Positions 1 to 64,000 of a DNA stretch of 64,000 bases are shown here, piece after piece; positions within the stretch are counted from its first letter, which is position 1, and the number at the start of each line of letters is the position of its first letter. The stretch lies in the NCBI GenBank assembly GCA_963662155.1, contig OY759261.1, positions 44,390,056 to 44,454,055 of the forward strand. The letters are read 5' to 3'. The translations under genes were made by a program, and so were the position numbers. The DNA is from Lamellibrachia columna (lineage: Eukaryota > Annelida > Polychaeta > Sabellida > Siboglinidae). The notes under the pieces are model-generated. The model searched no databases, was not told where the DNA came from, and saw nothing but the letters and a program-made list of their open reading frames with translations.

Positions 1-858
1 TCCGGAGTCAATGACGACATATGCACGGCCGAGCCTCGACGAGCAGTCGACAGTCCAACGGACAGTCCTGCTATCGTGCGATCACCACTAGATGCCGAGC
101 CAGGTACCCCAACCACTCGTCGCGGGCTGGTAAGCGAACTTCCTCATTCTCTAACCCAGCCGAGGCGAGGCTCCCGCTTGAAGTCAAAGCCACGGTGGCA
201 GCAGGACTTTGAGATGGACGTTAAGTAAATTCTTGAACAATGTTATTGATCAGAATTTTGACTTCAACATGTTACAGTAGTGTTAGTAGTTACATATAAT
301 AAGTTTGTCTTGCAGTAGTGTTTATGCCCATATCTTCTATTTTAATAAAAGGGGGATGTGACATATTTAATTATATGATGACCCCTAGCGATCATCAGTG
401 TACTACTGACGGAGGTCATTTTATGTTACTAGCCAATCAATACATAGAAGAGGTGTGTGCCGTGACCCCTACAATGGCGTGTTGTTGTGTTGAAATAATC
501 ACAGCATATTACAGTAACTTTTTTATGGGCCAGTAACTTTTTTAATTACAGCACAGACTTTTCTGACGTAATCGCTTCTATGAAACCCCAAGCTGGCAGT
601 CACTGGATGAAGACAGAGAGGCTACATTTATAGATATGTGACCGGCGACGCCGGTTCTACATAACACTGTTTCAAAAGAATATTCTCATCGAATTAAGCG
701 ACTCGCCGATCTGTTTGATGGGGCTGAGGTGTTCGACACTTCCAGTAAGGGTAAACTGGGGCAGTGCGCTCCCACTAAGGAAAACTGTCAAATTGTACAC
801 AGTACAACACAGTTGTATAGCCAGCGACTAAACACTTAATTGGTGTAAGGCTCAGACG
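1..858. other. No gene recognised
   Basis: Only short open frames without recognisable motifs. The stretch 680-840 on the plus strand can be read in pieces that might be a more N-terminal part of the MULE-like gene that follows (for example LADLFDGAEVFDT near 700-740), but this is weak. A short GGGCCAGTAACTTTT motif near 528 recurs near 47163 inside an hAT-like element and may be a small fragment of the same family. Confidence 0.4.
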
Positions 859-1157
859 TTGAATATGTTTATGATATGGGCTGATAATATATTGTGTTGT
901 GTAAACATCATTCGAGCACTTCCATCGACAAATGTGGATGATGCCAAGAAATATGTGGTGGCGAACATGCTACGAATGCGGCCAAGCAAGAAGCTGCTCC
1001 AGGCAGAGCTCATCAAAGACACTGGAAAATATACGATGATAAAGACGTCCACATTATCCAGACGAAGATAGCGCCAACGAGTGTTGAAGAGACACTGCTT
1101 GCTGAAATGAAGAACATTCCCGGTAAGAATGATGGAAACACTGTGTTCAATTTCTAG
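859..1157 (+). pseudogene. ZSWIM1/3-like MULE transposase relic, N-terminal part
   Basis: The plus strand encodes a segment with RPSKKLLQAEL followed by DTGKY, which I recognise as the region ahead of the catalytic domain in ZSWIM1/ZSWIM3-like proteins, a family derived from MULE transposases. After a one-base frameshift near 1035 the next frame continues with KDVHIIQTK and a segment rich in Glu and Leu (EETLLAEMKNIPG), ending at a stop near 1155. The order and spacing fit the family. The frameshift and the missing first catalytic Asp segment downstream show it is broken. The assignment rests on motif memory, not on a search. Confidence 0.65.
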
Positions 1158-1270
1158 TGGCCTGTCCTGTATTCATACGATTTTACAGTTTATCTACACC
1201 ATTCACGAAAAATAAACATGAAATATATATATTTTTTTAAAATTAACATTATTATAGTTATTTGACAGGC

Positions 1271-4200
1271 GAGACCGAGCTTGCTGCTCTGTGGATTGTC
1301 AAAAACGACGACTGTTCAACGGTAGACAAGATGACAAATTTCAAAGAAGACAACCCAGATAGAGTGTTCGTGTTGTTATGGAGGTTAAGGACAATGTGGA
1401 TGTGGTCCGTGTTGTTATGGAGGTTAAGGACAGGGTGGGTGTGGTCCGTGTTGCTATGGCGGTTAAGGACAAGGTGGATGTGGTCCGTGTTGTTATGGCG
1501 GTTAAGGACACGGTGGATGTGGTCCGTGTTGTTATGGCGGTTAAGGACAAGGTGGGTGTGGTCCGTGTTGTTATGGTTAAGGACAGGGTGGATGTGGTCC
1601 GTGTTGTTATGTCGGTTAAGGACAAGGTGGGTGTGGTCCGTGTTGTTATGGAGCTTAAGGACAGGGTGGATGTGGTCCGTGTTGGTATGGCGGTTAAGGA
1701 CAAGGTGGGTGTGGTCCGTGTTGTTATGGTTAAGGACAGGGTGGATGTGGTCCGTGTTGTTATGTCAGCTAAGGACACGGTGGATGTGGTGTGTGTTATT
1801 ATGGCGGTTAAGGACAGGGTGGATGTGGTCCGTGTTTTTATGGCGGCTAAGGACATGGTGGATGTGGTCCGTGTTGTTATGGCGGTTAAGGACAGGGTGG
1901 ATATGGTCCGTGTTGTTATGGCGGTTAATGACAAGGTGGGTGTGGTCCGTGTTGTTATGGTTAAGGACACGGTGGATGTGGTACGTGTTATTATGGTGGT
2001 TAAGGACAGGGTGAATGTGGTCCGTGTTGTTATGGCGGCTAAGGACACGGTGGATGTGGTCCGTGTTGTTATGGCGGTTAAGGACAGGTTGGATGTGGTC
2101 CGTGTTGTTATGGCGGTTAAGGACAAGGTGGATGTGGCCCGTGTTGTTATGGAGGTTAAGGACACAGTGGATGTGGTCCTTGTTGTTATGGCGGTTAAGG
2201 ACAAGGTGGATCGTGTTGTTATGGCAGTTAAGGACAAGGTGGATGTGGTCCGTGTTGTTATGGCGGTTAAGGACAGGGTGGATGTGGTCCGTGTTGTTAT
2301 GGCGGTTAAGGGCAGTGTGGATGTGGTCCATGTTGTTATGGCGGTTAAGGACAGGGTGGATGTGGTCCGTGTTGTTATGTCGGCTAAGGACACGGTGGAT
2401 GTGGTCCGTGTTGTTATGGCGGTTAAGGACACGGTGGATGTGGTCCGTGTTATTATGGCGGTTAAGGACAGGTTGGATGTGGTCCGTGTTGTTATGGCGG
2501 TTAAGGACAAGGTGGATGTGGTCCGTGTTATTATGGAGGTTAAGGACACAGTGGATGTGGGCCTTGTTATGGCGGTTAAGGACAAGGTGGATGTGGTCTG
2601 TGTTGTTATGGCGGTTAAGGACAAGGTGGATGTGGTCCGTGTTGTTATGGCGGTTAAGGACAAGGCGGATGTGGTCCGTGTTGTCATGGCGGTTAAGGAA
2701 AAGGTGGATGTGGTCCGTGTTATGGCGGTTAAGGATAAGGTGGGTGTGGTCCGTGTTGTTATGGTTAAGGACAGGGTGGATGTGGTCCGTGTTGTTATGT
2801 TGGCTAAGGACACGGTGGATGTGGTCCGTGTTGTTATGGTGGCTAAGGACACGGTGGATGTGGTCCGTTTTGTTATGGTGGTTAAGGACAGGTTGGATGT
2901 GGTCCGTGTTGTTATGGCGGTTAAGGACAAGGTGGATGTGGTCCGTGTTGTTATGGAGATTAAGGACAAGGTGGATGTGGTCCGTGTTGTTATGGCGGTT
3001 AAGGACAAGGCGGATGTGGTCCGTGTTGTCATGGCGGTTAAGGACAAGGTGGATGTGGTCCGTGTTGTTATGGCGGTTAAGGACAGGGTGAATGTGGTCC
3101 GTGTTGTTATGGCGGTTAAGGACAGGGTGGATGTGGTCCGTGTTGTTATGGCGGTTAAGGACAGGGTGGATGTGGTCCGTGTTGTTATGGCGGTTAAGGA
3201 CAGGGTGGGTGTGGTCCGTGTTGTTATGGCGGTTAAGGACAGGTTGGATGTTGTCTGTGTTGTTATGGCGGTTAAGGACAGGGTGGATGTGGTCCGTGTT
3301 GTTATGGCAGTTAAGGACAGGGTGGATGTGGTCCAAGTTGTTATGGCGGTTAAGGACAGGGTGGATGTTGTCCGTGTTGTCATGGCGGTTAAGGACAGGG
3401 TGGATATGGTTCATGTTGTCATGGCGGTTAAGGACAGGGTGGATGTGGTCCATGTTGTTATGGCGGTTAAGGACAGAGTGGATGTGGTCCGTGTTGTTAT
3501 GGTGGTTAAGGACAGGGTGGATAATTTCTTTGTTGTCATGGCGGTTAAGGACAGGGTGGATGTGGTCCGTGTTGTCATGGCGGTTAAGGACAGGGTGGAT
3601 GTGGTTCATGTTGTTATGGCGGTTAAGGACAGGGTGGATGTGGTCCGTGTTGTTATGGCGGTTAAGGACAGGGTGGATGTGGTCCGTGTTGTTATGGCGG
3701 TCAAGGACAGGGTGGATGTGGTCCGTGTTGTTATGGCGGTCAAGGACAGGGTGGATGTGGTCCGTGTTGTTATGGCGGTTAAGGACAGGGTGGATGTGGT
3801 CTGTGTTGTTATGGCGGTTAAGGACAGGGTGGATAATTTCCTTGTTGTCATGGCAGTTAAGGACAGGGTGGATGTGGTCCGTGTTGTCATGGCGGTTAAG
3901 GACAGGGTGGATATGGTTCATGTTGTTATGGCGGTTAAGGACAGGGTGGATGTGGTCCATGTTGTTATGGTGGTTAAGGACAGGGTGGATGTGGTCCGTG
4001 TTGTTATGGCGGTCAAGGACAGGGTGGATGTGGTCCGTGTTGTTATGGCGGTTAAGGACAGGGTGGATGTGGTCCATGTTGTTGTGCCGGTCAAGGACAG
4101 GGTGGATGTGGTCCGTGTTGTTATGGCGGTCAAGGACAGGGTGAATGTGGTCCGTGTTGTTATGGCGGTCAAGGACTTGGTGGATGTGGTCCGTGTTGTT

Positions 4201-4331
4201 ATGGCGGTCAAGGACTGGGTGGATGTGGTCCGTGTTGTTATGGCGGTTAAGGACAGGGTGGATGTGGTCCGAACACAGCTTCCCAGTGATTCGTTACTGT
4301 TCCATACGCAATGAACTTTCCAACGAGAGGT
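1271..4331 (+). pseudogene. ZSWIM1/3-like MULE transposase relic, central exon split by a minisatellite
   Basis: An acceptor-like TTTGACAG precedes 1271. The exon opens with GETELAALWIV and runs to FKEDNPDR near 1355, the part of the DDE domain just after the family's 'DGNGE' block. The next family motif, VRVVMADKD-like, is here the seed of about 75 tandem 39-bp copies (1363-4272) reading VVMAVKDRVDVVR. Entry into the array needs a frameshift of one or two bases near 1360. On leaving the array, the same frame continues with TQLPSDSLLFHTQ, then a TGA where the family has Arg (a CGA to TGA change), then TFQRE. The exon could end at GAG|GTAAGA (4331). The whole gene lies on the plus strand with the neighbouring relics. 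A working transposase is excluded; a repurposed, transcribed repeat protein cannot be excluded. Confidence 0.7.
1363..4272. repeat. 39-bp minisatellite, about 75 copies, inside MULE-like coding sequence
   Basis: The unit is 39 bp and reads as 13 codons, VVMAVKDRVDVVR, on the plus strand. A 978-residue open frame (1378-4314) crosses the entire array. Unit variants drop 3 or 6 bp (for example VVMVKD lacking Ala near 1573, 1728, 1957 and 2761), never leaving the frame. The right part (about 3090-4250) is homogeneous. The left part mixes K/R/T and D/G variants in a repeated order, so a higher-order repeat is present. Two minus frames and a second plus frame are also long open, because the unit itself lacks stops in them. 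Confidence 0.95.
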
Positions 4332-4410
4332 AAGAACGTACAAGATATGCATAACATCATCCCATCGTGATATGGGTATTTGTGTTTCTTGTCAACTGAT
4401 TTACATGCTA

Positions 4411-4546
4411 CATTGTTTATGTATGTGTGTGCTTCAAGCTGTGACATTGCTTATGTATGTGTGTGCTTCAGGCTGTGACATTGTTTATGTATGTGTGTGC
4501 TTCAGGCTGTGACATTGTTTATGTATGTGTGTGCTTCAGGCTGTGA
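4411..4546. repeat. 34-bp tandem repeat, 4 copies
   Basis: Four copies at an exact 34-bp spacing (CATTG at 4411, 4445, 4479, 4513). Each unit contains a TG-rich run ending in GTGCTTCAG or CTTCAAG, so each resembles a weak 3' splice site. It lies in the presumed intron between the array exon and the next MULE-like piece. Confidence 0.85.
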
Positions 4547-4779
4547 CATTATGGAACTGAGTTTCAAAATATATTTTTGAATAATCCTCTTTATCACTGT
4601 CAATCACTCAGCCATTCTTTCCGGTTGGCTTATTTGTGTTTTTCTCCATACTTGCAATACGAAGACGATGTAATAACGACGAGATAATTATAATAATAAA
4701 AATACGATATTTGAATTCTTTATTATGTCAACTGGAATAATTGTTCATGTGTATAGCTATGCATTATATAACGTTTTGA
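4547..4779. other. AT-rich intron-like stretch
   Basis: No coding signal. It lies between two recognisable pieces of the MULE-like relic and ends at TTTTGAAG, a possible acceptor. Confidence 0.4.
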
Positions 4780-4875
4780 AGGCGATGGGAGATGATCTTC
4801 ATGCTGACATACGCCAGAAATGAGGGTCACTACCAAGAAATGTACGCCAACTTTCAAGAGGCAACACCTCAACAT
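4780..4875 (+). pseudogene. ZSWIM1/3-like MULE transposase relic, post-catalytic helical exon
   Basis: In one open frame this reads WEMIFMLTYARNEGHYQEMY followed by ANFQEATPQH. It matches the family's region after the third catalytic block, where 'YA-S-E-YQ--Y---------P--VVDY' is typical. A GT follows Gln-His at 4876 (GTGTGT, a weak donor). The frame joins at phase 0 to GTTGTTGACTAC (Val-Val-Asp-Tyr) at 5829, as expected for the family. The intron therefore looks genuine and would be about 950 bp, with a LINE fragment inside it. Confidence 0.65.
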
Positions 4876-5215
4876 GTGTGTGCACTAATTTAGTACGATT
4901 TGTTTTGGAAAATATATATTTCAAAGTAAAATTGTATATATTTTGTTTAACATAGCAACGGCGTATAAATGAACACTTTGGCTGATAAGTGGTGTGATAT
5001 GATGGTTGATATGTTAAATCGATAGGTGATAGAAGGTATACCTATTGGCAGCCTACCGCCTGAATCGATATGTGCAGGTGGAATCATATTTATAATTAAC
5101 TGATGGTTGACTGAACAATTCTCATAAATACTAACCAAATATTTGCATCTGTGGTTGACATTTTCAGGTTCTGTACCTTGATATATATTTGGACTCCTGA
5201 ATTGGTATGTTGGAC

Positions 5216-5500
5216 TCTCAGTGAAAGACAGGAAGAAACTGGAGAGGATTGTCTTTGTGGCCGGCAAGATTATCGGCTCATCTCCCCCCTCCTTAGAACA
5301 ACTGTACACGGATCGAACCATACAGTAGGCAAAAACAATCATAGGTGATGAATCTCATCCAATGGTTCACCTGTTCCAGCTCCTTCCCTCAGGGAAGCGC
5401 CTCAGTTCGACGTATGCCAGAACAGAGATACAAAAGAACATTCTTACATAGTGTCATATCTCTTTACAACAGTCGGTGATTCCTTAGACACTTGAAATAT
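5216..5500 (+). pseudogene. LINE 3' coding fragment inside the MULE-like intron
   Basis: The plus strand reads KDRKKLERIVFVAGKIIG, then SLEQLY and, after one stop (TAG), DESHPMVHLFQLLPSGKR. This is the conserved C-terminal tail of jockey/CR1-type LINE reverse transcriptases, where 'P-F-LLPSGRR' is diagnostic. It is strongly 5' truncated and broken. It sits within the presumed intron 4876-5828, which suggests it inserted without disturbing the exons. Confidence 0.7.
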
Positions 5501-5828
5501 CAGCCAGTATGCACAGTCTGAATATGTGTATGTATGCATTCCTGCTTGTTGTAATACTTCATTGTTCGTTCATTCATCACTCACACCCTCACATCTCATC
5601 TATCCGCCCATCAGTTGTTCACCAACATGATCTCTCTGAATGCTATGATTACCTGTCTCAATATATGATATATGTGTATTTGCAGACATTTATCTTGATG
5701 TTGTAAGAAGAATTCTTCTTTAAAGAAGCAATACAGGTTATGTTATGTTATGTTACATTATTGTATATAAAAATACAATATTGTTCTGTATGTGTATACA
5801 TTTGTATGCAGGGTTATTTTCTTTGCAG

Positions 5829-6050
5829 GTTGTTGACTACATTAGCAAGCATTGGCACGATATACTCACTGAGTGGGCTGACGGGCTGAGATCAGAAATG
5901 ATAACACTACTGACAAGCACCAAGAATCTTGTTGAGACTACGAACCAGAAGTGAATGTGGTAATTGCTAACTGCAGCATCAGTTTGTCCACAGCCTGATG
6001 ACCATTGAGAGGGACCATCGCCTTCTGCTCGTCATCCAGACAGCGCCAGT
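5829..6050 (+). pseudogene. ZSWIM1/3-like MULE transposase relic, C-terminal core
   Basis: A CTTTGCAG acceptor precedes 5829. The frame reads VVDYISKHWHDILTEWADGL, then a stretch ending NLVETTNQK, closely following the family's 'VVDYFDKNW--I--EWV-G-----F-LG--TNNR-ES-NQK'. A stop follows. After a frame change near 5975, HSLMTIERDHRLLLVIQ continues the family's helical tail, which usually contains ERDH. This fixes identity and strand. The breaks show decay. Confidence 0.72.
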
Positions 6051-6071
6051 CTAGATTCATCGGGGTGACTC

Positions 6072-6172
6072 ACCATTACAGGGATACCTCACCATTACAG
6101 GGATACCTCAACATTACAGGGATACTTCAACATTACAGGGATGACTCACAATTACAGGGATACCTCAACATT
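6072..6172. repeat. 19-bp tandem repeat within the MULE-like relic tail
   Basis: About six degenerate copies of ATTACAGGGATACCTCAAC. They separate the ERDH segment from the last recognisable piece of the transposase (FTSYAFRFVSSEL), so this is a second, smaller tandem growth in the same gene. Confidence 0.8.
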
Positions 6173-6271
6173 TTCACCTCATACGCATTTCGTTTTGTCA
6201 GCAGCGAACTGGAAAAGAGAAGCCGGTTTGAGGAACGCGAAGAGCGTGGTAGGTGGGGAGACTGGGGCTAG
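6173..6271 (+). pseudogene. ZSWIM1/3-like MULE relic, last C-terminal piece
   Basis: The frame reads FTSYAFRFVSSELEKRSRF and stops at 6271. The family has a 'LTPYAF-FV--QL' block at this place, just before the SWIM zinc finger. No SWIM finger (CxCxnCxH) was recognised downstream, so the protein end is missing or lies in an unrecognised exon. Confidence 0.55.
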
Positions 6272-7620
6272 TTGTATACAGGAGCAAGCAATTCACTATT
6301 TCATATTCCATTAAATAACGTATAGTCCATTCACAATTGATTGCTATGTAAGAATCCTGGGAATTAATGCCCTTTGGTAGCTAAGAATGAACAGCTGAAA
6401 GAAATGTATTACACTGTGAACACCTACCTTTTCATGCACACTGTGTATAAAATGTGTGTGTAATCCAATTAATGTAATGACAGTATCATGTACGAGTTAC
6501 ACTTGCTTTGCGATCCATACGTTCTTTGCTGTAACAACGTGCCCTATATGATATGACAACTTGCCCTTCTTACGCGCCTGGAAATCTTCACATATCTACC
6601 TAACCACAATACGGAATATCAATGGTATGATATATTTTATTAATATGAATAATGAACTTTATGTATACGTTGACAGATATAACGCATATGTCATATTTAA
6701 AAAATCTTTAAATGCATATGTCATACCTAAAAAATTAAATTAACTTAAATTGTAACAACTAGCTACTGTCTCCCCTATGTTGTAGATTCTGGACACTGGA
6801 CACTGGGCACTTGTCTGAATCCTCTTGCAACTACGAGTTAATGAGAGCAATGGCACTGCCCTGCAGACACGTCTGCGCTGTGCGTGAACGTGGAAACCTG
6901 CCAGCGTAAGACAGCAACCTGGTGGGCAGCGCTGTATGTAGGATTACTACACACGCAGCCACAGAGTCTTGCAGACTGAGAGTCGCATTGACACTGCCAC
7001 AGGGGTAGTTGACAAGGCAATCACCACCGTCGCCGCATGAGAGGTTCCGACAGGCGACGGCAACAATGAAACGCCTTATTTGGTTTAAGTCAGGCGTTCT
7101 GACGAGGGAGTGCCGCCCCAATGGTGAACGCCATATTGGCAAGAGGACGTCATTATGTCATTGTTGAAGTGGAAGATCAAGTCGTTGACGAGGCGCACAA
7201 TCAAGCCGGAAACGAAACACACGACCAAGTCCGTAACGAACCGCACGATCAAGTCGGCAGAGGATGTGTCCCATATGGAAATGGTACGCTGACCACTCTC
7301 TCGGGGACATAAACATGTCTCTTGCGTGTGAGTCTTACCTGGAGAGGCACCACTTGACATGTTTGGGCAAGAAATCGCGATCAAAGGCAAAAACGTGAAT
7401 TTGTAGCATATGTGTGATTACACACAGTGCAAATGATTACTGTACTTTTGCATGCACTTGCTATTACCTGTTTTGCTAGCAGATATGTTGATTTGCTCAG
7501 TTTATCTGTTCGCTTGTGCATATATCGAGTGATTTTCTTGAATCACCATGGCCATCCATATCTTGCATTGCAATCTTAATTCATATCTTTTTTTCCAAGC
7601 ATTTGTCTAGTTTCATGAAG
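6272..7620. other. No gene recognised
   Basis: 6272-6780 is AT-rich and featureless. 6780-7390 has a higher GC content and overlapping open frames on both strands (about 100 aa on the minus strand with several Cys), but no motif I can name and no convincing start or splice sites. Confidence 0.4.
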
Positions 7621-8082
7621 AATGTGAGTGAACATGCTGACATAGCAACAATGTGAGTGAACATGCTGACATAGCAACAACGTGAGTGAGCATGCTGACA
7701 TAGCAACAACGTGAGTGAGCGTGCTGATATAGCAACAATGTGAGTGAGCATGCTGACATAGCAACAACGTGAGTGAGCATGCTGACATAGCAACAACGTG
7801 AGTGAGCGTGCTGACATAGCAACAACGTGAGTGAGCGTGCTGATATAGCAACAATGTGAGTGAGCATGCTGACATAGCAACAATGTGAGTGAACATGCTG
7901 ACATAGCAACAACGTGAGTGAGCATGCTGACATAGCAACAACGTGAGTGAGCGTGCTGATATAGCAACAATGTGAGTGAGCATGCTGACATAGCAACAAC
8001 GTGAGTGAGCGTGCTGATATAGCAACAATGTGAGTGAGCGTGCTGACATAGCAACAACGTGAGTGAGCATGCTGATATAGCA
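7621..8082. repeat. 29-bp minisatellite, about 16 copies
   Basis: The unit is GAGTGAGCATGCTGACATAG followed by CAACAACGT, with A/G and C/T variants. Because 29 is not a multiple of three, a frame cycles through all three phases, which explains three overlapping minus-strand open frames of 156-168 aa. These are not genes. Confidence 0.95.
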
Positions 8083-9030
<948 letters not shown>

Positions 9031-9435
9031 TATAGGCTATTTTTATATACAATATATGAGTATAAATTAAGTTGATGACACATCCAGGACATTAGGATTT
9101 TAAGATATGTGATTGACTTATAGCCATTTAATTTGGCTCATAATCATTTAATTGTTGTGTTAATCACATCGCTGAGCACATACATAATTTAATTGTTGAA
9201 GCCGGTCAATAACAAGTATGAAGGAAAACTCTACTACTAATGAACAACTAGCAGACTATTTCATTATTACATCAGTATGATACACACAAACTATATGTAA
9301 ACAAATGTATTACATACACATGTAACAATTAATATTACATACACAATTGCTTCTCGACAGTTACAGAAAGCAATACTTTGTTGGCAAATATGAACGGAAT
9401 CCTAGGAAATTACTGACGAACGCACGAGATACTCG
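9031..9435. other. No gene recognised
   Basis: AT-rich DNA with several TACATACACA-like words; nothing else seen. Confidence 0.4.
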
Positions 9436-9651
9436 CAAATGTGTCAGTGCCGTTACGTACAAATGTGTCAGTGCCGTTACGTACAAATGTGTCAGTGCCG
9501 TTACGTACAAATGTGTCAGTGCCGTTACGTACAAATGTGTCAGTGCCGTTACGTACAAATGTGTCAGTGCCGTTACGTACAAATGTGTCAGTGCCGTTAC
9601 GTACAAATGTGTCAGTGCCGTTACGTACAAATGTGTCAGTGCCGTTACGTA
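9436..9651. repeat. 24-bp perfect minisatellite, 9 copies
   Basis: Nine identical 24-bp units starting CAAATGTGTCAGTGCCGTTA and ending CGTA. The junctions create the palindrome TACGTA. The unit is eight codons, so it is open in several frames on both strands. The absence of any mismatch suggests recent growth or homogenisation. Confidence 0.97.
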
Positions 9652-10314
9652 CATACGATAAGTATCCGGCCGATTGGCATACGCCTCTTCTTCGTGAGCA
9701 TTTATCCGGTCAACTAGCCAAAGTGTCCGTATACGGACAAATAGCGTCCCATGCTATGCGACAGTATCCGGTCAAATAGCCACGGCTATCACTAAACTCT
9801 GGTCATAATAATAATTCGACAAACACTATGCGACCGGGCTTCTCGGAGACTGTGCCATGAGATTGTACCTTTACGCAACTCAACAACACCAACACCGGGT
9901 AGATTGAAAATGGCCAGACTTTCTGTCTGACATTTATTACCTACCATAGTTGGTAGAAATTAAACATGTTTATATACAAACAAATGTCCCATTGTCCCAT
10001 CTACTTAAAACACCACATTCTAAAACTGGCCCACATTTATGGTATGAACAAAAACATACAGAACGTAATGCATTACATAACAACACTACCGTGGTGTAAT
10101 AATTAAAATACAATTTGCTAACACTACACAAATAAACATATGACCCAAATAGGTGGGGTCACTACGCCACTACGCATACGTAGTGCCACGTTAAACATTT
10201 AAAGATACAATATATGCCAATCCTTCGAAACGATGGAAGGTGGAGGGGGTGGAGTAATTTTCAACACGAACTGAATGTTTTGAAAAATCAAGGCCGACAA
10301 GTGGGAACACGTAC
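9652..10314. other. No gene recognised
   Basis: Just after the 24-bp array, the words TATCCGGCCGATTGGCATA and GTATCCGGTCAAATAGCCA look like diverged repeats. No coding signal. Confidence 0.35.
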
Positions 10315-10625
10315 TGCTGCTTCAATGTTCAATAGTTTATCCAGCCTTGTATTACTACACAGACGCTGCAGGGCTAATTTACATACCTGGTGTAAAGTCC
10401 ACCTCCCTCAAAGCCAATCACAGGGGGGTCATTGTAGGGCTAATTTACATAATTTACATACCTGGTGTAAAGTCCACCTCCCTCAAAGCCATTGCTGCTT
10501 CAATGTTCAATAGTTTATCCAGCCTTGTATTACTACACAGAAACTGCAGGGCTAATTTACATAATTTACATACCTGGTGTAAAGTCCACCTCCCTCAAAG
10601 CCAATCACAGGGGGTCATTGTAGCT
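10315..10625. repeat. Direct duplication of a ~105-bp block plus a partial third copy
   Basis: A block running from TGCTGCTTCAATGTTCAATA to CACCTCCCTCAAAGCC occurs at about 10315-10413 and again at about 10493-10604. A partial copy (GGGCTAATTTACAT onward) lies between them. Copies differ by a short ATAATTTACAT insertion and a few substitutions. Confidence 0.85.
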
Positions 10626-11044
10626 GGGGTGCAGGTTGGTGTTGCCTCGCGTAAAGATTAGTATGCAATATAATGCTTACATCCATTAACGCACAGCACT
10701 AACTAACCTCTGAAAACATGTTGCCTTCTCCTCTAAAGGGAGCGCAAGTCTGGCAAGTCCTCAACAAACCGAGCCCCGATGAAACTGTTATGAACAATTA
10801 CATACGTATATTTTGGCCATATGTGTTTTTCATCAAGTTTCCTTGTAGCGGTTCATACATCAACTCTTAACGCTATGTCTAAATCAATCAATGTTGTTGT
10901 CCGTTTATTTACGTAAAACTTGATCCCAGGGTTGCCATCTCCTAAATCTGTGTATTTTCGCCTATAACACGAGCCGCGCACAAAAACCACGATGCCATAA
11001 TAGTCCGGCAGCCAAAGGTTTTTTTTTACATAACCCAGGTGGGG
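10626..11044. other. No gene recognised
   Basis: No coding signal or repeat recognised. Confidence 0.4.
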
Positions 11045-12174
11045 TTAACGAGGTGTCTGGGGGGGACAGTAGTTGGACTTAGCGCAGTACTCCCCTCCTT
11101 CTGTGACCAACCAACCGTAAGATGTAGGGTATAATACAGGTGGGTTGGAATCCAAAGCATAAAGCCAAATTGCTACTTGCAGATGGGCTCTGGCTACATT
11201 TTGTTCGAACGTTTCACTTGTGGGTGGTAATGAACACAGCTTTGGTGCGGAAGCCTTGTTTCTGCTTACTTTAGAGAACCACATTTGTTGGCGTGCTTCC
11301 GTCATCGAATTACATCTTTGATGACCATAGCAGGCCAACATGAAATATGTGGCCTGGTCCACTACTTCCGAAAACGGTGGTCCGCCTGTGTTTCCCAGTA
11401 AGTTGAGATAACGTTGGCCATGTCTCAGAACTTTCAGAGCTGCAACCTAGCCAACGCCAAAATATAAAGCCACAGCATCACAACCTGTGAGACCGTGAGC
11501 AGCTAATAGATCTGGGACGATGGAGCTGTGCTGTTCTGTAGCTGCGTTGATATCTAGGACACTTCGTCCTTGAATTGGCGAAACCATTAGAACTTTGCAG
11601 GATATACTGCCCTGGTGACAGAAATACAACAAGAGAACAAAGATGTCGGTGTCATCTGCAACGACAAGGACGGTACCATCTTCAACATGTGAAACTTGCT
11701 GCACAATCAGAGTGTCTCCCTCCTCCTGCGTTGTAGCCATGTATTGACGTTTGTTTACACAACCATTTGCGATTTCTACAGGAACCGGGTGATGACTAGT
11801 TTATGTTTTTGAAAGTCAGCCTTGTGCGAAACCAAATCCACGACGATGAGCGCAATCAATTGATCTTTGTTTGTGGTGAGGGTTATGACGACTTTTTGTG
11901 GTGGCAGACGAGCTGTGCAACGTGATGTGTAGACCCTGCTTGCTCTTTTGTCCCTGCCGCGTCGGGTTGCCTCCTTAGTACTGCCCTCAATGTATCTGTC
12001 GAACACCAAATATACGTCTCTTTTCGCCAACTGACCGTGTAGGTAACTGCTGAACCGGACAAGGTAGTCGTGTACAGTGCCAGATGTTGGCCAAGGCACT
12101 ACCCAGAGGACAGGGCACCCATCGAGGAACGTTGCCTGCACATCTTGTTCAGCCAGCCGCCTTGACACTTCCAC
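11045..12174 (-). pseudogene. Broken PIN-like protein of an unnamed invertebrate family
   Basis: Three minus-strand frames appear to be parts of one protein, read from 12174 downwards. The first (12174-11776) has LDGCPVLWVVPWPTSGTV, then VYLVFDRYIEGSTKEATR. The second (11740-11447) has LVVADDTDIFVLLLYFCHQG and AAHGLTGCDAVALYFGVG. The third (11362-11045) has ARAHLQVAIWLYAL and a C-terminal GWLV. The Asp-rich 'VVADDTD' and 'GCD' motifs resemble those of PIN/FEN-type nucleases. Similar uncharacterised proteins are, to my memory, multi-copy in amphioxus, echinoderms and cnidarians and are possibly carried by mobile elements. Gaps and stops between the frames show it is broken, or that introns are present. 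Function is not established. Confidence 0.5.
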
Positions 12175-12329
12175 CTTAAGCGCATTCTTGAGATTGGATT
12201 ATTTCGTTTTGGCATCCCTCATATTTTCATTTTCATCGAACATAGACGTAGGGATAGGTGATAGTTCATGGCCCATTAGCGTGGTTGTGTCAAGCTCTTG
12301 CATAGATGGCTTCCGTGTCAAACACTTTA

Positions 12330-13190
12330 GCATCTTTTGGAGTCAGATTGGCAAAAATGTATCAGTGGTATACTACAGTGTACCACAGGGATCAATACTC
12401 AGCCCAATGTTATTTGTTATCTTTGTAAACGACATTGACTCGTCTGTAGTAAGCTCCCTCTTAAACTTTGCTGATGACAGGAAAGCATTGAGGCAAGTCT
12501 GAGGTTGAATACGCTTTAACTCTCCAGGAACACCTCTATTCTATAAATGGAATCAGGATTAGCAGCTGTTGTTCAAATTCACTAAATGCAAATGCCTGCA
12601 CATAACATACAACAACCCGAACTACGACTATTTTATGGACGATGAACGTATATAATTGATAGATATGGAGAAAGAGTACACATAAAAAAATCACTGAAAG
12701 TAAAGCAGCAAAAAAACTACGTAGTCAAGAAAGCAAATATAATAATAGGGACAATTTGTAGGGCTTACACAGACAAAAGTATGAAAAACATCAAAAACTT
12801 ATACATCACCTTGGTCCGACCCAACATCGAAAACAGCCAACAGGCATGGTGCCCATATCTTCAGAAGATACAGAAAGATTACAAAGGGCCATTAAGATAT
12901 CATTGGAATCTCTAAGGTATTATCTAAGATTGCGAAAGGGTGGTACTATTGTATATACAAGAAAGGAGGAAAAGGGCTGATATGCTTGAAGTTTTCAGAT
13001 TATTAATGGATTTCCTGACACAGACACCAAGAGAATATTCGAGCTAAACCGTACCTCCGCACAGGAAGACACATCAAGTCAATAGTACGACACCACAGCC
13101 GACTAAACACACGCCAAAGGTTCTTTTCACAGCGAGTAATCAAACCACGGAATACCCCCACCAAGCGACTGTGTCATGCACTAACAATAA
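12330..13190 (+). pseudogene. LINE reverse-transcriptase fragment
   Basis: SVPQGSILSPMLFVIFVNDI followed by NFADD is the reverse-transcriptase core (motifs B'-C, catalytic Ala-Asp-Asp) on the plus strand. Downstream, in shifted frames, come LYITLVRPNIENSQQAW and, near the end, RQRFFSQRVI, the usual thumb and tail blocks of CR1/jockey-type LINEs. Several stops and frameshifts. It lies between the PIN-like relic and the PC-esterase-like gene. Confidence 0.75.
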
Positions 13191-13265
13191 ACAATTATAT
13201 ATATAAAAATTATTGTCATAACTACTGTTTGGGGGCTATATATGAGCCAGTGGGCTCCGTGCCCC

Positions 13266-13343
13266 AAACAAGTGCAAGGTATGTTCAAGGTATGTTCAAC
13301 GTATGTTCAAGGTATGTTCAACGTATGTTCAACGTACGTTCAT
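13266..13343. repeat. 11-bp tandem repeat, about 6 copies
   Basis: GTATGTTCAAG and GTATGTTCAAC units alternate. It lies between the LINE fragment and the 3' end of the minus-strand gene. Confidence 0.85.
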
Positions 13344-13377
13344 CAATGTATATATCAACGATGATGTATCAGCACTG

Positions 13378-14535
13378 TTAATTTGCGCAAAATGTTTGGA
13401 ACCAGTTTGACAAAACAACGTCATACCATTGCGACTTCAAGTGCACGCCATCCAGCGACCACTCAGACACTCCGAGCGACATGTCATAGATGTCGAAGAA
13501 CGTCGATATCTTCCCGTCTTTTATCGTAAATTCTGGCCGAAGGACATCGAAAAGTTCTCTGTTCAATCGCTCTATTTGCTCGTTGGTGTTATATTTGCCT
13601 TCGAAAGTGACGTTTATCCAGATCTTAGGTTTCTTCTGCAGGTTTTCGCTGATTTTGCTGAACCAGAACACTTGTGTCCGGTTAGGAACGTACATGTTAA
13701 TGAGAATCTTCAGGTAGTCAATGTAGGCACGTACTTTATTTTGTTCGTATCTCGCCTTGTCGTGACTCGACGAGAAAAGCAGTATGACATCCGGGTAGTT
13801 GCCCACAAGATATTCGCTAAGTATAAACTCCTGATTCGTGTTTGACTGGTGGCAACCTTGAGGAGTTTCCTGAGGACAGTTCACCTGCCACTGGTTTCGG
13901 ACCGTGGTCACTTCCGTGTCCTGGAAGAACTCCATCGCGATGTACTCGATATTTACTTTCAAAGATCCGTCTGAGCACGACTCGGTGATGCTTCTGCACC
14001 CACTGCAATCTCTGTAATGCACAACGATGTCTGAAGCCATCAGATTAGTCCCTTCTATGAAATAGTTCATGTCGGGGATTGTGAGTTCACTTTCAACTTT
14101 TACAGTGCGACATTTCATAGACTTTTCCAGAAGTCGTTTCAATGCGTTAAGGTACCGCAGTCCGTTGGAATCCCCAAGAACGACAAGTTTCGTGATGTTC
14201 CGTCGCGTCAGGCACTCGCGCAAGTATTCCTTCGGGATGTATCTGAAAGGGAGGCGACATGCATCTGGCAGGAAGGTCGAATTGACCCAGCGACCACCCG
14301 TCGGGAAGTAATTGTGTTCGATGCAATATTTCCTGATTACATCTACTGAACATAGAGGCACGTGTTTGAAGACATCAGCTGGTTTCGGTTTCTTCTGTTG
14401 AATCTTTCCACCCCATATCGATGATATCGCTGGCGGTGACCAGTAGAAAATCAGAAACCACAAATAGTACGCGCTGACTGCTACGACAGTTACAGCGATA
14501 GTACGTCGCGTTTTGTTCGAACAGGTCATCGTCAA
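13378..14535 (-). CDS. Type II membrane protein with SGNH/PC-esterase-like domain
   Basis: Intact single-exon ORF of 385 aa. Residues 1-11 are short and basic (NKTRR), followed by a hydrophobic span at about 12-32 (VTVVAVSAYYLWFLIFYW). This is a signal-anchor, so the bulk should face the Golgi lumen or cell exterior. Near residue 118, LVVLGDSNGLRYLNAL carries the GDS of an SGNH esterase block I. Near the C-terminus, SLDGVHLKSQWYD supplies a D-x-x-H pair. This layout is shared by PC-esterase, CAS1 and NXPE proteins, which in known cases modify glycans or act at the cell surface. Cysteines (about 12) and N-glycosylation sites (NST, NIT, NRT, NVT) fit a secreted-side domain. The start is the ATG ahead of the basic patch. 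I infer O-acyl esterase or transferase activity only from the fold. No introns and no disabling changes were seen, so it is probably functional or a young retrogene. Confidence 0.8.
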   Translation of the reverse strand: MTMTCSNKTRRTIAVTVVAVSAYYLWFLIFYWSPPAISSIWGGKIQQKKPKPADVFKHVPLCSVDVIRKYCIEHNYFPTGGRWVNSTFLPDACRLPFRYIPKEYLRECLTRRNITKLVVLGDSNGLRYLNALKRLLEKSMKCRTVKVESELTIPDMNYFIEGTNLMASDIVVHYRDCSGCRSITESCSDGSLKVNIEYIAMEFFQDTEVTTVRNQWQVNCPQETPQGCHQSNTNQEFILSEYLVGNYPDVILLFSSSHDKARYEQNKVRAYIDYLKILINMYVPNRTQVFWFSKISENLQKKPKIWINVTFEGKYNTNEQIERLNRELFDVLRPEFTIKDGKISTFFDIYDMSLGVSEWSLDGVHLKSQWYDVVLSNWFQTFCAN

Positions 14536-16130
14536 GTTCTACGGAACGTGATGATCACGAGCGACGCCGTTTTCGGTCAGACCAAATGGTCAAATACGTG
14601 TGTCTGAAACAGTAGACCAGTTCATCTGAGTGAGCTCTGTCAACAGGCTACGTTTAAAGAGAGCATCTGCTTAAAGAACCTGAAGCAGTACATACTTCAG
14701 AACACAATGTTGCATTGGTGGCCATTTTAACGTTTTGTCTCCTTATAAGAAAACTGAACCATTAAAAATTCTGAAAGAAAAATCACAGTCACCGCCATCA
14801 GGTCGTCGATATTCTGAGCACGTTTCGTCAAAATCACATGCTTTCAGCTATCTTAATCATGTCACAAACGCGCCTACCCTCAATATTGGCATTTTTTTGG
14901 TGCTAAATATTAATAATCCTACTGGTGTTGTGGGAATGTAACCACCAAAATAACTTCGCGTCTTCGAATCCGCTTCAAACTGCAACATCTCACTGCCAAA
15001 GGTGTAACATCTCACTGCCAAAGGTGTAACATCTCACTGCCAAAGGTGCGACATTTTGGACTTTCCAACCTCGCTTGCTGAATACAGTTACTTTTTGGCA
15101 AATAAAATAAGTGAAATAGGCTAAATTGCGTATTTTGGGCACTACATTTTCAGAAGTGTAACTGTCGTATGACCTCTATGTCGCTCTCAGGCAGATATGT
15201 CTTATATACGGCGACCTCTGCGGTTTACATCCTGGCACAATGTGGTAAGAACAAGAAAGAAAGACGCTTTCTCCATAGAAGGTTTGCACCTCGGGCGCCA
15301 AACTTACAGGGATTAATCTACGGACCCAACGAATGAAACGTAACGCCTTTATTTTTTTAAATACCCCGTATATTAAGGGTTCTTAGAGGTTTTATGGTAA
15401 ATCAAATGTTCGCTACGTAAAACGTTAACTTCCAACAATCGCAGAAACCACGCACGCGCGCGGCGAATACTTCGGTACGTAAACCGTTTGACAGTATGTA
15501 GCGCCATCTGGGCGGTTTATATTAATTATAGTCGAAAACATGCACCCACGTATTGGCCCGATGTCGCAGACCTAGGTATCCATGGGTCTAAATTCACGCG
15601 ACCTTCAACATTTCGAACATGCAACTAGTATTGCATCACGTGCGTGACGTGATTGTTTCTGGTAATACGTTTAACGTTCCCTTAAACAATCTCGAGGGAA
15701 TTGATGGCATATTGGCCTGAGGCATTTGGTATCATGACTGTTATCCTGTCCTGGGGACGGGCTTTTTGCTAGTATACTTAACTAGCTCATTTATACAACA
15801 GTGCGAGTTTTGATAGTGCATGTGTGCAGAAGGAGAAAGAACATGCATGAATAGTTGAGTGTATATATTGAAATATGTGTTATAATATGAAATATAAATG
15901 GTGATAGTATTGATGCTTGCATTTAAAATAGAATGTAAGTTCATGTAACTTTATTAACTAATATATATTTTTAATAATATTTTTAAGTGGTTAAATTCAA
16001 TAATTAAAATGGTATGGTTAGTATAAGATAATATTAGTGTATTATAGAAAATAATTTAAATTTCTAGAGGTAACACATATTTTAATCTGGTTAATATACC
16101 GTCCGTTTTGGAACAATTGTTTGATATATT
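14536..16130. other. No gene recognised; one short tandem repeat
   Basis: Upstream of the minus-strand gene. It contains a 22-bp triplicate at 14982-15049 and otherwise only short open frames. Confidence 0.45.
14982..15049. repeat. 22-bp tandem repeat, 3 copies
   Basis: AACATCTCACTGCCAAAGG recurs at 14984, 15006 and 15028, an exact 22-bp period. Confidence 0.9.
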
Positions 16131-16139
16131 TGTCAGTGT

Positions 16140-17235
16140 TTTTTTCCTATTTAATTTTGTATCTAAAGTCAGTCCTAAAAATAATTATTCCACTCGTTCT
16201 ATGTTGATATTATTGATGTTGAGGAACACGTGTATTTAGCTTTATTGGGAATTTGAAAGGTCATATATTTAGATTTAGTTTTGTTTAATGATTGAATCTC
16301 ATGTGCAATAGTTTGACCTATGCTTGTAAAATAGTTATTGAATTTATTTTCAATATCCGTTTTATTTGTTATATTAATGCCATTACTTTCAAAATATTAT
16401 ATTTTTGAAAGAATTTCATTTGTGATTTTCCAAGTATTTCAGATGTCATTTTGGAAACGGTTAAAGCATAACTCAAAATAATGTTTTTTTGCTTGCACTA
16501 ATATTTTTCTTTAAACGTTCAAAGGTTGGTGAGAATGACCTCATAGTTAGGTGAATAATCTTAATGTCGAAATGTGATAGATATTAGAAGACCCTATGTG
16601 ATAGAAGCAGAATGTTTATATTTATTGAATTTCATGATTTTGATTGGCATATGCTTATCCTTTGCTCGCATAATGTCTTCATGTATTATGTTTTAATTTA
16701 AATTGAGATCAGCCTTTGAACATTTATTTGGTTTGTTATAGATTTCCTCAGAGGTAATTTAATTTTTAACACTATGCATTGCTACTTTGTTTTGTAATTT
16801 TACTCTTCCGAATTTAGGAGAAATTTAGTTTTTAGAGTGATATCCATGAATAGGAAGTATGGTTGAAGATAAAAAGCTTTAGTGAAGATCCCTACTGTAC
16901 TTTCTAATATAAATGTATTTAACTAGTTCTAGTGCCGCGGGTTGGTAATACAGTTTTAAGATATATGTTGTAAATAATCAGTTCCTGCAGTGAGCTGATT
17001 TGTTTAATCATGGCTTTGATAATTACGTGGTCGTTATGGGTCCAGCAGTATCAAAACAAATCACTGTATATTCTATTTTTGTTAAGCTTGAGTAAAGTTA
17101 TGCTCTGTAATAATGAGATTACTGCTATTTTTCAAAGTAGATAAAGTCGCTTTAAATTCATCGCTGCAATTTTTTTTCGTTACATTAATTTAACCTGCCA
17201 CAATCAAGTTTATCGGCAGAGAAATTATCTGCCGA
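16140..17235 (-). pseudogene. Decayed LINE: endonuclease and linker region
   Basis: On the minus strand near 17210 the sequence reads NLIVAG, one stop, INVT, the endonuclease 'GDFN/GDIN' block. Near 17150-17060 come further endonuclease-like words. At 16410-16250 an open stretch reads GINITNKTDIENKFNNYFTS, then IGQTIAHEIQ, the linker ahead of the reverse transcriptase in CR1/L2-type LINEs. Many stops, so it is old. The reverse transcriptase that should follow below 16140 was not recognised. Confidence 0.6.
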
Positions 17236-17734
17236 CATGCTTACATACATGACTGATAGGTCAAGAAATACTTAGACTATATATAAACAAACGTATTTGG
17301 ATATAGGGCTATCTCGGATTTTGCCCCGGATTGCATTGGTGACCATTTTTTAAGATGGCCGTGAAAACCAACGTTTCCGATATTTAAAGAACTACGTAAC
17401 CCAGGGCCGCAGTTTTGGTGTCAAAAAATAATGGAGAATTTGAATGTCGGAGAAGGTCAAATGTAAAATATTTGAAATCGTCGACCCAAAAACCTATATT
17501 TTGACACCACAGTGGCGGTTCTAAGTGGCATAGGGGAAACTAGGGCTAGTTGTATACACGGGCGTGACGTTACAGAGTCGTTTTACGAAAACATAGCACA
17601 CGTACGGAGTCACCGTCGACACGTAAAACTGTATTGGCTATGCGCACATTATATGGCCAGTCATCATAATAAATGAACGAATGAGTGAAGTTAATATCAA
17701 CTTAAGATGCTCGTCCTGTTGCAATACATATGAT
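17236..17734. other. Unassigned, with a short inverted repeat
   Basis: GGTGTCAAAA near 17420 and TTTTGACACC near 17497 face each other. GGGGCTAGTTGTATAC-like words occur here (17545) and at 6265. This may be a small TIR element; I could not define its ends. Confidence 0.3.
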
Positions 17735-18650
17735 AATAATAATAATCGTAAACTATGGCGCCTATATCCTCAGGAACCTGAGCTCAGAGGCGCAACAAAA
17801 CATAATCATTAGACATAATCGTGAACAGGGACGCACTAAAGTCATTATCAAAACGAGGGACAACCGAAGATTTACGGTGGAAATGCAATTTGGAATAAAT
17901 ATGTCTTGAGTTTTTATTCGGAAGATAATATTCAGATGTTTTCAAAGTGGTGGGGAATTTATTCCAGACCCTATGCGCAGCGACAGAGAAAGCACGTTTG
18001 CGCAAGTTAAGTTTTAAGTTGTATTTAAGTGGTGAAATTGATGATCTGAGCTGCCTAGGGATATTTGAAAGATGAAGGAGACTAGCCTAGTAGGGTGCTT
18101 GTTGTGTAGATAGAGCACGATGTGTAAGAGTGGATAGCTTAAAATAATTCGATGTGTAAAAGGAAGCCAGTGTAACTGTTTAAGTAGTGGTAGTGATGGT
18201 GAAATCCGAGGCGCTCTGAGTACCACACGAGCCAGACAATTGTATTACTCGTTGGAGTTTAGCCAAGCCTCTTTTAGCAATGTTATTTAGTAGTGAATTA
18301 CAATAGTCAAGGCGGCTTAATATTTTACAATGGTGTATCATTATTATCTAAAGCGATTATTGTTCTGTCTACGAGTTACTAAGCGGGCAGTTCTGTTGAA
18401 TGTTCAGTTCTAAAGCCATGTTGACTAATCATACAAAATATTATGTTGTTTGAAGTATGCATAAAGTTGATTATGGATAACCTTTTTGATTATTTTGGAA
18501 ATTACTGGTAGCAGTGATATAGGTATATAATTAGTAAAAATATAATCTTCTCCACTTTTGTAAATAGGAATTACTTTTGCATGTTTTTATTTATCTTGGA
18601 AAATTCCTGTATTTAATGTTTGTTTTGTTATTAGAGTGATTGGTTTGATA
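17735..18650 (-). pseudogene. Decayed LINE: RT start joined to 3' end
   Basis: On the minus strand at about 18590-18440 it reads IPIYKSGEDYIFTNYIPISL followed by LLPVISKIIKKVI, the first reverse-transcriptase block. At 18330-18200 it reads SRLDYCNSLLNNIAKRGLAK, then KQLHWLPFTHRI, and at 18005-17784 RKRAFSVAAHRVWNKFPTTL, the 3'-terminal coding blocks. The catalytic middle is missing, so an internal deletion is likely. The 3' end shows CTGAGCTCAGGTTCCTGAGG near 17780-17765 (minus) and an ATT-rich tail; the same 3' end is seen at 27855 (plus). Confidence 0.7.
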
Positions 18651-18828
18651 AAAAGCTAATTTTATATATTTTAGCTGTTTAAGAGATTTACTGTTTACTA
18701 GTTTTCAGGGGAAACCATCTATTATTTTTATTATTGTCTCTTCATCAATTTCCGTAAATTTAAACGCGATAGTTAAGTTCCTTTTTAAGTAATAACTAAA
18801 ATTGTTATCACTATCATTTCTAATTTTG
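18651..18828. other. AT-rich flank of the LTR retrotransposon
   Basis: May contain more of the LINE on the minus strand; no clear motif. Confidence 0.3.
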
Positions 18829-18968
18829 TTTCAATATGTCGTTTATTGTCACTATTGAATTGTTTAGTACACCGTACAATTCCGGCATTCACACCTTGTT
18901 ACCCGGCGGGCAAGACTAGTGCGCATGATCGTAGCTACAGTCTTTTGTACAAGTCACATCTTGACACA
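18829..18968 (-). repeat. 3' LTR (about 132-140 bp)
   Basis: In element sense it starts TGTGTCAAGATG and contains CAATAAATGACA near its end. A strict TG...CA reading gives 18837-18968. A shared extra TTTCAATA extends both copies by 8 bp and would bring the primer-binding site within 2 bp of the LTR, which I prefer. Confidence 0.88.
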
Positions 18969-19312
18969 TCCCTTTTGTTCTAAAAGAACTTAATGTCATT
19001 TTAAATTATGAGTATTCTACTTCTTAATCTATTCACAGCAAACAATTATAAGTAGTATGCAGTGCATGAACATGTAAAAACACATGCCCACAATTAGTCT
19101 TCATTGTAATATCGTCTATATACGACTATCAATAATTATGAATTAAATGTCGAATGTTCTCAAACATCTGAACGATTAATAATAATAATTATGAACTATA
19201 ACGTCAAATATTCTAAATAATCAGGTAAACTGGCCAATTAAATCGAAATTATTGTTAAATGATCAATCATTCTTGCCCAGTCCAATTTTCGATCAATGTT
19301 TTCACAGTACAA

Positions 19313-20827
19313 TCACTTTTGTACATACTCCGCCAGACGCGCAGGTCTTTTCTTCTGTCTGGTTGATCGTCTGATGATCAGCGGTTCACGGCTAATCACC
19401 GTCTCGTTCAGGGTGATGCTATTTTTCGCGACAGGAACAGCTGCATAGCGTTGCAGGTCATGTGACAGAACTGGCACAGGTGGTACTGTCTCGCGTGTTC
19501 TTCTTAGATGCACCCGATTTCGCCTGTATGTGCCCTCAGGTGTATCTACCTCATACGAACGCTCATCCAGTCGTCTTTGCACAACAGCCTTTTCCCATTC
19601 CTTTTGTCCGTGACGAAATGGCTGCAGTCGGACCACATCCCCTTCTTCTAGGACGGGCAGATCTTTGGCAGTCTTGTTGTAGTGTTTGGCCTGTTTACAT
19701 TGCAAATCCTTGAGGCGGATTCTGTCTTGGTTCAGATACTCTTCCCCTCGCGGTGCTAGAAACTTGCTGGACATCGGAAATAATGTCCGGGTTCTCCTGT
19801 TCAGTAAACGTTGTGCCGGGCTGCTTCCCAGGCCTTGTGTTGGTGTGTTCCTGATCTCTAACAGAGCAAGATAGGGGTCTGTCTGCGATTTCTTGCATTT
19901 GCGGAACATCAACTTTGCAGCTTTGACAGCCGCTTCTGCTTTCCCATTGGCATTTTGGTGCCCTGGTGCACTTGTTTGATGCTCGAAATCCCATTTCGCA
20001 GCGAATGTGCAGAACTCTTCCGACACGTACTGAGGTCCGTTATCACTCACGACCACATATGGTATGCCAAATCTAGCAAAGTGTGACTTCAGCTGTTTAA
20101 TCACGCTTGTTGTGGTTGTTGAGTTTATTCTGTCAACTTCCAAGAAGTTACTTGTGTAGTCGACTATGACTTGATAGTCTCGTCCTTCCCAGCTGAACAA
20201 GTCTACACCAACTTTCTCCCATTGTAGCGTCGGTGTTTCATGTGTTATGAGGGTTTCTTTCTGTTGCGACCTCTCATACGATCTGCATGCCTCGCAGTTC
20301 TCAACGACTTGTCTGATGTCTGCCGCCATGTTCGGCCAGTACAGACATTCATGTGCTCTTCGTAGCACACTTTCCACTCCAAGGTGTGATCTGTGGAGAC
20401 ATTCTTTCGTGAGTTTCCGCATTCCCTCGGGAATAACAACTCGTTCTCCGCGGAATATCAGTCCGTCGCTGACAGCAAGTTCATCTCTCATGCTGAAGTA
20501 TGCATGGACACTAGCTGGTACTTCATGCCTCGACTCTGGCCAACTTCGCTGTATCACATGTTTCAACATCTGCAATGTCTCATCCCTGTCCGTGCAAGTC
20601 TTGAGCATTTGCATGCGTTCTGTGCTGATTGGTAGATGCCTCACTGCATTCACAGCACCGAAGTTGTCAGTACCTCCACTGTGCGGCAGGTATGACCTTG
20701 AGAGTGTATCAGCAATATACATATCTTTCCCTTTGTGGTATACGACTTCAGTGTCGTACTGCAACATGCGAAGGAGCATTCCTTGCAGTCTCCTTGGTGC
20801 TTTGTATAGCGGTTTCTTCACGATCAT
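19313..20827 (-). pseudogene. RNase H end and integrase of the retrotransposon
   Basis: A 504-aa open frame. It begins in RNase H (MIVKKPLYKAPRRLQGMLLR, then DTLSRSYLP). It then gives the HHCC zinc region (HRSHLGVESVLRRAHECLYW and CEACRSYE), the catalytic core with Asp in VGVDLF, Asp in VVSDNGPQY and Glu in NGKAEAAVKAAK, and a basic C-terminal part. It ends with ARLAEYVQK. All three integrase acidic residues are visible, and this segment alone looks intact. Confidence 0.88.
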
Positions 20828-20843
20828 TTCCAGTGGCTAGTGA

Positions 20844-21326
20844 TCACTGTGTACGATTGTTCTTCTCCCGAATGTATACTGATGGAAACGTTCCAACGCG
20901 AACACATTCTTTCTCGATTTGAGCATATCGAGTTTCTGTGCTGGTGAGCGCACGACTTGCATACCCAATGGGTTTCCCGTTCTGAAGGAGTGCAGCTCCC
21001 AGTCCTCTTTCACAAGCGTCACATTCTACGACTAACTCGCTGTGTGGGTCGTAGCATGCAAGAACGGGGGTCTCCGTCGTCAGCTTCTTTACTTTCGCCA
21101 TTGCTTCGTCTTGTTCTTTGGTCCATTGCCATAGAACATCAGGCTGAGTCGGTCTCCTGATGGGCTCCATAGCGCTGGAGAGGCCAGGTAGGAACTTCGA
21201 TAAGTATCCTATTGTTCCCTGCGACCTCTGAATTCCCTTGACATCTGTCGGGTTTTCAATCTTGAGGATTGCCTCTATCTTCCTTTCGTCAGGTTTCAAA
21301 CCCTCGCTGGTCACCCTGTGTCTCAT
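20844..21326 (-). pseudogene. RT thumb and RNase H of the retrotransposon
   Basis: [18 protein letters not shown] and [13 protein letters not shown] are the connection motif. [18 protein letters not shown] and [20 protein letters not shown] are RNase H blocks. An in-frame TAG near 20838, where Lys or Gln is expected, separates it from the rest of RNase H. Confidence 0.85.
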
Positions 21327-21856
21327 GAAGTTGATTTCATCGAGTCTGAACTCGCATTTGTTGTTGTTGTCAACTTCATGCCTGTTTCTCTACATCTCTG
21401 CAGCAACAGTCTCAACTTCTTGTCATGATCTTGTTCGTCACGCCCGAACACCACTATGTCATCGGCGACACATACGACTCCGTCCAAACCCTCCAGTGTT
21501 TGGTTCAATTTCCTCTGGAAGATCTCTGCACTAACATTCATTCCGAATGGTAGACGATTCCATCGGTATCTACCGAACGGCGTTATGATGGTGGTGAGCA
21601 GACTGCTTTCGTGATCTAGTTCACAGTGCCAGTAGCCCGATTGTAGGTCTACCTTTGAAAGGACTCTTGCAGTTGACATCTCTGGTAGCACCTCTTCCAT
21701 TGTCGGTAATGGGTACAGTTCTCGTTGTAGAACTTTGTTGAGTGGCCTCGGGTCAATGCATACTCGCATCCTTCTTTGTCTGAATTGAAATTTGGTTGCA
21801 CCACTCAGTCGGCTCCTCGATGGGACATATGACTCCACTCTCAACCATTCTGTCAA
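21323..21856 (-). pseudogene. Retrotransposon reverse transcriptase core
   Basis: RVCIDPRPLNKVLQRELYPL, SKVDLQSGYWHCEL, RLPFGMNVSAEIFQ and CVADDIVVFGRDE give motifs 2 to 5, with catalytic Asp in VDLQSGYW and in VADD. It overlaps the previous frame by about 100 bp through a frameshift and runs out of frame again near 21330. Confidence 0.85.
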
Positions 21857-22748
21857 GTTCAGATTTTAGCTTGGGTTTGAGTGCAACTGGCACTCTTCTG
21901 GCAGAACATTGTACAGGTTTTGCACCCTCTTCCACGTGAAGGTGTACCTTTCCCGGTAGGGTTCCTAGTCCGCTATCGAATACGTCGGCGTATTCATCCA
22001 ACAAGTTTGTTGTCATGACTTGATGAAGTAGCTTGAAACAGTCATAATTCACTGTTATTAGTTCCATCTTTTCTGCTGCATGTCGACCCAGAAGAGGAGT
22101 AAAGTTTCCTTCGACTACTTCGAACTGCACGGAGTAACTTGTTTGATTAACCGGGTTGACCAACGTTGCCAACGTTTTGCCTATGACCTCTCTCGTGGTC
22201 CTATTCCACATATGTAATGTGACAACAGATGGGTGAATGTCATCTTTGCTGACATACTTTTTCGGTAACACATTCACGGTTGTGCCACTGTCGATTTGAA
22301 ATTTCACGGATTTGTCGTTCATCCACATTTCGGCATATATTGGGCCTTTGGTGTATCTGCCTTTATCCAAGGCCATGATGGATTCTTCATAGGTGCGGCC
22401 ACACCGGTCCACCGTATGCACCTTCTTGTTTCCAATCTTGCAGCAGTTTGAGAAGTGGTTTCTTCCCAAGCATCTCCTACACGTTCTCCCCCATGCCGGG
22501 CAACATACTTTCTTTTGTGGGTGAGCTCGTCCACAGAATTTACACGTGCGTTTAGTGTCACCATCACTGTATGTGGCGTTTTGTCTTCGCTGCATTGTCC
22601 TTTGACTGCGTAAATTGCCAGGTTTCCAAGCTGAATTTTGTCTGTCAGCATCACCAGAGTGAGATTTCTTAATTTTGTGTATCTCTGCAGAGACATTGAC
22701 TGACTTCATCTGTGCCGTTGCCGCCTCGTCGGAACGGCATATGTCCAT
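21753..22748 (-). pseudogene. Gag zinc knuckles, protease and start of RT
   Basis: A 331-aa frame. CKFCGRAHPQKKVCCPAWG plus CRRCLGRNHFSNCC are two Cys/His knuckles (about residues 70-110). FQIDSGTTVNVLPKKYV holds the aspartic protease Asp-Ser-Gly. The frame enters the reverse transcriptase (RRVPVALKPKLKSELDRMVE, then PTEWCNQ) and then shifts near 21780. Confidence 0.82.
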
Positions 22749-22790
22749 GGCTGCTTGTAACGTGAGTTGCCGCTTTTGGAGCAGGTGTTT

Positions 22791-23300
22791 TCACGTTCCT
22801 GCGTCGTAGACGCCCATGACAATCCTATCTCTGATAAGTGAGTCGCTCATACAATCGCAGAAGTTGCATGATTTTGCGAGATTCCGTATCTCCGCCAGGT
22901 ATGAATCAAAGGATTCCTCGGTACCTTCGTTTCTTCTATTGAAAACGTACCGCTCATACGTTTCATTTATCTCGCCTTGTATAGCAGCATATATCTTTCT
23001 GATGATGAGAGTAGTGTCTTCTTTGTCTTCTTGTTCGGTGAACGTCAAGTTATCATACAGTCTGACACCTGTCGGCCCCATAACGTTGAGGAGCACTGCC
23101 AGTTGATATGGCTTCTCCTGCCGATTTAGTCTTGTAATGACAGCGTAGTTGTTAAACAAACGCTTAAACATCGTCCATTCTTCTTTGGGGCTGTCCTTTA
23201 AACACAGTTGTGGCGGTGGATTTATATTAGCTAACGGCGCCGCAGCCACCGCTTCTGCCACTGCCATCGTGACGGTGTTTTCACAAAAGACTATAGACAA
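22791..23300 (-). pseudogene. Retrotransposon gag-like ORF
   Basis: A 169-aa frame with a Pro-rich start (NINPPPQLCLKDSPKEEW) and a helical body containing RYVFNRRNEGTEESFDSYL and IRDRIVMGV. This is the capsid-like part of gypsy gag, where 'F--R-Q-----ES---Y---LR-L---C-F' and 'IRDR-V-G' are typical. It stops at 22791, and the next frame (from 22748) continues in another phase, so gag is cut short here. Confidence 0.8.
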
Positions 23301-23471
23301 TAAAACCGCGTTCGTTTCGCTGCCGTAAGCACTTGCTGCACTTTCAACACTCGCTCACGAGCGCTCGGATATTTCAGTGTACATTTCATTGGGTAGAAAT
23401 AACATTGTCCTTTACTCGCATGTTTGCGATCCTGGGGCTTAGGCTCACCTTATCCCCTCACTGCCACCATT

Positions 23472-23611
23472 TTTCAATATGTCATTTATTGTCACTATTG
23501 AATTGTTTAGTACACCGTACAATTCCGGCATTCACAACTTGTTACCCGGCTGGCAAGACTAGCGCGCATGATCGTAGCTACAGTCTTTTGTACAAGTCAC
23601 ATCTTGACACA
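23472..23611 (-). repeat. 5' LTR (about 132-140 bp)
   Basis: Differs from the 3' LTR at four sites in the 132-bp core. The right flank (from 23612) continues into a repeat also present at 57795, without an obvious matching duplication on the left flank. Confidence 0.88.
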
Positions 23612-24995
23612 CTTTTCCTACATAGCATCCTTTCATTCTGTTATCTGTATGAATATCTTGGATGTGCTTCCAGCATTTTGTTGTATGTGAATCTGAAATG
23701 TGTTTCAGTTCAAGGCGCATGCTGAGGAACAGTGATTGAGACAGCCCCACCAGTTCTACCAGACCTGCACCCTGGTGGCGTCCTCTGGTGTTGCGCATCC
23801 AGCATTCCACAGGACAGTCGTGCATCTCGACTAGTTTCTTTTGAAGTTGACACCTATATATTATACTCTTGGGGGTTAAGATAGACAGAGTCGTGGTTGC
23901 TTACTATACTTTATAGTAGTTTTTAGTATCATTTCATGGGTGATTTGCCATGGCTCACTCCTACAGAAATGTAGACATATATACTGTATAGATTGCCCTG
24001 TTTCTTATGTGTCAAATAAATGACACGTTTAAACCTTACTGGTCAACTGATTTAGGCCATCATGAATAGTTTAAGTAATATGAACAGACTTTGATCATCA
24101 GATCAGGTAACTTGCAAAAGTGTGAACACCCTTATGTCATAGTATGTAGACACTTTTGCTCTTTTTAAATTTGGACTGGATGTGGTTTAATAATTTGTCT
24201 GATGATTTCACAAGAACTAAATAAAAGAAATGATACAACACATTAACTAGCATGTTGTAATTTATATGATATAGGTTAATTTTTTTGCGAAATGAATCTG
24301 AAAGGAAACAACAACAAAATATAATTGAGAAGGAACCTTTTGGCCGTCTCAAAAACAGCTGTGGGTAAAAAAAATTATGACGTGTATGCTTCTAATGTAG
24401 ACCTGTTAAGTTCCTGAGAAGCAAAGTCTAGATATTTTACCCGATACAACATTGTCCTTTCACGCAAACGAAAGCAGGATTTTACCGCCAGCTATGTAAC
24501 AAAACACAAAAAATCGAAGATATGTCAATGATGCGATTATTGACCAATGAAAATGAAAGTTGTGATTCAGCCTGATAAATTCAAAGGAAAATAAAAATAA
24601 TTATTTTTGAAAAAAGGGAGGTAGTCTGAAAACGGAAGATTTTTTTTAAACGTGGTAGGAAGCCTGAAACATGAGACGCACCCACCAAAAACAGGATACT
24701 TAACAGGTCCAGTAATGTGATGTACTATATTATACTATTGGGGTTAAGGTAACCGGAGTCTGTGTTGCTTAATAAACTTTCTATCTCATGATGCACATGT
24801 TTTGTGTTTTTGTTATATTTTTCTTCTAAACAATCTGATGTCACAACAGCTTTTACTATAATTTCATGGTTGATTTTTCATGGCTCACTGCCACAGATAT
24901 GTAAAGTGACACGCTTAATTAAACCTTCGTGTTCAATTGATTTAGAGTATCGGAACAAATGGTGGCGCCACCTCACGGAATCTTTTTAATCGATC
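23612..24995 (+). repeat. Dispersed repeat family R1, copy A (left part)
   Basis: 23612-23790 matches 57795-57975 (for example CAGCCCCACCAGTTCTACCA in both). 24725-24995 matches 58077-58300 plus 58746-58800 (GATGTCACAACAG, TGGTGGCGCCACCTCACGGA). A more diverged copy of the second block lies at 23853-23960. The material between (24070-24720) is AT-rich and not recognised. The family has no clear protein. Confidence 0.75.
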
Positions 24996-25010
24996 ATATG
25001 TACTTTTGTA

Positions 25011-25462
25011 TTGTTAAATTCAAAATTAACTATTGGATTAGTTTACCGAAGTCCAAACATAAACGAAGAGGATAACACAAAAATACAAAATGCTATAAAG
25101 GAAGTTAGTAAAGGGGAATGTATCATAATGGGAGATTTTAACCATGGACACAAACAATGGAAATCTCTAGAGAGTACGGGGGTGAGGACCAACAATTTCT
25201 ATTTTTAATTCAGGATAGCTTCTTTACATTGCACGTGCTAGAACCAACCAGGGGAGAAAATGTATTAGATATAGTTTTATCATCACAAAAAGAATTAGTG
25301 GACAATGTAAAAATACATGAACCATTGGGTAACAGTGACCACAATCAAATACATTTCGACATCAATGTAAAATCAGAAAGTAAAAATAAAAAAACGTATA
25401 GGAGAAACTTCCACAAAGGCAACTATAAAGATATGAGAAAATACTTAGCAAAGCTAGATTGA
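25011..25462 (+). pseudogene. LINE endonuclease C-terminal half
   Basis: LTIGLVYRSPNINEEDN, then ECIIMGDFNHGHKQW, then after a frameshift near 25200 FLIQDSFFTLHVLEPTRGEN, VLDIVLSS and LGNSDHNQIHFDI. GDFN, LDIV and SDH are apurinic-endonuclease blocks, including the catalytic Ser-Asp-His. A TGA ends the frame at 25462 and another frameshift follows near 25560. Confidence 0.85.
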
Positions 25463-25728
25463 AATAACATGCTGATGAATAAGACCGCAATTGAATGTTG
25501 GAATATTCTAAAATATGAAATTGAGAGTATCATCGATAAATTTGTTCCCTTGAAAAAAACAAGGAAAACGGTCTAGAAAGAAACACTTGTCAAAAGAAGC
25601 TATTAGAAAATAGTGTTTAAGCAAACTATGTGGAGGGTTTATAGGCGTACCAGAAAGGATGAAGACTGCAAATTACAAAGAGGCACTTAACCTAGATACA
25701 ACTGAAATTAGAAAATCTAAAAGAATCT

Positions 25729-27514
25729 ATGAAAAAAAAATTGGCAGGTAATATAAAAAATGACAGCAAGAGTTTCTATGCTTATGTAAGGAGTAAACAG
25801 AAAGTTCGAGATAAGGTCGGACCACTGGAAAACAACAGGGGAAACATAATTTCAGACTGGTGTCAAATGGCAGAGGTCCTGAATGAGTATTTCAGCTCAG
25901 TTTTTACCACAGAAGATATCAGTTCACTTCCAGTTCCATTGACTAAATTAGAGGGTAATAAATCAGAACATTTAGGGCAGTTATTTGTAACTCCTGAAAT
26001 GATAGCAAAGAAAATTAAGAAGATGAAAGATAATAAATCACCTGGAGTTGATGGGATACCACCAAAACTGCTAAAGGAAATTGTTGAGCAAATTAGTACA
26101 CCACTTGCAAAATTGTTTAACTTGTCACTAGAAGAAGGAATAGTTCCTTCAGAATGGAAAGAAGCAAATATTACGCCACTATTTAAGAAGGGATCGAGGA
26201 ACAAGCCAGAAAATAAATTACAGACCAGTGAGTTTAACATCAGTTGTATGTAAATTACTCGAAACATTAATTAGAGACCACATGGTGGAATTCCTTGTAA
26301 AACATAAATTAATAAATGCATCTCAACATGGGTTCCTGAAAGCAAGGTCATGTCTAACTAATCTCTTATGTTTTTTTGAAGAAATTACAAAGTGGGTAGA
26401 CGACGGGTCACCAGTGGATGTTGTCTACTGAGATTTTCAGAAAGCTTTCGATAAAGTGCCACATCAAAGATTGTTATTTAAACTAAAAGCCCATGGTATA
26501 GGTAATGATGTAATCAACTGGATAGAAAAGTGGCTTACACACAGAAGACAGAGAGTAATAGTAGATGGTGAGATTTCAAACTGGAAATCGGTTTTGAGTG
26601 GGGTACCACAGGGATCAGTATTAGGCCCTATACTGTTTTTAATATATATAAATGATGTGGAAGAAGACATATCTAGCAAAGTACTCAAATTTGCAGATGA
26701 CACAAAGGTATTCAGAAAGGTTACAAATGATACAGATAAACAAAGTTTACAGGATGATATAGATAAATTAGTTAAATGGTCAGAAAAATGGCAAATGTTA
26801 TTAAATTTTGGGAAGTGCAAATGTATACACATAGGACATGGAAACATGGACGAAGAATATAAAATGGGGGATGCTGTACTAGGTAGAACCACACAAGAAA
26901 AGGACTTAGGAGTAACATTTAGTGCTGACATGAAAGTTTCAGAGCAATGTGGGATTGCTGCTTCGTAAGGAAATCAAATTCTAGGGCTAATTAGGAGAAC
27001 TATCATGTATTAGGAGAAACAGCTAACTGTACCCCTGTACAAAGCAATAGTTAGACCACATTTGGAATATTGTATTCAGGCATGGAGGCCGTATCGTAAA
27101 AAGGACATAGACAAGCTAGAAAGAATACAACGAAGAGCAACTAAAATGATTCCAGAATTGAGAGACCTTAGTTACGAAAGTCGCTTATTACAATGTGGTT
27201 TGACAACACTAGAGACCAGGAGACTAAGAGGAGACCAAATAGAAGTGTTTAAAATAATGAACGGTTATGAGGATGTTGATAGGAATATGTTCTTCAAACT
27301 TAAAGAAGGCAGTAGAACAAGAGGACACAAAGCAGCATTAGTTAAGGAGCAGTGTAGGTTGGACATGAGAAAGTACTCGTTCTCACAGAGGGTGATAAAT
27401 GAATGGAACAAACTGCCAAATGCTAGTAGTGTGAATATGTTTAAAAATAGAATTGACAGATATTTGATAAGGGCGGGCTACACAGAGATGAGAAAATTGT
27501 TGGACTCTCGATAA
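25729..27514 (+). pseudogene. LINE reverse transcriptase, interrupted by four breaks
   Basis: NKSPGVDGIPPKLLKEIVEQ (block 0), EWKEANITPLFKKGSRNKPE (block 1), a frameshift near 26225, SLTSVVCKLLETLIRDHMVE (block 2), a TGA inside the D-F-QKAFDKVPHQRL block (26432), GVPQGSVLGPILFLIYINDV and KFADDTKVFRKV (catalytic FADD), a stop near 26967, then LEYCIQAWRPYRKKDIDKLE and KYSFSQRVINEWNKLP (thumb and tail). All domains are present in order, so decay is recent compared with the LINEs at 16-18 kb. Confidence 0.88.
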
Positions 27515-27580
27515 GCCAATGGCTTCCTTGTCCACTTTGCCATCTGGAACTTGTTGTTTGGGATGGCAATCTTGTTAAAT

Positions 27581-27800
27581 CTACTTGATGAAATTTTATG
27601 AGCGTACCAGTGGTTTACTGGGTTCCAGTCTATGTGATGAACGGCGAGTAATAATTGTGGACATTCGTGGCCAAATGCAACTGCTGGTGTGGTCTGTGTG
27701 ATAATGCTACTTATATAATCTGTAATGTTGTTGATATAATATATTAACACCTCCCACTTCAAAACCCAACCTCCCAATTATTGTTGGGACCAACCTCCCA
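27581..27800 (+). repeat. Repeat R1, copy A (part to the right of the LINE)
   Basis: Matches 58822-59005 (for example GGTTTACTGGGTTCCAGTC and GGACATTCGTGGCCAAATGC). Ends in CCTCCCACTTCAAAACCC, then a CCAACCTCCCA-rich stretch that grew in copy A only. Confidence 0.8.
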
Positions 27801-27844
27801 ACCTCCCACCATTTGTTAGGACCAACCACCCACTTCCTGCCACC

Positions 27845-28620
27845 GTAACCCCCCTGAGCTCAGGTTCTTGACAATATATGCGTCATAGAAGTTTATTATT
27901 ATTAAGCTGTCACTCCCTCTGTCTCTCCCTTCTCTTGTACCACTCCTTCTCTCTCGCCCTTCTCTTGTATAATATTCTCAGAAATTCGTCCTCCGTGTGA
28001 GAAACGAAGATGCCATGTAGCGGCCAACATGTCGATCTTATTTAATGTGTCTGTGATTGAGCAGGGATCCACCCAACCGCTATTAATCCACTCATAGAGT
28101 TCCTATAAAATTTGGATTGTGCATTATGTGTCGATTTCTGAGAGTACTGCAGTGAGTCAAAATATGTTTTTTTTGCAGCGTGCGAGCAGAACTTTCAATG
28201 TATGGCACTTGTAAGTTGGGATAAGAATTTGTTCGTAAATAACCTGTTGCACCACTACATGATTGAGTGTAAAACTAATGCCTGCAAAAATATGTGTACG
28301 CATTGGAGAACACGTACAAAATTGTCTTGTACCCCGGGGCGCCCCGTTTTTCAACATCACTACGACTACTTCAACTGTTACAATGCCTTTCTGATACTTA
28401 TCAAATAAAATGTAAACTGTCCACTCTTACATATCGTGCTCTATTATCTACACAACAAATGCCCTAATTGGGTAGTCTCCTCTCCTGCATCTTTCAAATA
28501 TCCCAAGGCTGCTCAGATCATCTATTTCTCAACAACGTATCCCCGAAGATACAGGCGCTACAGAAGTTAATTATCAAGCTGGCCCCTTCTGTTGTCCCCG
28601 TCCGAGAACCTTAGTACGCC
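27845..28620 (+). pseudogene. LINE 3' fragments within repeat R1
   Basis: CTGAGCTCAGGTTCTTGACA and the TTATTATTATTA tail at 27855-27895 are the 3' end of the LINE family also at 17740 (minus). At 28360-28470 the plus strand reads NCPLLHIVLYYLHNKCPNW in pieces, the C-terminal block of the same family. 28605-28660 also resembles 59215-59265. The rest is not recognised. Confidence 0.55.
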
Positions 28621-28796
28621 ACTGTTTCTACGAGAGCGGCCAACCGAAGACGTTTGCTCCTACTAAAGGTAGTTATAAAGAAACACATCAACATGCGTGT
28701 AAGGTTTCGACCCCCTCTCGGGTAGAGATTTAATTGGCATGAAGTGATCGGTGAAGTACAGTCACGGATGATAGTAGCACCGTTCTCCTCCCAGTC

Positions 28797-28985
28797 GTCT
28801 TTTGTTTGCATCGAGTGAAATACGCATGCGTGCGACACGACTTTACGTCGTACCGATAACGTAATACGCATGCGTGATGCGGGTTCCGCATGGATGAACA
28901 TCTTTCTGGCGTATATGGGGGCGGGGTATTGGGCTATGCCCCCTTTGGTTTGGATAAGAATAATTTCGTAAATAACGGGGGTGTT
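28797..28985 (+). repeat. Repeat R1, copy A (far right part)
   Basis: Matches 59020-59145: TTGCATCGAGTGAAATACGC, GGGGTATTGGGC and GGTTTGGATAAGAATAA. In copy B this joins directly to the CCTCCCACTTC block, so about 1 kb (27800-28797) was inserted in copy A or lost from copy B. Confidence 0.75.
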
Positions 28986-29060
28986 TAAATAATGGTATGA
29001 TGTTTGCTTCTTTCCATTCAAACGGAACAACTCCCTCTTTTAATGACAAGTTGAATACTC
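28985..29060 (-). pseudogene. Small LINE RT fragment
   Basis: On the minus strand it reads LSLKEGVVPFEWKEANIIPL. This is the same block as EEGIVPSEWKEANITPLF in the LINE at 26130-26190, so it is a tiny fragment of the same family in the opposite direction. Confidence 0.75.
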
Positions 29061-29169
29061 TTGCGTATTGTTAACTAAGTATACATTTAATGTATACATT
29101 TAATGCGTTGCATATTAGTGAGGCTTTTTCGAAGACTTTCTTTTAGGGCAAATTCCGGCGCTAGCCTCG

Positions 29170-29700
29170 TCTTAATAATAATAACATAATAATTATATAA
29201 AATACTTCTATTCCGCTAAAATCCTCGGGAGACCCAAGTTCGGCAGCGCAATAAAACAAAAGGGGTTAAACAGTTCCAGTTGTAAACAAGCTTTTAGTTT
29301 ACGGTGAAATGTTGTTATATTTCCTACAGACTTAAACACTAACAGGGAGTGAGTTCCACAGAGTCAGCAACTAATAAAGCTCTAGTTCCGACATTTGTCT
29401 TAATACTGGGAACAAAAAAAGTAGATTAGAATAGGTGATCGAAGCTGTCTGGGCTGTCTTGCAGGAGTGAGCAGTGAATGTAAATATGCTGGTTGCTTGA
29501 ATGAAAGTGCTTGATATGAAATTGTACAGATCTTAAAATTAATGCGATATTGGACAGGGAGCCAGTGCAATGATTTAAGAAGTGGAGCTGAGTGAGAGAA
29601 ACGAGGAGACCGAGTAACTACCCTTGCCAAAAAATGTTGCACACGTTGAAGTTTCAAGATGTCCTTGAGAGCAATGTCACGATAAAGGAAAAGTAATAGT
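29170..29700 (-). pseudogene. LINE 3' end fragment
   Basis: On the minus strand: MKLQRVQHFLARVVTRSPRF, then LLKSLHWLPVQYRINFKI, then a stretch with TPARQPRQLRS. This is the C-terminal region of CR1/L2-type reverse transcriptases. The 3' tail (minus) contains TTGCGCTGCCGAACTTGGGT and then an ATTATTATT-rich end at 29175. Confidence 0.75.
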
Positions 29701-30062
29701 CAAGTCTACTGCATTTCCATAGATCGATATTGGTAAGTCATTAACTGAAAACAACTTTTCTAATAATTTCATTACACTCCGCAGATGAAATAAATGGTAC
29801 TTATGTCGAATTGATGGAATGGTGCGGTGTGTTTGCACATAGGTCTACGTGACGCGTCTAGCGCTGTAGTTTAATGAGTAGTTCGTAGCGCTTGCTTCAT
29901 ACTCTCACTTCCTGCCGCAACCACCAGATAGCTCCTGGGAGCGAAAAGGGGGTCGATTGCGTAAGTCTTCCCTGCTGGTACATAGCCTCTCAATAGACAA
30001 GACTAGCACAACCTCCATGCGGTACACTGCGGATACTGGTGACATAGTTACCTCAGGCTAAA
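29701..30062. other. No gene recognised
   Basis: 29850-29960 contains GTTTAATGAGTAG and TAGCGCT words and may be the 5' untranslated part of the LINE start that follows. Confidence 0.3.
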
Positions 30063-30846
<784 letters not shown>

Positions 30847-31490
30847 TGTAACTACTTTATTCTGCAAAGGCCTATTAACTTGGTGCGACTTGCCTCGGAC
30901 ACCAACCCTGTGATCAGGCTGGTGCCTAGATCCAAATATGCCTCTTAGTAAGTGTCCTGTAGGCATTTTCTTAGGAGAGCATGCCAACAAACGGTTTGAG
31001 GGTGATTTGGGTGTGTTGCATCCAAAAAGTGATGTTGACAAAGTGTGGGAGGTGTCTTAGACCCCCTGAAAGACAAAAACCAAAATGGCGCCTAATTTGC
31101 CCACGAAATAGAAATCACCCTTCTAATTTGTGTGATATCTTGCCGACGTTTGTACGGTGTGCCGAATCGAAAATGTGATGTTGGCAAACTGTGGGAAGGT
31201 CCTTGACTCCAGAAATTACAAAATATATGAGGCATTTTTTTATATAGATGGTCTAAGTCCCCTCCCACCGTTTGCCAACACAACTTTTTGGAATCAGCTC
31301 ACCCAAGTCACATTATAACAGCTTGTTGGCTTCACTAAGACATGCCTACAGGGTTTAAGTTTTTTTTTAATTGGCCGCGGTCTGTCAAGCTTTGTAGTTC
31401 GACCTCTATTAGGAGATAACGTGTACGGTCAGCTACTCATAGAAACAGAGACATATCACGTGACCTCAGAAGGGGGGCGAAGGGGAGAGT
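30847..31490 (-). repeat. Repeat family R2, inverted copy
   Basis: The reverse complement matches 59200-59820 over most of its length (for example GCAAAGGCCTATTAACTTGG here and AAGCTGATAGGCCTTTGC there). It carries the same three internal subunits as the 59-kb copy. Confidence 0.85.
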
Positions 31491-31529
31491 AGCTTAGTCA
31501 GTCGTTAGTTTGTCATAAGTTCGAGAAAT

Positions 31530-32895
31530 AAGTCAGAGAATTACAGACCAGTGAGTTTAACGTCAGTGATTTGTAAAGTATTAGAAAGGTTAATTAAAGA
31601 CCATATGGTGGACTTCCTCGTTAAGCATAAATTATTAAATTCATCTCAACATGGATTCCTTAAAGCGAGGTCATGCTTAACAAATATGTTATGTTTTTTG
31701 GAAGAAATCACTAAGTGGATAGACGTGGGATCGCCAGTAGATATTATCTACTTAGATTTTCAGAAAGCTTTTGACAAAGTGCCACATCAAAGATTACTAC
31801 TTTAATTAAAAGCCCACGGTATCGGGGATAGGATAACTGACTGGATAGAACAATGGCTGACTGACAGAAGACAACGAGTTGTAGCAGATGGAGAAGTTTC
31901 AAATTGGAAATCGGTTTTAAGTGGGGTACCTCAAGGATCAGTATTAGGACCTATATTATTCTTAATATATATCAATGACTCGGACGATAGTATAACAAGT
32001 AACGTACTGAAATTTGCGGATGACACAAAACTGTTTAGAAAGGTTAATACTTATGGTGATAAACAACATTTACAAAACGATCTAGACAGATTAGTGAAAT
32101 GGTCTGAGAAATGGCAGATGTTGTTCAATTTTGGGAAATGTAAATGCCTACATACAGGACATGGGATGTAAACTATAAAATGGGAGATACTGTTCTGGGT
32201 ACTACTGTAAAAGGACTTAGGAGTTACAATAAGCGCTGATATGAAAGTTTCAGAGCAGTGTGGTATTGCAGCTTCAAAGGGTAATCAAATTCTTAGATTG
32301 ATTAGAAGAAACATAACATACAAGGGAAAAAAGTTAATTATACCTCTTTATAAAGCAATAGTTAGACCTCATTTAGAATACTGTATACAAGCATGGAGAC
32401 CATATCGTAAGAAGGATATAAATACGCTTGAACGCATACAAAGGAGAGCAACTAAAATGATTCCAGAACTGAGAGACCTTAGTTATGAAGAACGCCTGAA
32501 AGAATGTGGTTTAACAACTCTAGAGACAAGGAGGTTAAGAGGAGATCAGATTGAAGTTTCTAAGATATTGAATGGGTATGAAAATATTGATAGAAATATG
32601 TTTTTCTCACTCAAGAAGGATAGCAGAACTAGAGGACATGAGGTAAAATTAGTAAAGGATCAATGTAGATTGGATATCAGGAAGCACTCGTTCTCACAGA
32701 GGACAATACATGAATGGAACAAATTGTCTACAGATTGTGTAACTTCTAGCAGCGTGAATATGTTTAAAAACAAGGTTGACACATATTTCAGGAGGGCGGG
32801 TTATATAAGTAGATGAATATTGTTGGACTCTCGATACGTCAATGGCTTCCTTGTCCACTTGCTATCTGGGCATTTGGCTTGGATGGCAAATCTTG
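31530..32895 (+). mobile_element. Second copy of the CR1/jockey-like LINE, 5' truncated
   Basis: It starts within the reverse transcriptase, just before SLTSVICKVLERLIKDHMVD, and runs through YLDFQKAFDKVPHQRL, GVPQGSVLGPILFLIYINDS, KFADDTKLFRKV, LEYCIQAWRPYRKKDINTLE and KHSFSQRTIHEWNKL. The stop is at 32814-32816. The 3' UTR (TTGGACTCTCGATACGTCAA) ends in repeated AATCTTGTTAA, the probable 3' tail motif. Breaks near 31803 (TAA) and 32165-32200. 5' truncation inside RT is typical of target-primed reverse transcription. It inserted at the edge of repeat R2. Confidence 0.88.
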
Positions 32896-33697
32896 TTAAA
32901 TCTTGTTAAATTACGAGGCCGTTCGATTACTTTCCTGTAATGATTATTACGTACAGTTGCGGACATTTTCGGCCGATAAAATGACAAGTAACAACGAAAC
33001 CACGCCTTTGCGGCCAGACTGTCTTCTCCTCGAATTCAGAAGGCGAGCGACAGTAGGAAAATTGGGACTAAGTCACTCATCTATATAATGATATAGATCT
33101 GTGACTAAGTTGTTAGTTGTGATTGTCGTGAAATTGTGAGTGGCGGCCCTGGTGGAGTGTTTGTGAACAGTTGTGCCACCTAGTGGATAATTGTGATCAT
33201 AGGAAATGTTCCCGCGTTAGCAGAAAGGGACAGATCATTAGTTTAATTGCGGGTTGGTGGTAGCTTGTTTATTCCCTTAATATACCGACATGGAAAATGC
33301 CACATTTTTGGAATACGATATCTGTGCTGCTCACAGGTTTTAATGTCTAGTTGTTGGTTGTCAACGTGCACGTGTCAGTGATGGAAGGATCCCTGTGCCG
33401 TGGCTGTGTTAGTGTGTACGAAGACAGAATCCGGTCGGTTTGGGCGACACATGGCAGAACTAAGCATGTTACATGTTTACATTAGTCTTTGTTTTAGGTG
33501 AGTTCTGCACTTTCTAACTTAATTAGTCTTAACGATAGGATAGGAATTGTTACGATTAACCGCGTTTTCATCACTGACCTATATATAACTGGATGGCGCA
33601 CGCCGTAATCATTTGTATGGCGCCAGGTGACGCCTGCGGAAGTCCAAAACCGCCATCTTGGATAGATCACCTAAACGCTGCATCGCTATAGATTAAA
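32896..33697. other. Unassigned; contains a repeat shared with 59877
   Basis: 33155-33230 (GTTTGTGAACAGTTGTGCCA, CCTAGTGGATAATT, AAATGTTCCCGCGTTAGCA) matches 59877-59945. The rest may be the promoter region of the THAP exon; there is no TATA box I would defend. Confidence 0.5.
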
Positions 33698-33813
33698 ATG
33701 TGTGTGTGTATGTTTGAAACGAATAACCGCAAAATTACATGCTGTTGTGCATTCGGGTGCTCAAATCGATTATCTGCAAAACTACATAAGGACCGTGGGA
33801 TCTCATTCCATGC
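33698..33813 (+). CDS. Candidate first exon of a THAP zinc-finger protein
   Basis: An ATG at 33698 opens 38 full codons. The sequence contains CCCAFGCSNRLSAKLHKDRG followed by ISFHA, then GTAAGT at 33814 (phase 2). C-x2-4-C followed by 'GISFH' is the N-terminal half of the THAP finger (C2CH), a DNA-binding module of cellular regulators and of P-element-like transposases. The start is placed within the first 20 codons, as usual for THAP. The second half, with the Cys-x2-His pair and the AVPTIF-like block, was not found in the following 2 kb, so the gene is partial here or the exon is a relic. Without the donor it would stop at once (TAA). Confidence 0.5.
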
Positions 33814-35900
33814 GTAAGTATTTTCTGACTTTCCGTACATTGTATTTTATGTTGCATTTTGTGATGGGCAGTGATAGGTATATTAAAAAAAATCATCCTT
33901 TTTGATTTTTTTCAATATCTTTACTATGTGCAAGTTATTCCAAATAAAAATTATTTACCCATGGTATATCAAGTTCCGCTAGATGGCGTCACTTTTTTGT
34001 TGTCGACAAAAATAGCGTCGTTTTATGTGTCCCATATTTGGTACGAAGGCGTGACGCTCGCGTCACATGGTCGCGGGAAAAGCCAAAATACTCGGTATGC
34101 AAATGACGTGATCGAGTTTGTATACTTTCATATCTACCAATGAATGTCTTCTTTACATTATGGGCGCGGAAAATTTTTCATTCCGACGCTTTTGTGACTG
34201 TACGAAGGTGAGTCAATTTTGTTTTGCTTAAACTTGTTAAAAAGTACATATAATATAAAGAAGAATTTTTTAGGAATAAAAAAGAACAGTACAATAATTA
34301 CTTAGCTTTAAAATGATGTGCGTATTATTGCAGTGCACAACTGCCGTTTTTCAGAAAAACGTGGGCAACATGACCCGGTGTGTGCTAATTTGTTATGTTT
34401 TGTCGTTCGGAAGCTACGGTCGGTGGCTTCGAGTGAACGAATATTTTAAAGACCCTTCGTCGCATCGTAATCCGTTGACATTCGTATTCCTGCAGTTAAC
34501 TAATTGCATGTTTTGTTGATAACAGTTATTATAAATGTATTATTTTTGTCTATCCGTCAATATTTTTATTGTTAAACATCACGAAAGGTAAATTAATGCA
34601 AGATGATTTGACAGCGTCATGGCGTCATCTGCAATACGCGAATATGAAATCTTTCCGAAGAATCCGAGCAATCCACATTTCAACAATTAACTGCTGGCAC
34701 ATTCTGTTTATAACATTTGTTAACTTACATATGTATTTTTGTAGTTTGTGTAGCAGTATTTACTATTTGTTATGTCAGAAATTATGTTTTATTGTTTTTT
34801 TTGGTTGCGTTTTACTGCATACCTTTTTTACTGATTATATAATTTGTAAATTGTAATAACTGATGTGAGTTGTGTAGTGTTTCTAAGGTATGCGTTGATA
34901 ATGAATACTTTATGATGAATAAAAAAAATGTTGTGTATTTGTATACCTATATGTTCGGTCGCCTTCCAGTGCTCACTGTTAAAAACCAAGTAATAATTTT
35001 TTAAAGCTGCAGATACTTTTCACTTTAATATTTGATTATGCATATTTTATACTTAATATCTGCCACCATTTGTATTTTGTAAATTTTAATTTGCAGTGAT
35101 CATTTATGCCAACTTGAATATTTTCTTAATTATCGTTATTTTATTTTACACATTATTTGACATCTTAGATTTTAGAATATCCAGTTTTGTTTGTGCAAGA
35201 TTTACTGTTATAAAATGTACTTTTGATATTTGTAAATTTTATCATCTGATAATATCTGATATATAATATTATAATTACTAATTTAATTATTCAAAAGTAT
35301 TTTTGTTACAGGTAAAGGTATTCAACAGCAACTTGTGTGTACAGACTTCAGCTAGTTTGTGATTCATATGGATTACAATCGGCTGTTACGATACAAATGA
35401 ATCGAATGATGAACACCTTGGATAACACTGCATGCACTATTGCAACATCATATAAGACTTCATCTCAGGACAACTGTTCCTTTCTTCAGTGACGATTTGA
35501 GATAGATTCATCGTCCATCGATGAGCGATATCAAAGTGATCAATTCTGGTTTTCACAAATGTGCTGGCGTCTACGATAACCATATACTCTTACACATGGA
35601 CATTACTGCCATACACTCATCTAACATGATAAACAAAATCATGAGCTTGATGCTGAGACAGTGTGCTTGTGGAACATTGACACACTTGCATTTGCCTGCA
35701 AGAAATAAAAAATATGATGAACGTAGTTAGGCATTGACATTGTCTGAAGAAATGTATGTACATATAGAAATAAACAGTTGCTTTTGAATAACATACTGTA
35801 ACCTTTTCATAATTAATACATGGTGAAATATGTACAATTAACTGTAATATAATCTAAACACATACAATTATTTTGATGCCCCTAGCCCTGTATGGGTGGA
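33814..35900. other. No further gene recognised (possible THAP intron)
   Basis: AT-rich, with scattered frames of 60-95 aa without motifs. If the THAP exon is real, its intron begins here. Confidence 0.35.
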
Positions 35901-37430
35901 CCAACTTATTACCATGCTATTACTCCATGTAAATAGGTCAAGTGTGAAATGCAGGTAAACTAATTAGGTAATGTAAAATTACATGTACATAGTATTCAAA
36001 TTGATAAATTTATATTTTCCATCCATTAAAAGTTAAATAGGCCCATTACCTATTAAATAACAGCTAAATTAGCCCATTAATCCACGTAAATAGGTCAAAT
36101 GTGAAATGTAGGTCAATTAATTAGGTCATCAAAAATATGGATTTACCAAGTCACATGACATTGAAGCAGATACATTGACAATTTCCATCCCATAAAGGTT
36201 TAATAAACCCATTTACTAATTAATTACAACAAAATAATGCCATTACGCCATATAAATAGGTAAAAGGTTAAATGTAGGTCAACTAATTAGGTCATGTCAA
36301 GGTCATATATTATTAACATTAGTTTCTGGGTCATATACCTTTTTATTTCACATCAATATGTTCAATACATCAAAAACTATTGCTATTTTCATATATATGA
36401 AATACAGTCCTCAGCATTCCGGGTCACAAGAAATGGAACCAAATTGTATAGACATCAATGCTAATTTTCAGAGATCAAAAAGTGGAATAACTTCGGAAAT
36501 AATGTAGATATCAAAAAAATTCCAAAAGTGTTATAAACTTCATAGGACTCTCTATCCTGTGGAACCATTTAAATGATCATCTGATCGATTTGAATTTTTT
36601 TTTGATATACCTACTGGCCATGCCATGGGGTACAACAACCAGTGATGTAATTTGGGGATCCTGGGTAATACATGTACAGAATGCATTAAGTATATGTCTA
36701 TATTACAGCATTATGTTGATACCATCTGTGCCATTCATGATTTCTAAAGCTGCTTATATGAAACAAATTAAAAACATAAATTGACTGTCATCTATCCTTA
36801 TGACTATTTATTAAATATAGGTCTAAAATCACATAATCAGTCTTCAAATTTCTGATCCAACATTTGTGATGTGACATTAGCATGTAATTAAGTGTCAGAA
36901 GAAACTGTGCATCAGGTTTCCACATTGATGTCGTTGCACAGCTTTTACCAAGAGAAGACGTCCAAAAACCTAATATATAATATACATGCCGAGTCAGAAA
37001 GATAGGGAGAATATGAAAGAGTGAGCGAGACAGGGACCGACAGAGACACATTTGACTTATATACGTGGATTAATGGCAGAAGTCAGAAAGATGGAGAGTA
37101 TGAAAGAGAGCGATACAGGGACAGACAGAGACACATTTGAGTTATATACGTGGATTAATGGCAGTATAGCTGTAATTTGGTAATAGGCCTATTTAACTTT
37201 TGGTGGATGGAAATCGTCAAATTGTTAACTTGAATACTATGTGGCCTAGTGTTTACTTATTTTGACATAACCTAATTAGTTGACATACATTTAACATTTG
37301 ACCTATATACCAAGATTAATAGAATAATTTAGCTGTAATTTATTATATACTGGATCAGCTAAACTTTTGGGGGGTGTAAATTGTCAATACATCGACTTGA
37401 ACACGGTGTGACCTTGTATTGACCTTGTAT
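35900..37430. repeat. Cluster of ~150-bp repeats in direct and inverted orientation
   Basis: Three direct copies around 35915-36020, 36060-36200 and 36230-36330 share words such as AAATAGGTCAAATGTGAAAT and TAATTAGGTCAT. Inverted copies lie at about 37160-37300 and 37310-37430: TAATAGGCCTATTTAACTTT is the complement of AAGTTAAATAGGCCCATTA near 36035. A direct ~95-bp duplication at 36985-37165 (GACACATTTGACTTATATAC) sits beside the inverted copies. No protein is encoded. Confidence 0.75.
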
Positions 37431-37539
37431 TATGGAAAGTTATTGTAATTAGTATGCATAACAGGTAAATAGATGGGGAATTAACGGATGAAACATAATG
37501 TAACTGCACAATTATCAAGACAATTTATTATAACATTCC

Positions 37540-37870
37540 AGTCGTGCAGCAACAGGTATAATTTCATGGACGATAATGTTCAGAAGACCATACTGGTGTT
37601 CATGCAGGTATATTGTATAAATGTTCCTAACTCCAGGCAAGCACAGTGTAACAATGTTCGTAAGGTCCTGCAGATATATAGAATAGCAATTATTGCAGGT
37701 ACAGCAATATTTGTAATTCCACAGCAGTGCAGCAATGTTTGAAAGGTCCAGCAGGTACAACAACACAGCAATGTTTGTATTTTCACAGCAGTGCAGCAAT
37801 GTTTGTATTTTCACAGCAGTGCAGCAATGTTTGTAAGGTCCAGCAGGTACAGCTACACAGCAATGTTGGT
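37540..37870. repeat. Degenerate tandem repeat (GCAGTGCAGCAATGTTTGTA)
   Basis: Words CAGCAATGTTTGTATTTTCA and GGTCCAGCAGGTACA recur at uneven spacing between 37660 and 37870. Open frames across it are by-products. Confidence 0.75.
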
Positions 37871-38989
37871 ATTTCCAGCACACTTGCTGTTGCATACGAT
37901 GCACGAAACTGTGCCCAACTAGTAACAATGTGAGCCTATTAGTACTGATACTAGTGCTGTCTCGGTAAGTAGCCATTCTGAAAATATAATGCATAACAGT
38001 ACATTTTCTTAATATTCCCTGAGGGAGAAGGGGGGGGGAGGGTGAGTGTGATGGGGAGGATGACAACAAGAGAGATAGGGAGATAGAGAACTAAATTCAA
38101 CTTTAGAACAACAATAGTGTAATGTAAGGAAGACAATGGCATAAGTTCACTCTCAGAATCTAGTACAATTATTTGATATACGTATAATGATAGCAGCTTA
38201 TTAAAAACAAAATAAACACAACATTTTGATAATACTTTCATTATTCTGATAGCTAGATATATTAGATCAGGTGAAAAAATGTAGAAGAAGCAATCTTGGG
38301 AGGATTGCATGTTTTAATCCCTCCTTCCAATGTCAACAGTCAAAATAGACAGATATGTGATCAGGGAGGGTTAAACAATAATATATATATATATATATAT
38401 AAATAAATTGTTGGACCTTGTCCACATCTCACCTGTAGTGTGTTGACTTGTACATGAAAATCCAACACGTCAGTGAAATGTCTTTGTACATTAATCATGC
38501 GCGTATGCTGTCACATTTATGATAACGTACTTGTGATGGTTTTTTAATATAGGTGTATTTTATGTGAGATGACTTTCCCAGTCCACAATCTGATTCTGGT
38601 CTTCACCTGTTGGCAAGAATTGGAAACAAGAAGATGATGTTTCTGTTCAAGAGCAGGTCATTCTACCTCGTGGTTGTCCCTAGCAACAACATTTGGATTA
38701 CAGGTAAATAATAATAATAAGTACATAATTTATTTACTGACAAAGTCCATTCAGAATCAGAGGCACTAAAAATGTAGATCTGTTATAAAATATAGTAAAA
38801 TACATATATAAATATTAAATTTATTATCTATATCAATAATAATAAATTTGTTATATATATGTGTGTACACATAGTAAACTATACATATTACACTAATCAG
38901 ATTAACAAATAATAGTAACTTTTATTAAAACGTGACGCATATACACAATGTTAAGCGTATATGAAGTAAGTAGATGTTTTTGAAGTTAG
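37871..38989. other. No gene recognised
   Basis: Contains a short (TA)n near 38380-38402. 38560-38708 is open in one frame and ends at ACAG|GTAAAT, so it could be an exon, but I recognise no motif. Confidence 0.35.
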
Positions 38990-39170
38990 TACAGTCGAAC
39001 CTGGGTATTACGGTCACCCACGGGACTGAATCAAAGTGACCATAATAGCAAGGTGACCTTAATAGTGAATATGGGCACTGAAGCATCATGAGACTTGCTA
39101 TTCAGGATCGAACATGAGTTATCCACCAGAGGCACCACGGTTTATTTTGGGGAGCCTATAGTATATACTA

Positions 39171-40039
39171 TTGAGTGCCGAATAAGCGTCCCTATACATG
39201 TATTTATTTGATGAAAAATGCCACCCTATACGCACCTTATTTGGCACTATACTATTATTAAATTTAAACATTTGTGCCAGCCTATATTCTCCGATAATCG
39301 TGGCAAATTATGCGGGGCATAATTTTTAGGAGAGCAATCCCTCTCACTCCCTATTGCTAGCGCTAATCGATCATCCACGGAGTGGTTTACCGCTCGCGCT
39401 AAAATCACTTGCTCCCAACTAGAGTTTGCATGTGGCTCCCTCTGACGGCTTTCATCCTTTCGAACGACATTCGTGAATTTAACGGGATCCCGTGCTTCTG
39501 AGGATCCTAGATTAGACCGTTAGAATTCCATGATTAGATGAATCCGTTAGAATCCTTTGTTCTCGGGGGCACGACATGGTATATTATTAGTTTAAACGCC
39601 TTTATCATCACGTAAACCGAGCGGCCATCAAACCGGTCGTAACCGGCTGGCGGCGGTTTCCCCTGAAACGGGCTTGCGTATTCAGTTCAATAAAACTTTA
39701 ATGTCCATTTAAAAATGGAAAATTCCCCGGCTTTTCAAAGATATAAAATGTGGATACTATATCTGTGGTGACACGAATACGCACAAAGTTTATACATATT
39801 CGGCAGAAAAAATACAGGCGATCTGCGTAGTTTTCTAGGGACGCCTTGGCTTCGTGTCGAGTAAAAAAATTGCTTCGGCACTAAAAAGACAAATATACTA
39901 GTGATTTTTTGCACTGTGCTATTATTTGTTTTGAACAATTTGCCCCCCTATACTGTTATTCGGCAGTATACTATTATTAAATTTGACCGATTTGCCACCC
40001 TATACTGTTATTTGGCCTATATGTTTATTCGGCACTCAA
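39171..40039. mobile_element. TIR element nested in the Tigger relic
   Basis: Perfect 15-bp inverted ends TTGAGTGCCGAATAA (39171-39185 and, inverted, 40025-40039) bracket 869 bp. Subterminal words ATACTATTATTAAATTT occur near both ends in direct orientation (39248, 39968). No transposase and no clear target duplication were seen. Confidence 0.6.
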
Positions 40040-40214
40040 GAGTAACCACACATGTTACGTATCAGCGGATTATTGAATTTTGCTCCACAATATCACATCG
40101 TTTTATTGTACATGTACCAAATTTTATCCAATCACGCAAGATATTTATTAGTATTTGCAATCATCCATACAAAGTCGGTATCAAAATCAGTAATGCAAAT
40201 TACACCAACCTCAT
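40040..40214. other. Tigger remnant between the nested element and the HTH fragment
   Basis: AT-rich; no clear transposase DDE motif. Confidence 0.35.
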
Positions 40215-40443
40215 CTAATGCCGTGTTGATATCTTGTCGCTTTCTGCTGGCTAGTTCGTTCTCAAATGCATCGAGATATTTCCTTTTGTTTGTCAAAATG
40301 TTCCCAACTTGTGATATGCCAATATTGTACCATTCCGCTAACTGCAGATGGCTTTCGCCATTGCTCTCTCTCTCTCTGATTACATCAAGCTTTGCTTATA
40401 GACTAAGCTTGTTCCTAACACATCTTTTCGCTGTCGCTTTCAT
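40215..40443 (-). pseudogene. Pogo/Tigger transposase N-terminal (CENP-B-like HTH) fragment
   Basis: It reads MKATAKRCVRNKLSL, a stop, AKLDVIRERESNG, then LQLAEWYNIGISQVGNILTN. This is the first helix-turn-helix of pogo-type transposases and CENP-B. The downstream DDE part is missing; the space is taken by a nested element. Confidence 0.8.
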
Positions 40444-40716
40444 TTCATTTTGGTTGGTTATGCCACTTATTTTGTAACATTTTGCCACCTCTAGGGCCTG
40501 CTATTCATTTAAGTGACTGTGCCTGACCGTAAGTGCGGGGTTAATCTGCGGGCAATCTCAATGTTTTGCACTGGGTTACTGACTGAATAGCGAGGTGACC
40601 AGATTAGCGGGATTAACATCCTATCTTTTACTGAATAATTTAGGACTGTCCCAGGGTGACTATAATGGCGGGGTGACTGTATTACCGGGGTGACCATAAA
40701 CCGAGATACCACTGTA

Positions 40717-41403
40717 GTTGTTGAAGTTAATAGTTGGTGCCATCAACAAATACTGCACGGCATGTTTTAGGCATTTGATTAGATTCTGCAAAACTTATTA
40801 TCACATGAATATTGTCAAGGTCCTAACTTAGCCCTTTCAGGACTGGCTAGTCCACTGAGGTCACATAAACAGTGTCTGCCCCACCATTCAGAAGAACTAG
40901 TTAAACAAATTTACAAAGTGCTGGAAATGTGGTAAAAATAAACACGTTCTACCAGAATGTCATTGTCAAGGCAATATATGTGATATGGAGTGAATAATTA
41001 ACTGTCAGACGTTTCAATGCCATTCCTACGATAAGGATCATCAGGCGTATCTATTCTGGCTTGAGTGACAGGCGCAACACAGAAAAGGCAGACACAGAAA
41101 TATGTGCTGTACATTACTGCCAAGTGCAATAAGAGTAATTATGTTTCGAACTACTTAGGGGTGGTCTCAAAAGTTATCAAACTCACCAAAACCATATGGC
41201 GTTCAGTACTGGTTTAAGCTACCACCCAAATATGTGGTATGGGACAACAACATAGGACATCTGATTCCCACCACACAGTCAATGTGTGCTAGCCATGTCA
41301 TTCATCAGGAGTGCCATTGCCTTACTAAGAAGCAGTAATAATACTGCATTTATATAGCGCTAATTCCCAATTCGCACTTTGTGGAACAATACACTGTAAA
41401 TCT

Positions 41404-41484
<81 letters not shown>

Positions 41485-43190
41485 AGCTAAAATATATATA
41501 GAAAGCTAAAACTGTTAAATAAGTTGTAGATCAAAAGATAACCAAAATAAATAACTTAATTAAATTACTTAAAATCAATGAATAAAAAACTTTAAAACAG
41601 CTAAGACCAATGCAAGAATACTGTCCTTCACAAAAAACAGATTTTGTTGGATACATCTATTTGAAATGACTCATAAAAGGTGAATCTTTAAAGACTTCCT
41701 AATTTTGTTTTGTTTTAGAAGCACAAATAACTACCTCAGGAATTGTTTGAAACATGGAGACGACCAAACCACCATCCACCAATACGTAATTGCTATGGAT
41801 TGATCTGGACTTTAATTGTTGTGTGCCTTCAAGACGTGATTCTTTGTTGTAGTGGTTTGGTTCCAACTTCTGTTCTGATCACCAACAGCCCTCACATCTG
41901 CCCTAACTTCTTTGTACTGCGTTGGACTTGAGTGCCAAGAGTGGTAGTCATGTACTCACTTTCCAGTTTGTCTGTCATGATCTGATTACTCAGCAGTGTT
42001 CAGTGCCATCTTTTTCAGTGAGCCATATTGTTATGCCTTTCAGAGGCGATTTTACTTGGATGTGTTTGGTTGATAACTTCCAGTTTGGACCGGCATGCAC
42101 CACATTTTTCCAGTTTCTGCCTAACGTTCACATGGTGAGGTTCATTCAAGAACTTTTTGACACAATTACATTAGTTCAGTTTCATAATTCACCACTGTTT
42201 ACCTGAAATTGTTATATATGTATTTGCAGTAGTGTTGGTGTCTTTAAAGATATGTCTGTATAACAGAGGCTTTGTGTAGGGCTAAATCTATGCTGTTGCA
42301 TCAACTTCTATTCAGCAACTATTGTGCTTAGCTTGTGAAGTTCAGCTCAACGTCACGGGCATGTTTTTGTCAAGATTCTAAATATACATGTGCTGTGTAA
42401 TAGCACATAGCGTTCGTAGTAGACTACATCAGGTTGAATCAAATTCTGCCCATGGTTTTCCTAAACTGCACACACATTTTTGTGACAGTGCGTGACTGAT
42501 GTTTTCAAAAGCTACTAATAACTCCCAGAGTTTGCATTTGTTTTTTTGAATGACGTAGGTAGTTCAACCATTAAAAGTGAGATTTTTTATGTAAATCTAA
42601 AGTTGATTTTAACAGTTTAATAAACATAATTATTGTGATGTTGACTTTATCAGTCCACCATGTTTTCCAATTCAATCATTAGGTGAGCAAATTCCAGTGT
42701 ATTTTCACTTGCTGTAAACATGCATGCCTGGCTCAAAATAGTGTTTGTGGAGGACTGATTTGTTATTTAAATCTCCACTAATGTGTAGATTATTTATTTT
42801 TATCTGTAGTCTCTGTGCAGTTGTGACATGTGTAATACCACGGACATGTTTTTATCAGGGTTGTTATACACGGAGAGTCACACACACACAGTCACACATG
42901 CATAGTCAGACACAAACACATAGTCACACGCATGCACACATGCATGTACACGCACACATGTACATGTACACATTGATGACCTAATTTACCATCTCCCAAA
43001 ATATATTTCTATTACCATATCCTGATTTGTCATATATTTGTTGTGTCTGCTTCAGTTGTACATCTTTTGTAAATTAAACTGAGGAAGGACTGTTAAGGTA
43101 AACTGGTTGTACAAAAGGTTTTACCCATGACATTCCACACTGCTTGTATGACCTGAACATTAAAACACTGATGTCTTTGTTTTGTTGCAG
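40717..43190. other. Region ahead of the kinase gene
   Basis: 41335-41400 resembles the 3' end of a SINE in reverse (TTTATATAGCGCTAATTCCC). 41407-41482 is a TA repeat. 42880-42985 is CA-rich. Untranslated first exon(s) of the kinase-like gene should lie here, but I cannot place them. Confidence 0.4.
41407..41482. repeat. (TA)n microsatellite
   Basis: An almost pure TA run. Confidence 0.97.
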
Positions 43191-43196
43191 AGTGAC

Positions 43197-46100
43197 ATGA
43201 TGTCTGAAGAAAGAGCTGATGATCTTGCTGCTGCAGCAAGTAGTACTACTACACGTACACAAAGATACTCTGGAGGACAGTTAACACTGTCGGGTTCTGG
43301 GAGAGACAATGCAGGAGACTGCAAACAAAAAGAACAGGAGGCACACACGGATGATGCCAAGGACCCTGATGTAACAAACACTACACACATTGATGATGTG
43401 GAAGAAGTCAACCCTGCAGCCACGGCTCAGACAGCTGACTATGCTGAGGGTGAGTTTTTCAACTGAGGCCACTTTACAAGGTTGTTGCACTCCTCCTCTC
43501 CTCGGGGTGAGGCTGGCACCGATACTGGTCATCGATGTTTTGTTTTCCCGTCTTCGTCACTGATCCTGTTTCACTGCCATGTCCACTCCCCCCATCCCAT
43601 CACTCTCGTTCTCCCCTATCACCCACTCCCACCAAATCTCTCTCCACACAGTCCTCCCATCTCAGTCTCGGTCTTCCTCTTCTCCTTCTACCACTCTAAG
43701 CACATCTGCTCTCTCCATCAGCAATTCCCCTTCCATTCAGCCCACTTTAACCGACTCCTTACCAGCTTCCTCCTGAAACTCTTCCACACCAACTTCCTCC
43801 CTCAGCTCTTCCATTCTTCACTTGTCCTCTCTTTTCACTCCCGCAATTCTTCTCACCCAGTTATTTTCACAAACTTTCTCTTTCTCTTATTGACTTAAAA
43901 GTTCAACAGCTGTTAAAATCTGTCTTTTCGAATTCGCAGTGAAATACCAAGTTATGACATGGCATAGTTAAAACAGACATCAGCCTGTTTGCAAATGACA
44001 TTGTGTAGACCTGTTATTGAGCACAGCACATTCTCCCTGAAAGCAAAGCGTATATGAGAAGATTGTTTTATTAGTATTTTACATTGATAATATATTATGA
44101 GTATTATCTTTTGTGATGTTGAAAGTTACTGCTTTCTTAGATACATTAAAAAGTATTTTCTCTGACTAAGACACCTGTCATTGGTTCACCTAACTAATAG
44201 TTAATGTTAATTTATTTGTATTATTATATTTATAATATGTTAAAATTCATAACTTTTAATATTGACCCATTCATGTCAAATTGCTGCTGTCTTAATTCAT
44301 TGACAAGTCGTAAGAGTTATCATCATTGACATCAGATATTGTCTGGATATATTTCTACTGTATATGTCGGACGTTTACAGTAAGCAAACTGCTGATCTAC
44401 AATGTTTCACTTGACTTCAGACATTGCAGGGACAGTACAGGACTTGGGTGACAACACCGTTGATCAGCAGCAAGTCACGGATGAGGTTTGTAGCTGCTTT
44501 TAAATATTTTTAAACTGTCATATTTGTTATTTATATTCCTTTAAATTCATATTCCTTCAGGAAAAGTTTATATAAAAAGGAAATAATCAAAGAAATCTCA
44601 GTGCTACGTACCTTTATTGAACTTGTCTATAGATACGATATTTTTGTATTGGCCAGTAATATCTTACTCTGATAGTTTGTGTAGCTTAATATCTGAGGCA
44701 TTACTGTGTTGAGAAATCTGGTTCAATTGGACTAAGATAGAATTTGGTTAGTATCTCTTCATGAACATTAGAGAGAAATAAAAGGCATGATTTCGGGACT
44801 ATGCACCAAAAAGAGATAACAAAAACTAACTATGTGCAACTAAAATCAAGAAAAATCGCACCAGTTGTTTAACTCAGAATGTGTTCTAAAAGTGGGAGAT
44901 TCAAATCATTTCTCCAGTTGACCGAGGGCTGACATGTTAACCAGCGCGACCGATAAGCGCATGTGCAGTTCTGTAAAAATCGGGTAACTTAAAACCATGA
45001 CTTTTGTAATGCCATACATATTTGATATATATTGTAAATAAGAGCTTAGTTCATACAAAATAGCAATTGATTGTATGTGACAGATCATTTATACTTTGTT
45101 ATAAATGTTAATTATAAATTGATTTAACAATGATCATGCATTCTCAAAATGTCCATTTGATAAATACAAATACCGAGGAACTCATGATTTCTGCTGTGTT
45201 TTAATTGTTATATTTATTTTCCATAAATGTAATAATTCTACATATCTATTGTAAAGTATTAATATTTTCCAAAACGATGATATGCAACTATGAGTCCTTG
45301 TCTTATATCAGTGTGAGTTATGTGTGTATATCTTAAAATTAGTACTTAAGTACTAACAAGTACAAACAGTGAGTACTTTTGCCCCAGCCCTGGTGTATAT
45401 TGATAAAATTCCTGAATTTAAGTGTACCAATGTGTGTGTGTGCGTGCGTGTGTATGCTTGCACGCACTGATAAACATTCCTGAATTCCAATTAAAACAAA
45501 TTATCCTTTTCCTGGCATCCAGGAAGTCATCTACCTGCACAAAGCTGATGCTGAGAACAAGCTTCGTGATGAGAAGAAACAGCCATTTATGTTGTATTCG
45601 CAGAAGGAGGTAAGTCAGTGCTTCATCTTATTATATGATTGCAACAACCAAGGAGATAGTGTAGAGCACAGCACATCTATATAAATGTGTTTCTAAATGA
45701 CACACGTCTAAGCCTGTAATTGTTAAACACAGTAGGACTGTGCTCAACTATGAACATTGTTTCATATAATATTGTTTAACTTCTTTCAAGTTTTCATAGG
45801 CTATAAAGATTACTTTTGTGGGGCGCGATAGCCTACCGGTTAGAATGCCGAACTCTCAACCAAGAGAATCTGGTTTCAAATCTCACTGCAGTCACTTCAA
45901 AACCTTTGGTCAGTTTGATCACCCCACATTGCCACAGTTCACTCAGCTGTATAAATGAGTACCTGGCAATACAGAGAGTGGTGGATATGTGAACGAATAG
46001 TCTTCGTGCAGTAATTGCAGCATGGCTGAATGCTTCCCAGAGGAATGAACAGGTCTGCCTGCGGGTGAAGTGTAAAGCGCTTTGAGCGGTCCCAATGATC

Positions 46101-49100
46101 GCGCTATAAAAGAACTTACCTTAACCATTACTTTTAGTGTGACAGCATATTGTTCATCCCACACATAGAAACAAATTGTTAGAACAGTATTCCATGATAT
46201 CCAGCAGGCCTCGACATTAACGCTGGCCCGGCACTTTTTGGGGGCTGTTGGGCCAGTTGGGGGCCACAAATTTTCATATTTTACTGGCTGAATGGACTAC
46301 CATAGTTTAAGATCGTTTTTATCTGATTGTGACAGCCACAGGTAATCGTTTCAATCGCTTTTCCTTGCCATCTACCCTGGCACTACAGTTAAAAACGGAC
46401 GCCTATATTAGGGTTGCACAGTGTTACCAGTATATCGGTATATCACAGCATTTTCTGCCCGGCACTTTTTGGGGGCTGTTGGGCCAGTTGGGGGCCACAA
46501 ATTTTCATATTTTACTGGCTGAATGGACTACCATAGTTTAAGATCGTTTTTATCTGATTGTGACAGCCACAGGTAATCGTTTCAATCGCTTTTCCTTGCC
46601 ATCTACCCTGGCACTACAGTTAAAAACGGACGCCTATATTAGGGTTGCACAGTGTTACCAGTATATCGGTATATCACAGCATTTTCTGCTGCATAATACG
46701 TATTGGGTAGCGCGATACACCTTCGACATACCAATTTCATATAAAGCAACTGGTTCGCGGACTGTCTGCTAGGTGTCACATTGCAGGACCTGCTCACAAA
46801 TAGCTAAGTTTACCGTAACTTTGTACTTCAGTCCAAAAGTTTATATTCGAAAGAAATAAAACTCAGTTGTAACAGTCATAATTATATACACTGTCACGTC
46901 CGGTTTGTATGTCGTATTTTTTAGTATAACTAGCTGTGACTCGATATGGATTGTTAAAAATGCCAACAGTGCAGCATCACCCATTGTTCTTAAACGCGTC
47001 TCAAATAATTCCAGCTGCAGCATTGTCTGCCATTGCTGACAGAAGGCATAAAAGTAAATTACCAACGGTAAAAGAAATAGTGACCAAACTCGCATCCTTC
47101 AACATGTAATGCGGTGTATTGCAAAAATTGTGTTTTTTAAATCAATTTATTAAAACAAAATTTGGGCCAGTAACATTTTGTGGGGGCCAGTAACTTTTAA
47201 AATCTATCAGCCCAATGAGGCACTCGGTACAAAAGCTTAATGTCAAAACCTGATCCGACATAACTTGGAACATTTAATAATTATTTGAATAACAATAATT
47301 TCATTGTTAGGGAGTTTACATCTAACCCATGGCCAATGCTGCCACAGAAACCTTAATTATTAACCCAAGCAGTAACAATTTCCCATGATATATCTTACTA
47401 GAGATACGCAACATTAAAAATGATCATAGATGAAGCAAAGAGAATCTCCTTATTATCTGAAGTGTTCTGTTTGTTAATAGCATCTGAAGATATCTCGAGA
47501 GGAAAGATACAAAAAAGAGAAACACTACAAGATGAAGGCCAGGCTTGGTAGAGGTGCATATGGTGAATGCTTCCTTGCCGTCGACCTGGTGACAAGCTTT
47601 CTGTTTGTAATAAAATCGGTAAATCTTATTTATTTATCTTACTCACTGTTACATGCCATGCCAAACACTCCACTATGATAATAGTATACATTTGTAGCAG
47701 TTCACAAAGTAGTTGATGTTTGCGGGTATCTGAATATGTGGTAGACAATTGCATTGAGAACTATTTGACGTGTGACTAACACTGGCACCTGTCTCTGTGT
47801 GACCCACCAGCTGGGGGAACTCGTTAAATTCACTAAGACTCACAATCAGATGGATCAATGGATGTATTTGACACATTTCTTTATCTATTCTATCAAGTAG
47901 TTAGTGACTGTGTATTCACTCCATCTCCGTCAATGTTGCATATTTGTTTTAAATTACATTAAAAACAATTCGCAATTCCCCGGGGGATGTGGATATTATA
48001 ACAGAACCTGTGGATGTTTCACATAGATTCCGTAACTCAAAACAATAGGAGAATGTAGTTACATGCAGTTGTTTGCAATGCATGGAGTCATAAGCTCTTG
48101 CAATAGTTGTCTTTTCTCCTGTGCAATGCCGGGCATCTCAGTTAGTGTACTATGAAACAAGAAACTACAACATTAACTAAAAAAAAACAAGGGGGTCACT
48201 TTACCATGAGGGTCAATATACCATTGTCGGATATTGACCACCGGGTCACTTTAATACTATTTGACACTGCTGGTAGTGATAAGACAACATTAGTATTATT
48301 ATATTCATTATCTCTGACAGATATGTGGGTGGCAGAAGGATAAAGATTGGAAAACAGCATTCAACGAGACAAGAATACTGTGTCGCCTGGACAAGCTCTA
48401 TGGATGTATAGCCAGCGAAGAAGAGTTCCTCATCTTCATGGAGTACATACCTAGTAAGCAGCTCTGTTTCTTCCATTACAGCTCATATCTCTGTGTCAGT
48501 CACATGTAATGTCTCTTCTTCCATTACAGCTCACATCTCTGTGTCAGTCACATGTAATGTCTCTTCTTCCATTACAGCTCAAATCTCTGTGTCAGTCACA
48601 TGTAATGTCTCTTCTTCCATTACAGCTCACATCTCTGTGTCAGTCACATGTAATGTCAATTCTTCAATTACAGCTCATATCTCTGTGACAGTCACATATA
48701 ATGTCACTTCTTCCATTACAGCTCACATCTCTGTGTCAGTCACATGTAATGTCAATTCTTCAATTACAGCTCATATCTCTGTGACAGTCACATATAATGT
48801 CACTTCTTCCATTACAGCTCACATCTCTGTGTCAGTCACATGTAATGTCAATTCTTCAATTACAGCTCATATCTCTGTGTCAGTCACATGTAATGTCTCT
48901 TCTTCCATTACAGCTCACATCTCTGTGTCAGTCACATGTAATGTCAATTCTTCAATTACAGCTCATATCTCTGTGACAGTCACATATAATGTCACTTCTT
49001 CCATTACAGCTCACATCTCTGTGTCAGTCACATGTAATGTCAATTCTTCAATTACAGCTCATATCTCTGTGACAGTCACATGTAATGTCACTTCTTCCAT

Positions 49101-52100
49101 TACAGCTCACATCTCTGTGTCAGTCACATGTAATGTCAATTCTTCAATTACAGCTCATATCTCTGTGACAGTCACATGTAATGTCACTTCTTCCATTACA
49201 GCTCACATCTCTGTGTCAGTCACATGTAATGTCAATTCTTCAATTACAGCTCATATCTCTGTGACAGTCACATGTAATGTCACTTCTTCCATTACAGCTC
49301 ACATCTCTGTGTCAGTCACATGTAATGTCAATTCTTCAATTACAGCTCATATCTCTGTGACAGTCACATATAATGTCACTTCTTCCATTACAGCTCACAT
49401 CTCTGTGTCAGTCACATGTAATGTCAATTCTTCAATTACAGCTCATATCTCTGTGACAGTCACATATAATGTCACTTCTTCCATTACAGCTCACATCTCT
49501 GTGTCAGTCACATGTGATGTCAATTTTTCCATTACAGCTCATATCTCTGTGACAGTCACATATAATGTCACTTCTTCCATTACAGCTCACATCTCTGTGT
49601 CAGTCACATGTAATGTCAATTCTTCAATTACAGCTCATATCTCTGTGACAGTCACATATAATGTCACTTCTTCCATTACAGCTCATATCTCTGTGTCAGT
49701 CACATATAATATCACTTCTTCCACTGTGTCAGTCAGATATAATGTCACTTCTTCCATTACAGCTCATATCTCTGTGTCAGTCAGATATAATGTCACTTCT
49801 TCCATTACAGCTCATATCTCTGTGTCAGTCACATATAATGTCACTTCTTCCATTACAGCTCACATCTCTGACAGTCGCATATAATGTCACTTCTTCCATT
49901 ACAGCTCATATATTTGTGTTAGTCACATATAATGTCACTTCTTCCATTACAGCTCATATCTCTGTGACAGTCACATATAATGTCACTTCTTCCATTACAG
50001 CTCATATATGTGTTAGTCACATATAATGTCACTTCTTCCATTACAGCTCATATCTCTGTGTTAGTCACATATAATGTCACTTCTTCCATTACAGCTCATA
50101 TATCTGTGTTAGTCACATATAATGTCACTTCTTCCATTACAGCTCATATATCTGTGTTAGTCACATATAATGTCACTTCTTCCATTACAGCTCATATCTC
50201 TGTGTCAGTCACATATAATGTCACTTCTTCCATTACAGCTCATATCTCTGTGTTAGTCACATATAATGTCACTTCTTCCATTACAGCTCATATCTCTGTG
50301 TTAGTCACATACAATGTCACTTCTTCCATTACAGCTCATATCTCTGTGTCAGTCACATATAATGTCACTTCTTCCATTACAGCTCATATCTCTGTGTTAG
50401 TCATATATAATGTCACTTCTTCCATTACAGCTCATATCTCTGTGTCAGTCACATATAATGTCACTTCTTCCATTACAGCTCATATCTCTGTGTTAGTCAC
50501 ATATAATGTCATTCTTCCATTACAGCTCATATCTCTGTGTTAGTCACATATAATGTCACTTCTTCCATTACAGCTCATATCTCTGTGTTAGTCACATATG
50601 ATGTCACTTCTTCCATTACAGCTCATATCTCTGTGTTAGTCACATATGATGTCACTTCTTCCATTACAACTCATATCTGTGTCAGTCACATATAATGTCA
50701 CTTCTACCATTACAGCTCATATCTCTGTGTTAGTCACATATAATGTCACTTCTTCCATTACAGCTCACATCTCTGACAGTCACATATAATGTCACTTCTT
50801 CCATTACAGCTCATATATCTGTGTTAGTCACATATAATGTCACTTCTTCCATTACAGCTCATATCTCTGTGTTAGTCACATATAATGTAATTCTTCCATT
50901 ACAGCTCATATCTCTGTGTTAGTCACATATGATGTCACTTCTTCCATTACAGCTCATATCTCTGTGTTAGTCACATATGATGTCACTTCTTCCATTGCAA
51001 CTCATATCTCTGTGTCAGTCACATATAATGTCACTTCTGCCATTACAGCTCATATCTCTGTGTTAGTCACATATAATGTCACTTCTTCCATTACAGCTCA
51101 TATCTTTGTGTTAGTCATATATAATGTCACTTCTTCCATTACAGCTCATATCTCTGTGTCAGTCACATATAATGTCACTTCTTCCATTACAGCTCATATC
51201 TCTGTGTTAGTCACATATAATGTCACTTCTTCCATTACAGCTCATATCTCTGTGTTAGTCACATATAATGTCACTTCTTCCATTACAGCTCATATCTCTG
51301 TGTTAGTCACATATAATGTCACTTCTTCCATTACAGCTCATATCTCTGTGTTAGTCACATATAATGTCATTCTTCCAGTACAGCTCATATCTCTGTGTTA
51401 GTCACATATAATGTCATTCTTCCATTACAGCTCATATCTCTGTGTTAGTCACATATAATGTCACTTCTTCCATTACAGCTCATATCTCTGTGTTAGTCAC
51501 ATATGATGTCACTTCTTCCATTGCAACTCATATCTCTGTGTCAGTCACATATAATGTCACTTCTGCCATTATAGCTCATATCTCTGTGTTAGTCATATAT
51601 AATGTCACTTCTTCCATTACAACTCATATCTCTGTGTCAGTCACATAATATAATGTCACTTCTTCCATTACAGCTCATATCTCTGTGTTAGTCACATATA
51701 ATGTCACATCTTCCATTACAGCTCATATCTCTGTGTTAGTCACATATAATGTCATTCTTCCAGTACAGCTCATATCTCTGTGTTAGTCACATATAATGTC
51801 ACCAGAGCATTGTTGAGCTGGGTGCCTTCCTTCCATTGGTGGGCTACAGATAGAGACCACCAGTCTGTCAGTTACCCACTGTGTGGGATATTTTACTTCC
51901 CTGTCATAGACATCGAGTTGATGGGACCAATGGTTTCTAGTGTCTCATCCAAAAGACGCATACAAAGTGGGGTAAACAAAATTGCCCAAGTTGGAAAGTG
52001 GCAGTGGGTGGACTCAAACCCTGTCATCTTGATTGACAGTCCTGTGTTTTAACCACAGAGCCGCCACATGCCACTGAACTTTCTTTAGAACTGTAAACAA

Positions 52101-55100
52101 AGCAATCAGGGTTGTGGCTGGATACTAGGAAAAAACCTGGTATTTACTTAGAAAACTGATAAAATTGGTTTGCACCAATCTACACATTGCCTGGTGAACC
52201 TGGTCAAGCATAATGCAACTCATATTAGTATTTGTGTGTTTTAGTAGTACTGAAATGCTAATTTTATATAGTGTGGTAATTTTTTTAAAGTTTCTGTTTA
52301 ATACTAATTTCTCTCCGTTTAAAGGATTAGGACTAAGTTCTTTGTATTGAGGACAGTTTTGGATAGTTTACACCCTTCAATGGGTTCTTGCCATGATGGT
52401 TTTTACCGGCATTTACCACTTGCTAAAAACCAGGCATGTGCAAAGAACTGAAAGAATGAAAGGGATTCGTCTTCAGCTGTCACTTTATCAATGTTGACTG
52501 ACTTGAACTATGCACCATGAATCACAGATTAATTGCTGGATCACTTTAAAGTGACTGGTTCCTGAAGGCATTACATGTCATAGTGGTATGTTTTCTTTGT
52601 AGGCAAGACACTGGCTGACTACCTGGAGAGTTGTGAGCGCATGAGTCTGAAAGTTACTCTCACCATAGGGAGACAACTGCTCCAACATCTGGCTCACATG
52701 GAGGAGAAGAACGTGACACACGGGGACATTACATGTAAGCCTTCACAGCCACTTCTCAGATGTTTTATAAGTAATTATTATATAAGAAATAATACTAATA
52801 TACTATGAGTGTTTTAAACATCACATTATTTCATCACTATCTCATTTCGTTGGTCACAACATTCCACGTTATTGTTTTTATAAAAATCTCATTTGATTGG
52901 TCAACATTTCATGTTATTGTTGTTATTATCAAAATCTCATCTAATAGGTCACAACATTCCACGATATTGTTATAAAAATTTCATTTGATTGGTCACAACA
53001 TTTCATCTTATTGTTGTTATTATTAAAATCTCTTTTAATAGGTCACAGTATTCCACTTTATTGTTGTTATAAAAATCTTGTTTGATTGGTCACAACATTC
53101 CACTTTATTGTTATTGTTATTATCAAAATCTCATCTAATAAAAAAATTCCACATTGTTGTTATCAAAATCTCATTTGATTTGTCACCACATTCCACGTTA
53201 TTGTTTTTATCAAAATCTCATCTAATAGGTCACAACATTCCATGTTATATTTGTTATTATCTGATAATTATGATCTCACAACATTCCATGCTCAGACCAC
53301 ATTATGGCCTCATTTGATGGTCACGATATGTCACATTACAGCTGACATAATCACACCTCGTGTGAAAGCATTCCCTACTTCTGTTGACATTATAATCTCA
53401 TCTATCATATCACAACATTCCACATTTCAGATCACATTATAATGTCATCTGATTGGCCACTATATGTTACAGTTGACAACATAATGGTGTCCACCAATTG
53501 GTGCACACATGTGATTGACTACGGCAATGGATGTGTGCTGGACGACGGACACAACAACAACAGTGACAAATATAATGAAGATCTGTACGCTGTCTTGCAT
53601 AGGATCATATACATGATAGCACTGTCGTATCCCTGGAAGCAATACTACACAGGCTTAGAACTGTTCGATCATGTGGAGGTAAACTGCCATTTATCTTTCA
53701 AGCAAAATTAAGAGACAGTTAAGCTTTGTTAACAAGTTAGATCATTATAATGACTTTTGTATGTGTAAATGACATTATAATGACATGTGTATGTATGGAT
53801 CACATTATGATTACATGTGTATGTGCATACCACATTATGATGACATGTGTATGTGTGGATCACATTATGATGACATGTGTATGTGTGGATCACATTATGA
53901 TGACATGTATGTGTGGACCACATTATGATGACATGTGTATGTGTGGATCACGTTATGATGACATGTGTATGTGTGGATCACATTATGATGACATGTGTAT
54001 GTGTAGATCACATTATGATGACATGTGTATGTGTGGATCACGTTATGATGACATGTGTATGTGTGGACCACATTACGATGACATGTGTATGTGTGGACCA
54101 CATTATGATAACATGTGTATGTGTGGATCACATTATGATGTCATGTGTGGATCATATTATGATGAACATGTACCTTTGTTGCTTTTAAGTAGTTTTGTAG
54201 ATGTCCAAATTTGCAAGAAAAATCGCGGCCGTAATTTTTGTGCTACATTTCAAGTCCCGTTATCTCAGGAAATAATGTACATGGGGTGTGCAATTTTCTG
54301 TAGCAACTAAGAAGGTCTTAAAGGTTGATATATAGCAGTGTAGCAGTTTTCAGTAGTCACATGGAATGATCAGAGGCAGTTGAAGTCCAAAAATTGCAAT
54401 TTTACCTTACGAGCAGCCATGTTTGAGACTCTGAAACATAGTCTTACATTCATTACAGGTATTTAACTTTTTGTCTCCAAGAAGATTGCCATAAAACTAT
54501 TGAATATTACAACTATATACTTATTAATTATGGAGCAACACCCTTGTGAAATCAGGAAAAAGTTAATTTTGGGACATTTTCTATGGTGCAAAACCCAGTG
54601 TGGGCGTATTAGCAAAATTTTAAAGCTGGTCTCATTTTAAAGCTAATAGTATGTAGTTTATATGTGCCAAATTTCATGATACACTCGAACGTTCTTCATG
54701 GTGAACTTATTTCTTCAATGCGGCACTTTTTAGCACTCGCTTATATCCAAGCTCAGGCAAGTCCTCAGGGTTTTGAAAAGGGGGTTCGCACGTGTACGAA
54801 CAGCCGGGGATTTGTGGGATGATTTCTGCAAAATGTTACAGTTAAACAACATTTTCTCAAAAAGTTGTGTTCGTTCGAACCCCCCAAAAATGGGCATGAT
54901 GCTACCTTTTTTCACTAACTCTGTTTCATGCTCTCTAGTTCCACTACCTTCCTTAAGCTGGCCTGTGTAGTTCTCACATAATTTTTATTAATTTATTTCA
55001 GACAGTATGCCAGTAAATATTAACCTTGTCCATAGCACAATTAAATATGTGACACAAATTTCATATTTTGTTAATCCAGCTTTAAAAAGTAATATTGTGT

Positions 55101-57602
55101 TTGTCACCATCACTGGCTCGTCAGATTTAACTACTCCACTTAGTTCTTTACTGTTCGTGTTTCTCGTTCAACAATTCCTTGAAGTATTCCTTCCACCTTG
55201 CAGAGTAGCATTTCCACTGGCAGAAACCTGCTTTCACAGAAACTATCATAAACCTGTTCCTGCCAGCGCACACACACACATGCATGGACGCATACAGGTC
55301 AATTTATAAATATATGCATCAACTTAACACTAAACTAACTAAAATTCACTACCTTTTAATTGTAGAAAGGGGAATTCTACATGTTCGCTGGAACACCACA
55401 ACTCCATAAGTTCATCGAGGACTGTTTGTGCTTGTGCGACAGTGCAGAACTGCTCGACAGAGTCGACACTGAGTTCATCAGTAAGTCTACCAAGTCGTGT
55501 TTTGTCAAGGTTTATTCCTGTAATGCATAATCTATTACATGTACGAGATTGTCTATGTTTTTTAATGTATTCTTAATCTGTTCAGGTGTCGGCTATTATT
55601 ACGGTTATCTAGTACAGTGCACATGTACCGTATAGTTCTCAATAGAAGTACACTGCCTAATAGAAATGAACCCCTTTTTCAGAAGTAAAACCGTGGGCAA
55701 AAACAGATTTTCAGGAGTGAAGGCAAGCTAAACGCAAAGGACAGCAGTACTGCTGCTGGCGCCACCTTGCAAATAATTTTATATAATTCAATGTGCTTTG
55801 TGTGCTTTTAGTTGCAAAGTGCGAGTCATGATGGAAGGACATCCTGTAAAGTTGAGTTACTATCTAGAATAATAAAAACCACGAATGAGCTGTCTGTCTT
55901 GTGCACTTCTGTTGTGTGTTGACCAAGTATCGGTCAGTTTGGTAGATGTGTTGAATCTGTTCTGCCTGGCGTACAGTTGCATGTATGCGATGTTCATGCA
56001 ATGTGTTCATCTACCCGCTCCCAACAGCTTGAGCCACTTTTGAGAAACTATTAGATGCACATCCAAGCCTTCGCACTTACATGTCTGTTGAGAACTATCC
56101 GGTATATGTCTGTTTCAACTTAACCACTTTTTAAAATTAATACATGTTGTCATTAGGACGCATCACAATGGCCATTTAGTTTGGTAATATGGGGATTATA
56201 TTGCATCCATTGACCAAGAGGGATTTTGAAGTACAGAGTTCACTTTACCTACCAACCACCTGACATCAAGCAAAAATGTTCTACAAAATGTGTTGTCAAA
56301 ATAAATATGTGCATCTCAGTATAAAATATGCTCAATCTGCATGCATGTTACATTTTCAAATTTCATTGCCAGATATTTATGCATAATGTAGTGTCAAGCT
56401 ACCATTGCACACCAGCAACATTTAAAATTAAATCAACTAACTTTTATTACACATAACGTTATAATTGCTCCACACATTAGCATACATTCATTTATGCAAT
56501 CAACAACACAACACAGATATAGAGATATGAAAAGGCATCCACTCCGTATGCTTTCACAAAACAAAGTGGCTAGTCCAAGTTTGAAATCTGTAGCGTCGCG
56601 CAGCTGGTGCGCGCTGATTGGTTCAAAATATGGAGGCAGGCAAATTGGGTCACAGAGTGCGTCACCCAGCTCTGCTGGATTAGCATAATAGAATAAATTA
56701 GCAATGGACCAATCATTAATTGTATGTGGTGTTGCTCGCATAAAAACCCATATGCAACATTGGCTGTGCCAATGTCGCATACTCTCATTTATGCAATCAA
56801 CAACACAACACAGATATAGAGATATGAACAGGCCAAATGAATGACGTTTATTGTGGGGATTAAGGGTAAGCCCACTTTCAAAGAAATGTAAAACAAAGAA
56901 ATGTGGGCTCCACAACCCAACGCCAGGCTGACTACGCCCCATGCGAGCCTCCTGGACGTCAGGTTCAATAGAGCCCACATTTCACCACAAAGCAGTAGCA
57001 GTATTCCTAGAACAAATAAAAGAAACAATGGCATTACTATTGTCATGGAACACCCTTAAACCAAATAGCATAATGCCCTACATGCTGGCCAGTATTTCTG
57101 AATCAGGTTATTATGTTAGCTCATTCAATTAAAATGGCTTTTTTGAGTATAATATTCAGCAAGTTGCCAGCACAACTTATGGCGATGAGCCTGTCTGAAT
57201 CAGCCTTGGCCGGTGCCGGCAAAAATCATAAAAATAAGTTTTCAGCATACTTAAAACTTTATTTTTTGCAGCTGATAATATGTATAGCTACATTTTCCCT
57301 ATTGGATATAGTGACATACAACCAGTCTAATTTGTCTATCTGGTGGCAAGGTGAAATTTGCTTTGTTATAATATTATAATCGATTATTATAATTGGCCAA
57401 ACTGATGATCGAATATGGAAATCAAACACCGATTCCCAACAATACTATTGATGAATATTATTTTTTTACTTCAGATGACATAGTCGCTGTGGATCCTGCT
57501 GTGTTTGGTGAACATGTGGTGCCCCCTTGTGGTGGTACTCCCTTGCATGACAACAAAGATGATAAATACATTGGCATACCCATTCAGGAATCGGTGAGTT
57601 AG
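43197..57602 (+). CDS. Protein-kinase-like gene, nine exons, about 418 aa
   Basis: Spliced by hand from GT-AG sites with matching phase: 43191-43449 (ATG at 43197), 44421-44485, 45523-45609, 47481-47618, 48321-48453, 52603-52734, 53473-53678, 55366-55480, 57475-57602. Residues 1-135 are acidic and low-complexity. The kinase fold then starts: glycine loop LGRGAYGECF, beta-3 Lys in FVIKS, a probable alpha-C Glu in TAFNETRIL, hinge LIFMEYIP, the catalytic loop HGDITFDN (junction 52734/53473), and VIDYGNG for DFG. NEDLYAVLHRIIYMI is the helix-F region. The HGD and short loop recall NIK (MAP3K14), but Thr replaces the catalytic-loop Lys, DYG replaces DFG, and no APE is visible, so activity is uncertain. 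I infer a divergent Ser/Thr kinase or pseudokinase. TAG at 57600 is followed by AATAAA, but GTGAGT at 57594 is also a perfect donor, so the last exon may differ. Confidence 0.78.
43500..43880. other. C/T-rich stretch in intron 1
   Basis: Long pyrimidine-rich run (CTCCCATCTCAG, TCTTCCTCTTCTCC). The open frames rich in Ser/Pro/His are compositional artefacts. Confidence 0.7.
45822..46130 (+). mobile_element. tRNA-derived SINE in an intron of the kinase-like gene
   Basis: The head GGGGCGCGATAGCCTACCGG with a box-A-like TAGCCTACCGG and, 40 bp on, a box-B-like GGTTTCAAATC is tRNA-like. The 3' part AAGCGCTTTGAGCGGTCC and GCGCTATAAAAGAAC resembles the conserved tails of invertebrate SINEs. Confidence 0.75.
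46205..47252. mobile_element. hAT-like non-autonomous element with an internal duplication
   Basis: The left end CAGGCCTCGACATTAACGCT and the inverted right end CAGGTTTTGACATTAAGCTT are imperfect TIRs. CAGG..TCGA.ATTAA ends are typical of hAT-like elements. GGGCCAGT words lie just inside both ends. The 8-bp flanks (46197-46204 and 47253-47260) do not match, so the target duplication has decayed or the ends are slightly off. No transposase. Confidence 0.55.
46227..46688. repeat. 231-bp tandem duplication, two copies
   Basis: 46227-46457 and 46458-46688 are direct copies that appear identical on reading. They begin CCCGGCACTTTTTGGGGGCT and end CACAGCATTTTCTG. This is either very recent or an assembly artefact. 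Confidence 0.9.
48462..51802. repeat. 48-bp minisatellite, about 69 copies, in an intron
   Basis: The unit runs TCTTCCATTACAGCTCATAT then CTCTGTGTCAGTCACATATA then ATGTCACT. It begins only 8 bp after the donor of the exon ending at 48453 and fills most of the 4.1-kb intron. Every unit contains TTCTTCCATTACAG, a consensus-quality acceptor (pyrimidine tract plus CAG). From about 48640 to 49690 units alternate between two types, a 96-bp higher-order repeat. Being 16 codons long, it gives a 463-aa open frame (48493-49884) and others, which are not genes. Confidence 0.95.
51803..52070 (-). mobile_element. tRNA-derived SINE, minus strand
   Basis: The reverse complement starts GTGGCGGCTCTGTGGTTAAA (52064 downward), a tRNA-like head with box A around TCTGTGGTTAA, and has GGTTTGAGTCC at about 52012, which fits box B. 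The body runs back to the end of the 48-bp array. Confidence 0.65.
52850..53250. repeat. Dimeric ~47/50-bp intronic repeat
   Basis: GGTCACAACATTCCACGTTA followed by AAAATCTCATTTGATT alternates with copies ending AAAATCTCATCTAATA. About eight units in alternating order; degenerate. Confidence 0.8.
53750..54170. repeat. 30-bp minisatellite, about 14 copies
   Basis: The unit is GATCACATTATGATGACATG then TGTATGTGTG. It lies in the intron after the exon ending at 53678. Cys/Met-rich and Thr/His-rich open frames on both strands are by-products. Confidence 0.93.
54171..55365. other. Intron sequence of the kinase-like gene
   Basis: No second gene seen. 54730-54970 is open on both strands for about 60 aa without motifs. 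Confidence 0.4.
56488..56828. repeat. 44-bp perfect direct repeats flanking ~250 bp
   Basis: A 44-bp word starting TCATTTATGCAATCAACAAC occurs at 56488-56531 and 56785-56828 without mismatch, inside the last intron. Possibly tiny terminal repeats of an element or a local duplication. Confidence 0.7.
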
Positions 57603-57612
57603 TAATAAGAGA

Positions 57613-57635
57613 AATAAAGATGAGAGCGAAATAAA
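57613..57635 (+). promoter_or_regulatory. Two polyadenylation signals after the kinase-like gene
   Basis: AATAAA at 57613-57618 and again at 57630-57635, only 11 and 28 bp after the TAG. They support 57602 as the end of the coding sequence. Confidence 0.6.
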
Positions 57636-57639
57636 GGTG

Positions 57640-57645
57640 ACAGTG

Positions 57646-57717
<72 letters not shown>

Positions 57718-57722
57718 TGTGT
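57640..57722. repeat. (GTGC)n microsatellite
   Basis: About 20 repeats of GTGC just after the poly(A) signals of the kinase-like gene. Confidence 0.97.
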
Positions 57723-57794
57723 ACTACCCATAACTTTCTTCATGTTACTGCCTGCTACTTTCATGTTACTCCCACATCTTAATGTATCGGGATA

Positions 57795-59160
57795 GACTGA
57801 CCTTTTCCTACGTAGCATCCTTTCATTCTGCCATCTGTATACATATCTTGCATGTGCTTCCGGCATTTTGTTGTACGTGAATCTGAAATGTGTTTCAGTT
57901 CAAGGCGCATGCTGAGGAAGAGTGATCGAGACAGCCCCACCAGTTCTACCAGACCTGCACCCTGGTGGGATGCGCTGTTTATGGAGGCGTCCTCTGATGG
58001 ATCCTGATTGTACCTCAGATTTTTATTTGTGAATGAGGGACAGGTCAAATGTTACACGTCCAACATTCCACATATACTATATTATACTATTGGGGTTAAG
58101 GTAGCCGGACTCTGTGTAGCTTAATAAACTTTATATCTCATGATGCACATGTTTATCATCATTTTGTGTTTTTGTTATATTTTTCTTCTAAACAATCTGA
58201 TGTCACAACAGTTTTTACTATAATTTCATGGTTGATTTGCCATGGCTCACTGCCACAGATATGTAAAGTGACACGCTTAATTAAACCTTCGTGTTCAATT
58301 GGGCACGGACCACAGTCAGAATCCGTCCGCCATTACATAGATAGAGTCCCAAGGAAAAAATTCATTGTGCAGTTAGGGTTTATTTGTGAGAGCAGAAATT
58401 GTGTGGATGAGTGAGTGGAAGTGATGTTTGTGTGCATAGTAGCATCTAAGCTTTGAAATGATGTCAGTTGGTATACCTGTTGCTTAAGGACGCGATGGCC
58501 ATCAGGCAAGATGCACTCATATTTTGGAAACCAGTTAATTTCATTGCAGAAATGCAGGGGTGTCATGCATTGAAGCAATTTGTACGAAAAGGAGGTAGGT
58601 CATTTTCACGAATTTCACACACTGGGTGTCTTAGTGGGTCTGTCATTTGCTGTGAATAAAAAAAAAATAGTAGGATAAATGTTCAATGTAGGCGCAAGAA
58701 CGTTATAAAGGTCGTCAATGGGAAAAGTGACTGTGGTCCGTGCCCAATTGATTTTGGGTATTTGAACAAATGGTGGCGCCACCTCACGGAATCTTGTTAA
58801 TCGATGCCACGTGCTAGATGAAATGTTATGAACATAACAGTGATTTACTGGGTTCCAGTCAATGAGATGAACGTCTATTAATAATGTTGGACATTCGTGG
58901 CCAAATGCAAGTGCTGGTGTGGTCTGTATGATAATGCTACTTATATAATTTGTAATGTTGATATAATATATATATTAACACCTCCCACTTCAAAACCCTA
59001 CCTCTCACCATTTATTTGCATCGAATGAAATACGCATCCGTGCGACACGCCTTTACGTCATACCGATTACGTAACGTCGGCGGGGTATTGGGCCATGCCC
59101 CTTTGGTTTGGATAAGAATAATTTTGTATATAACGGGGGTGGGTGTAAACCTGTTGCGCC
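57795..59160 (+). repeat. Dispersed repeat family R1, copy B
   Basis: Same blocks in the same order as 23612-28985, but without the LINE and without the ~1-kb insertion. It instead carries a 445-bp TIR element at 58301-58745. No protein-coding capacity was seen. Confidence 0.75.
58301..58745. mobile_element. 445-bp MITE with 18-bp perfect TIRs
   Basis: It begins GGGCACGGACCACAGTCA and ends with the exact inverted copy. It is flanked by AATT on both sides (58297-58300 and 58746-58749; CAATTG is palindromic, so 4-6 bp are possible). Copy A of the host repeat shows the unoccupied sequence TTCAATTGATTT at 24937-24948, which proves insertion. No transposase inside. Confidence 0.92.
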
Positions 59161-59199
59161 ACTTCATCGTAGCATGACAAACTAGCGGGTGACTCCCCT

Positions 59200-59825
59200 T
59201 CCGAGGTCACGTGATACGTCACTGTTTCTATGGGAGTGGCCGACCGTACACGTATCTCCTAATAGAATCGAACTACAAAGCTTGACAGACCGCGGCTAAT
59301 TTCAGAAAACGTAAACCCTTGTAGGCATGTCTTAGTGAAGCCAACAAACTGTTATAGTGTGACTTGGGTGTGCTGATTCAAAAAAGTTGTGTTGGCAAAC
59401 GGTGAGAGGGGATTTAGACCATCTAAATAAAAAATACTCCATATATTTTATAATTTCGGGAGTCAAGGACCCTCCCACAGTTTGCCAACATCACATTTTC
59501 GTTTCGGAACACCCAGATCACCTTACAAACGTCGGCAAGATATCGCACTAATTAGAAGGGTGATTTCTATTTCGTGGGCAAATCGGGCGCCATTTTAATT
59601 TTTGTCTTTCAGGGGGTCTAAGACATCTCCCACACTTTGTCAACATAACTTTTTGGATGCAACACACCCAAATCACTCTCAAACCGTTTGTTGGTATGCT
59701 TTACTAAAAATGCCAACGGGACTCTTACTAAGAGGCATATTTGGATTTAGGCACCAGCCTGATCACAGGGTTGGTGTCCGAGGCAAGTCGCACCAAGCTG
59801 ATAGGCCTTTGCAGAATAAAATAAA
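59200..59825 (+). repeat. Repeat family R2, direct copy, with three internal subunits
   Basis: Subunit a (59341-59422) is in plus orientation. Subunits b (59463-59537) and c (59615-59694) are related to it but inverted. Shared words are CCAACAAAC at the edge, GGGTGTG in the middle and TTGGCAAACGGTGAGAGGGG-like at the end. So the element can fold back. The second copy is 30847-31490, in the opposite direction. Confidence 0.8.
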
Positions 59826-59948
59826 AGCAATCATAAAATAATAACGTGTGTGTGTGCGTGCGTGCGTGTGTATTGGGGTGTTTGTGAACAGTTGTGCCAC
59901 CTAGTGGATAATTAAGTGATCATAGGAAATGTTCCCGCGTTAGCATAA

Positions 59949-60158
59949 ATGTATTTTAGCTATTTATTTATTTACTAGAGTAGAATATAGTAGTATATTA
60001 ATATACTACTCTATTTTTAATATATACTATATTTTAATATATATATATTAAAAATATAGTAGTATATTAATATATATATTAAAAATAGAGTAGTATATTA
60101 AGACTAATTAATATAATAAATAAATAATTATAGTAAAAAATAAATAGCTAAAATACAT
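59949..60158. mobile_element. AT-rich MITE-like hairpin element, 210 bp
   Basis: ATGTATTTTAGCTATTTATT at the left faces its inverted copy at the right (AATAAATAGCTAAAATACAT). Inside are further palindromes (TAGTAGTATATTAATATACT). It follows immediately after the GCGTTAGCA word shared with 33230, where the other copy has no such element. Confidence 0.65.
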
Positions 60159-60237
60159 ATTCATAAAAAGTGTCCTCGTTCACAGTTAGGGAAGCCAATG
60201 TAACTCAATCAGCTATTTGCTGGTGCTTTCGCACAAC

Positions 60238-60610
60238 ACTGCATTGATGTAGTCCAATCGCCATGTCACTAGGGCGTGGACTAGTGTCTTGGCCATAAGA
60301 GCCTCAGCAATGCCGTACGACACTGCATTGATGTAGTTCAATCACGATGTCACTAGGGCGTGGACTAGTGTCTTGGTCATAAGAGCCTCAGTAATGTCGT
60401 AAAACACTGCACTGATGTAGTCCAATCACGATGTCACTAGGGCGTGGACAAGAGTCTTGGTCATAAGAGCCTCAGCAATGTCGTAAAACACTGCATTGAT
60501 GTAGTCCAATCACGATGTCACTAGAGCGTGGACTAGTGTCTTGGTTATAAGAGCCTCAGTAATGTCGTAAAACACTGCATTGATGTAGTCCAATCACGAT
60601 GTCACCAGGG
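60238..60610 (-). repeat. 84-bp tandem repeat grown from a LINE RT thumb segment
   Basis: GCATTGATGTAG-type words recur at 60241, 60325, 60409, 60493 and 60577, an exact 84-bp period. On the minus strand the 28 codons read TKTLVHALVTS, then (TGA or Arg) LDYINAVFYDI. This is the 'K-LVHAFVTSRLDYCN-L-Y' block of LINE reverse transcriptases. The array lies exactly where this block should follow in the LINE relic upstream (minus). Confidence 0.88.
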
Positions 60611-61151
60611 CGTTTGACATGTTTGACTCCAGCCATTGAAGAGCAGTGCTCTGGATGCCTATGCTGCGCAGTTGATTGGTTAAAATCGAGTGCTCAACAG
60701 TGTCAACGGCTGCGCTCATATCGAGCAGCACTACAACCACACCATTCTTTCTGTCTACGGAACGGAGAAGGTCATCCTGGATGCGCATCAGCGCCGTCTC
60801 GGTGCTGTGATATTGTCTGTTATGCAGTTTGGAAAGTGTCCACAATATTTTTACTTTCTAGGTGTTGGCGAAGTTGTATTGCCACGTGGTGCTCCAATAA
60901 CTTTGACACAAATGATAAGTATGATACTGGCCGGTAGTTTTCAATGAGTTTGGATCAAGGTTAGATTTATTCAGTAGAGGTGTAATCACCGCATGTTTGA
61001 AGTTGGCTGGCACCGATCCAGATTCGAACGACATGTTAATGATCGTAGCTAATGTCGGCGCAAGAATATAAATGTTGGCTTTCATGAGTGAAGTAGGAAG
61101 TGGATCAAGTACACTTGATTTCGTAGAACACTTCCTTAGTAAACGCTGCAC
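60594..61151 (-). pseudogene. LINE reverse-transcriptase relic
   Basis: On the minus strand: SSVLDPLPTSLMKANIYIL, NMSFESGSVPANFKHAVITP, then after a break STETALMRIQDDLLRSVDRK and VVVLLDMSAAVDTVEHSIL. These are RT blocks 0-3. The block-3 'DMSAAFDTVDH' with catalytic Asp is preserved. The FADD part is missing, and the coding sequence runs straight into the 84-bp array. Confidence 0.82.
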
Positions 61152-61299
61152 AGCATATAATGTTATTCCGGAAAACGCAAATAAGTATAAGTTATTTCAT
61201 CTATGGAGTGCGAAGAAGTCGTTAGAAAAGTTGTTTGCAGTTACTGACTTATTCTGGCCAGGGTGGTTTTTGTCTTTTATAATATAATATGCCGCTTTC

Positions 61300-63215
61300 A
61301 CAAATAAATTGACGACACTTTTGCGCATGCGATCGATATTCGAAAAAACCATTGGCATCGGTCTACCTCGAGAGATAATGGTGCTGCGCCGTATGTGACA
61401 TCAGTGGTTTGCACAGCATCCGCTGTGATCCAAAAGTCCGATTTTTGAGTGACAGTCCAGCCACAGATGGTACAGGTGTAGACAGTTTGATGTAGAGGTG
61501 TGGTAGTCGATGGTCTTTCTCTCTGACAGTCTCTCTTCTCCGTCCACAGTTCGTTTTTTCTGCCTTCCTCATACCCCTCTGCACAGCCTGTCGCCATTTT
61601 TTGCAGTCTGCTACAGCAGATTCACAGGACTCGATGCTGATCTGAGCAGATTTGATATTTCGTTTGTAAGCATCCCTGAACCGTAGAGCTGGACGACCGA
61701 GACACCTTGCACCGGACGCAAGCTCACTATAGAGGACATCCTTTGGAATACGTCCATTATCCATGCGGCAGACGCGGCCAAGTAAACGCAGACGTCGCTG
61801 ACTTAGCAGGGCGAACATACTGGGGATGTCTGCATGCTCGAGGACATCCTTGTTTGATGTGTGTTCCCGCCAGGTGACGCCAAGTATGCGTCCGATGCAT
61901 CGAACGTGAAAACTACCGAGGCGTTTTCCTGTTTCACATATGTTGTCCACGTTTCGCTGCCGTAGAAGAGGGTGCGTAGGACACAAGCCTGGTATACTCC
62001 AACCTTGATGTTCTCAGTGAGCATGTTGTTCTCCCACATCCACTTGGACAGCCTCGACATGACATCTGCTGCCTTTCCGATAAGCTTATTTATCTCTACG
62101 TTAAGGGATGGGTTGCTGGTGATGATTGACCGCAAGTAGGTGAACTCCTGGACCACTTCCAGAGTGCAGTCATCAATGCTGATGGCTGGAGCTTCGCTGC
62201 TGACATCTTGGCCCATGACATTGGTCTTTTTTAGGCTTATAATCAGGCCAAATTCTGGGCAAGTTGGTCTATTAGCTTCTGGAGGCTCTCTCCACTGTGC
62301 GATATTAGCGCTGCGTCATCAGGGAGAGCATCTCCGTGATCAGGACCTTTGGTTACCGCACGCAGACGGGCCGGGTTGAACAGTTTGTCATCAGTTCTTG
62401 AATGTAAGCGCACACCTTCTGAGGATAAGCCGAAGGCATAGGAAAGCAGCAGGAAAAATAATTTTCCAAACAAGGTTGGTGCAAGGACGCAACCTTGCTT
62501 CACACCACTGTGAATTGGGAAGGACTTCGATAATGATCCATCATAATGCACTGTGCCATGTCTTCGTCGAATGACGTAATCACACTCAGCAGCTGTGGGG
62601 GGCATCCAATCTTCCCGAGGAGTGTGACGAGTCCTTTTCTGCTGACCAGGTCAAAGGCCTTTGTCAGATCAACAAAGGCGATGTGTAGTGGTCTCCTCTC
62701 TTCCCTACATTTCTCATGCAACTGTCGCAGCGAGAATAACATGTCAATCTTCCTGCTCTCAAGCCGCATTGTGATTCTGGGTAGACACGCCTAGCCAATT
62801 TTTGCAATCTGTTGAGCACAACACCGGCAAAGATTCCCCCCACTATGCTGACCAGGAGAGTTCCGCTCTTGTTGCTGCAATCACTACGATCTCTTTTATT
62901 CTTGTATTATGACAATGTTGGCACCGAGCCCTCTCCCCTCACATGCAGAGAAGCTTGTAAAGATGTTTTATCGCCTTAGCTGGTATGGCACCGCTACCAG
63001 GTGCCTTGACGCCGGCTAGAGAGTCAATGGCTCCACTGAGCTATTCCACAGTTGGTTTGGCCGTCGAGCTCCCCCATGACTGACAATCCCCTGACACCGT
63101 CTTGGGTTATATCTGTGACAACAGTTTCTCTGGAGAAAAGCTCATTATAATGCTCGACCCATTTCTCCATTTGTTTGTTGTAGTCGATGAGAATCTCTCC
63201 TGTCAGAGATTTCAA
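61300..63215 (-). pseudogene. LINE RT of the 'craniofacial development protein 2-like' type
   Basis: Minus-strand pieces in order: 63215-63024 (MEKWVEHYNELFSRE), 62769-62500 (RPLHIAFVDLTKAFDLVSR, RT block with catalytic Asp), 62605-62243 (HSGVKQGCVLAPTLFGKLFF, then DDAALISHSGESLQKL, where the usual 'YADDAAL' Tyr-Ala is changed), 62216-61803 (EFTYLRSIITSNPSLNVEIN, KVGVYQACVLRTLFYGSETW) and 61986-61363 (HVRCIGRILGVTWREHTSN, HADIPSMFALLSQRRLRLLG, CLGRPALRFRDAYKRNIKSA). All are blocks of one well-known LINE group. At least four frame changes. It belongs with the endonuclease part at 63450-64000. Confidence 0.85.
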
Positions 63216-63450
63216 AGGCGCTGTTTTCTATATACCTGGCCCAACTGTGCTATCTTTATTCCATCATACATGCCTCGTGCGTTTCCGGTGTTTGATGAGA
63301 GCTGAATGCTCTTACAACAACGTTTTAGCCAGTATTCGTTGGCGCAGTGTCTGACAGTTTGCAGACAAGGTGTTTTCAGTAGGATGTTTCTTGAAGGGCT
63401 GTGCGTTTGGCTTGACTGACAGGTTCGATCTTTTCTAAGTTGGCTTCAAT

Positions 63451-63991
63451 CTAATCTGCATTCTGTTTCTCCCGTTTGCCAAATGTGGACATAGCGGTGT
63501 TGTAGATTGAGTCTGGTGTAGTTCCATAGTTCCACAGCACTCTGATCAGCAGAGTACTTGAAACTGTGTTCAATGGAGTCGACAAAATGCTTTGATAGCT
63601 CGGGGTTTTAAGTGTTGCCGGTGTTAATGCGAGTGATGTAATTTCTTTGGTCGTAGCCTGACCTTGCTGCACACCAGGGAGTGGCCTGTGTCGCAGTCTG
63701 CACTGTGAAAACTGCGAGTGCACATCGTTCAGTGTAGATCAGCCTCATTACGTCAAGCTGGTGCCAGTGGTGCGATCTTGTATGCCTCGCACACACTTTG
63801 TGGCATGTCTTCGTAAGGAACAACGATCTTGTATGCCTCGCACACACTTTGTGGCATGTCTTCGTAAGGAACAACGATCTTGTATGCCTCGCACACACTT
63901 TGTGGCATGTCTTCGTAAGGAACAACGAGTTGGTGATGCAGACGCTGTGATAAGAACAGAGTGGTAACAGTCTTTGGCCATTTTCGTTCAT
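63451..63991 (-). pseudogene. LINE endonuclease with a triplicated 17-codon segment
   Basis: On the minus strand: MNENGQRLLPLCSYHSVCIT, then three copies of SLFLTKTCHKVCARHTR, then HWHQLDVMRL. The family normally has a single 'N-NG--LL-LC---L-ITNT-F-----HK-TW-HPRS-HWHQLD'. So the 'F---HK--W-HPRS' piece is tripled in frame. The frame continues to about 63608, and the rest of the linker follows in another frame to 63451. Confidence 0.85.
63773..63925. repeat. 51-bp tandem repeat, 3 identical copies
   Basis: 63773-63823, 63824-63874 and 63875-63925 start CGATCTTGTATGCCTCGCAC and appear identical. The unit is 17 codons of the LINE endonuclease. Confidence 0.97.
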
Positions 63992-64000
63992 TTTCGCAAT

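Follow-up and report, generated by a model that had tools for sequence, protein, structure and literature searches.

The locus raises the question of how a tandem array with a very long open frame came to lie within the remains of a gene, and whether that frame has any coding meaning. In the window (the whole stretch of 64,000 nucleotides that was analysed), positions 1369–4271 on the plus strand are occupied by a 39-bp minisatellite of 75 units, delimited by TRF, by splitting into units and by fitting one unit between the flanks against the protein family. TRF reports 75.1 copies with 90% matches and a score of 4602, which is far beyond chance. The unit is CGTGTTGTTATGGCGGTTAAGGACAGGGTGGATGTGGTC, translated in the array frame as RVVMAVKDRVDVV; this frame is open from 1363 to 4314 (983 codons), with a stop immediately 5′ of 1363. 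Head-to-tail units of 39 bp in 75.1 copies lie within the range of minisatellites (about 10–100 bp), and the copy number varies: the four segment copies in this one assembly have 52, 61, 75 and 76 units. Arrays with a period of 10–100 are found at 26 places in the window and make up 15.2% of its bases, so that this array is unexceptional here except in its size and source.

The source was sought among the ZSWIM1/3-like proteins. The genome (879.7 Mb in 30 contigs) contains at least 64 matches to PF21056 (ZSWIM1-3_RNaseH-like), counted by place, and ORFs of the loci L001, L005, L010 and L025 carry both PF21056 and PF10551 (MULE) above the cut-off. Thirty loci fetched from the same genome yielded 13 non-redundant ORFs with 170 or more residues; the family profile built from these was used to scan the 204 open pieces (15 residues or longer) in the six frames of window positions 1–7000. 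Five plus-strand pieces are collinear with the family, covering profile positions 111–141, 180–209, 202–231, 230–271 and 368–397. Three of them are clear: the block LTYARNEGHYQEMYANFQEATPQHV at 4780–4890 (profile 202–231, i-E 0.0089); the block VVDYISKHWHDILTEWADGLRSEM..NQK at 5826–5951, which is followed by a stop (profile 230–271, i-E 4e-5 for the piece 5724–5951; L025 with E 4e-8 in tblastn against the 30 loci); and the SWIM-finger block SSCNYELMRAMALPCRHVCAVRERGNLP at 6814–6903 (profile 368–397, i-E 6.4e-5 for the piece 6763–6906). The pieces nearest the array, 1247–2011 and 4315–4509, are weak when taken alone. The preliminary description, made from the letters only, had proposed a set of exon pieces to be aligned with the family. 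The SWIM finger was absent from that set. One further piece, 6069–6311, matches profile positions 431–473 weakly (E 1.1–1.2) and outside the family order. Another weak piece, 5488–5703 (0.4, profile 278–330), would suit the order. Further upstream, an N-terminal block (..YVVANMLRMRPSKKLLQAELIKDTGKYTMIK..) at 862–1068 on the plus strand was recognised by tblastn against the 30 loci (L029, E 3e-4; L010, E 4e-4); it has no useful match to the ORF profile (E 11), which begins further in. No block corresponding to profile positions of about 45–110 appeared in the scan of 1–7000.

The gene is broken, as judged by eye from frame changes, stops and the loss of a finger Cys, which by the motif rule we take to be one Cys of CxC. 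We assume that the second catalytic Asp of MULE transposases is the Asp of the D-K-D motif. In the unit consensus this residue is Val, and the first MULE Asp block was not found in the profile scan of 1–7000; the DDE set of a MULE transposase is thus incomplete. In Pfam, the pieces of the window matched neither ZSWIM, at the curated PF21056 cut-off, nor MULE. For the left ORF, a protein search produced two candidates, neither of which scored; no relative of the N-terminal piece came up in viral_contigs, and NCBIfam applied to two relatives yielded only distant IS transposase matches, in L001. As its sequence reads, the locus in the window is related to ZSWIM1/3 but broken, and is not a working member of the family.

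The array lies within an exon-like block at 1269–4329 (plus strand) that consists of a left family piece, the 39-bp array and a right family piece. It is bordered by predicted splice-like AG/GT signals, noted by eye: TTGACAG before 1269 and GAGAG/GTAAGA after 4329. The left flank GETELAALWIVKNDDCSTVDKMTNFKEDNPDRV at 1268–1366 is the family block preceding the D-K-D motif. It is placed by the profile (positions 111–141; i-E 6.9, tenth in rank for the piece 1247–2011, with two minus-strand pieces ranking higher) and by tblastn against the 30 loci (L009, E 0.002), and its bases are identical in L051 and L052. The right flank at 4270–4329, RTQLPSDSLLFHTQ followed by TGA and TFQRE, is the block after the motif; the piece beyond the stop (TFQREV.., 4315–4509) matches profile positions 180–209 with an i-E of 0.16. 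In relatives from the same genome the corresponding region reads ...GESVVVGLWIVANEERATISGPMDIFAKHNDTASIKCVMADKDMVERDIIARNYP (L025) and ...KVAMVMTDKDMTERNVFGRAFPQATMHLCLFHVLRTFRRQI (L010), which supports the earlier view of the flanks as consecutive blocks of a ZSWIM1/3-like, MULE-related protein. The 39-bp array of about 75 units is likewise confirmed, and the coordinates and peptides given for it earlier are right. On the right, TQLPSDSLLFHTQ is read in the frame of the array, and the TGA at 4312–4314 stands between it and TFQRE. The left peptide GETELAALWIV...NPDRV is read in a frame different from that of the array, and both this frame break and the right-hand TGA are identical in all four array copies read. 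The array ORF alone (1363–4311) does not match the family profile.

At least four similar segments, each with an array of its own length, are located on the same contig (C1). The arrays start at 44188531, 44291858, 44391424 (window position 1369) and 44506204, with 52, 61, 75 and 76 units, respectively. When 31 bases of the unit were searched for, allowing three mismatches at most, 287 places were counted, all in forward orientation; 232 of these (46 + 53 + 66 + 67) are inside the four arrays, and the other 55, unplaced, may belong to an array elsewhere, although an origin of the repeat at another place was not seen. The order of units is largely common to the segment copies, and the larger differences are changes of whole units. 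Comparison of three copies revealed a 15-unit block (window units 36–50), a 10-unit block and single units gained or lost; when L062 is compared with L051 and L052, the 15- and 10-unit blocks break into scattered units. Substitutions in aligned units of the first three copies amount to 0.35–0.57%, not above the main flank pieces (0.5–1.6%). Pieces beside a neighbouring 34-bp repeat diverge by 3.8–5.7% between copies. Of six further stretches taken from the neighbourhood of copy 2, three agree with the window (97.6, 100 and 99.7%), L057 has no window match over 150 bp where one was expected, and L058 and L059 are outside the part covered by the window and thus uninformative.

Did the unit itself come from the missing family block? 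The array probably arose from codons of the gene's own exon, as far as protein-level comparison can tell. Left flank, one unit and right flank aligned together to the family core score 24.1 bits, compared to 15.5 bits when the unit is omitted. The true frame and rotation ranks first of 78, two other rotations reaching 22.5–22.6, and the array is positioned where the family block is missing. Origin from the catalytic-core block, as put forward in the preliminary description, is therefore probable on the score between the flanks, but the case is weaker than claimed and mixed by relative. Shuffled 13-residue units score 16.85 on average (sd 2.35, best 31.5) and 12 of 1000 reach the real score. 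With L025 none of 500 shuffles attains the score of the unit, though one of 12 rotations does; with nine other single relatives 13–88 of 500 shuffles attain it, and with L021, L023 and L027 the corresponding 205–262 of 500 mean no signal. The unit is also two residues shorter than the family block, and a Val takes the place of the Asp seen in most relatives. An Asp at codon 6 is not found in any of 188 units of three copies (L062 being outside this count). These statistics are moderate, and amplification of the gene's own codons is what we infer from them together with the position of the array. The same shuffles, the poor result with most single relatives, the missing Asp and the 55 unit matches outside the four known arrays are what one would cite for a minisatellite born elsewhere or from non-coding DNA and inserted into the exon, its VMADKD likeness being due to chance. 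The position of the array, the first rank of the true frame and rotation and the L025 result speak against such an insertion, and we consider it rather unlikely. In our judgement it is probable that a stretch of 39 bp in a decayed ZSWIM1/3-type exon was amplified and became a neutral, length-unstable minisatellite. According to this reading, a ZSWIM1/3-type gene of MULE-transposase descent would have decayed in the genome, and within its D-K-D exon either slippage during replication or unequal exchange would have duplicated the 39 bp that encode R-V-V-M-A-[D to V]-K-D-...-V, slippage being the presumed first step. Further amplification, singly and in blocks, would then have led to 52–76 units. 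The open frame would follow by chance from a stop-free unit and indels in multiples of three, not from translation.

There are two further explanations to consider, one for the segment copies and one for the open frame. Some of the segment copies could be assembly duplicates, i.e. haplotypes placed in tandem, and then the unit numbers would partly be alleles or artefacts and would not describe paralogues; this concerns the segment copies and not the array itself. Main flank pieces that are 98.4–99.9% identical between copies fit such an explanation, and so does a 1501-bp stretch near copy 2 that is 100% identical to the window while another is 97.6% identical. On the other hand, at least four copies, spaced by 103.3, 99.6 and 114.8 kb, exceed two haplotypes, and there are unit changes specific to single copies. 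Assembly duplication is therefore possible but doubtful to us; the segments could be either a tandem segmental duplication or assembly duplicates, and the length of the array varies in both cases. Regarding the open frame, it had been suggested that the array makes up a repeat-protein frame of about 3 kb. This is not supported because the frames are broken on both sides, with the left flank off-frame and a TGA 14 codons past the last unit, and no codon constraint was found either among the window units or between copies. The 75 window units contain 43 distinct substitutions, distributed over codon positions as 14/16/13; 33 are non-synonymous and 10 synonymous, as compared to 31.5 and 11.3 expected without selection. 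Between copies the non-synonymous/synonymous counts for six overlapping pairs are 6/1, 10/3 and 5/2, then 5/1, 11/1 and 14/3. It is true that the frame is free of stops in the four copies read, but with only 0.3 stop-making substitutions expected this says little. Indels in the window are of four distinct kinds, every one a multiple of three, and the four array lengths are likewise divisible by three; this leans toward coding, although the events are few and GTT-GTT slips might yield 3-bp indels without selection. A translated array, i.e. a repeat protein of about 980 residues built from a transposase motif and held in frame by selection, would also agree with the predicted splice-like signals around the block and with the presence of other arrays in the family: L004–L007 and L009 have a 27-bp array at about 2734–3279 with 9.2–17.3 copies, reading by eye as TATSTTSVP repeats in the L005 ORF. 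Judged by this reading, a coding minisatellite is more likely to be found among these 27-bp arrays than in the 39-bp array, for which selection on a translated frame seems very improbable. That one of its many ATGs or splicing gives rise to a protein of variable length from a transposase active-site motif is hardly to be expected, and the array presumably has no product.

The preferred reading, amplification within a decayed exon, makes the array probably an unstable minisatellite derived from a transposable element, a kind that is already known. Ahmed and Liang (2012; PMC3389668) attribute 23% of human minisatellites and satellites to transposable elements, and our array would resemble these in that the unit is probably a piece of an element-derived sequence expanded locally. 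It would differ in source, since many of the human cases come from Alu, ERV and L1 and here the probable source is a coding exon of a MULE-related gene. The model of Haber and Louis (1998), as related in PMC6947457, places minisatellite birth between short flanking repeats. A short unit that is first duplicated and later lengthened through slippage, conversion or unequal exchange would agree with our case; the edges of the array, however, have just a short imperfect repeat (AGAGTG/AGGGTG), so a first step between flanking repeats would be conjectural here. Compared with ZSWIM1/3 proteins that have PF21056 and PF10551 MULE, the window copy has the consecutive family blocks and a degenerate SWIM finger, but it is frame-broken several times and carries the array. 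None of the titles and abstract openings covered describes a minisatellite derived from an exon of ZSWIM or MULE type. The locus is a readable natural record of the way in which a minisatellite can start in a former protein exon and then change by whole units and blocks, and a single assembly offers four aligned versions of it. It also warns that, where the length of a repeat unit is divisible by three, a long open frame does not speak for a gene.

Several other features of the window were noted. A 48-bp array of about 70 units lies at 48468–51802, and a 490-codon open frame (48412–49884) spans its first part. At 46226–46689 there are two copies of a 231-bp direct duplication, 100% identical. 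Long ORFs at 19313–23354 (minus strand), 25142–27514 (plus) and 31806–32816 (plus) resemble by eye what we take to be retrotransposon gag/pol and LINE reverse transcriptase. An open frame of 386 codons is present at 13378–14538 on the minus strand.
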